Positions 1-64,000 of a stretch of DNA of 64,000 bases are shown piece after piece (position 1 is the stretch's first letter; each line of letters begins with the position of its first letter). The DNA is taken from the NCBI RefSeq assembly GCF_000941055.1, contig NZ_CP007202.1, positions 3,165,001-3,229,000 of the forward strand. Direction: 5' to 3'. The notes beneath the pieces were generated by a model. It made no database searches. It saw only the letters and a program-made list of their open reading frames with translations, and had not been told where the DNA came from. The position numbers were made by a program, and so were the translations under genes. The DNA is from Siansivirga zeaxanthinifaciens CC-SAMT-1 (GTDB lineage Bacteria > Bacteroidota > Bacteroidia > Flavobacteriales > Flavobacteriaceae).

Positions 1-1
1 T

Positions 2-1672
2 GGAGCAAAACTTACCATTGGTCCTGCTATTGATAATGGTTTTTATTATGATGTAGATTTTGGCGAGCAAAGTATTTCTGAAAAGGATTTTAAAGCAATT
101 GAAGATAAAATGTTAGATATTGCTCGCGGAAAATATGATTTTAAGATGCGTTCTGCTTGTAAAGCTGAAGCTTTAGAATTATATAAAAACAATCCTTATA
201 AATCAGAACTTATTGAAAACTTAGAGGATGGTACTATAACGTTTTGTGACCATGCTACGTTTACAGATTTATGTCGCGGTGGGCATATACCTAATACAGG
301 TATAATTAAAGCTGTTAAAATTTTAAGTGTTGCAGGTGCGTATTGGAGAGGTGATGAAAACAAACCACAACTTACTCGTGTATATGCAACGTCGTTTCCT
401 AAACAAAAAGATCTTACTGAATATTTAGCGTTGTTGGAAGAGGCTAAAAAACGTGATCATAGAAAACTAGGTAAAGAGCTTGAGTTATTTACATTTTCGC
501 AAAAAGTTGGACAAGGGTTACCGCTTTGGTTGCCTAAAGGTGCTGCCTTGCGTGAACGTTTGGAAAACTTTTTAAAAGCTGCCCAAAAGAAAGCGGGTTA
601 CGAAATGGTTGTGACACCTCATATTGGACAAAAGGAACTTTATGTTACTTCTGGTCACTATGCTAAATATGGAGCAGATAGTTTTCAGCCTATTCATACA
701 CCTAAAGAAGGTGAAGAATTTTTACTTAAACCAATGAACTGCCCACACCACTGTGAAATTTATAACAGTGCACAATGGAGTTATAAAGATTTACCAAAAC
801 GTTATGCTGAGTTTGGTACTGTTTACAGATATGAACAAAGTGGTGAATTACATGGTTTAACACGTGTTCGTGGTTTTACGCAAGATGATGCTCACTTATT
901 TTGTATGCCAGAGCAGTTAGATAAAGAATTTAAAGATGTAATTGATTTGGTACTTTATGTATTTGGATCGTTAGGTTTTGAAAACTTTACAGCTCAGGTA
1001 TCATTAAGAGATCCTGAAAATCCTGATAAATATATAGGTAGTCTTGAAAATTGGGAAAAAGCAGAACAAGCTATTATTAATGCTGCAAAAGACAAAGGTT
1101 TAAATTATACGATTGAAACAGGTGAAGCCGCGTTTTATGGTCCGAAGTTAGACTTTATGGTTAAAGATGCTCTTGGAAGACAATGGCAACTAGGAACCAT
1201 ACAAGTAGATTATAACTTACCAGAACGTTTTGACTTAAGTTATAAAGGTAGTGACAACGAATTACACAGACCTGTAATGATACACCGTGCTCCATTTGGA
1301 AGTATGGAACGTTTTATAGCGATTTTATTAGAACATACAGCAGGTAATTTCCCTCTTTGGTTAATGCCAACACAGGCTATTATATTATCAATTAGTGAGA
1401 AATATGAAAAATACGCTGAAAAAGTTTTAAATTTGCTAGAAAATGACGAAATTCGCGCCCTTGTTGACCATAGAAATGAGACGATTGGGAAAAAAATTAG
1501 AGAGGCAGAAATGCAAAAACACCCTTTCATGATTATTATTGGTGAACAAGAAGCTAAAGAAAACAAAATAACTGTGCGTAAGCATGGTGGTGAAGATTTG
1601 GGAATGATAACCATTGAAGCATTCTCGGAAATAGTACAAAAAGAAATAAATAAAACGTTGAAACCGTTTTAA
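2..1672 (+). CDS. thrS: Threonyl-tRNA synthetase (5' truncated by window edge)
   Basis: Charges tRNA-Thr with threonine in the cytoplasm and edits mischarged serine. The reading frame is open from base 2, upstream of the first internal ATG at 110, so the gene enters from outside the window; about 556 residues remain of a usual 640-650 and the N-terminal TGS domain is missing. Visible parts in order are the end of the editing domain ([12 protein letters not shown]), the class II core with zinc-ligand segment [10 protein letters not shown], motif 2 around [12 protein letters not shown], motif 3 [18 protein letters not shown], and the C-terminal anticodon-binding domain from about [10 protein letters not shown]. 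It heads the conserved order thrS-infC-rpmI-rplT; infC begins 29 bases after the stop. Identity is certain; only the 5' end is unknown. Confidence 0.97.
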
Positions 1673-1701
1673 AATAAGTTTAACTAAAAAAAGATAACGC
1701 C

Positions 1702-2250
1702 ATAGCAATTAGAAGAAGATCACAGCCCGCAAAAAGGGTTTCGCAAGAGGATAAACACAGAATTAACTCTAAGATTAACAGCCCTAAAGTTCGTTTAGTA
1801 GGCGACAATGTAGAAGTTGGAATCTATTCGACCAGAGATGCTTTAAAAATAGCTGAAGAACAAGAATTTGATCTTGTAGAGATATCTCCAAATGCAGATC
1901 CGCCTGTTTGTAAAGTTATGGACTATAAGAAGTTTCTTTACGAACAAAAGAAACGTGACAAAGTTATTAAAGCCAAAGCAACAAAAGTTGTTATTAAAGA
2001 AATACGTTTTGGCCCACAAACTGATGATCACGATTACGAATTTAAAAAGAAACATGCTGAGAAATTCTTAAAAGAAGGAGCTAAATTAAAAGCCTTTGTA
2101 TTCTTTAAAGGACGTTCAATCATTTTTAAAGAACAAGGTCAAATATTGTTATTACGTTTGGCTCAAGATCTTGAAGAATTTGGTAAAGTGGAACAAATGC
2201 CTCGATTAGAAGGTAAACGTATGACCATGTTTATTGCACCTAAAAAATAA
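1702..2250 (+). CDS. infC: Translation initiation factor IF-3 with ATA start
   Basis: IF-3 binds the 30S subunit, checks the start codon and prevents premature 50S joining. An open frame runs from the TAA at 1681-1683 to the stop at 2250. No ATG occurs before codon 73 of the product (1918), yet the sequence before it is clearly the IF-3 N-terminal domain ([39 protein letters not shown]). Starting at ATA 1702 gives (M)[12 protein letters not shown] and 182 residues, the normal IF-3 length; ATT at 1708 is the only close alternative. Use of a non-AUG start by infC is established in E. coli (AUU), where it permits self-repression because IF-3 itself rejects such codons. The C-terminal domain carries [17 protein letters not shown]. 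Gene identity is sure; the exact start is inferred. Confidence 0.93.
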
Positions 2251-2313
2251 ATGACTGTTGCGATACAGTATTAAAGATAATTAAGCGAAATAATTAAAAC
2301 CTAGGAAAAGACA

Positions 2314-2511
2314 ATGCCTAAAATGAAAACAAAATCTAGTGCTAAAAAACGTTTCAAGTTAACGGGTACTGGTAAGATAAAAAGAAAGCATGCTTTTAAA
2401 AGTCACATCTTAACAAAGAAGACTAAAAAGCGTAAACTTGCTTTAACTCATGACACTTTAGTTCATAAAGCAGATGAGAATAATGTTAAAATCATGTTGC
2501 GTTTAAAGTAA
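2314..2511 (+). CDS. rpmI: 50S ribosomal protein L35
   Basis: Small, strongly basic protein of 65 residues, the standard L35 length, starting [20 protein letters not shown] with the diagnostic [14 protein letters not shown] segment. It sits between infC and rplT as in most bacteria. A short inverted repeat (ACTGT-6-ACAGT, 2254-2269) lies in the infC-rpmI gap, where leader structures controlling L35/L20 are known in other bacteria; whether it acts that way here is not shown. Confidence 0.97.
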
Positions 2512-2570
2512 CACCATTTTAACCGGTTAAAAACAATTTATAAACCCTGGAGTTAGGCTAAAATAAAAAG

Positions 2571-2608
2571 AGTTAAAAGTAAAAGTTAAAAGTTAAAAGT
2601 TAAAAGTT
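2571..2608 (+). repeat. Short tandem repeat, unit AGTTAAA
   Basis: Between rpmI and rplT the heptamer AGTTAAA is repeated about five times in a row; the second copy lacks one T. The tract starts 59 bases after the rpmI stop and ends 67 bases before the rplT start, so copy-number change would alter the spacing in the L35-L20 leader without touching a coding region. No function is evident. Confidence 0.8.
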
Positions 2609-2675
2609 TCTAAAAACTAATTACCTAAAACTAGCAACTAAATTAACCGCCTACTACAAAAACACATTTAAAATT

Positions 2676-3020
2676 ATGCCAAGATCAGTAAATTCTGTAG
2701 CAAAAAGAGCCAGAAGAAAAAAGGTTCTAAAACAAGCAAAAGGTTACTTTGGACGTCGTAAAAACGTTTGGACAGTAGCAAAAAATGCGGTTGATAAAGC
2801 GATGCAATACTCGTACAGAGACCGTAGAAACAAAAAGAGAACATTCCGTGCATTATGGATTACGCGTATTAACGCTGGAGCCAGAGCATACGGATTATCT
2901 TATTCTCAATTTATGGGGAAATTAAAAGCTAATGATATCGAATTAAACCGTAAGGTTTTAGCTGATTTAGCTATGAATAACCCTGAGGCTTTCAAAGCTG
3001 TAATTGATAAAGTAAAATAA
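2676..3020 (+). CDS. rplT: 50S ribosomal protein L20
   Basis: 114-residue basic protein that binds 23S rRNA early in 50S assembly. It begins [19 protein letters not shown] and contains the family-typical [10 protein letters not shown] and [20 protein letters not shown] segments. Last gene of the thrS operon; a strong hairpin terminator follows 40 bases after the stop. In E. coli and Bacillus L20 represses its own operon through mRNA binding; no such site could be confirmed here. Confidence 0.98.
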
Positions 3021-3060
3021 GGCGTTTTCGCCTATTGTAAAACATATTATTCGCTTAATA

Positions 3061-3094
3061 AAAAATCCGATTCTTAATTGAATCGGATTTTTTT
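3061..3094. terminator. Bidirectional intrinsic terminator
   Basis: A 13-bp perfect stem (AAAAATCCGATTC / GAATCGGATTTTT, 6-base loop) with T-runs on both strands. It lies between the converging rplT (+) and YjbQ-family (-) genes and can serve both. Confidence 0.9.
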
Positions 3095-3101
3095 ATTTTT
3101 A

Positions 3102-3524
3102 TTAAGTACCAAAGGCTGTAATTACTAGATGTCTTTCGCCACCATAATCGCGATGTTCGCATAAATAAATACCTTGCCAAATGCCTAAATTGAGTTTACC
3201 ATTGGTAATAGGTATTTGGACTGAGGTTCCTAAAACCGATGCTTTTATATGTGCAGGCATATCGTCGGGACCTTCATAAGTATGTTTGTAATATGGAGCA
3301 TTTTCTGGAATCATAACGTTAAAATGACTCTCGAAATCTTTTCTAACGGTATAATCGGCATTTTCATTAATAGTTAAACTTGCAGATGTATGTTTAATAA
3401 ACACTTGAAGCTGTCCTATTTTAATTTGATTAATTTCTGGTATAGCCTGTAAAACTTCATTGTTTATTAAATGAAATCCTCTGGCATGAGGCTTTAATCG
3501 TATTTGATTTTGAAAAAATTTCAT
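3102..3524 (-). CDS. YjbQ / UPF0047 family protein
   Basis: 140 residues, full family length. Contains the UPF0047 signatures HTSASLTINENAD, EGPDDMPAHIKASVLG and LGIWQGIYLCEHRD, with conserved histidines (HTS, the His of PAHIK, EHRD) thought to form the active site. Family members have been reported to show weak thiamine-phosphate synthase activity, but their physiological role is unsettled. Monocistronic by position: converges on rplT, while the upstream minus-strand gene ends 41 bases away. Family assignment is firm, function is not. Confidence 0.88.
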   Translation of the reverse strand: MKFFQNQIRLKPHARGFHLINNEVLQAIPEINQIKIGQLQVFIKHTSASLTINENADYTVRKDFESHFNVMIPENAPYYKHTYEGPDDMPAHIKASVLGTSVQIPITNGKLNLGIWQGIYLCEHRDYGGERHLVITAFGT

Positions 3525-3565
3525 TTTTAAAACTATTTTATAATTAGTTTTAATTCCTTTAAATT

Positions 3566-4825
3566 CTAGGTTTTTTGCTTTTTCTTTTTAGCAGCAGGAA
3601 ACAACACATTATTTAAAATGAGCCTATAACCGGGAGACGTTGAATGCAAGTCTAATTCGGTTTTAGCGTCTCCTACTCTATGCTTGTAATCTTCAGGGTC
3701 GTGACCACCATAAAATGTAAAAAATCCTTTGCCTTTTATACCATGTATGTATTTGGCTTCCCCGTTGCTTTTATTTTCTCCCAAAACGAGCACATTCGAT
3801 TTTATTTCATCTCTTGTAAAAGCCGTTGTTTGCCCCATAAAGCCTTTAACTAAAGCTGTATGATTTTGGCATAACATGGTTGGAATTGGGTCCCATTTAG
3901 CAGAAAACTCCATTAAAGAAAAATAATCAGTCGTGGGATTTACGTATCGTTTTTGAGTTGTATCTATTGATGAAAATTCGTAAACCATAGGATTACGCTC
4001 CAAAATAAAATTAGTGAAAGCAAAGGTTTTATTGAAATCTATTTTATTTTGATATCCCGCATCACTGGCATCACCATCAAACATAGGTTCGCAAATATCG
4101 ACCCCTTCTGCAGAAAGTGCAATATCAAAACTATCGGTAGCACTGCACATGGCAAACATAAATCCGCCTCCAATAACGTAATCACGTATTTTAAGCGCTA
4201 CATCTCTTTTCTCTTCTGAAACTTTATTATAACCTAATTTTGCTGCTAATTGTTCGGCTTCTTTCTTTTCTTCAATATACCAGGAAGCCGCACGGTAAGA
4301 AGCATAAAATTTACCGTATTGTCCTGTAAAATCTTCGTGATGTAAATGAAGCCAATCAAAAAGTAGCAAACCATCGTTTAAAACTTCTTCATCGTACACG
4401 GTTTCATATGGAATTTCGGCATATTGTAAAACCATTGTTACGGCATCGTCCCAAGGTAGTTTTCCGCTTGGTGTATAAACGGCTATTTTGGGAGCCTTCT
4501 CTAAAACAACAGCTTCCATATTTTGACTAGGACTATTTATTTCCTCTAAAATACTTTCGGTTTTAGCATCTGAAATAACCTCATATGAAACACCTCGAAT
4601 TTGACATTCTCTTAAAATAGCTTCGGTATCTGGCAACAAAAAGGAACCGCCACGGTAATTTAATAACCATTTAACTTTAAGCTCTTTTGATAAAACCCAA
4701 TAAGTTAAACCGTAAGCTTTTAAATGATTTTTTTGAAAATCGACATCCATTGGTATTAGGATATAGGATGCGAAACTTTTTATTGAAAAAAAAGCAAATA
4801 TGATGAATACAAATATCTTTTTCAT
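3566..4825 (-). CDS. Exported conserved Bacteroidota protein, often labelled asparagine synthetase B
   Basis: 419 residues from the ATG at 4825, which puts a clean signal peptide (MKKIFVFIIFAFFSIKSFAS) at the N terminus; a longer frame starting six codons upstream spoils it. The remainder looks soluble, with LIPMDVDFQKNHLKAYG, NYRGGSFLLPD, GGGFMFAMCSATDSFDIAL and a Gly/His-rich C-terminal GKGFFTFYGGHDPEDY. Close relatives in flavobacteria are commonly annotated asparagine synthetase B, but I see neither an N-terminal glutaminase Cys nor an ATP-pyrophosphatase SGGxDS motif, and an exported protein would not make asparagine. I regard it as an exported protein of unknown function; the GG-D/C-S pattern could suggest a glutamine-amidotransferase-like fold, which is speculation. 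Confidence 0.7.
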   Translation of the reverse strand: MKKIFVFIIFAFFSIKSFASYILIPMDVDFQKNHLKAYGLTYWVLSKELKVKWLLNYRGGSFLLPDTEAILRECQIRGVSYEVISDAKTESILEEINSPSQNMEAVVLEKAPKIAVYTPSGKLPWDDAVTMVLQYAEIPYETVYDEEVLNDGLLLFDWLHLHHEDFTGQYGKFYASYRAASWYIEEKKEAEQLAAKLGYNKVSEEKRDVALKIRDYVIGGGFMFAMCSATDSFDIALSAEGVDICEPMFDGDASDAGYQNKIDFNKTFAFTNFILERNPMVYEFSSIDTTQKRYVNPTTDYFSLMEFSAKWDPIPTMLCQNHTALVKGFMGQTTAFTRDEIKSNVLVLGENKSNGEAKYIHGIKGKGFFTFYGGHDPEDYKHRVGDAKTELDLHSTSPGYRLILNNVLFPAAKKKKQKT

Positions 4826-4889
4826 AAACCGAAAGGTAATCAAAAAATATATGGAGTTAAAATGCTTTTAGAAAATATTAAACTAAATT

Positions 4890-6431
4890 TTAAAACGGCA
4901 CTTCGCTGTCGTCTTCGTCGTTAAAAGAACTACCAAAAGCTTGATCTGGACTTGCTTTAAAATTATCTGTTTTGAAAGTATCGTCGTTAGCAGCTGCATT
5001 CATTTTAGAATGAAACTCGAAAGGTGAATCGAATTCGTCAAGATTATCGAACTTACCTAAATGTCCAAGGAATTTCAACCTAATATTCTCTAAACCACCA
5101 TTACGATGCTTGGCAACAATAAATTCACCTTGTCCTTCAGTAGGAGAACGTTCTTCATCATCCCACTCATCAATTTTATAATATTCTGGTCGGTAAATAA
5201 AGCTTACAATATCGGCATCCTGCTCAATAGCTCCAGATTCACGTAAATCTGATAGTAACGGACGTTTACTACCGCCACGCGTTTCAACAGCACGAGATAA
5301 CTGCGATAAGGCTATAACAGGTACGTTTAGTTCTTTAGCTAATGCTTTCAAGTTTCGGGAAATCATCGAGATTTCTTGTTCACGATTACCTCCATGATTA
5401 CTACCACCTGTCATTAGTTGTAAGTAATCAATCATGATTAATTTAATGCCGTGTTGAGAAGATAAACGTCTGGCTTTGGCACGTAAATCGAAAATAGAAA
5501 GTGACGGTGTATCGTCTATAAATAAAGGTGCTTTTTCTAAACCTTTAACCTTTACGTTAAGCTGCTCCCACTCATGTTTTTCTAATTTACCGGTACGTAA
5601 TTTTTCAGAAGACAAACCCGTTTCACTAGAAATCAAACGAGTTATTAACTGTACCGACGCCATCTCTAATGAGAAGAAGGCTACCGGTATATTTTGGTCG
5701 ACAGCAATATTACGAGCCATAGATAAGGTTAATGCTGTTTTACCCATACCAGGTCGTGCAGCAATAATAATTAAATCGGATGGTTGCCATCCAGAGGTAA
5801 GCTTATCTAATTTTGTGAATCCGGTAGGAATACCACTTAAACCTTCTTTATTTGAAATTTCTTCAATTTTCTTTTTAGCCTGGATAACTAATTCTTGAGC
5901 AGTTTCACTCGACTTCTTAATATTACCTTGAGTTACTTCATAAAGTTTAGACTCGGCATTATCAAGTAAATCGAAAACATCCTTACTTTCGTCGTAGGCA
6001 TCTTCAATAATTTCATTTGAAATTTTTATTAAACTACGTTGAATAAACTTTTGAAGAATAATACGCGCATGAAACTCGATATGTGCAGAAGAAGATACTT
6101 TTTGAGTTAAAGAAATGAGATAAAAATCGCCTCCCGAAAGTTCTAATTTTCCATTTTTCTTTAATTGCGTTGAAACGGTTAATAAGTCAACTGGCTCACT
6201 ATTTTCAAACAACTGAAATATCGCAGCAAATATGTGTTGATGTGCTTCTTTATAAAAGGCATCTGGACTTAAAATATCGATAACTTCGTCGACACCTTTT
6301 TTATCAATCATCATAGCACCTAACACAACCTCTTCTAAATCAAGGGCTTGAGGTGGTATTTTCCCCTTTTCTAAACTTATTAAGGTGCTTTTATCTACTT
6401 TATATCCTTTTATTTGGTCGGGTTGTTTCAT
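4890..6431 (-). CDS. dnaB: Replicative DNA helicase
   Basis: Hexameric helicase that unwinds the fork and recruits primase. 513 residues with the all-helical N-terminal domain (LDLEEVVLGAMMIDKKGVDEV), a linker, and the RecA-like motor with Walker A ARPGMGKTAL, Walker B LIMIDYLQLMTG, the H3 ALSQLSRAVETRGG and the C-terminal AKHRNGG. The acidic tail after about residue 460 is species-variable. Single gene; 167 bases of AT-rich DNA upstream hold an accA terminator hairpin and a match to the DnaA-box consensus. No intein is seen. Confidence 0.97.
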   Translation of the reverse strand: MKQPDQIKGYKVDKSTLISLEKGKIPPQALDLEEVVLGAMMIDKKGVDEVIDILSPDAFYKEAHQHIFAAIFQLFENSEPVDLLTVSTQLKKNGKLELSGGDFYLISLTQKVSSSAHIEFHARIILQKFIQRSLIKISNEIIEDAYDESKDVFDLLDNAESKLYEVTQGNIKKSSETAQELVIQAKKKIEEISNKEGLSGIPTGFTKLDKLTSGWQPSDLIIIAARPGMGKTALTLSMARNIAVDQNIPVAFFSLEMASVQLITRLISSETGLSSEKLRTGKLEKHEWEQLNVKVKGLEKAPLFIDDTPSLSIFDLRAKARRLSSQHGIKLIMIDYLQLMTGGSNHGGNREQEISMISRNLKALAKELNVPVIALSQLSRAVETRGGSKRPLLSDLRESGAIEQDADIVSFIYRPEYYKIDEWDDEERSPTEGQGEFIVAKHRNGGLENIRLKFLGHLGKFDNLDEFDSPFEFHSKMNAAANDDTFKTDNFKASPDQAFGSSFNDEDDSEVPF

Positions 6432-6531
6432 GAATGCGAATGTAACTAAAAAGAAACTGTTTTTAAACAGAAAAAGATTTTAGATTGTTAACTAGTAATC
6501 AACAATTTAACTGTTAATAACTTAAAAAAAT

Positions 6532-6540
6532 TGTGAATAA
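6532..6540 (-). promoter_or_regulatory. Possible DnaA box upstream of dnaB
   Basis: On the minus strand the sequence reads TTATTCACA, a full match to the bacterial DnaA-box consensus TTATNCACA. It lies about 100 bases before the dnaB start codon. A second, one-mismatch copy (TTATTAACA) occurs at 6512-6520. In AT-rich DNA such 9-mers can arise by chance, so confidence is modest. Confidence 0.35.
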
Positions 6541-6545
6541 CAATA

Positions 6546-6577
6546 AAAAAATCTGAAACTTTTGATTTCAGATTTTT
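6546..6577 (-). terminator. Intrinsic terminator of accA
   Basis: 11-bp stem AAAATCTGAAA / TTTCAGATTTT with a 7-base loop, 22 bases beyond the accA stop in the direction of accA transcription, followed by a T-rich tract. Confidence 0.85.
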
Positions 6578-6598
6578 AAATGCTAGGATATTAAAGAT

Positions 6599-7552
6599 TT
6601 AGTCTTTAAATACACCCATTTGCATGTATTTATCCATACGCTTAGCAACCAAATCCTTTGGTGATAAGTTTTTTAAAATCTCGTAATGTTTAATAATGGC
6701 ATTACTAACCGATTCAAAAGTTTTTTCTCTGTCTCTATGAGCGCCACCTAGTGGTTCTTTAATAATTTCATCAACCAACTTTAATTTTTTCATATCGCTG
6801 GCTGTTAATTTTAAAGCTTCTGCCGCTTGTTCTTTAAACTCCCAACTATGCCATAAAATTGATGAACATGATTCTGGAGAAATAACAGAGTACCAAGTAT
6901 TTTCTAACATTAAAACAACATCGCCTACACCAATACCTAAGGCCCCACCTGACGCTCCTTCACCTATAACAATAGTAATTACAGGCACTTTTAAGCGAGT
7001 CATTTCTAAAATATTTCTTGCTATAGCCTCACCTTGTCCGCGCTCTTCGGCTTCAAGACCCGGATAAGCTCCTGGGGTATCCAATAAAGTTACAATTGGA
7101 ATTCCAAATTTCTCGGCAGATTTCATTAATCGCAAAGCTTTTCTGTAACCTTCTGGATTTGCCATACCAAAATTTCTATATTGGCGTGTCTTGGTATTAT
7201 ACCCTTTTTGCTGACCAATAAACATGAAACTTTGATCGCCAATTTTACCTAAACCACCAATCATGGCTTTATCATCTTTAAAACTTCTATCGCCGTGTAA
7301 TTCTAAAAAAGTTTCACCGCAAATAGCTCTAATATGATCTAATGTATATGGTCTGTTTGGATGACGAGATAATTGAACGCGCTGCCAAGGAGTTAAATTT
7401 TTATATATCTCCTTTTGAGTCTCTTTTAACTTTTTCTCAATTTGCTCGCAAGTTTTAGAAACATCAACATCGCTTTCTTTACCAATGATTTCACATTTTT
7501 GAAGCTGATCTTCTAGTTCTTTTATAGGGAGTTCAAATTCTAAATATTCCAT
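6599..7552 (-). CDS. accA: Acetyl-CoA carboxylase carboxyltransferase subunit alpha
   Basis: With AccD it transfers the carboxyl group from biotin to acetyl-CoA, giving malonyl-CoA for fatty acid synthesis. 317 residues, standard AccA length, with N-terminal helical region, [28 protein letters not shown], the crotonase-fold [15 protein letters not shown] oxyanion region and C-terminal LGGAHRD. Single gene with its own terminator; the promoter region shares a 29-bp block with that of tgt (see 7590-7618). Confidence 0.97.
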
Positions 7553-7589
7553 AAGAATTTTGTTTTTGCTTATTAATTTTCTTAGCCTA

Positions 7590-7618
7590 CAAACCTACAT
7601 ATTTTTTAATTTTAAAAT
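7590..7618 (-). promoter_or_regulatory. Promoter-like block upstream of accA, near-identical to one upstream of tgt
   Basis: The 29 bases here match 10833-10861 at 28 of 29 positions. Read on the minus strand both give an A/T block followed by ATnTGTAGGTTTG (n = A here, T at tgt), ending 37 bases before the accA start and 23 before the tgt start. The core resembles a weak TAnnTTTG -7 element, so these are best read as a shared promoter; this is inference. Confidence 0.45.
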
Positions 7619-7693
7619 AAGAAAAAAATACATTTATTGGTTATTAGCTCATATTATGCAAAGGTAACGATTCTATTAAAAACAAAAATAAAT

Positions 7694-8605
7694 TTAACGA
7701 ACAGCTTTTGCTAAACGTCTGTTTTTTAGAGTTTTTATATTCTTTAATATACCATTTGCAAGCACTGTTACAATAATTATTAGGGCACCAAAATAAAAAT
7801 TAGGCCCCATATGTTCCTTATCTGGAAACAACAAAATAGCCATTATTATACCGTAAACTGGCTCTAAATTGTAGGTTAATACTACTGTGTAAGGACTTAA
7901 AAAGCGCATTACATGGATAGATGCAATATAAGCGTAAGTTGTACAAATAGAAGCTAGAATTAATAAGTATCCTAAATCGGGTAAACTAATATTAAAGAAC
8001 GCTCTTGAAAACCCTTTATCACTAAAAAGTAAAAAAATTGAAACGAATAATACACCACTTAAAAATTCGTAAAAAGCAATTACTGTTGCTTGATGCTTTT
8101 TTATGAAAGTACCATTTAATACTGCAAATAATGAAGATAAAAATGCAGAGGTTATTCCTAAAATAATTCCATTGATGTATTTCAATTCTCCTCTACTTAT
8201 TACGTATACCCCAATAATAACTATAACGCCAAATAAAATTTCATACCAAAGAATGCGTCTTTTATAAAATATAGGTTCAATAAATGAAGCAAAAAAAGCT
8301 CCTGTAGAAAACATGGTTAAAGTAATGGATATATTAGATTCGTCTATAGCACCAAAAAAGGTAATCCAATGTAAAGCAATTATAATTCCTGCTATGGCAA
8401 GTCGAACAAGCTCTTTGGGTCTTATGCTTAATTTAACCTTAGCAAACTTTATATAAATAAGCATTAAAGAGGAGGCAAATACCATACGAAACCAAACTAA
8501 AGGAATTGCCGAAATGATTATTAATTCTCCTAAAATAGCTGTAAAACCAGCTATAAAAACCAACAAATGAAGGTGTAAGTAATTTTTAATTTTATCGTTT
8601 AGCAT
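7694..8605 (-). CDS. EamA/DMT-family transporter
   Basis: 303-residue integral membrane protein with about ten hydrophobic segments arranged as two EamA repeats (residues about 10-140 and 150-290), the drug/metabolite transporter fold used for amino-acid or metabolite efflux; substrate unknown. Its start overlaps the end of the LptF/G-type gene by 14 bases, so translation is probably coupled. Last gene of the tgt operon; no obvious hairpin follows. Confidence 0.85.
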   Translation of the reverse strand: MLNDKIKNYLHLHLLVFIAGFTAILGELIIISAIPLVWFRMVFASSLMLIYIKFAKVKLSIRPKELVRLAIAGIIIALHWITFFGAIDESNISITLTMFSTGAFFASFIEPIFYKRRILWYEILFGVIVIIGVYVISRGELKYINGIILGITSAFLSSLFAVLNGTFIKKHQATVIAFYEFLSGVLFVSIFLLFSDKGFSRAFFNISLPDLGYLLILASICTTYAYIASIHVMRFLSPYTVVLTYNLEPVYGIIMAILLFPDKEHMGPNFYFGALIIIVTVLANGILKNIKTLKNRRLAKAVR

Positions 8606-9674
8606 TTTGCAGAAGATAAATAGCTAAAATACCAAAAAGCACATTCGGGAACCAAACAGCAATAAGCGGCGGAAAATCGGATTGTTCTGCCATCACACCA
8701 AACACCTTATCAAAAAAAACAAAAACCATGGCAATGCTTATACCTAAGGCCAAGTTAACGCCCATACCACCACGCCGTTTCATAGAGGATACTGCAACAG
8801 CTATTATGGTTAAGATAAATACAGAAACCGGAAGACTCCATTTTTTATACAAGACCAATTTAAAACGCCCTACATTAGAAGACCCTAAAGCTTCTTCTTT
8901 AGCTATAAAACGTTTTAATTCGCCATACATTTTTGTTTCGGCTGCAAAAATAACTGGAATTAAATCTTCTGCTTCAAAAGCAAATGTTGTATCCTTTTTT
9001 CTTTCAATCTCAATTATATCTTTGTCTTTACCAACTTTTCGCTTAACATAGTTTGTAAGTTCATAAATGCTATCTTCATCTCTGTATCGAATTTCGTTAG
9101 CAGAAATTTTGTAGGTTAGTTTATTAGCTTCAAAATGTTCTAAAGTAAAGTTTCTTCCAATTTTATTCTTTACATCATAACTGCTTACATAAACAATCTC
9201 GTTATCATTTATTTGTCTAAATACATTGTTATCTGCACCCTCATAGGCATTTTTTCCTTTTTTTAAATATTTATAGGAGAAGTCGTTAAACCCTTCACTT
9301 GCCTTTGGTGCTAAAAACATACCTAAAACAAGGGCTAGTATGGCAACAATAGTTGCGCCTATTAAGTAAGGTCTTAAAAACCTGGAGAATGAAACACCAG
9401 AACTTAAAAAAGCAATAATCTCGGTATTATTAGCGAGTTTGGAAGTAAACCAAATTACCGATAAGAATAAAAATAAAGGAAAAAGTATGTGTGCAAAATA
9501 AATTGTAAAATCTAACAAATAAAGCAATACTTCATTTAATGGCACTTCATTTTCGAGAATTCTACCTATTTTTTCGGCTAAATGAACTGTAATTCCAATA
9601 GGAATAAACAGTAGTAACATCATAAAAAATGTAAACAAATAACGCTTTAATATGTACCAATCAAGTATTTTCAT
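8592..9674 (-). CDS. LptF/LptG (YjgP/YjgQ) family permease
   Basis: 360-residue inner-membrane subunit of the LptBFG transporter that extracts lipopolysaccharide and passes it toward LptC/LptA. N-terminal ILDWYILKRYLFTFFMM and two further membrane helices, a periplasmic beta-rich region (about residues 120-260), and three C-terminal helices (LVLYKKWSLPVSVFILTIIAVAV and onward). Flavobacteria usually encode such permeases in two separate places; I cannot tell F from G. Starts 4 bases after the tgt stop and overlaps the next gene, an operon arrangement. Confidence 0.88.
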   Translation of the reverse strand: MKILDWYILKRYLFTFFMMLLLFIPIGITVHLAEKIGRILENEVPLNEVLLYLLDFTIYFAHILFPLFLFLSVIWFTSKLANNTEIIAFLSSGVSFSRFLRPYLIGATIVAILALVLGMFLAPKASEGFNDFSYKYLKKGKNAYEGADNNVFRQINDNEIVYVSSYDVKNKIGRNFTLEHFEANKLTYKISANEIRYRDEDSIYELTNYVKRKVGKDKDIIEIERKKDTTFAFEAEDLIPVIFAAETKMYGELKRFIAKEEALGSSNVGRFKLVLYKKWSLPVSVFILTIIAVAVSSMKRRGGMGVNLALGISIAMVFVFFDKVFGVMAEQSDFPPLIAVWFPNVLFGILAIYLLQNAKR

Positions 9675-9678
9675 TTTA

Positions 9679-10809
9679 TTACAAACGATTATCCATTTGT
9701 TTTACCATTTTATTTTTCCAGGCTGCAAAATCACCTGCTAATATATGCTTTCTGGCTTCTCTAACTAACCACAAATAAAATCCTAAATTATGAATAGTTG
9801 CAATTTGTTTTCCTAATAATTCATTTACCGTAAATAAATGCCTTAAATAAGCCTTTGAATATTCGGTATCTACAAATGTTATACCCATCTCATCTATTGG
9901 AGAGAAATCGGCTTCCCATTTTTTATTTTTAATATTAATAGAACCGTGGGCCGTAAACAACATTCCATTTCTGGCATTTCGGGTTGGCATTACACAGTCA
10001 AACATATCTACACCTAACGCAATATTCTCTAAAATATTGATTGGTGTACCAACTCCCATTAAATATCGTGGCTTATCTTCTGGTAAAATTTCACAAACAA
10101 CATCGGTCATGGCATACATTTCTTCAGCAGGCTCACCCACCGAAAGTCCACCAATAGCATTTCCAACAGCACCAGCATTTGCGATATATTCGGCAGATTG
10201 TTTACGTAAATCTTTATATGTACTTCCTTGAACTATTGGAAAAAATGCTTGGTTATAATCGTATGTTAAAGGTGTTTTTTCTAAATGATTAATACATCTG
10301 TCTAACCAACGATGCGTCATATGCATCGATCGTTTTGCATAATTATAATCGCAAGGATATGGTGTACATTCATCGAAAGCCATAATAATATCGGCCCCAA
10401 TTTTTCGCTGTATTTCCATCACATTTTCTGGGGTAAACACATGGTAACTCCCATCTATATGCGATTTAAACTTTACACCTTCTTCTTTTATTTTTCTATT
10501 TGAAGACAAGGAATATACTTGATACCCTCCAGAATCGGTTAAAATATTTCTATCCCAATTCATAAATTTATGAAGACCACCCGCCTTTTCGATAATAGTT
10601 GTTTGAGGTCTTAAATATAAATGGTAGGTATTTCCTAATATAATATCTGGATTTATCACCTCCTTCAACTCACGTTGGTGCACACCTTTTACTGTAGCAA
10701 CAGTTCCCACAGGCATAAAAATTGGTGTTTCTATAACACCATGATCGGTGGTAATTTTTCCTGCTCTGGCTTTACTTTGTGAGTCTTTGGTTAATAATTC
10801 AAATTGCAT
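9679..10809 (-). CDS. tgt: tRNA-guanine transglycosylase (queuine tRNA-ribosyltransferase)
   Basis: Exchanges guanine-34 for the queuosine precursor preQ1 in GUN-anticodon tRNAs. 376 residues with intact active-site motifs: DSGGYQVYSL, IIMAFDECTPYP, AIGGLSVGEP and the nucleophile region GVDMFDCVMPTRNARNG. Odd point: the structural zinc site of classical bacterial Tgt, CxCxxC just before the SRAYLRHL-type helix, is absent. The aligned stretch reads EMGITFVDTEYS with Gly, Thr and Asp in place of the three Cys, while the later His (ATIHNLGFY) is retained. I believe this is a lineage feature rather than damage, since the rest is intact. First gene of an operon with the LptF/G permease and EamA transporter. 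Confidence 0.96.
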   Translation of the reverse strand: MQFELLTKDSQSKARAGKITTDHGVIETPIFMPVGTVATVKGVHQRELKEVINPDIILGNTYHLYLRPQTTIIEKAGGLHKFMNWDRNILTDSGGYQVYSLSSNRKIKEEGVKFKSHIDGSYHVFTPENVMEIQRKIGADIIMAFDECTPYPCDYNYAKRSMHMTHRWLDRCINHLEKTPLTYDYNQAFFPIVQGSTYKDLRKQSAEYIANAGAVGNAIGGLSVGEPAEEMYAMTDVVCEILPEDKPRYLMGVGTPINILENIALGVDMFDCVMPTRNARNGMLFTAHGSINIKNKKWEADFSPIDEMGITFVDTEYSKAYLRHLFTVNELLGKQIATIHNLGFYLWLVREARKHILAGDFAAWKNKMVKQMDNRL

Positions 10810-10832
10810 AATCCTGTTTAATCTTGAATTGG

Positions 10833-10861
10833 CAAACCTACAAATTTTTTAATTTTAAAAT
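10833..10861 (-). promoter_or_regulatory. Promoter-like block upstream of tgt
   Basis: Partner of the block at 7590-7618 (28 of 29 identical). On the minus strand it places AAATTTGTAGGTTTG 23 bases before the tgt ATG. Confidence 0.45.
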
Positions 10862-10989
10862 GAATTAGATTTCATTTAAATAAAGCCAATTTACCATAGA
10901 AAATAAATATTCGAAGAAATAAAACTATAATATAATTCTTTTGGCAACGTTTTTGAATGTATATAATTCAAATCTTAAAAATGAACATT

Positions 10990-11574
10990 ATGAAAAACCT
11001 ATTTTTTATGTTATTGGCCTTCTTTTTTATATCAACCTCTAGCTTTGCGCAGCAAAGCACCGGTTTTGGTATTAAAGCAGGTTTAAATTACAATGCTAAT
11101 GGCGATTATTTTGAATCTATTGGAGCAAATGCGAAAAATCCTGATAGAAATGTGGGCTACCATTTTGGCTTTTTTGGTAAAATTGGAAACGAGATTTATT
11201 TTAAGCCAGAATTAATGTATACCTCTACAAAAAGCGATTATGATAATGATAGCTTTAAAATGCAGAAACTAGATGCACCACTTTTGGTTGGTGTTAAAGT
11301 ATTAGGACCTATTAGTGTTTTTGGAGGCCCAGCGTTTCAATATATACTAGATACCGAATTTGATGGCATTAATATTAACGATGTTAAAAATGATTTTACC
11401 GTTGGTTTAAATTTTGGTATCGGGCTTAATTTTAACAAAGTTGGTATTGATTTAAGATACGAACGTGGTTTTAGCGATAATGAAGCTACCTTTTTAGGAA
11501 ATAATGGTATAGGTGTTAGTAGAATTGACACAAGACCAAATCAACTTATTTTGAGTTTATCTTTATTGTTATAA
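10990..11574 (+). CDS. Outer-membrane beta-barrel protein (PorT-like family)
   Basis: 194 residues from the third in-frame ATG (10990), which gives a proper signal peptide MKNLFFMLLAFFFISTSSFA; the earlier ATGs at 10957 and 10981 would place odd residues ahead of it. The mature part has alternating hydrophobic strands typical of an eight-stranded barrel (TGFGIKAGLNYNANG, GYHFGFFGKIG, FKPELMYTSTK, FTVGLNFGIGLNFNKVGIDLRYERGFSD) and ends in LILSLSLLL, a C-terminal strand. Such barrels are common in Bacteroidota; ligand or partner unknown. Monocistronic, with a strong terminator right after the stop. Confidence 0.82.
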   Translation: MKNLFFMLLAFFFISTSSFAQQSTGFGIKAGLNYNANGDYFESIGANAKNPDRNVGYHFGFFGKIGNEIYFKPELMYTSTKSDYDNDSFKMQKLDAPLLVGVKVLGPISVFGGPAFQYILDTEFDGININDVKNDFTVGLNFGIGLNFNKVGIDLRYERGFSDNEATFLGNNGIGVSRIDTRPNQLILSLSLLL

Positions 11575-11576
11575 AT

Positions 11577-11604
11577 AAAAAAGCCACTTTAAAGTGGCTT
11601 TTTT
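11577..11604. terminator. Bidirectional intrinsic terminator
   Basis: Perfect 13-bp inverted repeat AAAAAGCCACTTT / AAAGTGGCTTTTT with T-runs on both strands, between the converging beta-barrel gene and the FKBP lipoprotein gene. Confidence 0.9.
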
Positions 11605-11606
11605 GG

Positions 11607-12656
11607 TTACTTATTATAATTAACTTTTATGTTCTTGTCTCTGTAATCTGGGATACCATCATTATTAGAATCTATAATAGTAACTGTTTTGATGGTTATA
11701 ATACCAGCACTTTCAGTTCTGCTAATCTCAAATTCACCTTCAACTAAAACTGGTTCTTGTTCGTTTAGGTTGGTATTAAAGGTATAGGTTGTTGGCTTGA
11801 GTTCGTTTATAGTAAGTACATTATCGCCGTCATCATCAGAATCAACATAATCTGCGAAACCGTTTCCATCGGTATCATCGTCAGTTTCATCTTTTAGGTT
11901 GGTAAAATTAACAATAAACTCACCATCGCCATTTAAATCTTCATAGTAAGATGGAATACCATCGCCATCATGATCGAAAACAGATGTTTGCAATAATTCA
12001 AATTTAAATGCTAGAGGTGCATACGAACTCACTCCCGCTGGTGCATTTGAAAAATAAGCTAATCCTGAAGGAATAAACATAATTCCTAAACCACTATTTA
12101 TGTAATCTGTAGTACCATCTCCGTTAACTACAAAACCATCAGAAGTATTAAACTTAGGGATAACACGTCTCCAACCAGGAATAACTCCAGTTAAATCTAT
12201 TGGGTTTCTATCTGGATAATATTTAAAATCAAAAATGTAATTTTCTAAAGAAAATCCTTCATATAGAATTTGAATTCTATCTCCTATAGTAGGCTTATTT
12301 TCACCCCCACCTTGATTTAAATTTAAAACATAATAGTCGTAGGTTGTATTTTCGTAATCTACAGTATACTTAACTACTTTAGATATTAACAATTCATGTC
12401 CATCGGGCACTGAAGCACTACCCGTAAGTTGGTTAATTACTATATCGTTAATACCTGCATTGGGTTTAGCAGCCTCAATTTCGGCAGCATTGTAATAATG
12501 ACTCGACAAGTATTTTATAATAGAATCGTTATCTGCTTCTTGTTGCTCTGTTCTATCCCTTAACTCTATGGTTACGTTTGGAGCATCATCTTTCTTACAA
12601 GACGCCAAACTTAATCCCAAACAAACTAACAATAGGCCTATTTTATTCAATTTCAT
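11607..12656 (-). CDS. FKBP-type peptidyl-prolyl isomerase lipoprotein with Asp-rich repeats
   Basis: 349 residues. Lipoprotein signal MKLNKIGLLLVCLGLSLASC with lipidated Cys at 20. Residues about 130-230 form an FKBP domain (IGDRIQILYEGFSLENYIFD, VIPGWRRVIPKF, GLGIMFIPSGLAYFSN, PLAFKFELLQ), an extracytoplasmic proline isomerase that may assist folding of exported proteins. Flavobacteria have related lipoproteins (for example GldI of the gliding machinery); this one is not clearly GldI. After the FKBP domain come calcium-binding-type Asp repeats (DHDGDGIPSYYEDLNGDGE, DTDGNGFADYVDSDDDGDN and DSNNDGIPDYRD near the end). Monocistronic. Confidence 0.85.
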   Translation of the reverse strand: MKLNKIGLLLVCLGLSLASCKKDDAPNVTIELRDRTEQQEADNDSIIKYLSSHYYNAAEIEAAKPNAGINDIVINQLTGSASVPDGHELLISKVVKYTVDYENTTYDYYVLNLNQGGGENKPTIGDRIQILYEGFSLENYIFDFKYYPDRNPIDLTGVIPGWRRVIPKFNTSDGFVVNGDGTTDYINSGLGIMFIPSGLAYFSNAPAGVSSYAPLAFKFELLQTSVFDHDGDGIPSYYEDLNGDGEFIVNFTNLKDETDDDTDGNGFADYVDSDDDGDNVLTINELKPTTYTFNTNLNEQEPVLVEGEFEISRTESAGIITIKTVTIIDSNNDGIPDYRDKNIKVNYNK

Positions 12657-12823
12657 TTACTGTTTTTTTTATTTTTATTTTTTGCACATCTTAAAAAACA
12701 AATAAACATCTAATTAGATTTTTTGTTTTCAAATGCTACAATAATGCTTATTTTTGAGGCTGCAAGATACAATTTAAATACAATCTTGTGCAATAACATT
12801 AACGTAGTTTTTTCAATAATTAT

Positions 12824-13207
12824 ATGCGAATAGACAAATATTTATGGTGTGTTAGATATTTTAAAACCAGAAACATTGCAACAACTGCATGTAAAAAAGG
12901 TCACGTTCGTATTAACCAAGAAGTTGTAAAACCCAGCCGAGAGGTTTATGCTTTAGATATAATTGAATTAAGAAAAGACCAAATTAACTACAAACTGAAA
13001 GTGAATGATATTCCAGAAAGTAGAGTTGGTGCTAAACTTGTTGATATTTACAGAACAGACATTACCCCTAAAGAACAATTTGAAGCGAAAGAACTTTTAA
13101 AATATTCTCAAGATTATTATAGAAAAAAAGGTGTTGGCAGACCTACGAAAAAAGATAGACGAGATATTGATGATTTTAAAGATGAAACGTCTATAGATGA
13201 TATTTAA
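12824..13207 (+). CDS. S4-domain RNA-binding protein (Hsp15-like)
   Basis: 127 residues. The N terminus MRIDKYLWCVRYFKTRNIA followed by GHVRINQEVVKPSREV is a canonical S4 RNA-binding domain; the basic tail (RKKGVGRPTKKDRRDID) resembles Hsp15, the heat-shock protein that rescues 50S subunits carrying nascent chains. Single domain, no enzymatic part, so not a pseudouridine synthase. About 100 bases separate it from the phosphoribosyltransferase on the same strand. Confidence 0.85.
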   Translation: MRIDKYLWCVRYFKTRNIATTACKKGHVRINQEVVKPSREVYALDIIELRKDQINYKLKVNDIPESRVGAKLVDIYRTDITPKEQFEAKELLKYSQDYYRKKGVGRPTKKDRRDIDDFKDETSIDDI

Positions 13208-13308
13208 CAACTTACTGTAATTGTATATAGATGATTTGTCCGCTATAAAAAACACAATAAACAAATAAAATTGAGTAATTTTAAATTTTAATACAACACC
13301 ATACTATT

Positions 13309-13812
13309 ATGAATGTTACAAATAATGTGATATTAAACCACGAAGAAATTAATAATAAAATAAGACGCATTGCTTTTCAAATTTTAGAGAGCAACGTAGA
13401 CGAAAACGAAGTGGTTTTAGCCGGTATCGATAGTAATGGCTACATTTTTGCAAAAAAACTTAAAACTACTCTGCAGAAAATTTCAGATATAAACCCTATA
13501 CTTTGTAAAGTTAGTATTAACAAAAAACAACCTTGGGATCCTATTAGTACTTCAATTCCTGAAACAGAATATGCTAACAAATCTCTAGTTCTTGTTGATG
13601 ATGTTTTAAATTCTGGAACTACTTTAATTTACGGGGTTAAACATTTTTTAAATGTCCCATTAAAGCAATTTAAAACAGCTGTATTGGTTAATAGAAATCA
13701 CAAAAAATATCCTGTTAAAGCCGATTTTAAAGGCATTTCACTTTCTACATCCTTACATGAGCATGTAAATGTTATTTTAGATGGTAAAAAATTTGAAGCT
13801 ATTTTAGAATAA
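13309..13812 (+). CDS. Phosphoribosyltransferase-family protein (PyrR-like)
   Basis: 167 residues with the type I PRTase PRPP-binding motif LVLVDDVLNSGTTL at about 107-120 and an N-terminal region NEVVLAGIDSNGYIFAKKL like that of PyrR. No pyr genes adjoin, so a regulatory role in pyrimidine expression cannot be inferred. Its 3' end overlaps the converging aroK by 9 bases. Confidence 0.82.
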   Translation: MNVTNNVILNHEEINNKIRRIAFQILESNVDENEVVLAGIDSNGYIFAKKLKTTLQKISDINPILCKVSINKKQPWDPISTSIPETEYANKSLVLVDDVLNSGTTLIYGVKHFLNVPLKQFKTAVLVNRNHKKYPVKADFKGISLSTSLHEHVNVILDGKKFEAILE

Positions 13813-14325
13813 TTTTAAAACTAAATCTTCAATTATTTCAGTTTCAGTTTTATTATCGGTAGATACCGTTATATTGGCTTGAGAATAAAATTGATTGCGT
13901 TCAAAAAGATGTTTACCAATAAACTCTGTAAGTAATTCATCTGTTTCAATATGAGCTATTAACGGTCGCTTACTTTTCTCTTTATTTAGTCTGGTTACTA
14001 AGGTTGGAATCGACGCTTTTAAATAAATACTTTTTGCATGTTTAGCTTCTAAAATAAGCGACATATTATTATTATAACATGGGGTTCCTCCTCCTAGCGA
14101 CACTATTAAATTAGTTTTGTTTTCTAAAATATGCATTAAATATTTAGTTTCTGCCTTTCTAAAATAAATTTCACCTTTACTTTTAAAAATATCACTTACG
14201 GTAGTTTTTTCTTCATTTTCAATATAATCGTCTAGGTCTAAAAAATCATAATTTAGTTTTTTTGACAAAATCCTCCCTAAAGTAGACTTCCCTGAAGCCA
14301 TATATCCAATTAAAATTAAAATCAT
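13804..14325 (-). CDS. aroK: Shikimate kinase
   Basis: Phosphorylates shikimate in the aromatic amino-acid pathway. 173 residues from the ATG at 14325, where MILILIGYMASGKSTLGRIL places the P-loop at the usual N-terminal position; an in-frame extension of 19 codons upstream is not family-like. Other motifs: FLDLDDYIE (substrate Asp), GEIYFRKAE, VSLGGGTPCY and KRPLI in the lid. Monocistronic; converges on and overlaps the PRTase gene. Confidence 0.94.
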   Translation of the reverse strand: MILILIGYMASGKSTLGRILSKKLNYDFLDLDDYIENEEKTTVSDIFKSKGEIYFRKAETKYLMHILENKTNLIVSLGGGTPCYNNNMSLILEAKHAKSIYLKASIPTLVTRLNKEKSKRPLIAHIETDELLTEFIGKHLFERNQFYSQANITVSTDNKTETEIIEDLVLKLF

Positions 14326-14402
14326 TTTTAGCGCTATAAATTGATTATTAAAAACATACCATTTCTTCGTGCAAAAAAACAAAAAAATCTTTTAAAAAAG
14401 TG

Positions 14403-14432
14403 TTGTTTTATTAAAAATACATATTATATTTG
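14403..14432 (+). promoter_or_regulatory. Promoter of first tRNA-Lys gene
   Basis: TATATTTG at 14425-14432 is an exact Bacteroidota -7 element (TAnnTTTG). A TTG at 14403-14405 lies 19 bases upstream, the expected place of the -33 element. Followed 38 bases later by the tRNA. Confidence 0.75.
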
Positions 14433-14470
14433 CACCCCGTTACGGAAACGTAATAATTACTAAAAATAAT

Positions 14471-14543
14471 GACCTGGTAGCTCAGCTGGTAGAGCATTTC
14501 ACTTTTAATGAAAGGGTCCTGGGTTCGAATCCCAGCCCGGTCA
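14471..14543 (+). tRNA. tRNA-Lys (anticodon TTT), copy 1
   Basis: 73-base cloverleaf read by eye: 7-bp acceptor, D arm GCTC/GAGC, anticodon arm TTTCA-CTTTTAA-TGAAA (anticodon TTT), T arm CTGGG-TTCGAAT-CCCAG, discriminator A. CCA is not encoded. Acceptor position 5-68 is a T-C mismatch (GACCTGG against CCCGGTC), present identically in copy 2. Confidence 0.96.
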
Positions 14544-14550
14544 CTATTTA

Positions 14551-14590
14551 AAACCTTGCTAATCTGCAAAAAATTAGCAAGGTTTATTAT
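14551..14590 (+). terminator. Terminator after tRNA-Lys copy 1
   Basis: 13-bp stem AAACCTTGCTAAT / ATTAGCAAGGTTT followed by TATTATTTT, so the two tRNA-Lys genes are separate transcription units. Confidence 0.8.
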
Positions 14591-14646
14591 TTTAATGTTA
14601 CAGAAATTTTATTTGAAAACATTATTTTATTTTAAGTAATTAACCT

Positions 14647-14654
14647 TATATTTG
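14647..14654 (+). promoter_or_regulatory. -7 element of second tRNA-Lys gene
   Basis: Exact TATATTTG followed by GCAACCCG, closely resembling TATATTTGCACCCCG before copy 1; the tRNA begins 27 bases later. No good -33 match at standard spacing. Confidence 0.65.
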
Positions 14655-14680
14655 CAACCCGTAAAAAAGGAAGCAATAAC

Positions 14681-14753
14681 GACCTGGTAGCTCAGCTGGT
14701 AGAGCATTTCACTTTTAATGAAAGGGTCCTGGGTTCGAATCCCAGCCCGGTCA
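14681..14753 (+). tRNA. tRNA-Lys (anticodon TTT), copy 2
   Basis: Identical to copy 1 over all 73 bases, including the acceptor mismatch, but with its own promoter and terminator. Confidence 0.96.
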
Positions 14754-14755
14754 CA

Positions 14756-14786
14756 AAAAAAGTTAAGCGTATCGCTTAACTTTTTT
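14756..14786 (+). terminator. Terminator between tRNA-Lys copy 2 and tRNA-Leu
   Basis: 13-bp stem AAAAAGTTAAGCG / CGCTTAACTTTTT with a 3-base loop and T-run. Confidence 0.85.
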
Positions 14787-14810
14787 AATTTAAAATAAAA
14801 TCTTTTTATT

Positions 14811-14895
14811 GCGCACGTGGCGGAATTGGTAGACGCGCCAGCTTGAGGGGCTGGTATTCGCTTAGAATGTGGAAGTTCGAGTCTTCTCGTGCGCA
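14811..14895 (+). tRNA. tRNA-Leu (anticodon GAG)
   Basis: 85-base class II tRNA: acceptor GCGCACG / CGTGCGC, anticodon arm CCAGC-TTGAGGG-GCTGG (anticodon GAG), a long variable arm and discriminator A. CCA not encoded. It starts only 25 bases after the preceding terminator, and no TAnnTTTG element is seen there, so it may depend on read-through. Confidence 0.95.
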
Positions 14896-15233
14896 CTTTT
14901 TTTAAGTATACTATATCACTAATTTACCTTTATCTTATAATTAGTATAAACATTATTCAATTAAAGTATACCCTAATTACTGTACTTATAAAGCTTATTT
15001 TCCATTAAGCTTTAATTCTTTCTAAAACTTACAAAGTCTATTAATTTAAAATAGTTACTTTTTTAATTAAATATAACAAACACTTAAGCGACTAATTAAA
15101 CCGAATATTGTAAAATTAAACACATATTAACAATCAAATTAATAACTAAAAATAAAATTTGAAAAATAGTTAGCAATAACTGAAGCATTTTATTTGGATA
15201 TTTGTATTTTTGTTTAATTAAATTAAAAAATCC
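14896..15233. other. AT-rich intergenic region upstream of the carH-like gene
   Basis: 338 bases with no supportable gene. It holds an 8-bp inverted repeat AAAGCTTA-8-TAAGCTTT (14991-15014), two AAGTATAC copies and, at the right end, the promoter of the MerR-family gene. No terminator is seen after the tRNA-Leu. Confidence 0.6.
15205..15217 (+). promoter_or_regulatory. Promoter -7 element and half-site of the carH-like gene
   Basis: TATTTTTG (15205-15212) matches TAnnTTTG exactly and lies 21 bases before the start codon. It overlaps TTGTTTAA (15210-15217), which equals 8 bases of the inverted-repeat arms at the crtI promoter (16146-16177). This suggests autoregulation by the encoded regulator; inference. 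Confidence 0.5.
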
Positions 15234-16133
15234 ATGAACAATATTAAAGTTGATTTTAGTATTAAAGACTTAGAACACCTTACTGGAATAAAAGCGCATA
15301 CCATACGAATTTGGGAAAAACGCTATAATTTACTAAGTCCTAATAGAACAGATACTAATATAAGAACCTATAATATTGAAAGTTTTCAAAAACTATTAAA
15401 CATATCTTATCTAAACAATAATGGATATAAAATTTCAAAAATAGCCAGTCTGAAAGAAGAAGAAATTCCTATAAAGGTTAGAGAAATAGCATCACAAAAC
15501 AAAGTTGAAAATCATGCTATTAATGCCTTTAAAATGTCTATGATTAATTTTGATCAGGCCCTATTTTATAACACATACAACTCGCTTACCGAAAGCAAAA
15601 CATTTAGCGAAATATTCTACACGGTTTTTATACCTTTATTAGAGGACATTGGTTTATTATGGCAGACCGATACCATTACACCTGCTCACGAACATTTTTT
15701 ATCTGTTCATATTAAGCAGAAAATTCTTCTTAATATAGAAAAAATTCAACTTTTAGACCCCAAACCAAATACAAAAACCTTTGTTCTATTTTTACCGGAT
15801 AGCGAAATTCATGATATAGGTTTGCTTTTTGTTAATTACCAATTAAGAAGTAAAGGATATCATACTATCTTTCTTGGTGAAAGTGTACCTATGAAAAGCT
15901 TGGTCGATTTACATAAGTTTTTTGACGAAATCACATTTTTATCTTATTTTACGATATATCCTGATGAAAATAATATAGATTCGTATTTAGAAGAATTTTA
16001 TACACTCCTCTTAAAAGAAAAAAATAGTAAATTGCTCTTGTTAGGTTATAGAATTTCAAGTTTAAAACCCGAAAATCTTCCAAAAAACATTAGCATTTTT
16101 ACCTCCATAGAAAATTTAGTTAAAGAAATATAA
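15234..16133 (+). CDS. MerR-family regulator with B12-binding domains (CarH/LitR-like)
   Basis: 299 residues. N-terminal MerR helix-turn-helix (IKDLEHLTGIKAHTIRIWEKRY, residues about 8-75), a helical B12-binding cap, then a Rossmann-like cobalamin domain. It carries the CarH light-sensor signature W-x9-EH (WQTDTITPAHEH, about residue 143) and the lower-ligand motif as EIHDIG (ExHxxG rather than DxHxxG, His retained). In CarH proteins adenosylcobalamin holds a DNA-bound tetramer in the dark and light breaks it, derepressing carotenoid genes. Here the gene lies directly upstream of crtI-crtB-crtZ-crtY on the same strand, which supports that role. Strong family call; light response is inference. 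Confidence 0.88.
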   Translation: MNNIKVDFSIKDLEHLTGIKAHTIRIWEKRYNLLSPNRTDTNIRTYNIESFQKLLNISYLNNNGYKISKIASLKEEEIPIKVREIASQNKVENHAINAFKMSMINFDQALFYNTYNSLTESKTFSEIFYTVFIPLLEDIGLLWQTDTITPAHEHFLSVHIKQKILLNIEKIQLLDPKPNTKTFVLFLPDSEIHDIGLLFVNYQLRSKGYHTIFLGESVPMKSLVDLHKFFDEITFLSYFTIYPDENNIDSYLEEFYTLLLKEKNSKLLLLGYRISSLKPENLPKNISIFTSIENLVKEI

Positions 16134-16145
16134 ATTGCTTTTATT

Positions 16146-16177
16146 TTGTTTAACTTTTATATATATTTGTTAAACAA
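16146..16177 (+). promoter_or_regulatory. crtI promoter with perfect 9-bp inverted repeat (predicted CarH operator)
   Basis: TTGTTTAAC (16146-16154) and GTTAAACAA (16169-16177) are exact inverted copies 14 bases apart. Between them lies the exact -7 element TATATTTG (16162-16169), and the right arm ends one base before the crtI ATG at 16179. A protein bound to both arms would cover the promoter. No T-run follows, so a carH terminator is a poorer explanation. Transcription from this element would give an almost leaderless crtI mRNA. Confidence 0.65.
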
Positions 16178-16178
16178 T

Positions 16179-17645
16179 ATGAAAAAAGAAATAATAATTA
16201 TCGGTTCAGGTTTTTCGTCTCTAGCAGCATCCTGCTATTTGGCGAAAGCAGGTTATAATGTAACTTTATTAGAAAAAAACAACACTATTGGAGGCAGAGC
16301 TCGACAATTAGTTAAAGACGGTTTTACTTTCGATATAGGTCCAACTTGGTATTGGATGCCCGATGTATTTGAACGCTTCTTCAATGATTTTGATAAAAAA
16401 CCTTCAGATTACTATAGTCTTGAAAAACTGAATCCCGCATACAGTGTTTATTTTGGAAAAAACGACTACATTACCATTGAAGATACATTAGCGAAAATTT
16501 CTGAAGCATTTGAAAAAGAAGAACCTGGAAGTTCAAAAAAACTAAACACCTTTATTGAAAAAGCTAAAAGCAACTACGATATAGCAATTAAAGATTTGGT
16601 TTATAACCCTGGCGTATCGCCTCTAGAATTGGTTACTATTGCTACTATAAAAAAATTAGACCAATTCTTTAGTAACATAAAAAGAGATGTTAGAAAAGAA
16701 TTTAAAAATGAAAGGTTAGTAAAAATTCTTGAATTTCCTGTTTTATTTTTAGGAGCAAAACCAAGCGATACACCTTCGTTTTATAGTTTTATGAATTATG
16801 CAGATTTTGGCCTTGGGACGTTTCATCCAAAAAAAGGCATGTATCAAGTTATCCTAGCGCTTGAAAATCTGGCAAAATCTCTTGGTGTTATTATAAAAAC
16901 AAATGCTCCCATAGAAAAAATTATCATTGAAAACAACGAAGTAAAAGGTGTTATTTCAAATGGAAAAACAATAAATACCAACATTGTTGTTAGTGGAGCC
17001 GATTACCATCATACCGAAACGTTATTAGATAAAACATACAGACAATATAGTGAGTCTTACTGGAGTAAAAAGACTTTTGCACCGTCATCACTACTATTTT
17101 ATGTAGGTTTCGATAAAAAGATTCAAAATGTAAATCATCACACATTATTTTTTGATGTAGATTTTGATGTACATGCAGAAGCCATATACGATACTCCAAA
17201 ATGGCCCGAAGAACCACTTTTTTACGCAAGTTTTCCTAGTATAACGGATGCTAACAGCGCCCCAGAAGGTAAAGAAGCTGGCATATTTTTAATACCCTTA
17301 GCGCCAGGATTAGAAGATACAGAAGCGTTAAGAGAAGCCTATTTTGAAAAAATTATGACACGTTTTGAGGCCTTAACTAGTCAAAATATTAAAAAACATG
17401 TTATATTTAAAGAGAGTTTTTGTATCAATGATTTTATAAAAGATTATAATTCTTACAAAGGAAACGCTTACGGAATGGCTAATACAATTACCCAAACCGC
17501 ATTTTTAAGACCCAAATTAAAAAGTAAAAAAGTTAAAGGTTTATTTTTTACAGGTCAATTAACAGTTCCTGGTCCCGGTGTACCACCATCATTAATTTCA
17601 GGAAAGTTAGTAGCAGATTTAGTAACCAAACACCATTCTTTATGA
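16179..17645 (+). CDS. crtI: Phytoene desaturase
   Basis: FAD enzyme that introduces four double bonds into phytoene to give lycopene. 488 residues from the ATG at 16179, which gives MKKEIIIIGSGFSSLAASCYLAKAGYNVTLLEKN with the dinucleotide-binding GxGxxx motif at residues 8-13; an ATG at 16146 lies upstream of the promoter and is unlikely. The C-terminal carotenoid-oxidase signature GLFFTGQLTVPGPGVPPSLISGK is present. Its TGA overlaps the ATG of crtB (ATGA), so the two are translationally coupled. Confidence 0.96.
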   Translation: MKKEIIIIGSGFSSLAASCYLAKAGYNVTLLEKNNTIGGRARQLVKDGFTFDIGPTWYWMPDVFERFFNDFDKKPSDYYSLEKLNPAYSVYFGKNDYITIEDTLAKISEAFEKEEPGSSKKLNTFIEKAKSNYDIAIKDLVYNPGVSPLELVTIATIKKLDQFFSNIKRDVRKEFKNERLVKILEFPVLFLGAKPSDTPSFYSFMNYADFGLGTFHPKKGMYQVILALENLAKSLGVIIKTNAPIEKIIIENNEVKGVISNGKTINTNIVVSGADYHHTETLLDKTYRQYSESYWSKKTFAPSSLLFYVGFDKKIQNVNHHTLFFDVDFDVHAEAIYDTPKWPEEPLFYASFPSITDANSAPEGKEAGIFLIPLAPGLEDTEALREAYFEKIMTRFEALTSQNIKKHVIFKESFCINDFIKDYNSYKGNAYGMANTITQTAFLRPKLKSKKVKGLFFTGQLTVPGPGVPPSLISGKLVADLVTKHHSL

Positions 17646-18481
17646 AAGCATTATTTGATACCGTTTCATACAATTGCAGCAAATTAGTAACAAAATCTTA
17701 TAGCACTTCATTTTCGCTTGCTACTAAAATGCTATACAAATCTATAAGACCCGATATTTACAACATTTACGGATTTGTTAGATTTGCTGATGAGATTGTA
17801 GATTCGTTTCATGATTTTAATAAAGAAGAACTACTTAACAAATTTGAAGCCGATTTAGAGCATGCTCTCGAACATAGGGTAAGTTTAAACCCTATTTTAA
17901 ATGCCTTCCAGTACACATACCATAAGAATAAAATAGAGAAAAGCATGGTCGATGCTTTTATGAAAAGTATGCGACTTGATTTACATAAAACTCAATACCT
18001 AACAAACGAAGAGTACAAAGAATACATTTACGGTTCTGCAGATGTTGTAGGACTTATGTGTTTAAAGGTTTTTGTGAATGGTGATAACGAAAAATTTGAA
18101 GCTTTAAAAGATACAGCCATGGCACTTGGTTCTGCTTTTCAAAAAGTTAACTTTTTAAGAGATTTAAAAGATGATTACGAAGGTTTAAACAGAACATATT
18201 TCCCGAATACCGATTTAAATAACCTTGATGAACAATCGAAACTAGATATTATTCAAGATATTGAAAAAGATTTTGAAAAAGGCTTAACAGGAATTAAAAA
18301 ATTACCAATTGAGGCTAAATTTGGTGTTTTTATGGCTTACAGATATTATCATCAATTGCTTAAAAAACTTAAAAAAACACCTGCTTTTAATATTAAAAAC
18401 ACCAGAATACGCGTTTCAAATCCTAAAAAAATAGAATTATTAATGCGTAGTTATGTAAAATATCAATTAAAATTAATGTAA
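17642..18481 (+). CDS. crtB: Phytoene synthase
   Basis: Condenses two GGPP to phytoene, the first committed carotenoid step. 279 residues with the squalene/phytoene synthase motifs SYSTSFSLATKML, the first Asp-rich motif RFADEIVDSF, and the second signature AFQKVNFLRDLKDDYEGLNRTYFP. Overlaps crtI by 4 bases and is followed 9 bases later by crtZ. GGPP synthase (crtE/ispA) is not in the window. Confidence 0.96.
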   Translation: MKALFDTVSYNCSKLVTKSYSTSFSLATKMLYKSIRPDIYNIYGFVRFADEIVDSFHDFNKEELLNKFEADLEHALEHRVSLNPILNAFQYTYHKNKIEKSMVDAFMKSMRLDLHKTQYLTNEEYKEYIYGSADVVGLMCLKVFVNGDNEKFEALKDTAMALGSAFQKVNFLRDLKDDYEGLNRTYFPNTDLNNLDEQSKLDIIQDIEKDFEKGLTGIKKLPIEAKFGVFMAYRYYHQLLKKLKKTPAFNIKNTRIRVSNPKKIELLMRSYVKYQLKLM

Positions 18482-18490
18482 ATTTATAGT

Positions 18491-18940
18491 ATGCAAACAC
18501 TATTATGGATAATCATTTTTTTAGCAACGTATTGTATCATGGAATTTATGGCGTGGTTTACGCATAAATACATTATGCATGGCTTTTTATGGAGTTTACA
18601 CAAAGACCATCACAAGAAAGATCACGATAGTTGGTTCGAAAGAAACGATGCTTTTTTTATATTTTATGCTATTGTTAGCATAGGTTGTTTTTTACTTTGG
18701 AAATACGACATATTTTGGGCTGGTTTACCCATTGGCGTTGGTATTTTTGCTTATGGATTATCATACTTTTTGGTACACGATATATTTATTCATCAACGTT
18801 TTAAATTATTTAGAAATGCCAATAACTGGTATGCTAAAGGTGTAAGACGTGCTCACAAAATGCACCACAAACATATTGGAAAAGAAGATGGCGAATGCTT
18901 TGGTATGTTGTTTGTTCCTTTTAAATACTTCAAGAAATAA
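18491..18940 (+). CDS. crtZ: Beta-carotene hydroxylase
   Basis: 149-residue membrane di-iron hydroxylase that adds the 3 and 3' hydroxyls, converting beta-carotene to zeaxanthin. The histidine clusters HKYIMHG, HKDHHKKDH, HDIFIHQR and HKMHHKH are all present, with hydrophobic segments between them. Sits between crtB and crtY with short spacers. Confidence 0.95.
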   Translation: MQTLLWIIIFLATYCIMEFMAWFTHKYIMHGFLWSLHKDHHKKDHDSWFERNDAFFIFYAIVSIGCFLLWKYDIFWAGLPIGVGIFAYGLSYFLVHDIFIHQRFKLFRNANNWYAKGVRRAHKMHHKHIGKEDGECFGMLFVPFKYFKK

Positions 18941-18955
18941 TTTTCTATTAATTAC

Positions 18956-20113
18956 ATGATATCTAACACCCATTTCGATTATATCATTATTGGAAATGGA
19001 TTAGCAGGGCTTCAGTTGGCATTAAAAATGAGTGCTGATGTTTATTTTAAAGATAAACGCATCGCTTTAATAGATGGTTCTAACAAAAACACAAACGATA
19101 AAACCTGGAGTTTTTGGGAAGAAAACTCATCTCAATGGGATGCCATTACAACTAAAAGTTGGAATATTGCCAACATTTACACTTCCAAAAAACATATTTC
19201 ATTAGCACTTTGCCCCTATAAATATAAATCTATACGTTCTATAGATTTATATAATTATGCGAAATTCGAGCTTCAAAAACATTCTAATTTTTCATTTATA
19301 ATTGATTTTGTATGTACTACCACAGAAACAGAAGATAAAAAGGTATTAGTAGAAACTTCCTCTAATAAATTCACTGCCTCACATGTTTTTGATAGTAGAA
19401 TTCCAGAAGATTTTTTTCAAAAAAATAAAAATTACACACACATAATTCAACACTTTAAAGGCTATGTAATTAAAACAGAAGAAGCCTATTTTAATGACGA
19501 CACCTTCACGATGATGGATTATCGATTGAAAGATGGTGAACAAACCACATTTACCTATGTACTGCCTTTTTCAAAAACAGAAGCTTTAATAGAATTTACC
19601 TATTTTACAGAAAATTTAGTTAATGAAGCCGTTTATGATGCATTCATTGAAAAATACATAAAAAACTATCTTAAAATTGACTCGTATTTAATTATGGAAA
19701 CAGAAATAGGTCAAATTCCTATGACTAATTTCCCATTTGCAAGGTTCAATACAAAAAATATAACGAAAATAGGCACTGGTGGTGGATGGGTAAAGGGGTC
19801 TACGGGTTATTCTTTTAAACATACCGAAAAAAAAATATCTAAAATCATCGAAAATATTAAAGCTAACAACATACCAAGCGCTCACTTATTTAAGAAAAGG
19901 TATCGTTTTTATGACAAAATATTTTTAAAGGTTTTAAAAGATAACAACCACAAAGGCGAATGGATTTTTGAGCAATTTTACAACAAAAATTCTCCTCAAA
20001 ATATGTTTAAATTTCTTGATGAAGAATCTACTTTTTTTGATGAATTAAAAATTATGTATTCATTATTCTCTTTGCCTTTTATTAAAGCATTTTTCAAGAC
20101 CCTTTTCAAATAA
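18956..20113 (+). CDS. crtY: Lycopene beta-cyclase (CrtY type)
   Basis: 385-residue flavoprotein that closes both beta rings of lycopene. N-terminal dinucleotide-binding motif DYIIIGNGLAGLQLALKM, the cyclase motif DKTWSFWEE, and the later QIPMTNFPFA and GTGGGWVKGSTGYSFKH segments are typical of bacterial CrtY. Last gene of the crt operon; a hairpin follows 3 bases after the stop. Together CrtB, CrtI, CrtY and CrtZ suffice for zeaxanthin from GGPP. No blh or rhodopsin gene is nearby. Confidence 0.94.
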   Translation: MISNTHFDYIIIGNGLAGLQLALKMSADVYFKDKRIALIDGSNKNTNDKTWSFWEENSSQWDAITTKSWNIANIYTSKKHISLALCPYKYKSIRSIDLYNYAKFELQKHSNFSFIIDFVCTTTETEDKKVLVETSSNKFTASHVFDSRIPEDFFQKNKNYTHIIQHFKGYVIKTEEAYFNDDTFTMMDYRLKDGEQTTFTYVLPFSKTEALIEFTYFTENLVNEAVYDAFIEKYIKNYLKIDSYLIMETEIGQIPMTNFPFARFNTKNITKIGTGGGWVKGSTGYSFKHTEKKISKIIENIKANNIPSAHLFKKRYRFYDKIFLKVLKDNNHKGEWIFEQFYNKNSPQNMFKFLDEESTFFDELKIMYSLFSLPFIKAFFKTLFK

Positions 20114-20115
20114 TA

Positions 20116-20144
20116 AAGGCATTATTTATTTAAAATAATGCCTT
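20116..20144. terminator. Hairpin between crtY and the converging lipoprotein gene
   Basis: 12-bp perfect stem AAGGCATTATTT / AAATAATGCCTT with a 5-base loop. The T-run is weak on the plus strand (CATCC follows) and moderate on the minus strand. Confidence 0.65.
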
Positions 20145-20169
20145 CATCCTAAAAAATACAAACTTTAGA

Positions 20170-21033
20170 TTATCTTGATACGCTACCTGTTGGTAAAGAC
20201 CCTAAGTTTCTGCCAAAATCATATGTTGTTGGTGCAGTTTCTTGACCAGCAGTTCCAACCAAAGGTTTCATTGCAAATGGTGCTGGTGAATCATCAGGCA
20301 CAGGTTCTACTGAAATTACGACTGTTCTACCTCTAACATCTAAAGGAAATGTTTCGCCCGCTGGTGCATTCAAGAAGAAATCTTCTCCTGGTACCGGAGG
20401 TCCAGATTGTAATGTTTGACTAAAACCATCAAAACTATCCATACTATTAAAAGCATTAAAAGTACCCGTTGTTATTGGTCCTTGACTACCAACTACCCAG
20501 CCTTCATACGCCCAACCTTCAGGAAGAGTTGGCAAAACAAAATCAGGTGTTGGAGGATCTACTGGTAAACCAAACCAAACCCCATATTGGTCATTTCCAT
20601 TATTTGGACCTGTTTCATCGGTTGGTGTTCTTAAAAAGAATGAACCAGATGCATTACTAAAATCTCCAACAATAGATGTATTCAAACTTGCTGTATTACC
20701 AGAAAAATCTCCTACTAAAAGTTTCGTATCTGCTGGCGCAGGATCTGGATCGATAGCTGGCTCTATAGAAAGCACAAATGTTGTAGCATTTTCTAATTGA
20801 TTTGAATTAACTTGAAACGATTGTGGAAACGTTACAGATGAAAAAGTACCTGTTGATACTGGTGAACCATTCACAATAATCCATCCTTCATAAACATAAT
20901 CACTTCCCAAAGCTTCTAAACCATTTAAGTTTAGTGTTAAACTTGCAGTTTTTGGTTGATTATCGTCATCATTATCACAAGAAACCACTAAAATTCCTAA
21001 GGATAACATAGCAAAAAACATTTTTTTAATCAT
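20170..21033 (-). CDS. Lipoprotein with two tandem YEGW-type domains (RskA C-terminal-like)
   Basis: 287 residues. Lipoprotein signal ends LGILVVSC with lipid Cys at about 20, then an Asp-rich linker. Two copies of the same unit follow: residues about 45-125 (YEGWIIVNG, STGTFSS, VLSIEPAIDPDPAPADTKLLVG) and about 172-275 (YEGWVVGS, TTGTFNAF, VISVEPVPDDSPAPFAMKPLVG). This pattern resembles the extracellular domain of anti-sigma-K factors, but there is no cytoplasmic or transmembrane part, so it cannot be an anti-sigma factor itself. Function unknown. A TAnnTTTG promoter and a Crp-type palindrome lie upstream. Confidence 0.72.
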   Translation of the reverse strand: MIKKMFFAMLSLGILVVSCDNDDDNQPKTASLTLNLNGLEALGSDYVYEGWIIVNGSPVSTGTFSSVTFPQSFQVNSNQLENATTFVLSIEPAIDPDPAPADTKLLVGDFSGNTASLNTSIVGDFSNASGSFFLRTPTDETGPNNGNDQYGVWFGLPVDPPTPDFVLPTLPEGWAYEGWVVGSQGPITTGTFNAFNSMDSFDGFSQTLQSGPPVPGEDFFLNAPAGETFPLDVRGRTVVISVEPVPDDSPAPFAMKPLVGTAGQETAPTTYDFGRNLGSLPTGSVSR

Positions 21034-21063
21034 GATATTTATTTTTTTTTGAGTTTATTAAGT

Positions 21064-21071
21064 CAAAATTA
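21064..21071 (-). promoter_or_regulatory. -7 element of the YEGW lipoprotein gene
   Basis: Minus-strand TAATTTTG, exact TAnnTTTG, 30 bases before the start codon. The -33 position falls at the edge of the palindrome at 21093-21108. Confidence 0.55.
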
Positions 21072-21092
21072 CTTTATCATCATTATATAAAA

Positions 21093-21108
21093 TGTTAGCT
21101 AGCTAACA
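21093..21108. promoter_or_regulatory. 16-bp palindrome with Crp/Fnr-site geometry
   Basis: TGTTAGCT / AGCTAACA is a perfect palindrome that can be written TGTTA-N6-TAACA, the 5-6-5 geometry of Crp/Fnr operators. It lies 5 bases beyond the stop of the Crp-family gene and over the -33 region of the lipoprotein promoter. A weak rho-independent terminator of the regulator gene is a less likely alternative, since only four T follow. Confidence 0.5.
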
Positions 21109-21113
21109 CACAA

Positions 21114-21779
21114 TCATTTTTTTCGAATTTTAATTTCTTTTCTACTAAATTCTAGCTTATTTTCACATTGTAACTCGTTTAAAAGAATGTTTAGAGTCGG
21201 TCTTGAAGTACCAATTAAAGAAGCTATATCTTTTTGTGTATAAGGGTGTTGAATTATCTTGTCGCCAGTTTTTTCGCAGTTATAACCATAATCTAAATAT
21301 AACTCATCTAAAAACTCAAGAAGACGCGTTTTTGTATCCTTGAATAGTAATAATTGCAAACGCCTTTCTAATTTTTTAAATTTAAACCCTATAATTTTAT
21401 AAATTTTAAGGCTAAATGTTTGACTTTCTCTCATTAAACTGTGCATAGTATCAACTCCTATTGGGCATATACTTGTTTTATCGTCTAATGATTGTGCAAA
21501 TTCTTGTCTATTGAAATTTCCAAGTATTGCAGTTTCTCCGAAGAGTTCGCCTTTGGATAAAATAGCTTTTACTACTTCTTCACCACTTTCACTAAAGTAA
21601 CCAATTTTTACTTTTCCTTTTTCTATTAAATAGACTTTATTGGCTGTATCTTCCTCAAAATAAATATAATCTTTCTTTTTGTAAGCATTAAAGTCATGAT
21701 TTGACTTGTAAGATTTAAATTTATGAGGACAAAGTATTTTAAATAAGTCTACATCATCAAAAAACCAAATTGACTTCAT
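21114..21779 (-). CDS. Crp/Fnr-family transcription regulator
   Basis: 221 residues. N-terminal cyclic-nucleotide-binding-type beta roll (ANKVYLIEKGKVKIGYFSESGEEVV, KGELFGETAILGN), a dimerisation helix (FKFKKLERRLQLLLF) and a C-terminal winged helix with recognition segment YTQKDIASLIGTSRPTLNILLNEL. No Fnr-type N-terminal cysteine cluster; the ligand is unknown. The next gene downstream on the same strand is the duplicated lipoprotein, with a palindrome of Crp geometry in between, making that gene the prime target candidate. Confidence 0.9.
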   Translation of the reverse strand: MKSIWFFDDVDLFKILCPHKFKSYKSNHDFNAYKKKDYIYFEEDTANKVYLIEKGKVKIGYFSESGEEVVKAILSKGELFGETAILGNFNRQEFAQSLDDKTSICPIGVDTMHSLMRESQTFSLKIYKIIGFKFKKLERRLQLLLFKDTKTRLLEFLDELYLDYGYNCEKTGDKIIQHPYTQKDIASLIGTSRPTLNILLNELQCENKLEFSRKEIKIRKK

Positions 21780-21909
21780 TTTAAACTAGTTGTTGTTAGT
21801 ATAAATTATGTCGAAAATTAGTATTTAACTTTCAAAAAAGTGATTAAAAAAGACGTTAAATAGAAATTTTATTTACTAGTTAAAAACTTATTATTTTTTA
21901 GTTAAAAAC

Positions 21910-22317
21910 TTAATTAATTACATCTGTATTTAAATCTTTTAATAAGTCGTGCTTTTGTAATAAGTTATACCATTGTATTACCTTTTTTATATCACTGGCA
22001 TATACACGATCTTCGTCGTAATTTGGTAAAATCTCGAAAAAATACTCTTCTAATTTATCTTTGCTATCTTTTGGCATTACAGATGTTTGTTCACCATTTT
22101 CTTTCTTTTTAATATTTTCAAAAACTTGTCTTAATGGCACTTCTTCATCTAAGGTATAGATGGCTATTTCACTTAAAATACTAACGTTTTGTTGCACATT
22201 AACCGATATTCTTTTATTGTCACTTAAAGAATCGGCAACAAAACCGCCGCGTGTTTGTGCTACTAATTTGTACAATCCTGGTTTACCAGAAATAGATATT
22301 ATTTTTTCTAAACTCAT
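21910..22317 (-). CDS. DUF5606-family protein
   Basis: 135 residues beginning MSLEKIISISGKPGLYKLVAQTRGGFVADSL, which matches the Bacteroidota-specific DUF5606 family; a small N-terminal beta domain precedes a helical C terminus. Cytoplasmic, function unknown. It follows def by 54 bases on the same strand, so the two probably form an operon, a link seen in other flavobacteria as far as I recall. Short direct repeats AGTTAAAAACTTA (about 21878-21890 and 21900-21912) flank its stop codon. Confidence 0.85.
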   Translation of the reverse strand: MSLEKIISISGKPGLYKLVAQTRGGFVADSLSDNKRISVNVQQNVSILSEIAIYTLDEEVPLRQVFENIKKKENGEQTSVMPKDSKDKLEEYFFEILPNYDEDRVYASDIKKVIQWYNLLQKHDLLKDLNTDVIN

Positions 22318-22371
22318 AAATTATTTTTTGAAAGTGGCAAATATCAATTGTTTAATAATGCCCTGCAAATT

Positions 22372-22962
22372 TTATCGTTTCTTTTTTTGATCGGGAAATC
22401 GCATTCTATAATCTACACTTATTTTCCCTTTGGATATGTTACCTAATCGTCCCTTTAATAGTCTTTTCTTTAAACTCGAAAGCTTATCTGTAAATAAAAC
22501 ACCTTCAATGTGATCGTATTCATGTTGAATAACTCTAGCTATCAACCCATCAAAAACTTCGGTATGCGCTTCAAAATTTTCATCAACATATTCTATAGTT
22601 ACAATAGGTTGTCTGTAAACATCTTCTCTAACATCTGGTATGCTTAAACAGCCTTCATTAAATGCCCAATCCTCGCCTTCTTCTTTTATAATTTTAGCAT
22701 TTATAAAAACGCGTTTAAAACCTTTTAATAATTTTTGTTCTTCATCTGTTAATTCATCATCCTCAGAAAAAGGGGTTGTATCTATTACAAACAATCTAAT
22801 AGGTAAACCTATTTGAGGTGCTGCTAAACCTACTCCGAAAGCATTATACATGGTATCGAACATATTTGCTAATAAATCATCTAAATTGGGATAATCTTTA
22901 GAAATATCGGTTGCTTTCTTTTTTAAAACGGGATCACCGTAGGCTACTATAGGTAAAATCAT
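22372..22962 (-). CDS. def: Peptide deformylase
   Basis: Metalloprotease that removes the formyl group from new proteins. 196 residues with the three diagnostic motifs GVGLAAPQIG, EGCLSIP and QHEYDHIEG supplying Cys and two His metal ligands plus the catalytic Glu. Upstream on the minus strand an exact -7 element TATTTTTG lies at 22982-22989. Confidence 0.97.
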   Translation of the reverse strand: MILPIVAYGDPVLKKKATDISKDYPNLDDLLANMFDTMYNAFGVGLAAPQIGLPIRLFVIDTTPFSEDDELTDEEQKLLKGFKRVFINAKIIKEEGEDWAFNEGCLSIPDVREDVYRQPIVTIEYVDENFEAHTEVFDGLIARVIQHEYDHIEGVLFTDKLSSLKKRLLKGRLGNISKGKISVDYRMRFPDQKKKR

Positions 22963-22981
22963 CTTTATTTATTTTTCGGCA

Positions 22982-22989
22982 CAAAAATA
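22982..22989 (-). promoter_or_regulatory. -7 element of def
   Basis: Minus-strand TATTTTTG matches TAnnTTTG exactly and lies 19 bases before the def ATG. Confidence 0.55.
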
Positions 22990-23025
22990 CAATTCTAATT
23001 CCTTCTTTTGTAATATTCCTAAAAT

Positions 23026-23056
23026 AAAAAAACTCCTTAAAATAAGGAGTTTTTTA
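23026..23056. terminator. Terminator downstream of the broken T9SS cargo gene
   Basis: 13-bp stem AAAAAACTCCTTA / TAAGGAGTTTTTT with a 3-base loop and T-runs on both strands. It lies 21 bases past the original (second) stop of the minus-strand gene, showing that the ancestral gene ended at 23077. Confidence 0.88.
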
Positions 23057-23076
23057 GATTGTAAAAATTTACTTTC

Positions 23077-23655
23077 TTATTTCATTATTACCACTTTACG
23101 TGTTACAGAATTTCTGTCGGTTGAAATGTGTAACATGTAAATACCGTTTTGTAAACCAGAAGTGCTAATCTCTTTTTTGTCTTAATTGTTTATAACATCC
23201 TTGAAAACAACTTTTCCAGTGATGCTGTATAAACTTAAATTTCCAGATAATGCTTTACCAAATGATAATTTAATGTTTTGGTTAGAAGCTAATGGATTTG
23301 GATATACTTTTAATTTATCGTTAGATAAATCAAACGTTTCAATTGGTAAAGTTCCATTAGTGAAAGTACAAGGTGTAGCAAAACCACTTGTTACAGTAAA
23401 ATCCTGTCCTGTTAAAGCAGGTCCTGTAACACGATCATAAGACGTTAATGTTTCAGTACATTCTACCATTACAAATTCTGTTGTTCCTACAAAAATAGTC
23501 GTAGGTCTGCTTGAACAAAATGAAGTACCTGGAGAATAGCCAAAAACCAATTTAGTACCTCCAGCTAAAGTTGAGCCAGATTCGGGACACGCCTGTGCCA
23601 TAGCGTTTGTAAAATTAAAAATGGCAATAAAAATTAAAATGTAAAATTGTTTCAT
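23077..23655 (-). pseudogene. Small secreted T9SS type A cargo protein, sorting tail interrupted by an in-frame TAA
   Basis: Signal peptide MKQFYILIFIAIFNFTNAMA, a short Cys-containing domain (residues about 20-110), then a type A sorting domain KLKVYPNPLASNQNIKLSF...LYSITGKVVFKDVINN. The frame stops at TAA 23184-23182 (157 residues). Reading through it in the same frame gives the rest of the canonical tail: DKKEISTSGLQNGIYMLHIS and then RKVVIMK before a TAA at 23079-23077. So a single codon change removed 34 residues including the conserved final strand, without a frameshift. The family's C-terminal domain is needed for T9SS export and anchoring, so the product is probably not secreted. A sequencing error or stop-codon readthrough cannot be excluded. 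Confidence 0.8.
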
Positions 23656-23723
23656 AAGTAGATGTTTAGATTATACAAAACAAATTTATGAATAGAATTT
23701 GAATATTACACTTTTTTCTTACT

Positions 23724-24134
23724 CTATTTCGTATTTAAATAGCTCTGTAATATTAAAGTTGCACTAATTTCATCAATTAAAGCTTTATTTCTACGCTGAT
23801 TCTTTTTTAACCCGCTGTCTATCATTGTTTGAAATGCCATTTTTGAGGTAAATCGCTCGTCTACTCTTTTAACAGGAATCTCTGGAAATTCTTTAATTAA
23901 TCTATCTAAAAAGGGTTTTATTAAAATTTCACTCTCGGAGGCTGTATTATCCATTTGTTTAGGTTCTCCAACAACAAATAATTCAACACGTTCTTTAGCT
24001 ACATAATCTTTTAAAAAAGCTAATAAATCTTTTGTATTAACTGTTGTTAAGCCTGAAGCAATAATTTGAAGCTCATCGGTTATTGCTATACCGGTGCGCT
24101 TCATACCGTAATCTATTGCCAGAATTCGTGCCAT
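23724..24134 (-). CDS. ruvX: Putative pre-16S rRNA nuclease / Holliday junction resolvase-like YqgF
   Basis: 136 residues, RNase H-like fold with MARILAIDYGMKRTGIAITD (catalytic Asp), VELFVVGEPKQMDNT, VKRVDERFTSKMA and the C-terminal ALIDEISATLILQSYL. E. coli YqgF matures the 16S rRNA 5' end; the resolvase role is older annotation. Exact -7 element TACTTTTG at 24150-24157 (minus). Confidence 0.92.
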   Translation of the reverse strand: MARILAIDYGMKRTGIAITDELQIIASGLTTVNTKDLLAFLKDYVAKERVELFVVGEPKQMDNTASESEILIKPFLDRLIKEFPEIPVKRVDERFTSKMAFQTMIDSGLKKNQRRNKALIDEISATLILQSYLNTK

Positions 24135-24149
24135 ATTATTATTTTATTA

Positions 24150-24157
24150 CAAAAGTA
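24150..24157 (-). promoter_or_regulatory. -7 element of ruvX
   Basis: Minus-strand TACTTTTG, an exact TAnnTTTG match, 15 bases before the start codon. Confidence 0.5.
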
Positions 24158-24169
24158 TATATTAAAATC

Positions 24170-24201
24170 AAAAAGGCAGTCATTATTTTGACTGCCTTTT
24201 T
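24170..24201 (-). terminator. Terminator of the small exported protein gene
   Basis: 13-bp stem AAAAAGGCAGTCA / TGACTGCCTTTTT with a 6-base loop, about 50 bases beyond the stop at 24252. Confidence 0.88.
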
Positions 24202-24251
24202 GTTACTGATTTTAGAATTATTATGGTTTTTTTAAATGGATTTAATTTTTA

Positions 24252-24575
24252 TTAAGCTTTTTTAGCTTTGTTTATTTTTGGGAATAACACATTTAAATTA
24301 TCTACGTTTCTTAATCTATTAAAATAAAGTCTAATATCGCTTGTTCCACGAGCAACAGTTTCTTTAAGTTGTACTGCATCGATTAATTGAATCTCGTTAT
24401 TAGATTCTTCTGTAGATAAGTTAACTTGAGATTGAACTTTAGTTTCTTTTACATCATTTGAAACATTCTCAACTACATCAAGTTTGTTATTAACTTCAAC
24501 TTTAGTAATGCTTTGCGCATTTCCTAAAGAGCATGTTAATAATAAAATTAATAATATGTAAAAAGTTGTTTTCAT
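24252..24575 (-). CDS. Small exported protein of unknown function
   Basis: 107 residues with signal peptide MKTTFYILLILLLTCSLGNA. The mature part is polar and Asn/Val/Glu-rich (KVEVNNKLDVVENVSNDVKETKVQ) and ends basic (FPKINKAKKA). No domain recognised. The signal peptide, own terminator and normal codon use support a real gene; the two 15-base direct repeats at 24682-24725 lie upstream of it. Confidence 0.62.
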   Translation of the reverse strand: MKTTFYILLILLLTCSLGNAQSITKVEVNNKLDVVENVSNDVKETKVQSQVNLSTEESNNEIQLIDAVQLKETVARGTSDIRLYFNRLRNVDNLNVLFPKINKAKKA

Positions 24576-24681
24576 TTGATTTGTTACGTTATCTGTGTCA
24601 AATATATAACCACATTAAAGCTCGTACACAAAAAATTAGTTGTAAAACGCTGAATATTCGTTGATTAGTGGAGTCGTGAAT

Positions 24682-24725
24682 TTTTATCGACAAACAGATT
24701 AAACGCTATATTTTATCGACAAACA
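24682..24725. repeat. Direct repeat TTTTATCGACAAACA, two copies
   Basis: Two exact 15-base copies with start-to-start distance 29, near but not a multiple of helical turns. Located about 150 bases before the dapD promoter and about 110 bases before the divergent small exported gene. Could be binding sites for a regulator; only two units, so not CRISPR. Confidence 0.55.
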
Positions 24726-24876
24726 ACAAGTAAAATGTATTTAATCGATGGTTTATTTTAGTTCACAGGAAATAATTTTTGAATTTCATAGAAAATTGCA
24801 ACGATAAACGGTAAAAAAATATGCTTACAAAAAGTCATATAATCAGATTCATTCTGTTTTTTTAATGTTTACCTAT

Positions 24877-24884
24877 TATATTTG
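24877..24884 (+). promoter_or_regulatory. -7 element of dapD
   Basis: TATATTTG, exact consensus, 18 bases before the ATG at 24903. A TTG inside this element opens a longer frame that is not the real start. Confidence 0.65.
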
Positions 24885-24902
24885 TGCAAAATTTTAATTA
24901 AA

Positions 24903-25718
24903 ATGACTGAATTAAGACAAACCATTGAGCAAGCTTGGGAAAATAGAGAGCTTTTAAAAGAAGAAAAAACAATCGCTGCCATTAGAAAAGTAGTAGATTT
25001 ATTAGATAAAGGCGAATTACGTGTTGCAGAACCAACCGAAACTGGCTGGCAGGTAAACGAATGGGTTAAAAAAGGCGTTGTTTTATATTTTCCAATTCAA
25101 AAAATGGAAACTATTGAATGTGGTCCATTAGAATTTCATGATAAAATTCCATTAAAAACAGGTTATGCCGAAAAAGGTATTCGTGTGGTGCCTCATGCTG
25201 TTGCAAGACATGGTGCTTATATATCGGCAGGTACTATTTTAATGCCAAGTTATGTAAATATTGGAGCTTATGTAGACGAAGGCACCATGGTTGATACTTG
25301 GGCTACGGTAGGAAGTTGTGCTCAAATAGGTAAAAATGTACATTTATCTGGTGGTGTTGGTATTGGTGGTGTTTTAGAACCATTACAGGCTTCACCAGTA
25401 ATTATTGAAGATAACGTTTTTGTTGGTTCTCGTTGTATTGTTGTTGAAGGTGTACATGTAGAAACAGAAGCTGTTCTTGGAGCAAACGTTGTTTTAACTA
25501 TGAGTACAAAAATAATTGATGTTACAGGAGATACTCCAATTGAAATGAAAGGTCGTGTACCTGCGCGTTCTGTTGTTATTCCAGGAAGTTATACCAAAAA
25601 ATTTGCTGCGGGCGAATATCAAGTACCATGTGCTTTAATTATTGGTAAGCGTAAAGAAAGTACCGATAAGAAAACATCGCTAAACAATGCACTTCGTGAG
25701 AACGATGTGGCTGTTTAA
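24903..25718 (+). CDS. dapD: Tetrahydrodipicolinate N-succinyltransferase
   Basis: Succinyl-CoA-dependent step of the lysine/diaminopimelate pathway. 271 residues starting at ATG 24903 (MTELRQTIEQAWENRELLK). The start seven codons upstream would lie within the promoter. After an N-terminal helical domain the left-handed beta-helix of hexapeptide repeats runs from about residue 105 to 225 (AYISAGTILMPSYVNIGAYV, GVGIGGVLEP, NVFVGSRCIVVEGV, AVLGANVVLTMST). lysA, a later gene of the same pathway, is 30 kb away in this window. An IS remnant begins 14 bases after the stop. Confidence 0.96.
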   Translation: MTELRQTIEQAWENRELLKEEKTIAAIRKVVDLLDKGELRVAEPTETGWQVNEWVKKGVVLYFPIQKMETIECGPLEFHDKIPLKTGYAEKGIRVVPHAVARHGAYISAGTILMPSYVNIGAYVDEGTMVDTWATVGSCAQIGKNVHLSGGVGIGGVLEPLQASPVIIEDNVFVGSRCIVVEGVHVETEAVLGANVVLTMSTKIIDVTGDTPIEMKGRVPARSVVIPGSYTKKFAAGEYQVPCALIIGKRKESTDKKTSLNNALRENDVAV

Positions 25719-25775
25719 AACATAAAAGTTTTGAGTCGTCCTAAAATAGATTGACAGATTTTGAATAAAATTAAA

Positions 25776-26602
25776 TTAAACCAGAACAGTTAACTGTTCT
25801 GGTTTTTTGTTGTGTTTAAAATTAGGTGTTTTCATATTAAGACTCAAATGAGGTCTTTTGTTATTATATGTTTTTATTGATTCTGTTATTAATTGTTTAA
25901 GGTCTTTACCATTATTACACTCATAGATTAAGAATTCTTGTTTTAAGATACCATTTATGCGTTCAGCTAGCGAATTTGATAGCAATCATAACCATCAGTC
26001 ATAGATGGCATTACATTGTTTTTGATTAATGCGTTTTGATAAATAGCAGCACAATATTGCAACCCACGATATGAGTGATGAATTTGTTTTAGATTACTTG
26101 TTCTATTTTTGATAGTCATTTTTAAAGGCATTAACCACATTGTCTGCACTCATGTCATTACTAAGTTTATAGCCTACTATTTTTCTACTATAAGCGTCAG
26201 TTACAAGCGAGAGATAGTGTGTTTTTTCTCTACTCTTTACATAAGTGATATCACTTACAAAAACTTGTTCTGGTCGTCTAATTACTATATCTTTTAATAG
26301 GTTTGGATGTTTTCTAAGCCAATGTTTTAAATTGGTGTTTTAGTAAAGTTCTTCTTTGGTTATATTAATATAGGTAAATAAATAAGGCATCACTCCCTAT
26401 TTTTATTTGTAATCTATCAAAGTCCTGTTTTAAAAGGTAATAAAGCTTTCTTGTACCTAGTTTTGGCATTTCTCTTCGAATAGCTAAGACTAATGGTTTT
26501 ATTTGCGATAAAACTTTTGCGCGTGCTTCTTTAAGTTTGATACTTTGATAAACAGCTTACCTACTTATGCCTAACAATCTACAAGAGCTTGAGAGTGCTA
26601 AC
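25776..26602 (-). pseudogene. IS3-family transposase OrfB remnant
   Basis: Read 5' to 3' on the minus strand the fragments are: LGISR then a stop, EARAKVLSQIKPLVLAIRRE with a shifted frame near LFIYLY, the integrase core RPEQVFVSDITYVKSREKTHYLSLVTDAYSRKIVGYKL (first two catalytic Asp kept), IHHSYRGLQYCAAIYQ (a Tyr where HHSDRG has Asp), then a one-base deletion near 25980 and the C terminus SLAERINGILKQEF...YNNKRPHLSLNMKTPN. At least one stop and two frameshifts; inactive. Confidence 0.88.
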
Positions 26603-26985
26603 TCATTGTCTTGTCGGATGATTTGGATTTTTGGAATAAAAGCTTTTTTCTAATGAAGCACCAAACTGCTTATCTGATACATCTATTATCGTATTTAAGA
26701 GTAGATTTCTTAACTTTTCGTCTTCTAGTTCGCGTTCTAAAAGTTTTATTTTCTGAGCTGGTGTTTCTTTAGATTTTGGCATTCTATGCAAATTGGTATT
26801 ACTCCAATCCAATGTAACATATTTTCTAAGACATACCAAAACAGTACTTCTGCCTTGTAAACCATAGGCTTACTGAATCTGTTTATAAGTGTAATTGCCT
26901 TTTTCTACTTCGGTTACTAAAGCTAATTAAAGCCTAAATTCTAATGACGCTGGGTACGCTTAAATATTTTGTTTTCTTTATTTTT
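26603..26985 (-). pseudogene. IS3-family OrfA remnant
   Basis: Helix-turn-helix half of the transposase. Conceptual translation gives KIFKRTQRH, stop, NLGFN, stop, LALVTEVEKGNYTYKQIQ, stop, AYGLQGRSTVLVCLRKY, then MPKSKETPAQKIKLLERELE (leucine-zipper part) and DKQFGASLEKSF at the end. Three in-frame stops upstream of the surviving 78-codon piece. Confidence 0.82.
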
Positions 26986-27040
26986 CAAAATAAATCGATT
27001 TTGTGTCAACTTATTTCAGGATGGGACAGAGTAAATAAAA

Positions 27041-27062
27041 AAAACGTTAATTACTAATTAAC
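27041..27062 (-). terminator. Terminator overlapping the stop of the first GT2 gene
   Basis: 7-bp stem CGTTAAT / ATTAACG (minus strand) directly followed by seven T; it includes the stop codon at 27054-27056. Confidence 0.7.
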
Positions 27063-27812
27063 GCTTTTTTTATTTTTTTGTAACTTTAGAAGTTTAGCAT
27101 ACTTAGTATATGAAAAAAAGGCTTGTATTAAAGCAATTGTTATACCATCTAATCCATTAAAGATACCACGCTTTAAAAAATAACATCTAATAAAAGCTAC
27201 ACTTCCATTTAATATTGGCTTAAAACTATTAATTCTTTTACCTTGACTATACAATTGGTTAGCATGCCAGGTTGAATACTGGTTTTTCTTGGCTATAATC
27301 TGTTCAATCGAATCCCATCCATAATGAAGTATATGGACGTTTACCTTTTTCTCTTTAGTTGTAATAATTCTTTGATGAACCTTAGAACTCGAGGGTGTCG
27401 CAGTTTTTTTATTAAAAAAACGTACTTTGTGGTCTGGATACCATCCAGAGAAATCAATTAACTCATTGCCTAAGTAATTTTTAACCCGAAATGAAAAAGC
27501 ATCAAAATCACCTATTAAATATTTGCCTTCAAGAATAAATTTTTCTGCGTCTGTATCCAAAAACTCATCTGCATCAAGATTTAAAATCCAATCATTATTA
27601 CAAAATTGTAGACCATAAGTTCTTTGTGGGCCATCACCTAAAAAAGCTTGACTAAAAACTTTAGCCCCTTTATTTTTTGCAATATTTACAGTATTGTCTT
27701 TACTAAGGGAGTCAATTATAACAACTTCATCACAAACTTTAAACAAAGCATCAATACATTTTCCAATATTCTTTTCTTCATTAAACGTTATTACAAGTCC
27801 ACTAATATTCAT
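27054..27812 (-). CDS. Glycosyltransferase family 2 (WaaE/KdtX-like)
   Basis: 252 residues. GT-A fold starting MNISGLVITFNEEKNIGKCIDALF, with CDEVVIIDSLSKDNTV and the metal/nucleotide motif WILNLDADEFLD. The central GWYPDHKVRFFNKK and VHQRI segments match the WaaE/KdtX subgroup, which adds a hexose to the inner lipopolysaccharide core. Divergently placed from the GT32 gene 61 bases away. First gene of a five-gene surface-glycan cluster; acceptor unknown. Confidence 0.88.
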   Translation of the reverse strand: MNISGLVITFNEEKNIGKCIDALFKVCDEVVIIDSLSKDNTVNIAKNKGAKVFSQAFLGDGPQRTYGLQFCNNDWILNLDADEFLDTDAEKFILEGKYLIGDFDAFSFRVKNYLGNELIDFSGWYPDHKVRFFNKKTATPSSSKVHQRIITTKEKKVNVHILHYGWDSIEQIIAKKNQYSTWHANQLYSQGKRINSFKPILNGSVAFIRCYFLKRGIFNGLDGITIALIQAFFSYTKYAKLLKLQKNKKSVN

Positions 27813-27873
27813 TACTTTATTTTAAAAGATTTAAAGTATTTTTGTATTTCTCAAAATTAACGCTAAAAAAAGT

Positions 27874-28638
27874 ATGATTCCAAAAAAAATTCATTTCTGT
27901 TGGTATGGAAGAGGTAAATACAATAATACTATTGAAAAATGTATTGCATCTTGGGAAAAAAAATTACCAGAATACGAAATTAAAAAATGGGATGAAACTA
28001 ACACCCCTTTTGATAAACTTCCATTTTTAAAATTACTATACAAACAAAAAAAATGGTCCTTTATAACAGATTATATAAGATTATATTCAATTTATTCTGA
28101 AGGAGGGATTTACTTAGATACCGATGTAGAAATATTAAAACCATTTGGAAAATTACTTGAAGAATCGGCTTTTTTAGGTTTTCAAACTAACTCAATAAAA
28201 AGTAAATACCCTTTAAATTCTGCTGTAATTGGTTCTGTTAAGCAAAATCCATTTATTTTAGATTGTATAAAAGCCACCGAAACAAAGCAGCGTTTAAATT
28301 TCAATGCCATGGGTGGCCCACCAATAGTTAGTCAAATAATAAAAAGCTATGGCCTAAAAAATAATAATTTACAACATCTAAATAAAGTACTTTTATTACC
28401 ATTTAATTACTTTTATCCTTTTTCTTGGGAAGATACATTCACCCCAGAATGTATTACAGAAAATACTATTTGTATACATTGGTGGGAAGATTCGTGGCAA
28501 AATAAAAAAAGAGGAATTCCGTATTACTTAGAAAGTACCAAAAGAAAATTAGAAAAAACACCTCTAATAATAGCTAACAGATTAAAGTACACCTTTAATA
28601 AAGATGAATTTTATCTTATTGATAAACTCATAAAATAA
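27874..28638 (+). CDS. Glycosyltransferase family 32 (OCH1-like)
   Basis: 254 residues beginning MIPKKIHFCWYGRGKYNNTI, with the DxD-containing IYSEGGIYLDTDVEILKPF that defines GT32/Gly_transf_sug enzymes; WSFITDYIRLYSIY precedes it and HWWEDSWQ follows. Cytoplasmic, nucleotide-sugar dependent; sugar unknown. Followed 57 bases later by a second GT2 gene on the same strand. The coding sequence is notably A-rich. Confidence 0.9.
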   Translation: MIPKKIHFCWYGRGKYNNTIEKCIASWEKKLPEYEIKKWDETNTPFDKLPFLKLLYKQKKWSFITDYIRLYSIYSEGGIYLDTDVEILKPFGKLLEESAFLGFQTNSIKSKYPLNSAVIGSVKQNPFILDCIKATETKQRLNFNAMGGPPIVSQIIKSYGLKNNNLQHLNKVLLLPFNYFYPFSWEDTFTPECITENTICIHWWEDSWQNKKRGIPYYLESTKRKLEKTPLIIANRLKYTFNKDEFYLIDKLIK

Positions 28639-28695
28639 AAACGATATCAATCGTTTATTATAAATAGAAACCAATCAAAATACATCCAAAAATAA

Positions 28696-29457
28696 TTGAA
28701 TAATCCTTCTAAAATTTCAGTTCTTTTAATAACTTACAATGAAATTAACCATATTGCAGAGGTTATAAAAAACGTAGATTTTGCTGATGAAATAATTGTA
28801 GTTGATTCTTTTAGTACAGATGGTACGCTAGAAAAGCTAGCAAAATTTAAACATGTAAAAACAATTTGTAGAGCGTTTACAAATTTTACAGAACAACGAA
28901 ATTTTGCTATAAAACAAGCTAATTTTAACTGGATTTTATTCATTGATGCTGATGAACGCATTCCTTTAGAACTTAAAAATGAAATCTTTGAAGTTATAAA
29001 TTCCAACAAAAACGTGGCTGCATACATGTTTAAACGCCTTTACTTTTTTAAGAAGAAACGTATTAGATTTAGTGGTTTTCAAACAGATACAACTTACCGG
29101 TTGTTTAAAAATGGTAAGGTTAAGTATATTGAAAATAAATTAGTTCATGAAATGCCTGAAATTAATGGAGAAAGTGCTATTCTGAAAAACACCATGCTTC
29201 ATTATTGTTTTGACAGTACTGCACATTACAAATCAAAAATGGAACATTATGCCAAGTTAAAAGCATTAGAACTACATAAAAAAGGAAAGAAAACAAGTGT
29301 TTTTCAATTACTTTTTAGACCTTTTTATAAATTTGTAGTAAACTATTTTTTTAGACTTGGTATATTGGATGGAAAAGAAGGATTTCAAATTTGTTATTTA
29401 AGTGCCTATGGTGTTTATTTCCGCTACAAAGAGCTAGAAAGACTGAATAACATTTAA
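28696..29457 (+). CDS. Glycosyltransferase family 2, TTG start
   Basis: 253 residues. KISVLLITYNEINHIAEVI, DEIIVVDSFSTDGT, NWILFIDADERIP and the later RLYFFKKKRIRFSGF give the same WaaE-like subgroup as the gene at 27054, to which it is a distant paralogue. The codon directly before the first residue is an in-frame TAA, and no ATG occurs near; TTG at 28696 is therefore the likely start. Its stop overlaps the converging kinase-like gene by 4 bases. Confidence 0.86.
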   Translation: MNNPSKISVLLITYNEINHIAEVIKNVDFADEIIVVDSFSTDGTLEKLAKFKHVKTICRAFTNFTEQRNFAIKQANFNWILFIDADERIPLELKNEIFEVINSNKNVAAYMFKRLYFFKKKRIRFSGFQTDTTYRLFKNGKVKYIENKLVHEMPEINGESAILKNTMLHYCFDSTAHYKSKMEHYAKLKALELHKKGKKTSVFQLLFRPFYKFVVNYFFRLGILDGKEGFQICYLSAYGVYFRYKELERLNNI

Positions 29458-30209
29458 AACTTCCAAAACTTTAATTTCTTTTTTAATTGTATTTTTCGAT
29501 GAAATTGTTCTTGAAAAGCTTGTGTTTCTTTCCACATTAAATTAAAAATTTTATCATAATCTTCTCCAGAACATTTTGCATATTCATCACTCATGACTTG
29601 TACCATAGATTTATGAATGGTTAATCTTGCAAAGTTTTTAACTCTTTTCTCAAAATCCATTGTTTCAAAGTGCATCCTATTTAAATCTACCAAATAAAAC
29701 TCATATACTTCTCCATTTTTTTTAATAAGGGTGTTTCCTGGTGAATGGTCTAAAAATTGAATACCTTTTTCATGTAACGAATATGTAAAACGTGTAAAAG
29801 CTCTTAAAATAAATTCATGATTTGGATAATTCAAATCATTTATAAGTTCTCTATAAGTTAAATCACAATCAAGCTGTTCACTTACATAAAAACTATTTTT
29901 AAAGAGCAAAAAATTTGAAAACTCAAAATAAGCTAGAGGTTTTGGAGTGCCAACCCCAAACTCTATCAATTTTTTAGCATATTCAAAAGATCGCTGCGCT
30001 TTACTTTTTCTAAAAAAATTATAAACTATCTGATTAATCAAATTAGGAATTTTAAATGCCTTAATATTAATTTTTTTAGAATCAACTTCAATAATTTTGA
30101 TAATATTACGCTCACCTACTCCGCCTTGATAGCTATCAAAATTATTAATTACTTGTGTTAATTTATCTTTGTTCTCGATTTGGTCATTAAAGACTTTGGT
30201 TTCTTTCAT
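29454..30209 (-). CDS. Lipopolysaccharide kinase (Kdo/WaaP)-family protein
   Basis: 251 residues with a protein-kinase-like fold: SYQGGVGERNIIKIIEV, catalytic-loop-like GIQFLDHSPGNTLI (Asp and Asn in the HxDxxxxN spacing) and the metal-binding FYLVDLNRMHF. WaaP/KdkA enzymes phosphorylate heptose or Kdo of the LPS core on the cytoplasmic face. Its place among three glycosyltransferases supports an LPS-core role; the actual sugar is not known. Confidence 0.85.
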   Translation of the reverse strand: MKETKVFNDQIENKDKLTQVINNFDSYQGGVGERNIIKIIEVDSKKINIKAFKIPNLINQIVYNFFRKSKAQRSFEYAKKLIEFGVGTPKPLAYFEFSNFLLFKNSFYVSEQLDCDLTYRELINDLNYPNHEFILRAFTRFTYSLHEKGIQFLDHSPGNTLIKKNGEVYEFYLVDLNRMHFETMDFEKRVKNFARLTIHKSMVQVMSDEYAKCSGEDYDKIFNLMWKETQAFQEQFHRKIQLKKKLKFWKF

Positions 30210-30295
30210 CCTGAAATCAAAATATATTATGTTTTAACTTGTTATTTGTTTCAATAGAAAGCAACAAATATTATAGATCTTTTTCTTTCGATAAA

Positions 30296-30952
30296 TTAAT
30301 TAACTAACCACTTATTTAAATCATAATAAAGGTAGGTTAACTCATATAATTTTTTTCCATTTGGAACACATGCCCTTTTCTTGTCACATTCTAATATTTT
30401 AATGTGGTTACATTTTTTTAATTCATCATAATCATTAATTGAAAACGAAATTTTATTTTTAAAAGGTAATTTATGAAACTCTATTAAATCCGATTTGGAA
30501 ATTAATTCCCTATCACATATTTTTAAAAAAAAATTATCAATATTGTTTACTTCCAACATCCTTTTAGTCCTTCTTTCCCATTTCTCTCTAGCTTCATCTT
30601 CATTCTTATAATGTTCGAAATGAATTTCAATATCCTTTAATAATCCAATTGGATAAGATTTACCAGTAGATGGGTATTTTGATTCAGATATAAAAGTCAA
30701 AGTTTGCCCCATATAATACTCAAAATTTCTAAGCATTTTTAAATAACAAGAACTATAAATAAAAAGACCTACAAAGGGTGTATTATATGGTCTTTTATAC
30801 CATTGATAGACACTTCCACCCCAACAATTGTTTGATATTATTAGAAATTCTTTATCTTTAAGAATCTCAATATCTTTAGCTCTGAAATGTTCATTAAATT
30901 GTTTTCTAAACTTTCTACTTATCAAAACATACAATTTTCTAAACATCTTCAT
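30296..30952 (-). CDS. DUF1919-family protein
   Basis: 218 residues with the DUF1919 hallmark FLIISNNCWGGSVYQWYKRPYNTPFVGLFIY near the N terminus and FSINDYDELK near the C terminus. Members occur in polysaccharide loci of many bacteria; proposed to act on glycans, mechanism unknown. 86 bases upstream of the kinase-like gene on the same strand. Ends the AT-rich glycan cluster. Confidence 0.85.
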   Translation of the reverse strand: MKMFRKLYVLISRKFRKQFNEHFRAKDIEILKDKEFLIISNNCWGGSVYQWYKRPYNTPFVGLFIYSSCYLKMLRNFEYYMGQTLTFISESKYPSTGKSYPIGLLKDIEIHFEHYKNEDEAREKWERRTKRMLEVNNIDNFFLKICDRELISKSDLIEFHKLPFKNKISFSINDYDELKKCNHIKILECDKKRACVPNGKKLYELTYLYYDLNKWLVN

Positions 30953-31015
30953 TTTAACTTAAAATTAATTAGATTGTAAAATTACAAAGTTTTATTTTAT
31001 CATTTAAACTAATAC

Positions 31016-31023
31016 TAAATTTG
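31016..31023 (+). promoter_or_regulatory. -7 element of the Sua5/YciO/YrdC-type gene
   Basis: TAAATTTG, exact TAnnTTTG, 14 bases before the ATG at 31038. Confidence 0.5.
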
Positions 31024-31037
31024 GCTAAATTTAATTT

Positions 31038-31595
31038 ATGAACCAAGAAATAAATAAAGCATTAGAGGTTTTAAAAAACGGCGGCATTATTTTATATCCT
31101 ACCGATACGGTTTGGGGTATTGGTTGTGATGCTTCTAATGAAGAAGCGGTAAAAAAAATATATCAACTTAAAAAACGAGTAGATAGCAAAGCTCTAATTT
31201 GTTTAGTTGCCGATGACCGAATGCTAAAAAAGTTTGTAAAAACGGTGCCGCAAGTTGCTTTGGAAATTATTGAAATTACCGATACCCCAACTACCATTAT
31301 TTACGACGATGCCCAGAATTTGGCTTCTAATTTAATTGGTGAAGATGGCACAATTGCCATTAGAATTCCAGACGATGAGTTTTGCTATCAACTTTCAAGA
31401 AGACTCAATGGAGCTATTGTTTCTACTTCTGCAAACGTTAGCGGGTTACCAACACCTAATTCATTTAAAGAAATACAAGAAGAGGTTTTAAAAGGTGTAG
31501 ACTATGTTGTAAATTTGCACCACGAAAAAATCTGCACTAAACAATCATCAATTATTAAATTAAGTAATAATGGTGTTGTGAAGATTATTCGATAA
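31038..31595 (+). CDS. L-threonylcarbamoyladenylate synthase (Sua5/YciO/YrdC family)
   Basis: Makes the activated threonylcarbamoyl group for t6A-37 in ANN-decoding tRNAs. 185 residues: GGIILYPTDTVWGIGCDASNEEA, KKRVDSKALICLV, GTIAIRIPD and STSANVSG are the YrdC/Sua5 substrate-binding motifs. Single-domain TsaC-like form, no C-terminal Sua5 domain. No hairpin is obvious in the 130 bases before cca. Confidence 0.93.
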   Translation: MNQEINKALEVLKNGGIILYPTDTVWGIGCDASNEEAVKKIYQLKKRVDSKALICLVADDRMLKKFVKTVPQVALEIIEITDTPTTIIYDDAQNLASNLIGEDGTIAIRIPDDEFCYQLSRRLNGAIVSTSANVSGLPTPNSFKEIQEEVLKGVDYVVNLHHEKICTKQSSIIKLSNNGVVKIIR

Positions 31596-31725
31596 AATAA
31601 TAAGCCACGAATTCACTAATATTTATTTTTTGAATTATTAATAAAATGATTAATCATTTTTCTAGTGATAGTTTTAAAACATACATGATAAAAGTGTAAA
31701 TCGATGAATTTGGCCAAAATAAAAT

Positions 31726-33144
31726 ATGAATTACAAAGAAGCATTACAACATCCCGTTTTTAAAATTATATCGCAATCGGCAAAAGAATTACAACTTGAA
31801 AGCTATGTTATTGGCGGTTTTGTGCGCGATTTTATTCTAAAACGAGGTAACGCAAAAGATATCGATATAGTAGCTATTGGCGATGGTATAAAACTGGCGC
31901 AACAAGTTGCAAAAAATTTACCAACAAAAACTAAAGTACAGATATTTAAAACGTATGGCACAGCCATGCTGCGATATGATGATATTGAAATTGAATTTGT
32001 TGGTGCACGAAAAGAGTCTTATAACGAAGACAGTCGAAATCCTGCCGTAGAAAACGGGTCGTTAGAAGACGACCAAAATCGTAGAGATTTTACCATTAAT
32101 GCGTTGGCTTTAAACCTAAACCAAGATGCTTTTGGCGATTTATTAGATCCGTTTAATGGTCTTGCCGATTTAAAAAACAAACGCATCAAAACACCTTTAA
32201 ACCCCGATATAACTTATAGCGACGATCCTTTAAGGATGATGCGGGCCATTCGTTTTGCTACACAACTAGGTTTTACAATTGAAGAAAATTCACTTCAAGC
32301 CATTACCAAAAACAATCACAGAATAAAAATAATTACCAACGAACGCATTGTTGTCGAACTTAATAAAATATTAGAAAGCTCTGTTCCTTCCATTGGATTT
32401 CTTCTTTTGGAACAAACTGGTTTATTAAATTATATTTTACCCGAACTGGTAGCTTTAAAAGGTATCGATGAAGTCGAAGGACAGCGCCATAAAGATAATT
32501 TTTATCACACCTTAGAGGTGGTAGATAACATTTCTAAAAACACAAATAATTTATGGTTAAGATGGGCTGCGCTTTTACATGATATAGGTAAAGCTCCAAC
32601 CAAAAAGTTTAATAAAAAAGTTGGTTGGACGTTTCACGGGCATGAATTTGAAGGCTCTAAAATGGTGTTTCACTTATTTAAAAGATTAAAAATGCCTTTG
32701 AATGATAAAATGAAATTCGTTCAAAAAATGGTGTTTATGAGCTCGCGTCCCATTGTTTTAGCGCAAGACATTGTAACCGATTCGGCTGTTAGAAGATTGG
32801 TTTTTGATGCCGGTGAATATGTTGAGGATTTAATGACTCTTTGTGAGGCCGACATCACCACAAAAAACCCGAAAAAGTTTCAAAAATACCATAACAACTT
32901 TCAAATTGTTAGACAAAAAATTGTTGAAGTTGAAGAACGAGATCACGTGCGTAATTTCCAGCCACCTATCTCGGGCGAAGAAATTATGTCTACTTTCAAT
33001 TTACAGCCATCAAAAGAAATTGGTATTATAAAAGAAAGCATAAAAGAAGCGATTCTTGAAGGCGATATTCCAAACGATTACGAAGCCGCCTTTGAGCTTA
33101 TGCTAAAAGAAGGTAAACGCTTAGGACTCACTGTAAATCCTTAA
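31726..33144 (+). CDS. cca: CCA tRNA nucleotidyltransferase with HD domain
   Basis: 472 residues. Nucleotidyltransferase core [22 protein letters not shown] (GG and DxD metal site), [31 protein letters not shown] and [14 protein letters not shown]; then an HD phosphohydrolase domain [19 protein letters not shown]. Adds or repairs the 3' CCA end; needed here because the tRNA genes in this window do not encode CCA. Followed 5 bases later by ctaA. Confidence 0.95.
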
Positions 33145-33149
33145 TTGAA

Positions 33150-34184
33150 ATGAAAAAACATATTCATACCATTGCTAAAATTGCTTTAATAACAACTTAC
33201 TTAGTGATTTTTGCTGGTGCTTTTGTTAGAATGACTGGTAGTGGTATGGGTTGCCCCGATTGGCCAAAATGTTTTGGCTATTACATCCCACCTACCGAGC
33301 GAACACAGTTAGAATGGCAACAAAACCATACGTATAACAAAGGACAGGTTATTATTTTAAATGAAACCTTACAAGTTGCTAAAACCTCGTTTACAACCTC
33401 CAGCGTTTTTAATAAATCGAATTGGGAACCTTACACAAAACACGATTATGCTATTTTTAATCCTTTGCATACTTGGGTAGAATATATTAATCGTTTGTTG
33501 GGCGTTTTGGCCGGTTTTGCAACATTAATTCTAGCTGTAGCCGCTTTTTCGTATTGGAAAAACAATAAAGCAATTCCGTTACTTTCGGTTTTTATTGTTT
33601 TGGGTATGGGATTTCAAGCTTGGTTGGGCAAAACAGTAGTCGATTCTAATTTAGCGCCCTTAAAAATAACCATTCACATGGTTATGGCTTTGCTTATTGT
33701 GGCTTGTATTCTGTATATCGTTTTTAAAACAAAGCCTAACAAAACCGAGTTTAAAACAAATACTAAATTTAAAAACGTATTAATAATAGCATCCATTTTA
33801 ACTTTAATTCAAATTGTTTTAGGTACTCAAGTACGTCAATTTGTAGATGAACAAACTAAAATTTTTGGTGATGAAAATGCTATTTTGTGGTTAAATAACC
33901 CAACCATTACGTTTTATATTCACCGTTCGTTTTCAATAATTGTACTTTTGGTAAACGGTTATTTATTGTATTTGGTTAAAAAATCGCATTTAAACTACAC
34001 TAAAATAAACTGGGTTATGGCTATTTTAATTGTAGAGGTTATCTCAGGCATTGCGATGGCATACTTACATTTTCCGTTTGGCAGCCAAACCTTGCACCTT
34101 GTTTTAGCATGCATACTATTTGGTTTACAATATTACTTAATTTTAGAAGCCTTCAATACCAAAAACAAATTACAAACTTTGTAA
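33150..34184 (+). CDS. ctaA: Heme A synthase (COX15/CtaA family)
   Basis: Membrane enzyme that oxidises the heme O methyl group to give heme A for terminal oxidases. 344 residues, about eight membrane helices. The first loop has RMTGSGMGCPDWPKCFGYYIPPTE, with its conserved Cys pair, and histidines appear in PLHTWVEYINRL, ITIHMVMALL, YIHRSFSIIV and LHLVLACILFG as candidate heme ligands. Probably co-transcribed with cca. Confidence 0.92.
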   Translation: MKKHIHTIAKIALITTYLVIFAGAFVRMTGSGMGCPDWPKCFGYYIPPTERTQLEWQQNHTYNKGQVIILNETLQVAKTSFTTSSVFNKSNWEPYTKHDYAIFNPLHTWVEYINRLLGVLAGFATLILAVAAFSYWKNNKAIPLLSVFIVLGMGFQAWLGKTVVDSNLAPLKITIHMVMALLIVACILYIVFKTKPNKTEFKTNTKFKNVLIIASILTLIQIVLGTQVRQFVDEQTKIFGDENAILWLNNPTITFYIHRSFSIIVLLVNGYLLYLVKKSHLNYTKINWVMAILIVEVISGIAMAYLHFPFGSQTLHLVLACILFGLQYYLILEAFNTKNKLQTL

Positions 34185-34189
34185 CTTTG
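34182..34189 (+). promoter_or_regulatory. -7 element before the pRiA4b-ORF3-like gene
   Basis: TAACTTTG, exact TAnnTTTG, 19 bases before the ATG at 34209; overlaps the end of ctaA. Confidence 0.5.
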
Positions 34190-34208
34190 TGCTTTTATTA
34201 AACAAATT

Positions 34209-34724
34209 ATGATTTACAGATTTAGAGTTATCCTTGATAACGATGTTGAAGATGATGTGTTTCGCGATTTAGAAATTCGTGAAACCGATACCCTTGAAGA
34301 TTTACATAATATCATCACCCAATCGTTTGGTTTTGATGGCACCGAAATGGCATCGTTTTATTTAAGCGATAGCCAATGGAATCAAGGTGAAGAAATATCT
34401 TTATTTGATTTAAGCGAGGATGCATCGGCGCGTTTAATGGAAGAAACAAGCATTAATGATGTTGTTCATGAAATGCAACCGCGTTTAATTTATGTTTACG
34501 ACTTTTTAAGTATGTGGACCTTCTTTGTTGAATTAGCTGAAATTGTTGAAGAATCTGGCGATGTAGACTACCCTAACCTCATGTTTGTACATGGGCAAAT
34601 ACCAGATGTCCCTCCCGAAAAAGTTTTTGAAGCCGACGACGATTTTGATGATTTCGATGCGTTTGAAGATGGTCTAGATCTTGATGATTACGACAGTTTA
34701 GATTTCGACGAAAACTGGAATTAA
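34209..34724 (+). CDS. pRiA4b ORF-3-like protein
   Basis: 171 residues. The N-terminal half (MIYRFRVILDNDVEDDVFRDLEI, LEDLHNIITQSFGFDGTEMASFYLSDSQW) matches the plasmid pRiA4b ORF-3 family; the C terminus is a run of acidic residues (about 140-171, mostly Asp). The related fold also appears in IS1096 passenger proteins, but no transposon is here, so a mobile origin is not supported. Function unknown. Confidence 0.82.
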   Translation: MIYRFRVILDNDVEDDVFRDLEIRETDTLEDLHNIITQSFGFDGTEMASFYLSDSQWNQGEEISLFDLSEDASARLMEETSINDVVHEMQPRLIYVYDFLSMWTFFVELAEIVEESGDVDYPNLMFVHGQIPDVPPEKVFEADDDFDDFDAFEDGLDLDDYDSLDFDENWN

Positions 34725-34732
34725 AATCCAAT

Positions 34733-35794
34733 TTATCGCATTTTTAAGGGATTTATATTTTCGTAATTGTGAGTTAAAAAAACAAGCGATTGCTTTAATA
34801 TATCTCCCATAGATTTACATTTTAAAAACACCTCATCTGAAGTATATTGATAAATAGTTCCTTTTAATAAATCAATATTTTCGGGTTTAGATATGACATC
34901 TTCCATCATACAATCTAAAAGTTTGTCTATTCTACCGTGAAAACTTTTTAATCGTTTTACAAGAATAGAACGCTCCTCAATTTTATATTGATCGATGGAT
35001 AGTTTTTGAAAAGTTTCAGAAACCAATTCTACCATTTTTAAATTCTCTTTAAAAAACTGTGGTCTATAAATATTTAACTTGCCTTCGTAAGATTGTTGAT
35101 CGAAATCAATCGCTCGAATTTTATAAACCACATGATCAAAATCGTGTGTTGGTACAATAACGTAATTATACGAACGCATATCGCCCAAAAGTCTAATCAT
35201 GCAGCGTTCGTTAAATTTCACAAACTCTTTTGCGATTTGAGATTTTTCGGTTTTATCGCATTTTGGAAGAAAGTTTTTTATAAACTCATCACCCGGAATA
35301 CCTGCTATGTGTTCTTCTATTAAGGTATCTTCATATACCAGAAAATTCAAATTATAGGGCGATAACATATGTTCTAATTCCAACCCGTAAACTCTGGAAG
35401 CATCGGCACGTTTAATATAAAAATAGGTGTAATTATCGTTTAAAATGTTTCTAACCTTAATTCGAAAGGGCTTAGAATTTCCAAAGGTGCAATAATCAAT
35501 AGCATCGACACTTAAAAAAGGTATGGTGTTTTCATTACCATCGGAGTGTAAAATGGTGTAAACCTTTTTTAAAGACAAATCAATTTCAGCACGATCGAAT
35601 TCGTTATAATAAACACGAATCCACAAAGTATCGTTATCATCTTTATCATAAACAACTATCGACCCTTGAAACCGCAGCAAATCATCGTAAAAAATAGGCA
35701 ATTTAATATTTCTATTATATCGTGTTAAATAGCCATTTAATTTAGATGAAATGGGGTATGAAGGTTTTTTTTTTGAAATAATTAAGTCGTTCAT
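34733..35794 (-). CDS. Large conserved-looking protein of unknown function
   Basis: 353 residues, no signal peptide or membrane helix, charged throughout. Segments that may help a search: YDDLLRFQGSIVVYDKDDNDTLW, DYCTFGNSKPFRIKV, NERCMIRLLGDMRSYNYVIV, YKIRAIDFDQQSYEGKLNIY. The order R-x-L-G-D-M-R-S-x-N ... AIDFDQQ loosely resembles the catalytic loop and metal-binding motif of kinase-like or HipA-like folds. That is speculation. It converges on the pRiA4b-like gene 8 bases away and is divergent from the ABC exporter genes. Confidence 0.6.
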   Translation of the reverse strand: MNDLIISKKKPSYPISSKLNGYLTRYNRNIKLPIFYDDLLRFQGSIVVYDKDDNDTLWIRVYYNEFDRAEIDLSLKKVYTILHSDGNENTIPFLSVDAIDYCTFGNSKPFRIKVRNILNDNYTYFYIKRADASRVYGLELEHMLSPYNLNFLVYEDTLIEEHIAGIPGDEFIKNFLPKCDKTEKSQIAKEFVKFNERCMIRLLGDMRSYNYVIVPTHDFDHVVYKIRAIDFDQQSYEGKLNIYRPQFFKENLKMVELVSETFQKLSIDQYKIEERSILVKRLKSFHGRIDKLLDCMMEDVISKPENIDLLKGTIYQYTSDEVFLKCKSMGDILKQSLVFLTHNYENINPLKMR

Positions 35795-35950
35795 AAGTAA
35801 AGTGTGTTACTCAAAAATAAGGTTTTTAGAAATAAATTAGTAGTAATGCTACTAATTAACAGACCTTAAAATACATATATTTTTTATAAGCTGTAACAAT
35901 CTGAGGCCTTCTTCGTCATATATTTATAAAAAACCAAAAAACCGCATCAT

Positions 35951-36847
35951 TTGGAACCGATACTAACCATAAGCAATCTTACTAAAAAGTTTGGATATTT
36001 AACAGCAGTAAAAGATTTATCATTCACAATTAATAAAGGCAATGTTTACGGAATTTTAGGTCCTAATGGCAGCGGAAAATCGACCACTTTAGGTATTGTT
36101 TTAAATGTGGTTAATAAAACCAGTGGCGATTTTAAATGGTTCGATGGCCATACCTCAACACACGATGCTTTGAAAAAAGTTGGTGCCATTATAGAGCGTC
36201 CAAATTTCTATCCCTACATGACGGCCGAACAAAACTTAAAATTAGTTTGCAATATTAAAGGGGTGCCTTTTAATAAAATTGAAGAAAAACTTGAAATAGT
36301 CGGACTTTTAGAACGTAAAACTAGTAAGTTTAGCACCTATTCGTTAGGTATGAAACAACGTTTAGCCATTGCCTCTGCCCTTTTAAACGATCCTGAAATA
36401 TTAATTTTAGACGAGCCCACAAATGGTTTAGATCCGCAAGGAATTCATCAAATTCGTGAAATTATAAAACAAATTGCATCCCAAGGCACGACCATTTTAT
36501 TGGCTTCACATTTATTAGATGAAGTTGAAAAAGTATGTTCGCATGTAGTGGTTCTTCGTAAAGGTGAAAAATTATATTCTGGTAGAGTTGACGAAATGAT
36601 TTCTAGTCATGGTTTTTTCGAACTCAAATCCAATCAGCAAGAGCAACTTATTCAATTTTTAGAAAACCATCCCAATATTTCTAATATTAAGATTAACAAC
36701 CAGTTAGTTACGGCTTTTTTAAACACCCCTGTAAGCTCAGAAGATTTTAATAGAGAATTGTTTAAAAACAACATTATTCTAACACATTTAGTGCAACGTA
36801 AAGAGAGTTTAGAAGAACAATTTTTACAATTAACAGACAAAAACTAA
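35951..36847 (+). CDS. ABC transporter ATP-binding protein
   Basis: 298 residues. Walker A GPNGSGKST, signature YSLGMKQRLAIA, Walker B ILILDEPTNGLDP and the switch His in LLASHLLDE. Subfamily resembles antibiotic/lipid exporters paired with ABC-2 permeases. No ATG is available; TTG at 35951 gives a normal N terminus (MEPILTISNLTKKFG). The permease gene begins 19 bases after the stop. Confidence 0.92.
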   Translation: MEPILTISNLTKKFGYLTAVKDLSFTINKGNVYGILGPNGSGKSTTLGIVLNVVNKTSGDFKWFDGHTSTHDALKKVGAIIERPNFYPYMTAEQNLKLVCNIKGVPFNKIEEKLEIVGLLERKTSKFSTYSLGMKQRLAIASALLNDPEILILDEPTNGLDPQGIHQIREIIKQIASQGTTILLASHLLDEVEKVCSHVVVLRKGEKLYSGRVDEMISSHGFFELKSNQQEQLIQFLENHPNISNIKINNQLVTAFLNTPVSSEDFNRELFKNNIILTHLVQRKESLEEQFLQLTDKN

Positions 36848-36866
36848 CCCCACCAAAACCTAGATA

Positions 36867-37691
36867 ATGTTACGATTACTAAACCTAGAATTACAAAAAT
36901 TATTACTTAACAGAACAAGTAAGGTTCTTATTTTTATATCATTTATATTACCTTTTTTTATCATTCTATTATCGTCTTTAAAGATTAACGTTTTTGGCTT
37001 TTTTACTTTAGAATTGGGTGAATTAGGTATATTTAACTTCCCGATTATATGGCATTTAACAACGTTTTTTGCCTCCCAATTTAAATTTTTCTTTGCCATA
37101 GTTGTGGTTAGTATGATTGGTAACGAGTATAGCAACAAAACCATAAAACAAAACTTAATTGATGGTTTAAGCAAAAAGGAATTTATTCTTTCTAAATTTT
37201 ATGCTATTGTTTTCTTTTCGTTAATATCAACCGTTTTAATTGGACTCCTATCTATTTGTATTGGCTTGTACTATTCTAGTTATAATGAGTTTAATATTAT
37301 AATTAGGGAAACAAATTTTTTACTGGCCTATTTAGTAAAATTAATAGGATTTTTTAGTTTGTGTTTATTATTTGGTATGCTAGCAAAACGATCGGCTTTT
37401 GCGCTGGCTTTTATTTTTGTGCTTTATATTTTAGAGTGGATTTTTTTCGGATTATTAACATGGAAAATTAACATGGAAACGGCTGAGAAAATTCAGAATT
37501 TCTTTCCTTTAAAATCTATGTACAAACTCATCGACCAACCCTTTCAACGTATTGCTATGACTAAATTTCCAGACAAAAACGACTTAATTTACGATTATGC
37601 TGTGCATTGGCATGAAATTTTGATTGTTTTAGTTTGGACGACTATTTTCATCTTTTTATCATACAAGTTGTTAAAAAAGCGTGATTTATAA
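36867..37691 (+). CDS. ABC-2-type permease
   Basis: 274 residues with six predicted membrane helices (first VLIFISFILPFFIILLSSL, last EILIVLVWTTIFIFLSYKLL). Partner of the ATPase just upstream; substrate unknown. Only 24 bases separate its stop from the first giant T9SS-B gene, so read-through into that gene is possible. Confidence 0.85.
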   Translation: MLRLLNLELQKLLLNRTSKVLIFISFILPFFIILLSSLKINVFGFFTLELGELGIFNFPIIWHLTTFFASQFKFFFAIVVVSMIGNEYSNKTIKQNLIDGLSKKEFILSKFYAIVFFSLISTVLIGLLSICIGLYYSSYNEFNIIIRETNFLLAYLVKLIGFFSLCLLFGMLAKRSAFALAFIFVLYILEWIFFGLLTWKINMETAEKIQNFFPLKSMYKLIDQPFQRIAMTKFPDKNDLIYDYAVHWHEILIVLVWTTIFIFLSYKLLKKRDL

Positions 37692-37715
37692 TATCTTTTA
37701 ATAGCTTTGCTATTA

Positions 37716-40430
37716 ATGATAAGAAAAGCCACATTATTACTGTTTTTTGCTTGTTTTAGCATGCTTTGTTTTTCCCAAAACGAAGCCTCTAATTGGTTTT
37801 TTGGAGAAAATGCAGGTATAAAATTCAATCTTATTAACGGTACTATATCTAATTCTACTGCTGGAAGAATTAATACCATAGAGGGTTGTGCTTCAATTTC
37901 CGATGGTAATGGCAACCTTTTATTTTATACAGACGGAACAACTGTTTACAACAGTGCACACAACGTAATGCAAAATGGTAATTTTTTGTTGGGTGATGCC
38001 TCGAGTACGCAATCTGCAATTGTAGTTCCTAAACCTGGAGATGCTAATATCTATTATGTTTTTACTGTGGGATCGAATAGAAATCCTACAGGTTTAAATT
38101 ATTCTACCATCGATATATCGCAAAATGGTGGTCTTGGTGCTGTTATAAGTAAAAACAATAATCTGTTATCTAATAGTTCCGAAAAAGTAACAGCTGTACT
38201 AAAGGACTGTATAACAAAATCTATTTGGGTGGTAACATTTGCTTCTTTAGATGGTTTCTCAAATGATTTTAATACGTTTCATGCTTTTGAAGTTAGTGAT
38301 ACTGGAGTGAGCAACACATCAGTTAAATCTAGTTTTGGTGCTATAATTCGAGAGGCGCGTGGTTATTTAAAATTATCTCCAGACGGCACTAAAGTTGCTT
38401 GCGCAAATGCCAGAGAAGGCTTATATATTTATGATTTTGATAGCAGTACTGGAAAAGTAAGTAACCAGAAGAGACTTTCTATAAACTCCAATAGAGGTGG
38501 CATTCATCCATACGGTGTCGAATTTTCACCAAACAGTGAGTTACTTTATATTCATGCTTCCAATGATTTTTTCGATAACCAGAACACCAATCTTCAAAAT
38601 AATCCAGATCAGCATTTCTCTACTTTAGTACAATTCAATTTAAAAGCTACCGATGTTCAATCCTCTCAAATAATTATTGATGATAGGCAATTATATAGAG
38701 GTGGCTTACAGTTAGGCCCAGACGGAAAAATTTACAGAACTTTAAGCATCACCTATAACCAAGGCTCACCCTATCTTGGAGTTATTGAAAATCCAGATGC
38801 CTTAGGATTAAGCTGTAATTATAGACACAACGCTGTTAATTTATCGCCAAATAATTCTACGCAAGGCCTTCCTCCTTTTATTGCTTCATTTTTTAATACG
38901 CAAATTGATATTATAAAAAACGGAAAAAGTAATAGCAGTCTTGCTTTATGTGAAGGCGATATATACAATTTAACATCGATAAATTTACCCGGTGCAACCT
39001 ACTCTTGGACAAAAGATAATGTGCCTTTACCAGATACCACATACGATCTTAAAATAAATGAAAGAGGTCATTATCAAGTATATATAAATCCCAATAACGG
39101 CGATTGCGCCATTGAAGGTCAGGCTTTTGTAGAATTTACCCCGAACCCTACAGCTAACAATCACAGCTTGTTTCAATGCGATGAAGACGGTATAAAAGAT
39201 GGTTTAACTATTTTCAATCTTCATGAAGCAGATGAAACTATTACAGGAAATGAAAGAAATATAAAAGTTTCTTATTATAAAGACTCCAACAGAACGATTC
39301 GAGTGAATGAAAATGCGTATCAAAATTCTGCTAGCAAAGAAACTTTATATGTAACCGTTGAAAATATATTAACCGGTTGTACCAGTTTTGCTGAATTAAC
39401 CATAGAAGTAAGCGTTACCGATGCTAACGATGTAATATTAAATCCAGTTTGTGATGATGATGGTATAGAAGATGGTTTTCATGTATTTAACTTAAAAGAT
39501 TCTGAAAGCGCTATGCTTTTAGGGCTCCCTTCTGGTTTAGTAGTAACGTATTACGAAACCGAAAATGAAGCCCTTTTAGAACAGAATCCCCTTAATAATA
39601 TTTACACAAACACAACACCCTATTCACAAACAATTTATGCTCGAGTAGAAAACAATAATAATTGTTATGGTATAAGTCGTATCCAACTAAGGGTAAATAA
39701 CTTACCTGATATAGAAACCGAAGCTGTAGCATATTATTGTATTAACAAGTTTCCAGAAACTATAAATTTAGATGCTGGTGTTATAAATGATTCGCCTTCA
39801 AATTACAACTATACTTGGTCCACAGGAGAAACCACTTATAACATTGCCGTTAATAATCCTGGTATATACAACGTTACCGTTACAAACGCTAATGGCTGTA
39901 GTAAAAACCGAAGCATCACTCTTGAAGCTTCAAACATTGCTACATTTGAATCGATAGATATCGTAGATGCTACCAAAAACAATACGGTTACAGTGCTACT
40001 CTCAGGCAACGGAGATTATGAATATGCCCTATTTGATAGCAATAATACCTTGTACCAACCTTACCAAAAAGAAAATATTTTTGAAAATGTTGGCCCCGGT
40101 TTTTACACAATTTCTGTAAAAGATATAAAAAACAATTGTGGTACTAGTGAAGAAAAAATTTCTGTAATAGGATTCCCTAAATACTTTACACCAAACGGCG
40201 ATGGTTATAACGATACATGGCAAGTTTATGGGGTTTCTTCCATGTTTCAACCCAATACTAAAATATTAATTTACGATCGTTATGGTAAGTTAGTTAAAGA
40301 AATCAACCCTATTGGCGAGGGTTGGAATGGTACTTCGCGTGGACAAAAACTACCTGCAGACGATTATTGGTTTGTTGTTAAGCTTCAAGATGGTAGGATT
40401 TACAAAAATCACTTTAGTTTAAAAAACTAG
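37716..40430 (+). CDS. T9SS type B cell-surface protein with beta-propeller head
   Basis: 904 residues from ATG 37716; a TTG nine bases upstream is not needed. Signal peptide ends around SMLCFS. Residues about 23-400 form a WD/propeller-like region (NWFFGENAGIKF, GNLLFYTDG, LKLSPDGTKVA, GVEFSPNSELLYI, LQLGPDGKIY). Then an Ig-like unit (about 410-480), two Cys-Asp repeat modules (from FQCDEDGIKDG at about 485 and VCDDDGIEDG at about 577), another Ig-like unit (674 on) and the C-terminal sorting domain FPKYFTPNGDGYNDTW...DRYGK...GWNGT...LPADDYWFVV (818-904). Type B domains direct export through the type IX system. First of three such genes in a row; probable surface adhesin. Confidence 0.9.
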   Translation: MIRKATLLLFFACFSMLCFSQNEASNWFFGENAGIKFNLINGTISNSTAGRINTIEGCASISDGNGNLLFYTDGTTVYNSAHNVMQNGNFLLGDASSTQSAIVVPKPGDANIYYVFTVGSNRNPTGLNYSTIDISQNGGLGAVISKNNNLLSNSSEKVTAVLKDCITKSIWVVTFASLDGFSNDFNTFHAFEVSDTGVSNTSVKSSFGAIIREARGYLKLSPDGTKVACANAREGLYIYDFDSSTGKVSNQKRLSINSNRGGIHPYGVEFSPNSELLYIHASNDFFDNQNTNLQNNPDQHFSTLVQFNLKATDVQSSQIIIDDRQLYRGGLQLGPDGKIYRTLSITYNQGSPYLGVIENPDALGLSCNYRHNAVNLSPNNSTQGLPPFIASFFNTQIDIIKNGKSNSSLALCEGDIYNLTSINLPGATYSWTKDNVPLPDTTYDLKINERGHYQVYINPNNGDCAIEGQAFVEFTPNPTANNHSLFQCDEDGIKDGLTIFNLHEADETITGNERNIKVSYYKDSNRTIRVNENAYQNSASKETLYVTVENILTGCTSFAELTIEVSVTDANDVILNPVCDDDGIEDGFHVFNLKDSESAMLLGLPSGLVVTYYETENEALLEQNPLNNIYTNTTPYSQTIYARVENNNNCYGISRIQLRVNNLPDIETEAVAYYCINKFPETINLDAGVINDSPSNYNYTWSTGETTYNIAVNNPGIYNVTVTNANGCSKNRSITLEASNIATFESIDIVDATKNNTVTVLLSGNGDYEYALFDSNNTLYQPYQKENIFENVGPGFYTISVKDIKNNCGTSEEKISVIGFPKYFTPNGDGYNDTWQVYGVSSMFQPNTKILIYDRYGKLVKEINPIGEGWNGTSRGQKLPADDYWFVVKLQDGRIYKNHFSLKN

Positions 40431-40545
40431 TTGCGTTTTTTTACGAGAACCCTTTAATCCGATTTTATTTGCATTTCATCTAAAAAAAAACTAATTTCCC
40501 CACGATTAAAAACATAGAAATTAAGTTTTTATCCCAAAATTAATC

Positions 40546-43500
40546 GTGAAAAGCAACCTACAATCTTTCGTAATTTTAACTATATTTTTATGTAGTTGCA
40601 ACTCTATTTTCTCTCAAAAAATAACCGTAGATTCTAGTTTAGGCTTACAAGAACTTATAGAAAATCATCTTATAGATGGCTGTGTTGAAGTTTCTAACAT
40701 TACTTCCTCGGTAAACGGGAGTGTCGATGGACTTTCCAGTTTTGCTTATTTTAATAGAGGAACATCAAATTTTCCTTTTGAAACTGGTATTATGCTTTCT
40801 ACAGGAAATGCAACCTCTGGAGGTAATATTGCAAACTCTAACGAATTAAGCGAAGGTAGTTCTAATTGGGGCACAGACCCAGATTTGAATGCTGTTTTAG
40901 GAATATCCAATACTTTAAATGCCACCTCTATCGAATTCGATTTTATTTCAATTTCAAATCAAATTCAGTTTAATTATATTTTAGCTTCAGAAGAATATAC
41001 AGGAACCAACCCCTGTCAATACTCCGATGGTTTCGCCTTTTTAATAAAGGAAGAAGCCAGTACCGGTCCTTACGAAAATATTGCTTTAATTCCAGGTACA
41101 AACACGCCTGTTAATACTCAAAATATAAGAAATGAAATTGTTGCAGGCACATGCCCAGCAGTTAACGAACAATATTTTGATGGTTATAATATAGGAGATA
41201 CCAATTACAACGGAAGAACAACGGTTTTAACAGCAACAAAAACCATTGTGCCTTATGTAAGGTATCATATTAAGTTAATTATTGCAGACCAAAGTGACGA
41301 AACTTTCGATTCGGCAGTATTTATACAAGGAAATAGTTTTAAAATTTTAGATTTAGGTGAAGACATCGCAACATGTTCTAATGTTGTACCCCTAAATGCC
41401 GATATTCAAAATTCGCAAGCAAGTTATGCCTGGTTTAAGGACGATGTTTTAATTAACGGAGAAACTAATGCTACTTTAAATGTTACAGAAACTGGATTAT
41501 ACCGTGTCGAAGTAACCGTGCCATTAAGCAGCTCAACATGTACAGAAATAGACGAAATAAATATTGTTTTAGATACCGAAGAAACCATCAACCCTATTTC
41601 GCCTTTTTTAATTTGTGATGATGTTAGTGGAGATGAAATAGAAGCTTTCGACCTAGCTTTGAAAGACCAAGAAATTATAAATAACATACCTGCTTCGTTT
41701 TTAAATTATACTTTTTCTTATCATTTATCTGAAGCTTTAGCAAGAAGTGGCACCGATCCTGGTGTTTCTGGTGTTATAAATAATACAAGCAACCCACAAC
41801 CAATTTTTGTTAGAATTGAAAATACCGACACAGGATGCTTAGGTTTTACTTCTTTCGATTTAACAGTAAACCCATTACCAGTTATTACCCAACCAACTAC
41901 TTTAGAAATTTGTGACAGCGATGGTAACCCTAACGGACAAACCAACATCGACTTAACTCAAAAAAATGTTGAGATAACCCAATCACAAAGCAACTTGTTG
42001 GTTTCTTATCATTATTCAGCATTAGATGCAGAATCTGGTATGAATCCCATTACTATGCCTTATCAAAACACCAATCCAACAGAAACGCTTTATGTTAGGA
42101 TATGGGATTCTCAAACAGGATGTGTTTCAACAACAACACTAGATATTAATATCACTAACAGTCCGCTTGTAAACTTCACAACTCAATATATCGATGCCTG
42201 TGATAGCGACAAAAACGGAGAGGCTTTTTTCGATTTAACCTCGGTACTTAGTGACATTATTGGAAGCACCACCAATGTTACGCCAACATTTCATGAAACA
42301 CGATCAGATGCAGAAAATGGTTCCAACCCGATAGTTAACACGACTAATTATCAATTTACCAATGGAAACCCCGAACCTGGCTCTACAACTGTTTATGCTC
42401 GAATAGAAGATAATTCTACAGGTTGTGCCTCGGTGGTTGCTGTAGAACTTCACACCAATTTACTGGTTACTGGAACCAACAATATTGAAGCTGCTTACTG
42501 TGAAGAAGAAAACAACAACGGGTTTATGGATATAATTCTTAGTGAAGTAGAACTTTTTATCGCTAATGGTATACCAGATGTTGTTGTTACATTTTATGAC
42601 AGTCAAAACGATTTAGATAATAACAATAACCCAATAGACAAATCACAACCTTATCAATTAGATGTCACTACACCTAAAACACTTTATATTTTAATAGAAA
42701 GAAATGGATGTGCTGAGCCTTTTGAGTACATTTTAAGGGTGAATCCAATAATAACATTTAAACCCATTAATCCTTTACCCTATTGCGATACCGACCAAGA
42801 TGGTATCGTGGATGTTGATTTACAATCATTCGATAACGAAATTACCAACGGAAATTCTAGTTTTAATGTCACCTACTATCAAACCGAAAATGATGCCAGA
42901 ACAAATGGCCCAATGCTTCCGCCTTTATACAGTGTAAACCAAAATGCTACCGTATGGGCATTAATAGCAAATCCAGCAAATGGTTGTAGGTCGGTAAATA
43001 GTTTCGATATAGAAATAAAAACACCACCAGTTGCAACGGCACCTGCCACTATTGTAGCATGTAATAATACCGGTGTTTTAAATATAAGGTTGGAAGATGT
43101 AATTGATGAAATTGTAACGAACAGAACAGGTTTAACAATCGATTTTTATAGCTCGTTTGCAGATGCAGATGCGGCAATAAATCCATTAAATAAAAACACG
43201 TTTGATGCCGTTACGGAAACATTGTATGTTCGAGTTGATGATGGCGAATGTCCAAACATTTTGCCTTTCGATATTATTGTAAACACCATACCTGTAATAC
43301 CTAACATTAGTTCATTTCAGCTTTGTGAAAACGACAACAACCAAAAAGAAGATTTTATTTTCGCAGATAAAGATGCCGACATTATAAATGGCCAAGCAGG
43401 AAAAACTGTTTATTATTTTGAAAATGAAATGGATGCTCTTAACGGCAACACCACTAATGCCATCGACAAAAATAATCCTTACACCAACATTTCCAGCCCT

Positions 43501-45432
43501 CAAACAATATATGTTAGAGTTGAAAATGTAACGGATGCCAATTGTTTTAGCACCAGTTCATTTACCATACAAGTGGCATCAAACCCTATATATGCGCCGT
43601 TAACATCGTATTTAGTTTGTGATGATGCAAGCAACGACGAAAAATATGTTTTCGATTTAAACGAAAAAATAACGCAACTAAAAAGCGGTAGCCCAGATCC
43701 CGATAATTTAAATGTGAGTTTCCATATTTCAGATATTGATGCGCTTTCTGGTAACGCGCCACTTAGCCTAAATTATACCAATGCCACAAATCCTCAAACT
43801 ATCTACGCTCGAATGGTGAATGCAAACTCGCAATGTTTTGTTGTAGAATCGTTAGATATTAATATTATTGAGGCTCCAAAAGTAACCCAAGCAAATATAT
43901 TTAGAGTATGTGATGTTAATAATGACGGACAAGTAATCTTTAATTTAGATGATGCAGACTACGACATTTTAGATCGAGATAAAACCAATTTAGTTGTTCA
44001 TTATTTCGAAAATCTTAGTGACATCGATGATGCCAATCCACTAAATAATAGTGCAGCAATTGTAAATCCGAATAATTATACCAATACCAGCAACCCTCAA
44101 ACGGTATATATTAAAGTGACCAATACCCTATCAAGATGTTACAGCGTAGTTCCTTTAGACCTTATTGTAGATTTACCACCTGTTCTTAATAATATAGGAA
44201 CCCTACAAATTTGCGATAATGTTACAAACACCTACGATTTATCGCAAATAGACAATTTAATAGTGAATAATCCTGGCGATAAAATTATTAGTTATCATAA
44301 CAACCAAAATGATGCGAATAATAGTATCTCTCCTGTAGGTCCTATATTTAATTACACATCGAGCTATCACATTATTTTTATAAGAGTTGAAAATATTTCA
44401 AATGGTTGTAGTCAGGTGGGCTCATTTAATTTGCAAATAAACCAGAACCCTGTTGCAAACACGCCGCCAGACTTAACATATTGCGATGATAATTTTGATG
44501 GCTTTTATGAATTTAATTTAGATGAAAATAAATCTGCAATACTGGGATCTCAAAATGCTACAAATCTATCGGTTTACTATTATAACAATGATATTTTAAA
44601 TGCTGAAGAAGACAGAAACCGTTTGCCCGTTTTACATACAGCAACCAATGGAGAAATTATTTATGCAAGGGTTGAAAACACCTTAACAGGGTGTTACGAT
44701 ATAACGCAATTTACCACATATATTAATCCTTTACCAATAGTTAATATTAATGATATTATTCCGCTTTGTTTAGACAATCTACCCTTATTAGTAAGCGCTG
44801 ATACTGGAAACCCAGGCGATACTTATCTCTGGGACACAGGTGCTACAACCCCCGATGTTTTATTCGATATTCAAGACATAGGAATGCACTTTGTAACCGT
44901 AACAACGCCCAATAATTGCTCGGTTACAAAAAATTTCAGCCTTATAGAATCTGAAGAAGCCACTATAAATTTCACTACAAAAGTAGATTTTGCAGATCCA
45001 AATAGTATTACTGTAGATGTTAGCGGTATTGGTAATTATGTGTATATTCTAGATAATGGAGAACCACAAACCTCGAACGTTTTTAATAATGTAACTTTAG
45101 GGCGACACCTGGTAACCATAAGAGATTTAAATGGTTGTCAAGATGTTAGCAAAGAAGTAGTTGTAATCGATGTTCCTAAATTTTTCACCCCAAACAGCGA
45201 TGGGTATTTTGACAACTGGCATATTATAGGCATTGAGGAAATTCCTGGTACTTTAGTTTATATTTTTGACAGATATGGCAAACTACTTAAAACTTTACCA
45301 GATAATTCGATTGGTTGGAATGGCACTTTTAACGGTCAAAATATGCCTGCAGATGATTATTGGTTTGTAGCTAAAGTAATTCAAGATGGTAACGCTTTTG
45401 AAATAAAAGGGCATTTTGCATTAAAACGTTAA
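40546..45432 (+). CDS. Giant T9SS type B surface protein with choice-of-anchor L head and eleven repeat modules
   Basis: 1628 residues, GTG start, signal peptide ending SIFS. Residues about 35-262 are a choice-of-anchor L domain (HLIDGCVEVSNITSS, ILASEEYTGTNPCQYSDGFAFLI). An Ig-like unit follows (270-345). From about 355 to 1405 I count eleven tandem modules of 80-100 residues, each with the frame CD..G...FDL, VTYY...DA, NP, TIYVRVEN, GC, F.L.V.P. Another Ig-like unit (1406 on) and a type B sorting domain (VPKFFTPNSDGYFDNW at about 1542) end the protein. Modules differ enough that DNA repeats are not obvious. Likely an extended, Ca-dependent or disulfide-stabilised stalk. Confidence 0.9.
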   Translation: MKSNLQSFVILTIFLCSCNSIFSQKITVDSSLGLQELIENHLIDGCVEVSNITSSVNGSVDGLSSFAYFNRGTSNFPFETGIMLSTGNATSGGNIANSNELSEGSSNWGTDPDLNAVLGISNTLNATSIEFDFISISNQIQFNYILASEEYTGTNPCQYSDGFAFLIKEEASTGPYENIALIPGTNTPVNTQNIRNEIVAGTCPAVNEQYFDGYNIGDTNYNGRTTVLTATKTIVPYVRYHIKLIIADQSDETFDSAVFIQGNSFKILDLGEDIATCSNVVPLNADIQNSQASYAWFKDDVLINGETNATLNVTETGLYRVEVTVPLSSSTCTEIDEINIVLDTEETINPISPFLICDDVSGDEIEAFDLALKDQEIINNIPASFLNYTFSYHLSEALARSGTDPGVSGVINNTSNPQPIFVRIENTDTGCLGFTSFDLTVNPLPVITQPTTLEICDSDGNPNGQTNIDLTQKNVEITQSQSNLLVSYHYSALDAESGMNPITMPYQNTNPTETLYVRIWDSQTGCVSTTTLDINITNSPLVNFTTQYIDACDSDKNGEAFFDLTSVLSDIIGSTTNVTPTFHETRSDAENGSNPIVNTTNYQFTNGNPEPGSTTVYARIEDNSTGCASVVAVELHTNLLVTGTNNIEAAYCEEENNNGFMDIILSEVELFIANGIPDVVVTFYDSQNDLDNNNNPIDKSQPYQLDVTTPKTLYILIERNGCAEPFEYILRVNPIITFKPINPLPYCDTDQDGIVDVDLQSFDNEITNGNSSFNVTYYQTENDARTNGPMLPPLYSVNQNATVWALIANPANGCRSVNSFDIEIKTPPVATAPATIVACNNTGVLNIRLEDVIDEIVTNRTGLTIDFYSSFADADAAINPLNKNTFDAVTETLYVRVDDGECPNILPFDIIVNTIPVIPNISSFQLCENDNNQKEDFIFADKDADIINGQAGKTVYYFENEMDALNGNTTNAIDKNNPYTNISSPQTIYVRVENVTDANCFSTSSFTIQVASNPIYAPLTSYLVCDDASNDEKYVFDLNEKITQLKSGSPDPDNLNVSFHISDIDALSGNAPLSLNYTNATNPQTIYARMVNANSQCFVVESLDINIIEAPKVTQANIFRVCDVNNDGQVIFNLDDADYDILDRDKTNLVVHYFENLSDIDDANPLNNSAAIVNPNNYTNTSNPQTVYIKVTNTLSRCYSVVPLDLIVDLPPVLNNIGTLQICDNVTNTYDLSQIDNLIVNNPGDKIISYHNNQNDANNSISPVGPIFNYTSSYHIIFIRVENISNGCSQVGSFNLQINQNPVANTPPDLTYCDDNFDGFYEFNLDENKSAILGSQNATNLSVYYYNNDILNAEEDRNRLPVLHTATNGEIIYARVENTLTGCYDITQFTTYINPLPIVNINDIIPLCLDNLPLLVSADTGNPGDTYLWDTGATTPDVLFDIQDIGMHFVTVTTPNNCSVTKNFSLIESEEATINFTTKVDFADPNSITVDVSGIGNYVYILDNGEPQTSNVFNNVTLGRHLVTIRDLNGCQDVSKEVVVIDVPKFFTPNSDGYFDNWHIIGIEEIPGTLVYIFDRYGKLLKTLPDNSIGWNGTFNGQNMPADDYWFVAKVIQDGNAFEIKGHFALKR

Positions 45433-45553
45433 TCAAAATGATAATAAACAAACTATTTTAGCCATTAAATATAACTTTTATTTAATTAAAATATTTAAAT
45501 TTAATAATTTCAATATATTTAAATATTTTAATTAATCGCTAGTCAATTCATTA

Positions 45554-48500
45554 ATGCTTAAACATACTAACTCAAAAAAAATACTAATATTTTTAGTTTT
45601 TTTTACAACTCTTTTAGGATATTCTCAGCTAAGTAAAACACACTTTATTCCACCATTAACAAATGCGGATTCTGGTAGTGCAAATCCACAAGATCAATAC
45701 ATCTATATTTCAACTCCAAGCATAACCAATATAAAATATACTATAAAGCCTGTAGGGCAACCTTTATCCAATAATATTACCGGTATTGTATCTAATGCTA
45801 ATCCAAAAGAAATCTTTTTAGGCTCTGGAAATGGGCAATTATTCATTCCTTCTGCTCAAACAAGCGTTGTTAAAAATGATAGAGGTTATATTATAGAAGC
45901 AGACGGCGCTATTTATGTTTCTGTTAGAATGAATGCAGGCTCACAAGCAGGAGCTCTGGTAAGCAAAGGTTCTGCTGCATTAGGCACTATTTTTAGAGTT
46001 GGAACCTACACGAACGAAAATCCGCAAAGTAATTATTTAAACTTCGTTTCGGTAATGGCTACCGAAGATAATACACAAGTAACTTTTAGTGATTTAGCTA
46101 GCGGTCTCATTATAAAAAACTATTCTGGAACAACACCAATTTCGGCTACATTAAATAAAGGAGAGAGTTATACTATTGCAGTGAATAGCCTTGATGCCAT
46201 AGCAAACAGAGATGGCTTAATTGGTACTTTAGTAGCATCTTCAAAACCTATAGTAGTTAACTGTGGGTCGGCAAATGGTAGTTTTGGAAATGGTGGTGGC
46301 AGAGACTACGGTATAGACCAAATTGTAGGACTCTCTAAAGTAGGGTCGGAATATATTTTTGTTAAAGGCGATGGACAAAATAGTTGGGAAAATGTTTTAA
46401 TTGTAGCCCATTCTAATAACACATCTATAAGTATTAATGGTAACCAAATAACAAACATAAATGCAGGAGAGCATTATGTAATAGAAGGGAGTTTTTACAG
46501 TTCTAACGGCAACATGTACGTGCAGACAAGCCAGCCTGTTTTTGCATATCAAGGTGTGGGTGCTACTACTAGTGAAGCCAATCAAGGTATGTTTTTTGTC
46601 CCACCTTTAAGTTGCGAGGCTCGAGGCAATGTAGATAATATTCCATTTATTCAATCTATAGGAAGCACCGTTTATTCTGGAGGTGTAACTATTGTAACCA
46701 AAGCTGGTGCAACAGTGACTATTAATAATTTACCAATAGCTAATTTTTCAACCATTGGACCACAAACCGTTACAGGAAACACCAATTATATAACTTATAA
46801 AGTTACAGGACTTACCGGTAATATTTCGGTGCAAAGTACAGACGAGTTATATTGTGGCTATTTTAATTTTAATGGTGCTGCAACTTCAGGAAGTTTCTAT
46901 TCTGGATTTCCAATAGCTCCCGAAATTAATTTCGATGCGCAGTTTATTTCTTTAGGAAATTGCATACCAAACATTACACTTTCTGCCGCAAATACTGGAA
47001 GTTTCGATAGTTTCCAGTGGTGGGGCGATTATGGCTTAGGCAATGGTTTCGAAAATTTAAATATTACAACACCCGATTTTAAACCAACTGTTCCAGGTAA
47101 ATATAAACTAATCGGTATTGTTGCCTGTTCGGGTTTAACACTGGAATCTATTGAAATACCCGTTAGTTTTTGTCCAGATGATATTGATAATGATGGTATT
47201 ATAGACAATTTAGATATAGACAACGATAACGACGGCATGCCAAATTGTTTCGAGTCGCGGGGCGATGTAAATATCAATTTAACTAACATATTAACCCCTC
47301 AATTAATTTTTCAAGATAACACCGTTAATAATTCTATAGCGTCTGCTTCGTATTCGCAAAGCAGTTCAGATGGTGTAACACACAGTTTCTCGGGAAATGC
47401 CAGTGGAAACTTTACAAGTATCATAAATCCTTCAATCGACGGGAAAAACGAATACATTTTAAATTTTAATGAAGCCATAAATTTTCAATTTTCAGAAGAT
47501 ACAAGTCAAAGTAATAGCATTACAGACGATGCATATTTTATAGTTAAAATTCTTCCTGTAAATAAAAACATAACCCTTTTAGACCCTGATGATCGATTAT
47601 TAATTGACTCTAATTTTGATGGGGTTTTCGAAACAGGAATAACTTCAATTTCTGGTTCTGAAATTCATTTTAAGTACAATCCCGCATCTCAAGGGACAAC
47701 ACCGTTTAATTTTTATGCCAATCAAGTTTCTAGTGTCACCTTTAATCACATAGCATCAAATAGTAACATAGTCTCTACGTTGCATGGCACCTTAGCGCTA
47801 AATTGTTTTAAAGTAGATAGTGATAACGATGGTATTGAAGATAGTTTAGATTACGACAGCGATAACGATGGCATTCCAGATATACTGGAAAACACCGGTA
47901 AAACCCTGACATTAAGTGGTGTTGATTTAGATAATAATGGCTTAGATGATCAATTCGATTTAAATATTCCTCCTTTCGATAGCGATAACGATGGTGTTTA
48001 CGATTATTTAGACTTAGATAGTGATAACGATGGTATTTATGATATTTTAGAAAGTGGCAGCGGTTTCCCGGATTCAAATTTCGATGGGATTATAGACAAT
48101 GTTATAAGCAATATTGGTGCTAATGGCTGGTATGATTTAGCCGAAACGTTTCCCGATAGTAACATTATTGGTGTTACTGTTTTAAATACCGATGCAGATA
48201 TTTATTTAAACTACTACGATATAGATAGCGATGGCGATGACTGTGACGATGTTATTGAAGCTGGTTTTTCCGATGGAAATAATGATGGTTTCTTAGGTGA
48301 TTCAACAGTAATAGTTAACACATTTGGAGTTGTCACTAATGCTTCAGATGGTTATACAACACCTAATAGTAATTATTTAAAGGCTTCACCCCTTACCATA
48401 GCCTCACAAATGACAGCCACCATAGTGTGTGAGGGAGACAACATAAGCATGCCTTTATCTTCTCCCGATGCAGAAACCATTCAATGGGAAGTATCAGAAG

Positions 48501-50665
48501 ATAATGGAACCACTTGGAGCGTATTAACAAACAATGCTATTTATAGTGGTGTTAACACCTTCGAACTCATTTTTACCAATACGCCCTTATCTTTTAATGG
48601 AAACAAATACAGAGCCTTTATTAATAGAGCCGATAATGCCTGCGGATTATATTCTCAAATAGTAAATGTAAATATACTACCCAAGCCCATTGTTACACCT
48701 TTTGTAGTTTTAGTTCAATGTGATGACGAAGACCCGACAACTTTAGGCTTTAGCGCTTTTAATTTAACCGAAGCTAACCAAAAAATTTCTAACAATATAG
48801 CAAACGAAACCATTAGCTATTACCTAACGGAAACATCTGCAAAATTGGGTGATGAAACCAGCCCAGAATTCATTACAAACCCTACAACATTTACAAACAG
48901 AACCATAAATTCGGATGTTGTTTGGGCTCGTGTTTTGGGGCAAAATGGCTGTGCCGGAGTTTCTGAAATTCAGTTGAATGTATCTACAACAACCATACCC
49001 TCTAATTTCCTGGCAACCTTCAATCAATGTGATGATTTTTTAGATATCAATGGAAATAACAATGCCAATAATAATGATAAAGATGGCATTGCAACATTCG
49101 ATTTTAGTAGTGTTAATGCACAAATTTTAAGTTTTATTCCATCTGGACAAAACCCTTTACCACCTCGTTATTACAGAAATGAAACCGATGCTTTAGCAGA
49201 AATGAATGAAATTTTAGATATTTCAAATTATAGAAATATTGGTTATCCTAACACGCAGTACATTTATGTAAGAATAGATAGTAGCCTTTCAAACGATTGT
49301 TTAGGTTTGGGTGCCTATATTTTGCTAACTGTAGAACCTTTACCCGTATTAAACTCCATAAGTATTAGCAGACAATGCGACGATGATACAGATGGCTTGT
49401 ACCCTTTTGATACTTCAACTATAGAAACCGATTTGCTAGGCAGTCAAAACCCGACAGATTTTAATATTACTTACTGGGATGCTTCGGGTAATGCTTTACC
49501 GAGTCCGCTTCCAAATCCATTTTTAACAGGAAGTCAAACAATAAAAATTATGGTATCTAACAACAGTACTTCTGCTCCTGATGGGCCCTGTTTTGTTGAA
49601 ACTACATTAGATTTTATTGTTGATACACAACCTTTGGCCTTCCCTTTAAATCTATCTCCTGTTTGCGATGGTGACGCTGGCGACATAGACAATGATGGTT
49701 TATATCCTTTCAACACTTCAAATTTTAACAGTACAATTTTAGGTTCGCAAACAGGAATGGAAATTTATTACACCTTTACTAATGAGATGGGTAATACCGT
49801 TAAAAATCAAACATTGCCTAATCCACTAATTTCTGGCAATCAAACTATATTAGCAGAAGTTATTAATCCATTAAACACCAATTGCATAGCTTCAACAACT
49901 ATCGACTTAATTGTAAATAAAATTCCAGATTTCTATATAGAAACACCTCAAATTGTATGTTCTTCAGACCCAACATTTACTATTATTTTAGACCCTATTG
50001 AAGACAATAATTCTGAAATTTATACCTACGAATGGAAATACCAAGATGGTACAATCTTATCAAATGCTTCAACATTAACCGTTTCAACACCCGGCACCTA
50101 CTTCATAACGTTAACTAAAACAGATGGTTCTAACTGTTCTAAAACCAAAGAAATATTTGTAAATGCTTCAGAATTAGCGACCATCACTTTAAATGACCTA
50201 ACCATTAAAGACGCATCAGAGAACAATACCATAACCATAAACGAAAGTAATCTTGGTTTGGGTGATTACGAATATTCGCTAGATGATGAATTTGGAAGTT
50301 ACCAAGACGAACCCTTTTTTGATTTTGTAAAAGCTGGTTTTCATGTTTTGTATGTGCGCGATAAAAAAGGATGCGGAACCAGTAAAATTAAAATATCGGT
50401 TATTGGATATCCTAAATATTTCACTCCAAATGGAGATGGTTATAACGATTATTGGCAAGTTTTAGGTGTAAACTCTCAATTTCAACCCAATAGTAAAATT
50501 TATATTTTCGACAGATACGGAAAACTTTTAAAGCAATTAAGTACCAATTCTCAGGGATGGGATGGCATGTTTAGAGGCAGTTTACTACCAACAGACGATT
50601 ATTGGTTTAAAGTAATTTTAGAAGACGGCAGGGAATTTACAGGACACTTTACCCTAAAACGCTAA
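45554..50665 (+). CDS. Giant T9SS type B surface protein with IgGFc-binding-like head and thrombospondin type 3 repeats
   Basis: 1703 residues. Signal peptide about 1-25. Residues about 60-450 resemble the IgGFc-binding N-terminal domain of bacterial surface proteins (IVVNCGSANGSFG, DYGIDQIVGLSKVGSEYIFVKG, QPVFAYQGVGATTSEANQG). Calcium-type Asp repeats follow at about 539-565 (DIDNDGIIDNLDIDNDNDG) and 755-830 (DSDNDGIEDSLDYDSDNDG and more). Four Cys-Asp modules start at about 1054, then an Ig-like unit (about 1467) and the type B sorting domain (YPKYFTPNGDGYNDYW at about 1617). Shares C-terminal architecture with the two genes upstream. Confidence 0.9.
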   Translation: MLKHTNSKKILIFLVFFTTLLGYSQLSKTHFIPPLTNADSGSANPQDQYIYISTPSITNIKYTIKPVGQPLSNNITGIVSNANPKEIFLGSGNGQLFIPSAQTSVVKNDRGYIIEADGAIYVSVRMNAGSQAGALVSKGSAALGTIFRVGTYTNENPQSNYLNFVSVMATEDNTQVTFSDLASGLIIKNYSGTTPISATLNKGESYTIAVNSLDAIANRDGLIGTLVASSKPIVVNCGSANGSFGNGGGRDYGIDQIVGLSKVGSEYIFVKGDGQNSWENVLIVAHSNNTSISINGNQITNINAGEHYVIEGSFYSSNGNMYVQTSQPVFAYQGVGATTSEANQGMFFVPPLSCEARGNVDNIPFIQSIGSTVYSGGVTIVTKAGATVTINNLPIANFSTIGPQTVTGNTNYITYKVTGLTGNISVQSTDELYCGYFNFNGAATSGSFYSGFPIAPEINFDAQFISLGNCIPNITLSAANTGSFDSFQWWGDYGLGNGFENLNITTPDFKPTVPGKYKLIGIVACSGLTLESIEIPVSFCPDDIDNDGIIDNLDIDNDNDGMPNCFESRGDVNINLTNILTPQLIFQDNTVNNSIASASYSQSSSDGVTHSFSGNASGNFTSIINPSIDGKNEYILNFNEAINFQFSEDTSQSNSITDDAYFIVKILPVNKNITLLDPDDRLLIDSNFDGVFETGITSISGSEIHFKYNPASQGTTPFNFYANQVSSVTFNHIASNSNIVSTLHGTLALNCFKVDSDNDGIEDSLDYDSDNDGIPDILENTGKTLTLSGVDLDNNGLDDQFDLNIPPFDSDNDGVYDYLDLDSDNDGIYDILESGSGFPDSNFDGIIDNVISNIGANGWYDLAETFPDSNIIGVTVLNTDADIYLNYYDIDSDGDDCDDVIEAGFSDGNNDGFLGDSTVIVNTFGVVTNASDGYTTPNSNYLKASPLTIASQMTATIVCEGDNISMPLSSPDAETIQWEVSEDNGTTWSVLTNNAIYSGVNTFELIFTNTPLSFNGNKYRAFINRADNACGLYSQIVNVNILPKPIVTPFVVLVQCDDEDPTTLGFSAFNLTEANQKISNNIANETISYYLTETSAKLGDETSPEFITNPTTFTNRTINSDVVWARVLGQNGCAGVSEIQLNVSTTTIPSNFLATFNQCDDFLDINGNNNANNNDKDGIATFDFSSVNAQILSFIPSGQNPLPPRYYRNETDALAEMNEILDISNYRNIGYPNTQYIYVRIDSSLSNDCLGLGAYILLTVEPLPVLNSISISRQCDDDTDGLYPFDTSTIETDLLGSQNPTDFNITYWDASGNALPSPLPNPFLTGSQTIKIMVSNNSTSAPDGPCFVETTLDFIVDTQPLAFPLNLSPVCDGDAGDIDNDGLYPFNTSNFNSTILGSQTGMEIYYTFTNEMGNTVKNQTLPNPLISGNQTILAEVINPLNTNCIASTTIDLIVNKIPDFYIETPQIVCSSDPTFTIILDPIEDNNSEIYTYEWKYQDGTILSNASTLTVSTPGTYFITLTKTDGSNCSKTKEIFVNASELATITLNDLTIKDASENNTITINESNLGLGDYEYSLDDEFGSYQDEPFFDFVKAGFHVLYVRDKKGCGTSKIKISVIGYPKYFTPNGDGYNDYWQVLGVNSQFQPNSKIYIFDRYGKLLKQLSTNSQGWDGMFRGSLLPTDDYWFKVILEDGREFTGHFTLKR

Positions 50666-50749
50666 CACATTTTTTTTAAGTAATTTTACTTATTAAATTG
50701 CACATACTAAAAGTAAGTTGATGGCTTTTAGTTGAAAAAGAAAGAATAT

Positions 50750-52753
50750 ATGAAATTCAAAATCGTATCTGAATTTAGTCCAACAGGCGACCAGCCCGAA
50801 GCCATAAAACAATTAACCCAGGGCTTAAATTCTGATGAAAAATACCAAACACTATTGGGTGTAACAGGTTCTGGAAAAACCTTTACAGTTGCTAATGTTA
50901 TAGAACAAGTTCAAAAACCAACTTTGGTTTTAGCACATAATAAAACCTTGGCAGCCCAGTTATATTCAGAATTCAAACAATTTTTCCCCGATAATGCCGT
51001 AGAATATTTCGTTTCGTATTACGATTATTATCAACCTGAAGCCTACATTCCTGTTTCGGGTGTTTACATTGAAAAAGATTTATCCATAAACGAAGAAATT
51101 GAAAAAATGCGTTTAAGCGCCACCTCTTCGCTACTTTCTGGAAGACGCGATGTATTAGTGGTAGCCTCTGTTTCCTGTTTATACGGTATTGGAAATCCTG
51201 TTGAATTTCAAAAAAATGTTATTTCACTAGAGCGCGATCAAGAAATATCACGAACCAAATTACTACATCAATTGGTTCAAAGTTTGTATTCCAGAACCGA
51301 GGCCGACTTTAAACATGGTAATTTCAGAATTAAAGGTGATACTTTAGATATTTTTCCAAGTTATGCCGACGATGCCTTTAGAATTCATTTTTTTGGAGAC
51401 GAAATTGAAGATATTGAAGCTTTCAATATTGAAACCAATGAGGTGATAGAAAAATACGAACGTCTTACCATTTACCCTGCGAATATGTTTGTAACCTCGC
51501 CCGATGTTTTGCAAAATGCCATTAAGGAAATTCAAGACGATTTGGTAAAACAACACGATTACTTTGTAGAAATTGGCAAGCATTTAGAAGCCAAACGCCT
51601 AAAAGAACGTACCGAATTCGATTTAGAAATGATTCGGGAATTAGGTTACTGCTCGGGTATCGAAAATTATTCGCGCTACTTAGATGGCAGACAACCAGGA
51701 ACACGTCCCTTTTGTTTATTAGATTATTTTCCAGACGATTATTTAATGGTAGTCGATGAAAGCCATGTTACGATTTCTCAAGTACATGCCATGTATGGTG
51801 GTGACCGCAGCCGTAAAGAAAACTTAGTTGAATATGGTTTTAGGTTACCCGCGGCGATGGATAATCGTCCGTTAAAATTTGAAGAATTTGAAGCCATCCA
51901 AAATCAAGTAATTTATGTTAGTGCCACTCCAGCCGACTATGAATTAAAGAAAACCGATGGTGTTTATGTTGAGCAAATTATTCGTCCGACTGGCTTGTTA
52001 GACCCCATCATTGAGGTTAGACCTAGTTTAAATCAAATAGACGATTTAATTGAAGAAATTCAACTGCGTGTAGAAAAAGACGAACGTACGCTGGTAACAA
52101 CCCTAACTAAACGTATGGCCGAAGAGCTTACTAAGTATTTAGACAGAATTCAAATTCGTTGCCGTTACATACACAGTGATGTTGACACGTTGGAACGCGT
52201 AGAAATTATGCAAGATTTACGCAAAGGTTTATTTGATGTTTTAGTTGGTGTAAATTTACTTCGTGAAGGCTTAGATTTACCTGAAGTGTCGTTAGTAGCG
52301 ATTTTAGATGCCGATAAAGAAGGTTTTTTACGTTCTGCACGTTCTTTAACACAAACTGTTGGAAGAGCCGCTAGAAACCTAAATGGAAAAGCTATTATGT
52401 ATGCCGATAAAATAACCAATAGCATGCAACAAACTATTGATGATACTAACTACCGCCGCGAAAAGCAAATTAATTACAATACCAAACATAATTTAAAACC
52501 CAAAGCTTTAAACAAGAGTTTAGACAATGCACTAACTAAAAATTCGGTAAGTAGCTATAGTTATGAACTGGAAGCACGACGAGCTGCAGAACCAGAAAGT
52601 GCCTATTTAAGTAAACCTGAACTAGAAAATAAAATAAAAGATAAGCGAAAACTTATGGAAGAAGCTGCCAAAGCCCTAGATTTCATTGTTGCAGCCAAAT
52701 TAAGAGACGAAATAAAAGGATACCAGGAAAAACTAGAAAAGCTAAAAGTTTAA
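50750..52753 (+). CDS. uvrB: Excinuclease ABC subunit B
   Basis: Helicase-like damage-verifying subunit of nucleotide excision repair. 667 residues from ATG 50750 (MKFKIVSEFSPTGDQPEAIK); a TTG six codons upstream is not needed. Walker A LLGVTGSGKTFT, beta-hairpin region YYDYYQPEAYIP, DEAD-type VVDESHVT, helicase VI TQTVGRAARN, and the C-terminal UVR/UvrC-binding motif KLMEEAAKALDFIVAAKLRDEI. Full length, normal. Confidence 0.97.
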   Translation: MKFKIVSEFSPTGDQPEAIKQLTQGLNSDEKYQTLLGVTGSGKTFTVANVIEQVQKPTLVLAHNKTLAAQLYSEFKQFFPDNAVEYFVSYYDYYQPEAYIPVSGVYIEKDLSINEEIEKMRLSATSSLLSGRRDVLVVASVSCLYGIGNPVEFQKNVISLERDQEISRTKLLHQLVQSLYSRTEADFKHGNFRIKGDTLDIFPSYADDAFRIHFFGDEIEDIEAFNIETNEVIEKYERLTIYPANMFVTSPDVLQNAIKEIQDDLVKQHDYFVEIGKHLEAKRLKERTEFDLEMIRELGYCSGIENYSRYLDGRQPGTRPFCLLDYFPDDYLMVVDESHVTISQVHAMYGGDRSRKENLVEYGFRLPAAMDNRPLKFEEFEAIQNQVIYVSATPADYELKKTDGVYVEQIIRPTGLLDPIIEVRPSLNQIDDLIEEIQLRVEKDERTLVTTLTKRMAEELTKYLDRIQIRCRYIHSDVDTLERVEIMQDLRKGLFDVLVGVNLLREGLDLPEVSLVAILDADKEGFLRSARSLTQTVGRAARNLNGKAIMYADKITNSMQQTIDDTNYRREKQINYNTKHNLKPKALNKSLDNALTKNSVSSYSYELEARRAAEPESAYLSKPELENKIKDKRKLMEEAAKALDFIVAAKLRDEIKGYQEKLEKLKV

Positions 52754-52767
52754 ACTTTTAGCTTTTC
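52736..52767. terminator. Perfect 16-bp inverted repeat over the uvrB stop
   Basis: GAAAAGCTAAAAGTTT followed directly by its exact reverse complement, spanning the last codons and TAA of uvrB. T-rich arms would let it act as a terminator, possibly for both uvrB and the converging TerB-like gene; the lack of a loop base is handled by a four-base end loop. Confidence 0.6.
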
Positions 52768-52798
52768 ATAGCACAATTAAAAAAATACTTAGCAGATT

Positions 52799-53206
52799 TT
52801 AATTGTATTGCGTTTTAAAAATATCGATAAGAACATCTGGCGGAACAATTTTGTTTGGAAAACTTTCCATTAGATATAGTACTTTATTTATAGATTCGTG
52901 ACTTAAGCCCATTCGTAATCCAAAATTAAAGAGCTTAATAACATTTTTTGAATTGTTATCACTATTGTCATCTATATTCATTAATAAAACCAATCTATGA
53001 AACTGAACAATGCGCTCGCTGTGAGATTTTAAATGTTTATAATTAATAGGATGTTCTATTAAATAGTCGAAATCCTCACGAGATATTTCCAACTGTCTCG
53101 CAACCCCTAATAAAAAATTGTATTCAATATTTTTAAGGTCCTTATCATACTTGGCAAAAGCTATCATTTCCGATAATAGACTTAGCTTTTCAACTCTATT
53201 AATCAT
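52799..53206 (-). CDS. Small helical protein, TerB-like
   Basis: 135 residues, all-helical by composition, beginning INRVEKLSLLSEMIAFAKYDKDLKNIEYNFLLGVARQLEIS, the pattern of TerB/DjlA-type acidic helical domains (D..D..E...L..IA..L.IS). Homologues beside uvrB are sometimes mislabelled as excinuclease subunits; nothing here supports that. Function unknown. Confidence 0.6.
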   Translation of the reverse strand: MINRVEKLSLLSEMIAFAKYDKDLKNIEYNFLLGVARQLEISREDFDYLIEHPINYKHLKSHSERIVQFHRLVLLMNIDDNSDNNSKNVIKLFNFGLRMGLSHESINKVLYLMESFPNKIVPPDVLIDIFKTQYN

Positions 53207-53569
53207 ATAAAAAAGGGATTAATTAATTACCCTTTAAAGATACGCACAAAGTGTTCATTTATAATCGTAGATATAATGTAACTCATCGAAAAGTGATATG
53301 TATTTTATCGTAATTTTCTTTAGTTTCAACTCATAATCAACAACTTACAACATAATTACTCCCTGTTTTTTTCAATTTTTGTTGGGTCATTTTCAATAAA
53401 AACAAAATTATATTTTATTGATTTTCAATAATTTAAATTAAATATTTCCTGTTTAAATTAATAAAAACTATAATTAAAATTTAAGGTATCTTTACAAAAA
53501 TTATAAAAACGCTAATTCTACTAAAACTAAAATGGTTTTTGTAAAATTTAAAATATAAATAGCATACCT
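53207..53569. other. AT-rich intergenic region
   Basis: 363 bases between divergent genes without a supportable ORF. Contains a weak AAAGGG-12-CCCTTT hairpin (53213-53236) just upstream of the TerB-like gene; nothing else recognised. Confidence 0.5.
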
Positions 53570-53860
53570 ATGGGATTAACAAATAATGATGTTTTAAAGA
53601 AGTTAAGAGTTGCCTTAAAATTAAGAGATGATGATATAGTTAAAATTCTAGAACTTGTAGATTTTAGAATTTCTAAAAGCGAATTGGGTGCTTTTTTTAG
53701 AAATGAAGATCATCCGAAATATATGGAATGTGGAGATCAAATTTTAAGAAACTTTTTAAACGGATTGGTTATTCATTATCGTGGACCATTGCCTAAAAAA
53801 GAACCCACACTGAATAAAGAAAAAAACATAAGTAATAAAACAAAAAAGAGCAACGATTAA
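53570..53860 (+). CDS. DUF1456 (YehS-type) protein
   Basis: 96 residues. MGLTNNDVLKKLRVALKLRDDDIVKILEL...SKSELGAFFRNEDHPKYMECGDQILRNFLNGL is one of the DUF1456 repeats; E. coli YehS has two such units, here the second half is incomplete (LNGLVIHYRG then a polar tail). Function unknown. Its stop lies inside the terminator hairpin. Confidence 0.85.
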   Translation: MGLTNNDVLKKLRVALKLRDDDIVKILELVDFRISKSELGAFFRNEDHPKYMECGDQILRNFLNGLVIHYRGPLPKKEPTLNKEKNISNKTKKSND

Positions 53861-53874
53861 GTTGCTCTTTTTTT
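53842..53874. terminator. Bidirectional terminator between DUF1456 and sucC
   Basis: 12-bp stem AAAAAGAGCAAC / GTTGCTCTTTTT, loop GATTAA (containing the DUF1456 stop), T-runs on both strands. Confidence 0.88.
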
Positions 53875-53896
53875 ATTGAGTATGATGAAGGTTTTG

Positions 53897-55087
53897 TTAA
53901 GCCAAAACTTCCTGTACTTTATCTGCAGCCTCTTGGAACTCAGTCGCACTTAAAACGGCTAATCCAGAGTTGTCAATTAATTCTTTAGCAATATCTGCAT
54001 TGGTACCTTGTAAACGCACTATAATTGGCACGTTAATAGTTCCCATGTTTTTATATGCATCAATAACACCTTGAGCCACACGATCACAACGAACAATACC
54101 ACCAAATATGTTTATAAGAATGGCTTTAACTGCTGGATCTTTTAAAATAATTTTAAAAGCAGCTTCAACACGTGCAGCATCAGCTGTACCTCCAACATCT
54201 AGGAAGTTTGCTGGCTCACCACCTGCTTGCTTAATTAAATCCATAGTTGCCATAGCTAGACCTGCTCCGTTTACCATACATCCAACGTTACCATCTAAAT
54301 CTACGTAATTTAAACCTTGCTCGCCTGCTTCTACTTCAATAGCACTTTCTTCTCTAATATCACGTAAATCTAAATATGATTTATGTCTGTAAAGCGCATT
54401 ATCATCGATAGTTACTTTAGCATCAACAGCTAAAATTTTATCATCACTAGTTTTTAATACTGGATTGATTTCAAATAAAGAAGCATCAGATTTTACGTAA
54501 GCAGTATAAAGATTTGTAACAAATTTTGTCATTTCCTTAAACGCTGTACCCGATAAACCTAAATTAAAAGCAACACGTCTTGCTTGAAATGGTAATAAAC
54601 CAACAGCAGGATCTACTTCTTCTGTAAAGATTAAATGAGGCGTTTCTTCTGCAACGATTTCAATATCCATTCCACCTTCTGTAGAATACATAATCATGTT
54701 ACGGCCCGTTCCTCTATTTAATAATACAGAAACATAAAACTCGCTCGTTTCACTTTCTCCAGGATAGTAAACATCTTCTGCAACTAAAACTTGGTGAACT
54801 TTTTTTCCTTCGGCAGACGTTTGAGGTGTTATAAGATTCATTCCTATAATTTGTCCTGCAATTGTTTCAACCTCTTGTAAGTTTTTAGCAAGTTTAACGC
54901 CACCACCTTTACCACGACCACCAGCGTGTACTTGTGCTTTAATCACATACCAGCTAGTGCCTGTTTCTTGTGTTAGTTGTTTTGCAGCTGCTACAGCTTC
55001 TTGTGCATTTTGGGCTACGATACCTCTTTGTATACGCACTCCAAAACTGCTTAGTATTTCTTTACCTTGGTATTCGTGTAAATTCAT
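53897..55087 (-). CDS. sucC: Succinyl-CoA ligase (ADP-forming) subunit beta
   Basis: 396 residues; ATP-grasp N-terminal half (MNLHEYQGKEILSSFGVRI, KAQVHAGGRGKGGGVKLAK) and the C-terminal CoA-ligase half (NGAGLAMATMDLIKQAGGEPANFLDVGG, INIFGGIVRCDRVAQGVI). TCA-cycle substrate-level phosphorylation; supplies or uses succinyl-CoA, also the donor for DapD. sucD is not adjacent, as is common in flavobacteria. Own promoter at 55113-55120. Confidence 0.97.
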   Translation of the reverse strand: MNLHEYQGKEILSSFGVRIQRGIVAQNAQEAVAAAKQLTQETGTSWYVIKAQVHAGGRGKGGGVKLAKNLQEVETIAGQIIGMNLITPQTSAEGKKVHQVLVAEDVYYPGESETSEFYVSVLLNRGTGRNMIMYSTEGGMDIEIVAEETPHLIFTEEVDPAVGLLPFQARRVAFNLGLSGTAFKEMTKFVTNLYTAYVKSDASLFEINPVLKTSDDKILAVDAKVTIDDNALYRHKSYLDLRDIREESAIEVEAGEQGLNYVDLDGNVGCMVNGAGLAMATMDLIKQAGGEPANFLDVGGTADAARVEAAFKIILKDPAVKAILINIFGGIVRCDRVAQGVIDAYKNMGTINVPIIVRLQGTNADIAKELIDNSGLAVLSATEFQEAADKVQEVLA

Positions 55088-55112
55088 AATTCGCTAAATA
55101 GTTTAAGAAAGG

Positions 55113-55120
55113 CAAATGTA
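55113..55120 (-). promoter_or_regulatory. -7 element of sucC
   Basis: Minus-strand TACATTTG, exact TAnnTTTG, 25 bases before the ATG. Confidence 0.6.
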
Positions 55121-55260
55121 AATAAACATGATAACTTACCCTAATATTTAATTATGAAAACTTTAAATTGTAATAACTAATTATTAGTTGTTAAATAATT
55201 AACATTTTGTTTAGTTTGTATAATTTTTTAGTTATTTATTTTTTATTGACTCTAAAGAAA

Positions 55261-55268
55261 TATATTTG
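55261..55268 (+). promoter_or_regulatory. -7 element of lysA
   Basis: TATATTTG, exact consensus, followed by GCAAAAAAATTG as at dapD (TATATTTG then TGCAAAA). The lysA ATG at 55286 is 17 bases on. Confidence 0.65.
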
Positions 55269-55285
55269 CAAAAAAATTGAAAATT

Positions 55286-56521
55286 ATGTTAGACAGTCAA
55301 TTGCTTAAAATTGCAGAAGATTTTGGTAGTCCAGTTTATGTATACAATGCTGAAAAAATAGAAGCGCAATACAATAGACTTACAAATGCATTTAAAGATG
55401 TTAAAAAGCTAAAACTTAATTATGCAGTTAAAGCATTATCTAATATCTCTATATTAAAGTTTTTTAATAAACTAGGTTCTGGTATCGATACTGTATCGAT
55501 TCAAGAAGTACAATTAGGCTTAGCAGCCGGTTTTTTACCAGAACAAATTATTTTTACACCAAACGGTGTTTCACTAGCCGAAATTGAAGAAGCGGCCCAG
55601 TTAGGCGTTAAAATAAATATTGATAACTTATCGATTTTAGAACAGTTTGGTGCTAAACATCCAAAAACACCTGTGTGTATTCGTATTAATCCGCATGTTA
55701 TGGCTGGTGGAAATGCTAATATTTCGGTAGGTCATATCGATTCTAAATTCGGTATTTCCATTCATCAAATACCTCATATTTTACGTATTGTTGAAAATAC
55801 TAAAATGACTATTAACGGTATTCATATGCATACAGGAAGTGATATATTAGATATTGAAGTCTTTTTATATGCTAGCGAAATTTTATTTGAAACGGCTAAA
55901 CAATTTAAAAATTTAGATTTTATTGATTTTGGTTCTGGTTTTAAAGTACCTTACAAACAAGGTGACATAGAAACGAATATAGAAGAATTAGGAAAAAAAT
56001 TATCTGAAAGATTCAATACGTTCTGTACAGAATATGGCAAAGATTTAACTTTAGCTTTCGAGCCTGGCAAATTCCTTGTTAGCGAATCTGGTTATTTTTT
56101 AACCAAAGTAAACGCTGTAAAACAAACAACTTCAACAGTATTTGCACAAGTAGACTCTGGTTTTAATCACTTAATTCGCCCCATGTTTTATGGTTCACAT
56201 CACGATATAACCAACATCTCAAATCCTGAAGGTCGCGAGCGTTTTTATACTGTAGTGGGTTATATTTGTGAAACTGACACCTTTGGTAATAACCGTCGTA
56301 TTAAAGAAATTAACGAAGGTGATGTATTATGTTTTAAAAATGCAGGCGCTTATTGCTTCTCAATGGCGAGCAATTACAACTCAAGATTAAAACCTGCAGA
56401 AGTGCTATGGTATAACAACGAAGCACACCTTATTAGAAAAAGAGAAACATTTGATGATATTATACACAATCAAATAGAAATAAATTTTGCTACTAAGAAA
56501 GAAAAAGAATTAGTGAAATAA
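55286..56521 (+). CDS. lysA: Diaminopimelate decarboxylase
   Basis: PLP enzyme for the last step of lysine synthesis. 411 residues from ATG 55286 (MLDSQLLKIAEDFG). PLP-lysine region KLNYAVKALSNISILK, glycine loop DFGSGFKVPY, CIRINPHVMAGGNANISVG, HMHTGSD and the substrate-binding CETDTFG. Shares promoter appearance with dapD. Strong terminator follows. Confidence 0.96.
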   Translation: MLDSQLLKIAEDFGSPVYVYNAEKIEAQYNRLTNAFKDVKKLKLNYAVKALSNISILKFFNKLGSGIDTVSIQEVQLGLAAGFLPEQIIFTPNGVSLAEIEEAAQLGVKINIDNLSILEQFGAKHPKTPVCIRINPHVMAGGNANISVGHIDSKFGISIHQIPHILRIVENTKMTINGIHMHTGSDILDIEVFLYASEILFETAKQFKNLDFIDFGSGFKVPYKQGDIETNIEELGKKLSERFNTFCTEYGKDLTLAFEPGKFLVSESGYFLTKVNAVKQTTSTVFAQVDSGFNHLIRPMFYGSHHDITNISNPEGRERFYTVVGYICETDTFGNNRRIKEINEGDVLCFKNAGAYCFSMASNYNSRLKPAEVLWYNNEAHLIRKRETFDDIIHNQIEINFATKKEKELVK

Positions 56522-56544
56522 ACTTTGCCAGCAAACTAAACTTT

Positions 56545-56574
56545 AAAAGCCCAACAAATGTTGGGCTTTTTTTT
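56545..56574 (+). terminator. Terminator of lysA
   Basis: 12-bp stem AAAAGCCCAACA / TGTTGGGCTTTT with two-base spacer and a run of T. Confidence 0.9.
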
Positions 56575-56800
56575 ATCTAAAAACATAAATTTATTGATTA
56601 TCAATATTTTAAACAGCTACAACATAATTTTTTAAGAAAAATTATATTATATTTAAGCGTTCAGAATTTTCTCCCCAGAGCTTAGCAACAATCCTTACCC
56701 CCCGAATTGAAATTTTATTTTAAAATCTATTGATGACTTTAATTAGGCTAAATCGACTAATATTTTAACAAATTAATCAATTCTAACCAAAACCAAAATT

Positions 56801-57529
56801 ATGAGAAAATTACTGTACCTAATGCTATTACTACCACTTGTTATGGTAGCACAAGAAAACGAAAGTTTCCTATTAAACATGACCCAAATTACTGTTAAAC
56901 ATGGTCATGAAGCTCAATTTATTGAAGGAGTAAAAGCCTGGAAAGCATGTTACTTAGAAAACAAAGGCGAAGACAAATGGAATATGTGGCGCCGTGTGCA
57001 AGGCAAAGGCACTGTTTATGGATTAACCGGTGTTATGGCAAAATGGGCCGAAATGGATGACGACAATGATGAAGCTGGAAAAGCTTGTCGTATGACCGTA
57101 ATTAATTTAATACGACCACATATTGAATCTATAGAGTATAATATTGCCCGATCGATGCCCAATATAAGTGAAAAACTTTCCATGAGTGACGATATATCTC
57201 TTGTTTGGGTTCATTATTTTAAAATTAAAAACTCGACTCTTTTCATGGAAGTAATTAATGAAACTACTGCTGCCCTGAAAAAAGCAGAAGGAGATGGCAG
57301 AGGCACTTGGTATAGCCTTATGGGTGGTAGCCCCGATGTTGCCGATTATTTTGTGTCTGTGCCCTTTAAAAACTTTGCCGATTTAGACACAGATCGCGAT
57401 GGCGTATGGAAAGTATATGAGAAAGTTAATGGTAAAGCCAAAACAGATGCGACTCGAAATAAAATGAGAGACGCTTTATCTTCAGAATGGTCTTATATGT
57501 ATACGCTAAACAAGGAACTCTCTAACTAA
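56801..57529 (+). CDS. Exported protein of unknown function
   Basis: 242 residues with signal peptide MRKLLYLMLLLPLVMVAQ. The mature chain seems to have two similar halves: NMTQITVKHGHEAQFIEGVKAW...YGLTG and VWVHYFKIKNSTLFMEVINETTAAL...WYSLMGG, each a beta strand, helix and return strand that would suit a dimeric alpha/beta-barrel (ABM-like) fold; this is inference. Trp-rich. Own terminator after the stop. Not recognised beyond that. Confidence 0.65.
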   Translation: MRKLLYLMLLLPLVMVAQENESFLLNMTQITVKHGHEAQFIEGVKAWKACYLENKGEDKWNMWRRVQGKGTVYGLTGVMAKWAEMDDDNDEAGKACRMTVINLIRPHIESIEYNIARSMPNISEKLSMSDDISLVWVHYFKIKNSTLFMEVINETTAALKKAEGDGRGTWYSLMGGSPDVADYFVSVPFKNFADLDTDRDGVWKVYEKVNGKAKTDATRNKMRDALSSEWSYMYTLNKELSN

Positions 57530-57558
57530 GTTTTAATTACATATTAAAACATGCCCTT

Positions 57559-57585
57559 AAAAGCTCAACTTATGTTGGGCTTTTA
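57559..57585 (+). terminator. Terminator after the exported protein gene
   Basis: Stem AAAAGCTCAAC / GTTGGGCTTTT (one G-T pair), loop TTAT, T-run. Confidence 0.8.
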
Positions 57586-57701
57586 TTTCAATTAAATTAA
57601 AATGATTCTTTTAAGAAGTTCATGAAGTTTCAATGCCTTATAACCATAAAAAATTGAAACTAAAACAACCTAACTAAATACAACCAATAAATTTTAAAAT
57701 C

Positions 57702-58580
57702 ATGAAAACTATCAAATTTTCAATTTACATGTTACTATTTATAAGTGTTTTTGCACTTATTTCCTGTGATAATAAAACAAACAAAGACATTGAAATGTAT
57801 TCCAATACTTGGTATGAAATTATTAATAACGGAAAATTAGAACTATTCAATGAAACTAATTTTGACAAAGACATCACCGTAATTATGAGTCCAGAAAATT
57901 TAGTAGGCATTGAAAGTGTAAAAAACTATTACGCCGAATATTTAACTGGTTTTACAAACATCAACTTTACAGTAAAAGATATTTTTGGTCAAGGCGAAAA
58001 AATTGTGAAACATTGGAGTTTTGCTGGCACCCACACGGGATTATTTTTTGGAATTCCTGCAACAAATAAAACTGTTAATATTGAAGGTGTTACTTTGGTG
58101 AAAATGAAAAATGGTAAAATTTTACAAGAGCAAGATTTTTTAGATAATATGTTGTTTATGCAACAATTAGGCATAATCTCAAATCCAGAAAACCTTACTG
58201 TAATTACTAATTTATATGATGCTTTTTCTAAAGGTGATATACCTACTGTACTTTCTTTGCTCGATCCACAAGTTGTTTGGAATGAAGCCGAAGGCAATGC
58301 CTATGCAGATGGAAACCCTTATATTGGTCCGAATGCGGTTTTAGAAGGCGTTTTTAGTCGTGTTGGAAACGATTATGAATACTTCAATCTCGCAGATATT
58401 AAACTGCACGACATGTCCAATAATGAAGTATTAGCCACATTACGTTACAAAGGAAAATTAAAAAAGAATGGCGCTTTATTAGATGCACAAGTTGCCCACC
58501 ACTTCTCTTTAAGAGATGGAAAAGTTATCACTTTTCAACAATATGTGGACACGAAACAACTTCACGATGTAAACAAATAA
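57702..58580 (+). CDS. Lipoprotein with two SnoaL-like (NTF2-fold) domains
   Basis: 292 residues. Lipoprotein signal ends FALISC (Cys at 22). Domain 1 (about 30-155) has WYEIINNGKLELFNETNF, HWSFAGTHTGLFFGIPATNK and GVTLVKMKNGKILQEQDFLD, the SnoaL/ester-cyclase-like pattern. Domain 2 (about 165-290) has LYDAFSKGDIPTVLSLLDPQVVWNEAEG and HHFSLRDGKVITFQQYVD. Two different NTF2 domains fused in one lipoprotein is unusual. Substrate unknown. Own terminator follows. Confidence 0.8.
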   Translation: MKTIKFSIYMLLFISVFALISCDNKTNKDIEMYSNTWYEIINNGKLELFNETNFDKDITVIMSPENLVGIESVKNYYAEYLTGFTNINFTVKDIFGQGEKIVKHWSFAGTHTGLFFGIPATNKTVNIEGVTLVKMKNGKILQEQDFLDNMLFMQQLGIISNPENLTVITNLYDAFSKGDIPTVLSLLDPQVVWNEAEGNAYADGNPYIGPNAVLEGVFSRVGNDYEYFNLADIKLHDMSNNEVLATLRYKGKLKKNGALLDAQVAHHFSLRDGKVITFQQYVDTKQLHDVNK

Positions 58581-58597
58581 TAGCTTCTACATGAAAT

Positions 58598-58635
58598 AAT
58601 AACCAACATCATGTATGTTGGTTATTGTTTTAAAA
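58598..58635 (+). terminator. Terminator after the SnoaL-like lipoprotein gene
   Basis: 12-bp stem AATAACCAACAT / ATGTTGGTTATT, 5-base loop, followed by GTTTT. Confidence 0.85.
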
Positions 58636-58760
58636 AAATATTTGTATCTATTAAAGGAACAGTGGGTTTAAATTAGATGTAACCTAAATGATGCTTAAAT
58701 TAAATTTATCGAAAAGACTTATATTAGTACCTCATTAAATCCCGTTTTTAAATTATTAAA

Positions 58761-59681
58761 GTGCACTTATATTCCCTTCTTTTTCTTGTTGTAATGTTAA
58801 CATGTGAAAATTCGTTTTGCCAAGAGATGGGTTTTAAAGAAATTCAGTTAACAAATACAGAAGCCGATAACCGATATGCGAGTTATAATAAAGAAGGTAC
58901 TCAAATTGTTTTTGAATCGAATCGAGATGGCCATTGGCAAATTTACACCATGGGAATTGACGGAGAAAAACAAAAACGATTAATAAATTCTACTGCAAAC
59001 GACAGAAGACCTAAATATAGCCCTTATAAAAATGCAATAATTTTTGAATCTGATAGAAATGGCACCAGCGATATTTTTGTTTATAATTTAGATTCTGAAA
59101 CCTTAAAACAGCTTCCTATAGATTTAGATTTAAACAAACATTTCCCCGAATTTGCTCCCAATGGTATGGAAATTACTTTTTCTGCCGAATCTAAAAATGG
59201 AGTATCTCATTTTTACAAATGCTCAACAAACGGCAAACGCTTAAAAAAAATACTGGCAGACAACTATAACAACTTAGCGCCAAATCTCTCGCCCAGAGGG
59301 GATCAATTAGTATATTTTTCAAATAAGAATACACAAGCAGAAAGTAATGTTATTTACACCAAAAATATAATAACAAACGAAGAAAACAGATTAACTTATT
59401 TCGTGAACAATAGCGAATACCCAAGTTGGTCTAATATTAGAGGCAGTCGTATTGTATATTCTGCTAAAATTAATGATATGTTACAACCTGAAATATTTAT
59501 TATGCGAAATGATGGTACACATAAAATTCAAATAACGTATAATGATTTTGAAGATATTTTACCGGTTTGGTCGCCCAACAATATTAATTTACTCATTACA
59601 GGGTACCGCAATAAGCATTACCAAATTTGTAAAATATTATTAAAAGAACCTTTATCTCCTGACCAAAAAGCTTTAGATTAA
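58761..59681 (+). CDS. Exported TolB-like beta-propeller protein (PD40 repeats)
   Basis: 306 residues, GTG start giving signal peptide MHLYSLLFLVVMLTCENSFC. About six PD40/WD40-like blades: ASYNKEGTQIVFESNRDG, PKYSPYKNAIIFESDRNGTSDI, PEFAPNGMEITFSAESKNG, PNLSPRGDQLVYFSNKN, PSWSNIRGSRIVYSAKIND, PVWSPNNINLLITGYRNK. Probably a periplasmic or surface propeller that binds proteins or sugars. It is not TolB proper: no TolB N-terminal domain and no tol/pal neighbours. Converges on the DinB-like gene one base away. Confidence 0.82.
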   Translation: MHLYSLLFLVVMLTCENSFCQEMGFKEIQLTNTEADNRYASYNKEGTQIVFESNRDGHWQIYTMGIDGEKQKRLINSTANDRRPKYSPYKNAIIFESDRNGTSDIFVYNLDSETLKQLPIDLDLNKHFPEFAPNGMEITFSAESKNGVSHFYKCSTNGKRLKKILADNYNNLAPNLSPRGDQLVYFSNKNTQAESNVIYTKNIITNEENRLTYFVNNSEYPSWSNIRGSRIVYSAKINDMLQPEIFIMRNDGTHKIQITYNDFEDILPVWSPNNINLLITGYRNKHYQICKILLKEPLSPDQKALD

Positions 59682-59682
59682 A

Positions 59683-60234
59683 TTACTTTTTTACTTGCCC
59701 AGAAAACAAACTAACATTTGAAGTAAAGGGATTTCCTGAAGCGCGTCGCATCATTACAACTTGTCCGCAATGCCAAACAGCATCTTCTACAGGCCCATTA
59801 ATAATATTCCAAAACGGCACCGTGGTTTGTTTTAAATCAAAGGGTTGATTAGTACTTTTTAAAGCATCAGAAACGGCCTTTAAATTCATTAAGGTTTGTT
59901 GTCGTTTTATTTTAAAATCTGAAATTTTATCACTGGTATCTTTATTAGTTGGTAACATATTGTTTCTAATAAACTTAGACAAGCCATAAATATGATCGAT
60001 GGTTTCCTGAGCCTCGCGAGCGTCTGGACTAGACTTGTATAATAAATCTTCGGTTCTAAGTCCTTCGCTTGCCCAATAATACCTAAAGCCTAGACCATCA
60101 ATCATTCTGGCTGCTACCAAATTTGTAGTATATGTATCTGGGTATTCGGGTATTTCGCGAAATGGCAAAACGTCTTCATTTTGTGAAAACATAACAGATG
60201 ATATTAAAATGAGTAAAATATAAACGTGTTTCAT
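59683..60234 (-). CDS. Exported DinB-like four-helix protein
   Basis: 183 residues from ATG 60234 (MKHVYILLILISSVMFSQ signal peptide); an earlier in-frame ATG overlaps the preceding gene and lacks a signal. Helical pattern with DHIYGLSKFIRNNM, FWNIINGPVEDAVWHCGQVVMMRRASGNP: the H-x-GQ...R end motif recalls the DinB/YfiT metal-binding superfamily. It begins 4 bases after the M28 peptidase stop, so the two are co-translated; a role in the same process is likely but unknown. Confidence 0.7.
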   Translation of the reverse strand: MKHVYILLILISSVMFSQNEDVLPFREIPEYPDTYTTNLVAARMIDGLGFRYYWASEGLRTEDLLYKSSPDAREAQETIDHIYGLSKFIRNNMLPTNKDTSDKISDFKIKRQQTLMNLKAVSDALKSTNQPFDLKQTTVPFWNIINGPVEDAVWHCGQVVMMRRASGNPFTSNVSLFSGQVKK

Positions 60235-60238
60235 AATA

Positions 60239-61621
60239 TTATTTGGTTCCGTATTTATCAAATAAATAAATTAAAGCAGTCATGGTTGCTGCCCCTAACT
60301 CTAACTCGCGTTTGTTAATGGCATCGAAGGTGTCATTACTCGCATGATGATGATCGAAATAACGTTGCGAATCTGGACGTAAGCCTGCCAATACAATACG
60401 ATCGTTTTTTAAAGGCCCTACATCGGCACCACTTCCACCCTTTTCGAAATAATGAATTAAATAAGGTTTAAATAAATTTTGCCAACTTAAAACCTGATTA
60501 AAATTCGCATCGTTGCAATCGAAACTAAAACCTCTTGGAGTAAAACCTCCGGCATCACTTTCTAAAGCTAAAACATGGTTTTCACCATTTTGTTTTGCTA
60601 CTTCTGCATATTTATTACCACCTCGTAATCCGTTTTCTTCATTCATGAATAAAACCACACGAATGCTGTGTTTTGGTTTAACGCCTATTGTTTTTAAAAG
60701 TCTTAAAACTTCCATAGATTGTACCACGCCTGCCCCGTCGTCGTGGGAGCCATCGCCTAAATCCCAGGAATCTAAATGGCCACCAACAATCATGTATTTA
60801 TCTGGAAATTGACTGCCGGTAATTTCACCAATAACATTATAAGATTGCACATCTTTTAATTTTTTGCAATTGGTTTTAAAATATAATTTTATGTTTTTAT
60901 TTAGTTCCAACATGGTACTAAGTACTTCTGCATCGTTGGTACTAATGGCTGCCGATGGTATTCTTTTTTCTACAGGTAAATCGCCATAAGTCATGCTACC
61001 GGTATGCGGTAAATCGTCTAATCGTAAATTCATTGAACGCACAATTACACCAACCGCACCGTATTTTGAAGCTTCTACAGCACCTTGGTAACGCTGATTT
61101 ACACAACCACCATAAGCATCGAACGTGCTAATTAAATCGGGTTGCATGGGGCGGTTAAAGAATACTATTTTACCTTCAATTTTTTCGGTTCCTAAAGTTT
61201 CTAATTCTTCAAAACTTTTTACCTCAACTACCTGTGCTTTTATTCCCAAAGCCGGCGTTGCCACAGAGCCTCCTAAAGCACAAATATTAACTGTATTGGT
61301 TTTTCCTGGAGTGGTTTCGATGTATGCATATTCTTTAGCGCCACGCACCCATTTTGGAACCATAACGGGTTGTAACCATACTTTATCTAATCCTAGTTTA
61401 TCCAATTCTTCTTTTGTGTAAGCTACGGCACGCTCGGCACCTAATGAACCCGACAAACGACTACCTATTTGATTGGATAAATGGTTTAACCAATTGTAAC
61501 TTTCGCCCTGGGTTAACGATGTTTTATATATGGTTTTTAAAACATCTTCATCGGTTTGCGCATGTACTAATAAACCTGAAATAATAGCAAAAAACAGAAG
61601 GATGCTCTGGATATTTTTCAT
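60239..61621 (-). CDS. Exported M28-family aminopeptidase
   Basis: 460 residues with signal peptide MKNIQSILLFFAIISGLLVHA. A PA insert (about 140-240) precedes the M28 core: zinc ligands HLDSWD, HDDGAG, catalytic MNEENGLRG, ALESDAGG and the last His in YFDHHHASNDTFD. Resembles bacterial carboxypeptidase Q-like aminopeptidases. Periplasmic or secreted; no T9SS tail. Forms an operon with the DinB-like gene. Confidence 0.93.
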   Translation of the reverse strand: MKNIQSILLFFAIISGLLVHAQTDEDVLKTIYKTSLTQGESYNWLNHLSNQIGSRLSGSLGAERAVAYTKEELDKLGLDKVWLQPVMVPKWVRGAKEYAYIETTPGKTNTVNICALGGSVATPALGIKAQVVEVKSFEELETLGTEKIEGKIVFFNRPMQPDLISTFDAYGGCVNQRYQGAVEASKYGAVGVIVRSMNLRLDDLPHTGSMTYGDLPVEKRIPSAAISTNDAEVLSTMLELNKNIKLYFKTNCKKLKDVQSYNVIGEITGSQFPDKYMIVGGHLDSWDLGDGSHDDGAGVVQSMEVLRLLKTIGVKPKHSIRVVLFMNEENGLRGGNKYAEVAKQNGENHVLALESDAGGFTPRGFSFDCNDANFNQVLSWQNLFKPYLIHYFEKGGSGADVGPLKNDRIVLAGLRPDSQRYFDHHHASNDTFDAINKRELELGAATMTALIYLFDKYGTK

Positions 61622-61853
61622 AAAATGATTTTAGGTGTTTAAAGATATGTTTTCTTTAGATGAGATGTTAATTTTGAAATATAAAATTCTGTTAATATAC
61701 GCCTCTGCATTAACGATTGGAGTGGCATCCTTTTTAAAACCTTTGTTAATTTAAACTGAAACTAAAGCATAAAAAAACCATTAATGTTTAAAATAATTAA
61801 TGGTTTTGTGTTTTAAAAAGATATAACGGAAAGCGTGTTAAAATGCCCAAATT
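61622..61853. other. Intergenic region with a GC-richer block and a terminator
   Basis: Between two minus-strand genes. 61700-61730 is distinctly GC-rich (about half G+C) in an otherwise AT-rich gap and ends in five T; no gene is supported there. The PPK2 terminator lies at 61773-61808. Confidence 0.55.
61773..61808 (-). terminator. Terminator of the PPK2 gene
   Basis: 12-bp stem AAAACCATTAAT / ATTAATGGTTTT, loop about 10 bases, with T-runs on either strand. Confidence 0.8.
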
Positions 61854-62732
61854 TTACTCGTTATTGAGCTCTTTAATATACATTTCGAGGTTGTCTTTTA
61901 CTTTATCGCTTAATTCTGGTTCTTGAATATCTGAATATTTACTGAGGGTTTCGTGCATTATTTTTGCAACGATGTAACGGGCAGCGTCTTTATTATCGGC
62001 TGGAATATTGTACCAAGGCGCGTGTGGTTTTGAGGTGCGATTGATGGCATCTTCGTAATACTCCTGGTATTTATCCCAAATTTTACGCTCTTTTAAATCG
62101 TCTGGAGAAAATTTCCAGTGCTTTTCTTTTTTCTTTAAACGGCGTAGGAGTCTGTTTTTTTGCTCGTCTTTAGAGAGGTTTAAGAAGAATTTAAAAATGA
62201 TGGTGCCGTTTTCGGCAATGTGTTTTTCGAAATTATTTATTTGCTCGAAACGTTTGTCCCAAAAAGCTTCGTCTATATCGTCTACAGAGTTAATAGTTGG
62301 CAGATTTTCGTTTAAAATATAGTTAGGATGCACGCGGGTTACGAGCACATTTTCGTAATGCGTTCGGTTAAAAATTGCAAATTTACCGCGCTCTGGTAAA
62401 GCAATGTAATGACGCCATAAATAATCGTGACCCAACTCTAAATCTGTTGGAACTTTAAAACTATGACACACAACACCTCGAGCATTAAAATTTTTAAATA
62501 CTTCGCGAATTAAACTGTCTTTTCCAGCGGTATCCATACCTTGAAAACACACCAAAACACTGTATTTATCGTGTGCATACATGGTGTTTTGTAGTTTACC
62601 TAGTTTCTTGCTTACAAAATTTAGGGCTTTTACTAAATCGTCTTTTTTAGCATCTAAATCGTTTTTGGTATTTAAATCTTTGATGTTTATTGGTGAAGAA
62701 ATTTTAAAATCGTCGATATCTATTTTAATCAT
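61854..62732 (-). CDS. Polyphosphate kinase 2-family protein
   Basis: 292 residues from ATG 62732 (MIKIDIDDFKISSPI); the 33-codon in-frame extension is not family-like. P-loop CFQGMDTAGKDSLIREVF, lid/Walker B region KFAIFNRTHYENVLVTRVHP and FLNLSKDEQKNRLLRRLK. PPK2 enzymes use polyphosphate to phosphorylate ADP/GDP or AMP; NRTHYEN suggests a class I or III type, not decided. The divergent exported gene begins 122 bases away. Confidence 0.93.
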   Translation of the reverse strand: MIKIDIDDFKISSPINIKDLNTKNDLDAKKDDLVKALNFVSKKLGKLQNTMYAHDKYSVLVCFQGMDTAGKDSLIREVFKNFNARGVVCHSFKVPTDLELGHDYLWRHYIALPERGKFAIFNRTHYENVLVTRVHPNYILNENLPTINSVDDIDEAFWDKRFEQINNFEKHIAENGTIIFKFFLNLSKDEQKNRLLRRLKKKEKHWKFSPDDLKERKIWDKYQEYYEDAINRTSKPHAPWYNIPADNKDAARYIVAKIMHETLSKYSDIQEPELSDKVKDNLEMYIKELNNE

Positions 62733-62854
62733 CGTGTTGGGTTTAGTATTCTGTCTTAAATATAAGTAAATCTGTGTATTCGATGAAATGCCACCGCTTT
62801 TATTTTGTTTTACATACATTTGAATACCCAAATTTTTAATTTAACCTGAACCTT

Positions 62855-63601
62855 ATGAGAACCTTCTCTATTTTTATGCTTTGCGCATTAGTTAGCCTAA
62901 ACGGCCTGGCACAATCGAATTGTGGTGTTGCCGATTCGTATTTAGTTTATGCCTATTCAAATATTAAAGATGCTTACGAATCGAATAATAAAGACCATTT
63001 GAAATATTATTCGAAAAAATCTTTAGAATCGTTTGAAAAAGCCAAACCCATATTAAAATCTTGTGGTTGTGAGACGGCCTATAATTTAATTTTTGATAGT
63101 ATTGAGTTATTAAAAAAAGTTGAAACGGCAACCACTTTTGAAGATGGCCGCTTTTTTGTTAAACGCGTGAAAGCACATGCTAAAAATAGTATTATAGCAT
63201 TGGATAGTTGTAATTCTGGAGCTATAAATACAAGTGACGAAACCAATAACGACCTTGCTTCTATTGAAGATGAACAACAGCAACTGGAAGCACAACAAAA
63301 AGCCTTACAGCAAAAAGCCGAAGACATACATAAAAAACTAGAGGCTAAAAATTTAAAAGCAATACAATTACAAAAAGAATTACTTATTAAGGATTATAAA
63401 TTGGCATTAGAACTGAATGTTAAAAATTATAATGAAACTTTAAAAATTTGTAATTGGAAAAACGATTTAATAAAAATCTCTGACACTGAATCTAATTTGA
63501 TAGAGAAAAGTATGGATGAAATAAAAACACATTATTTAAATGCTTTAAAAGCGATGGCGACAGATTACTTAAGCAAACTAAATTTGAGCAGCATTAATTA
63601 A
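62855..63601 (+). CDS. Exported coiled-coil protein of unknown function
   Basis: 248 residues with signal peptide MRTFSIFMLCALVSLNGLA. A Cys-containing helical N-terminal region (CGVADSYLVYAYSNIKDAYES, SCGCETAYNL, SLDSC-type spacing) is followed by a coiled coil rich in Gln/Glu/Ala (about 140-185, DEQQQLEAQQKALQQKAEDI). No domain recognised. Strong bidirectional terminator after the stop. Confidence 0.72.
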   Translation: MRTFSIFMLCALVSLNGLAQSNCGVADSYLVYAYSNIKDAYESNNKDHLKYYSKKSLESFEKAKPILKSCGCETAYNLIFDSIELLKKVETATTFEDGRFFVKRVKAHAKNSIIALDSCNSGAINTSDETNNDLASIEDEQQQLEAQQKALQQKAEDIHKKLEAKNLKAIQLQKELLIKDYKLALELNVKNYNETLKICNWKNDLIKISDTESNLIEKSMDEIKTHYLNALKAMATDYLSKLNLSSIN

Positions 63602-63603
63602 TT

Positions 63604-63637
63604 AAAAAAGCGTTAGAAAATTTCTAACGCTTTTTTT
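63604..63637. terminator. Bidirectional terminator
   Basis: 15-bp perfect stem AAAAAGCGTTAGAAA / TTTCTAACGCTTTTT with a one-base centre, between the coiled-coil gene and the converging regulator gene. Confidence 0.9.
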
Positions 63638-63642
63638 TTGAT

Positions 63643-64000
63643 TTATTTAGATGCAAACAATTTCACATCTTGTTCGCTAACCTCTGGCCCTCCTAAAATT
63701 ATTAAACGCTCTACCACATTTCGTAATTCTCTAATATTACCCGTCCAATCGTAATCTTGAAGTAATTTTATGGCTTTATCTGAGAATGACTTTTTAGCGG
63801 TGCCTTGTTCGCTAGCTATTTTTTCGGTAAAATGATTTACTAATAAGGGAATATCTTCACGACGATCGTTTAATGCAGGCACTTTTATTAAAATAACAGC
63901 CAAACGATGGTATAAGTCTTCCCGGAATCTTCCTGCTTCAATTTCCTTTTTTAAATCTTTGTTTGTAGCTGCAACAACGCGAACATTCACTTTAATATCT
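63643..64000 (-). CDS. Sigma54-dependent regulator, C-terminal part (truncated by window edge)
   Basis: 119 codons including the stop remain; the frame is open to the last base (a GTG at 63990 is internal). The AAA+ module shows [41 protein letters not shown] and the sensor II region [18 protein letters not shown]. The protein ends [16 protein letters not shown], only about 15 residues after sensor II, so the usual C-terminal Fis-type DNA-binding helix-turn-helix is missing. The N terminus (receiver or other sensor domain) is outside the window. Converges on the coiled-coil gene. Confidence 0.9.

Follow-up and report, generated by a model that had tools for sequence, protein, structure and literature searches.

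Predicted inverted operator of a CarH-type B12 photoreceptor upstream of the carotenoid operon of Siansivirga zeaxanthinifaciens and its relatives

In the 64,000-nucleotide stretch of Siansivirga zeaxanthinifaciens CC-SAMT-1 DNA analysed here (the window), a perfect inverted repeat lies between a gene for a MerR-type regulator and the carotenoid gene crtI, which raises the question whether this repeat is the operator through which the regulator controls the crt operon. An earlier note on this DNA had predicted a CarH operator, based on two exact inverted copies with a 14-base gap that enclose a -7 promoter box, and on an upstream gene for a MerR protein with B12-binding domains and a W-x9-EH signature. 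All parts of the repeat could be recovered (Table 1); the right arm GTTAAACAA begins with the final G of the box TATATTTG. The upstream gene likewise agrees with its description, as its product matches the Pfam families MerR_1 and B12-binding_2 and contains W-x9-EH as well as ExHxxG. The window contains 53 inverted repeats (3-23 in ten shuffles) that have perfect 9-nt arms and a spacer of 10-18 nt, nine of them with a spacer of 14. Since such repeats are common in this AT-rich window, the case rests on the comparison with relatives. For the operator motif itself, the window gave a single match at up to three mismatches, where the mean expected by chance is 0.38, and at 0 mismatches the motif is a single copy in its own 3.3-Mb genome.

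Table 1. Predicted operators, promoter boxes and genes of the carH-crtI locus (positions in the window).
Feature	Position	Strand	Remarks and basis
carH operator, TTGTTTAAT-N14-CATGAACAA	15210..15241	.	Overlaps carH start; sequence, conservation
Predicted carH -7 box, TATTTTTG	15205..15212	+	Overlaps left arm of carH operator
carH-type regulator gene	15234..16133	+	MerR DNA-binding domain, four-helix bundle, B12-type Rossmann domain
crtI operator, TTGTTTAAC-N14-GTTAAACAA, inverted repeat, 32 bp	16146..16177	.	Sequence, conservation
Left arm, TTGTTTAAC	16146..16154		Spacer between arms 14; sequence
Right arm, GTTAAACAA	16169..16177		Sequence
Left half-site TAAACA (TnnACA)	16147..16152	-	11-mer unit 16146-16156, fits nAnnTnnACAn
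Right half-site TAAACA (TnnACA)	16171..16176	+	11-mer unit 16167-16177
Predicted crtI -7 promoter box, TATATTTG	16162..16169	+	Inside operator, overlaps right arm; sequence
crtI, phytoene desaturase	16179..17645	+	First gene of predicted regulated operon; ORF, Pfam Amino_oxidase; name from the earlier note
crtB, phytoene synthase	17642..18481	+	Pfam SQS_PSY
crtZ, beta-carotene hydroxylase-like	18491..18940	+	Pfam FA_hydroxylase
crtY, lycopene cyclase	18956..20113	+	Pfam Lycopene_cycl

The putative crtI promoter is odd in form. The crtI ATG lies 9 nt past the -7 box, so that a transcript from the predicted promoter would be almost leaderless, and no -33 TTG is seen by eye at the usual spacing. 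TAnnTTTG is the flavobacterial -7 consensus, and a leaderless class makes up 5.5% of the mapped mRNAs in Flavobacterium psychrophilum (PMC9723704).

Conservation was assessed on 110 carH-crtI junctions, 30 from the family genome set and 80 others, the latter including Gaetbulibacter, Algibacter, Flaviramulus, Tamlana, Hyunsoonleella and Winogradskyella. Merging of identical intergenic sequences left 90 distinct loci, the window's own included, which are close relatives picked by similarity and no random sample. The conservation of both arms and of their spacing in relatives had been set beforehand as the test of the predicted operator, and this test was passed: the operator was found at up to three mismatches in 73 of the 90 loci, with the exact 14-bp spacer in all 73 and without any mismatch in 39. 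Pairwise identity amounted to 94% in the arms and 82% in the spacer, compared with 36.5% for the fourfold sites in the neighbouring crtI gene. Free variation is confined to spacer positions 14-16, operator positions 17-24 (the -7 box) are nearly invariant, and TTTT 3' of the left arm and TATATTT in the loop are conserved as well. Nine of the 17 loci without a crtI operator have a carH-crtI gap of 15 nt or less and retain the carH copy, and three Formosa-like loci miss the operator at both crtI and carH. The other five (L028, L054, L058, L074 and L092) belong to the 81 loci in which the carH-crtI gap is of ordinary size; they retain carH, and the loss of their operator has no visible reason. 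The Formosa-like loci (L101, L106 and L110) carry a different inverted repeat, TTTTGCTTATTTTTATAAGCGAAA in its L101 form, just before crtI.

The regulator can be described as a CarH-type protein, short of a certified CarH. It shows a sequence match to CarH in the PDB and combines the three-domain architecture of CarH (class I LitR) in one protein; its AlphaFold model (pLDDT 88.5, pTM 0.85) has full-length TtCarH (5c8e) as the top Foldseek match, with a TM score of 0.55 and 20% identity. The NCBIfam equivalog TransRegCarH was matched at 68 bits (E 7.7e-19), below the cut-off of 400 bits, which marks a distant homologue and is the reason for the name CarH-type. The residues W143, E153 and H154 of W-x9-EH and E191, H193 and G196 of ExHxxG, the motif with the lower His ligand, are invariant in 41 aligned proteins. 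Equally invariant is Gln144, which takes the place of His132 of TtCarH, the upper ligand of the light state; this histidine caps cobalt after light and is important for release (PMC10442372). A different photocycle is therefore possible for this regulator, judging from the substitution.

The half-sites of the repeat fit the published CarH unit, an 11-bp element nnnnTnnACAn (nAnnTnnACAn) that is arranged in tandem direct repeats (PMC9304148, PMC8156234). TnnACA is present in 145 of the 146 half-sites of the 73 crtI operators, including all 73 on the right side, and the full unit nAnnTnnACAn is found on the left side in 67 of 73. Tandem direct repeats are not found here; the two units are inverted and face each other at a fixed spacing of 21 bp, which leaves 10 bp between them. 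In a count of TTGTTTA-N-TAAACAA over 25 spacings, made on 12 genomes, 44 of the 128 matches fell on N18 alone, a sharp peak, although all spacings pooled show no excess over the control (118). A reading as direct repeats was rejected, as the direct version gave 214 matches versus 261 in the control, with no genome-wide excess. Overlap with the promoter, another trait of CarH operators, is seen at both crtI and carH, where the predicted TAnnTTTG box is inside or touches the operator.

The arrangement shares several traits with described operators. Those of Thermus thermophilus and Bacillus megaterium CarH have the same TnnACA half-sites, 11-bp units, promoter overlap and a MerR/B12 regulator of carotenoid genes (PMC9304148, PMC8156234), but contain three or four tandem direct repeats, whereas here two inverted units bracket the Bacteroidota TAnnTTTG box. 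The Myxococcus xanthus CarA/CarH operator also overlaps its promoter, and the proposed CarA site has two inverted repeats (PMC9304148, PMC8156234); it differs in its length of about 55 bp, its mixed repeats and its reach to the -35 element from the compact 32-bp palindrome at -7 in this study. The class II LitR proteins PplR and PmlR2 of Pseudomonas likewise control a light regulon with photolyase, folE and cryptochrome through two half-sites at fixed spacing. Their site is T(G/A)TACA-N12-TGTACA, with half-sites 18 bp apart and not 24 bp as here, and of the B12 region these proteins retain the four-helix part alone; they work with LOV partners (PMC9758184).

A second copy of the operator overlaps the start of carH itself. 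Its right half-site TGAACA (15235-15240) is spelled by carH codons 1-3, in which ATGAACA contains the TnnACA unit. The block TAnnTTTGTTTAA recurs upstream of carH in 76 of the 90 loci, TTGTTnA (n = T, C or G) starts 24 nt 5' of the carH ATG in 83, TAnnTTTG is fused to TTnA in 79, and the whole element TTGTTnA-N18-TnnACA (with the same n in TTGTTnA) is present in 84. Codon 2 of carH is AAC in 88 of the 90 loci, compared with 804 of 2318 (35%) for the other Asn codons of carH. Since AAC accounts for 88 of the 89 Asn codons at this position (binomial p 2e-39) and for at most 52 of 89 at any other conserved Asn site of the gene, the bias points to selection at the DNA level within a gene. Of the two arms, the -7 box contacts the left one at carH and the right one at crtI. 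Directly 5' of carH, genes for tRNA-Lys and tRNA-Leu are located (14681-14896), and by eye tRNA ends were noticed at an equivalent place in several relatives.

Across 397 genomes of the family, the number of exact operator sites was compared with the presence of carH. A close carH is present in 293 of these genomes, which together contain 770 exact sites (2.63 each; control 69, 0.24 each), and the 104 genomes without a close carH contain 47 (about 0.45 each; control 15), namely 14 sites in 32 genomes with only a distant homologue (0.44) and 33 sites in 72 genomes where none was found (0.46). Because such genome-wide counts depend on phylogeny, a comparison within genera was made, and in 18 mixed genera the members with carH had more sites in 14, fewer in two and equal numbers in two (sign test p 0.002). 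In genomes without carH, none of the 27 full crtI genes (28 genomes, the crtI fragment L264 being excluded) has the operator at up to four mismatches and spacings of 13-15. One genus offers a direct pair: G275, with carH, has a perfect crtI operator, and it is missing in G059, where no carH was found and crtI is 79% identical to that of the window. Nine further crtI genes from more distant carH genomes were inspected; five have a site at up to two mismatches, one of them with spacer 15, and in the other four crtI either follows directly behind carH (three) or the locus is Formosa-like (one). Exceptions occur in both directions. No exact site was found in 17 of the 293 carH genomes, and at least two sites are present in two of the 32 genomes with a distant homologue and in seven of the 72 with none found (for example four in G025, three in G252, seven in G078, an 81% complete assembly, and three in G179).

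Sites at other genes of the same genome suggest a wider set of targets. Two candidate sites with two mismatches, at 2132119 and 2140890, head respectively genes for a 151-aa protein, TIGR03643 and folE, and a tetR-headed run ending in three photolyase/cryptochrome-type genes. A third candidate, at 2560655, is located 48 nt from a fasciclin gene. Sites with three mismatches in this genome were dropped, as the threshold of up to three gives 22 sites versus 21 in the backwards control, and so was the one-mismatch site 143259 within a coding gene. The photolyase-type genes, folE, TIGR03643, TetR and both operator-like sites form a dense light-stress cluster (L130, C1:2126000-2144000, at 794-15745), in which genes for an ABC1 kinase, TspO and a glutathione peroxidase were also noticed by eye. 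The names TspO, glutathione peroxidase, SDR, ABC1 kinase, flavin reductase and two photolyases in this cluster, and mnmA, CIA30 and large secreted protein in relatives, were given by eye; other target names come from Pfam or NCBIfam.

In 20 relatives, 66 exact sites were found versus 6 in controls. The 53 sites away from crtI were read in 43 stretches (L150-L192) and their genes grouped by BLAST; five sites within coding genes (L160, L161, L169, L171 and L175) were not counted as targets. A fasciclin gene adjoining mnmA is preceded by a site in 13 of the 20 genomes and another fasciclin group in six, two genes of which also adjoin mnmA. Other targets are genes for mevalonate-kinase-like (three) and CrtW-like proteins (two), GLPGLI proteins (two) and a large secreted protein (four), where '-like' is used since the scores for CrtW (241 bits) and mevalonate kinase (63 bits) are below the respective NCBIfam cut-offs of 350 and 163. 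One site is located between proteorhodopsin and blh, and photolyase-cluster neighbours were recognized by eye in three stretches (L172, L188 and L189). With 8 far pairs excluded, 70 pairs of a site and a neighbouring gene remain. TAnnTTTG abuts the gene-facing arm in 21 of them and not in 49, and many of the latter involve a second tandem copy or mnmA, which faces the opposite way. The mnmA-adjoining fasciclin lipoproteins carry the operator around position 2501 of their stretches (L156, L164, L166, L168, L174, L177-L179, L181-L185, L187 and L190), some of them in two copies about 43 bp apart. The same predicted promoter-operator precedes genes for GLPGLI (Porph_ging) proteins at 2501 of L152 and L157. 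Algal FAS1 proteins (AstaP) bind carotenoids (PMC10147662), and by analogy the bacterial fasciclin lipoproteins may be carotenoid carriers.

A proteorhodopsin gene is present in 98 of the 397 family genomes; in S. zeaxanthinifaciens itself none was detected at E 1e-30. The upstream regions of 89 of the 98 were read, one other being too short. A site at up to three mismatches was found in 48 of 74 carH genomes and was missing in 26, and was found in none of three genomes with a distant homologue only. Of the 12 genomes lacking carH, two have such a site, and the assemblies of these two are incomplete (73% and 81%). Shuffled upstream regions gave a site in 2 of 890 cases. Spacing 14 was seen in 50 of the 89 regions, other inverted spacings in at most four, and the backwards control gave 0. 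Direct pairs peak at N11 (21/89) and N12 (18/89), matches that probably stem from palindromic right halves over the -7 box, as seen in examples.

Taken with the half-sites of the CarH unit, the kept arms and spacing, the copy on carH and the scarcity of sites in genomes without a close carH support the CarH operator predicted by the earlier note, and its single site is, on this comparison, a member of a predicted regulon with a new operator geometry. We consider it very probable that the inverted repeat is the dark-state operator of the adjacent CarH-type B12 photoreceptor with a wide light regulon. Motif, spacing, conservation, site scarcity without carH, regulon and cofactor residues were all read from sequence, and from them we infer binding, dark repression and dependence on B12 and light. 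By analogy with the published CarH model (PMC9304148, PMC8156234), adenosylcobalamin-loaded CarH would in the dark occupy both half-sites, which are 21 bp or two helical turns apart and thus on one DNA face. The bound protein would cover the -7 box, so that RNA polymerase would be unable to start crtI-B-Z-Y, until light breaks the cofactor, CarH releases the DNA and the operon is transcribed. CarH would bind the equivalent site on its own gene too, and the shared operator would place the photolyase/folE genes under one switch with those for fasciclin and, in relatives, with those for isoprenoids and proteorhodopsin. To the broader proposal we give even chances, namely that in Flavobacteriaceae a B12-based photoreceptor of the CarH type is a master light switch and directly represses in the dark the genes for proteorhodopsin and retinal along with those for carotenoids, isoprenoids, photolyases and fasciclins (the last perhaps carotenoid-binding), using the new inverted operator geometry and a photocycle without the upper histidine. 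If this is true, phototrophy would depend both on light colour and on vitamin B12.

The conserved block could in principle be just an unusual promoter, with an extended -7 box and a fixed start region but no regulator site. The succession of TAnnTTTG and a TTnAAC-like sequence at both crtI and carH and the conserved TTTT 3' of the left arm would fit such a promoter. However, the box overlaps the right arm at crtI and the left arm at carH, where moreover the right half-site falls within codons 1-3; copies without an arm-abutting box exist, such as the upstream tandem copies at fasciclin genes and the sites of the photolyase cluster in S. zeaxanthinifaciens; and the block is missing from all 27 crtI genes of carH-less genomes, so that this explanation is considered very improbable. 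Still closer to negligible is the probability that the repeat works at the RNA level, by forming a hairpin that covers the start codon of crtI. Its arms can pair, and in 43 of 73 loci they finish 1 nt 5' of the ATG, but 23 of 657 pair cells are broken compared with only two compensated, pair-keeping double changes, for which reason the hairpin was rejected; the same repeat is also found 7-71 nt upstream of the start of other genes, and a hairpin leaves the conserved loop TATATTT unexplained.

Binding of the site by some other regulator that travels with carH, for instance a TetR or Crp/Fnr protein encoded elsewhere in S. zeaxanthinifaciens, is suggested by the tetR gene that heads the photolyase cluster directly after a candidate operator and by a Crp/Fnr-type gene (Pfam) downstream of the crt operon (21114-21779, minus strand). 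We regard this as quite improbable, given that the half-sites fit the CarH unit, that 84 of the 90 loci have the site on the carH gene too and that the number of sites tracks the presence of carH. Even with CarH as the binding protein, it could act as an activator, or as a B12 or redox sensor without a true light switch. MerR proteins often activate, and the missing usual -33 element at crtI and the replacement of His132 by Gln144 are in line with such a role. Both repression and activation are described for MerR proteins (PMC8156234). On the other hand, the operator overlies or adjoins the -7 box at crtI, at carH and in the 21 site-gene pairs mentioned above, the W, E and lower-His ligands are invariant and many targets are light genes, which makes an activator or a non-light sensor unlikely.

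Returning to the reading as a CarH-type dark-state operator, a system of this kind is already known; as far as the searched literature shows, the operator geometry, the self-site in the start codon of carH and the link to proteorhodopsin are new. No such operator or regulon is described among the matches listed, consisting of open-access titles and the beginnings of abstracts, for CarH/LitR in Bacteroidota and for proteorhodopsin regulation. In the passages available from a study of light induction in Chryseobacterium, car/lit genes are stated not to be found (PMC7064467), and those from a 2013 paper leave the regulation of proteorhodopsin in Dokdonia and flavobacteria open ('further work is needed', PMC3587595). 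With a named operator and regulator, this control becomes directly testable. A shared site before genes for light harvesting and for the repair of light damage may indicate a common light switch of related marine bacteria. If true, the supply of vitamin B12 would be tied to marine light use, Bacteroidota genetics would gain a native B12-based light switch, and the grammar of CarH operators would be widened from tandem to inverted repeats; in addition, bacterial fasciclin proteins are pointed to as possible carotenoid carriers.

A more distant CarH-like family with 33-39% identity (L202-L209) was also noticed. W-x9-EH and ExHxxG are present in all eight members read, and six of these eight are located within about 2.3 kb of crtI. 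In two of the eight genomes (G309 and G252), crtI is accompanied by a related repeat with a spacer of 15 and changed arms, GTTGAACAA and GTTAGACAA. These distant homologues may represent a sister class with a shifted half-site preference.
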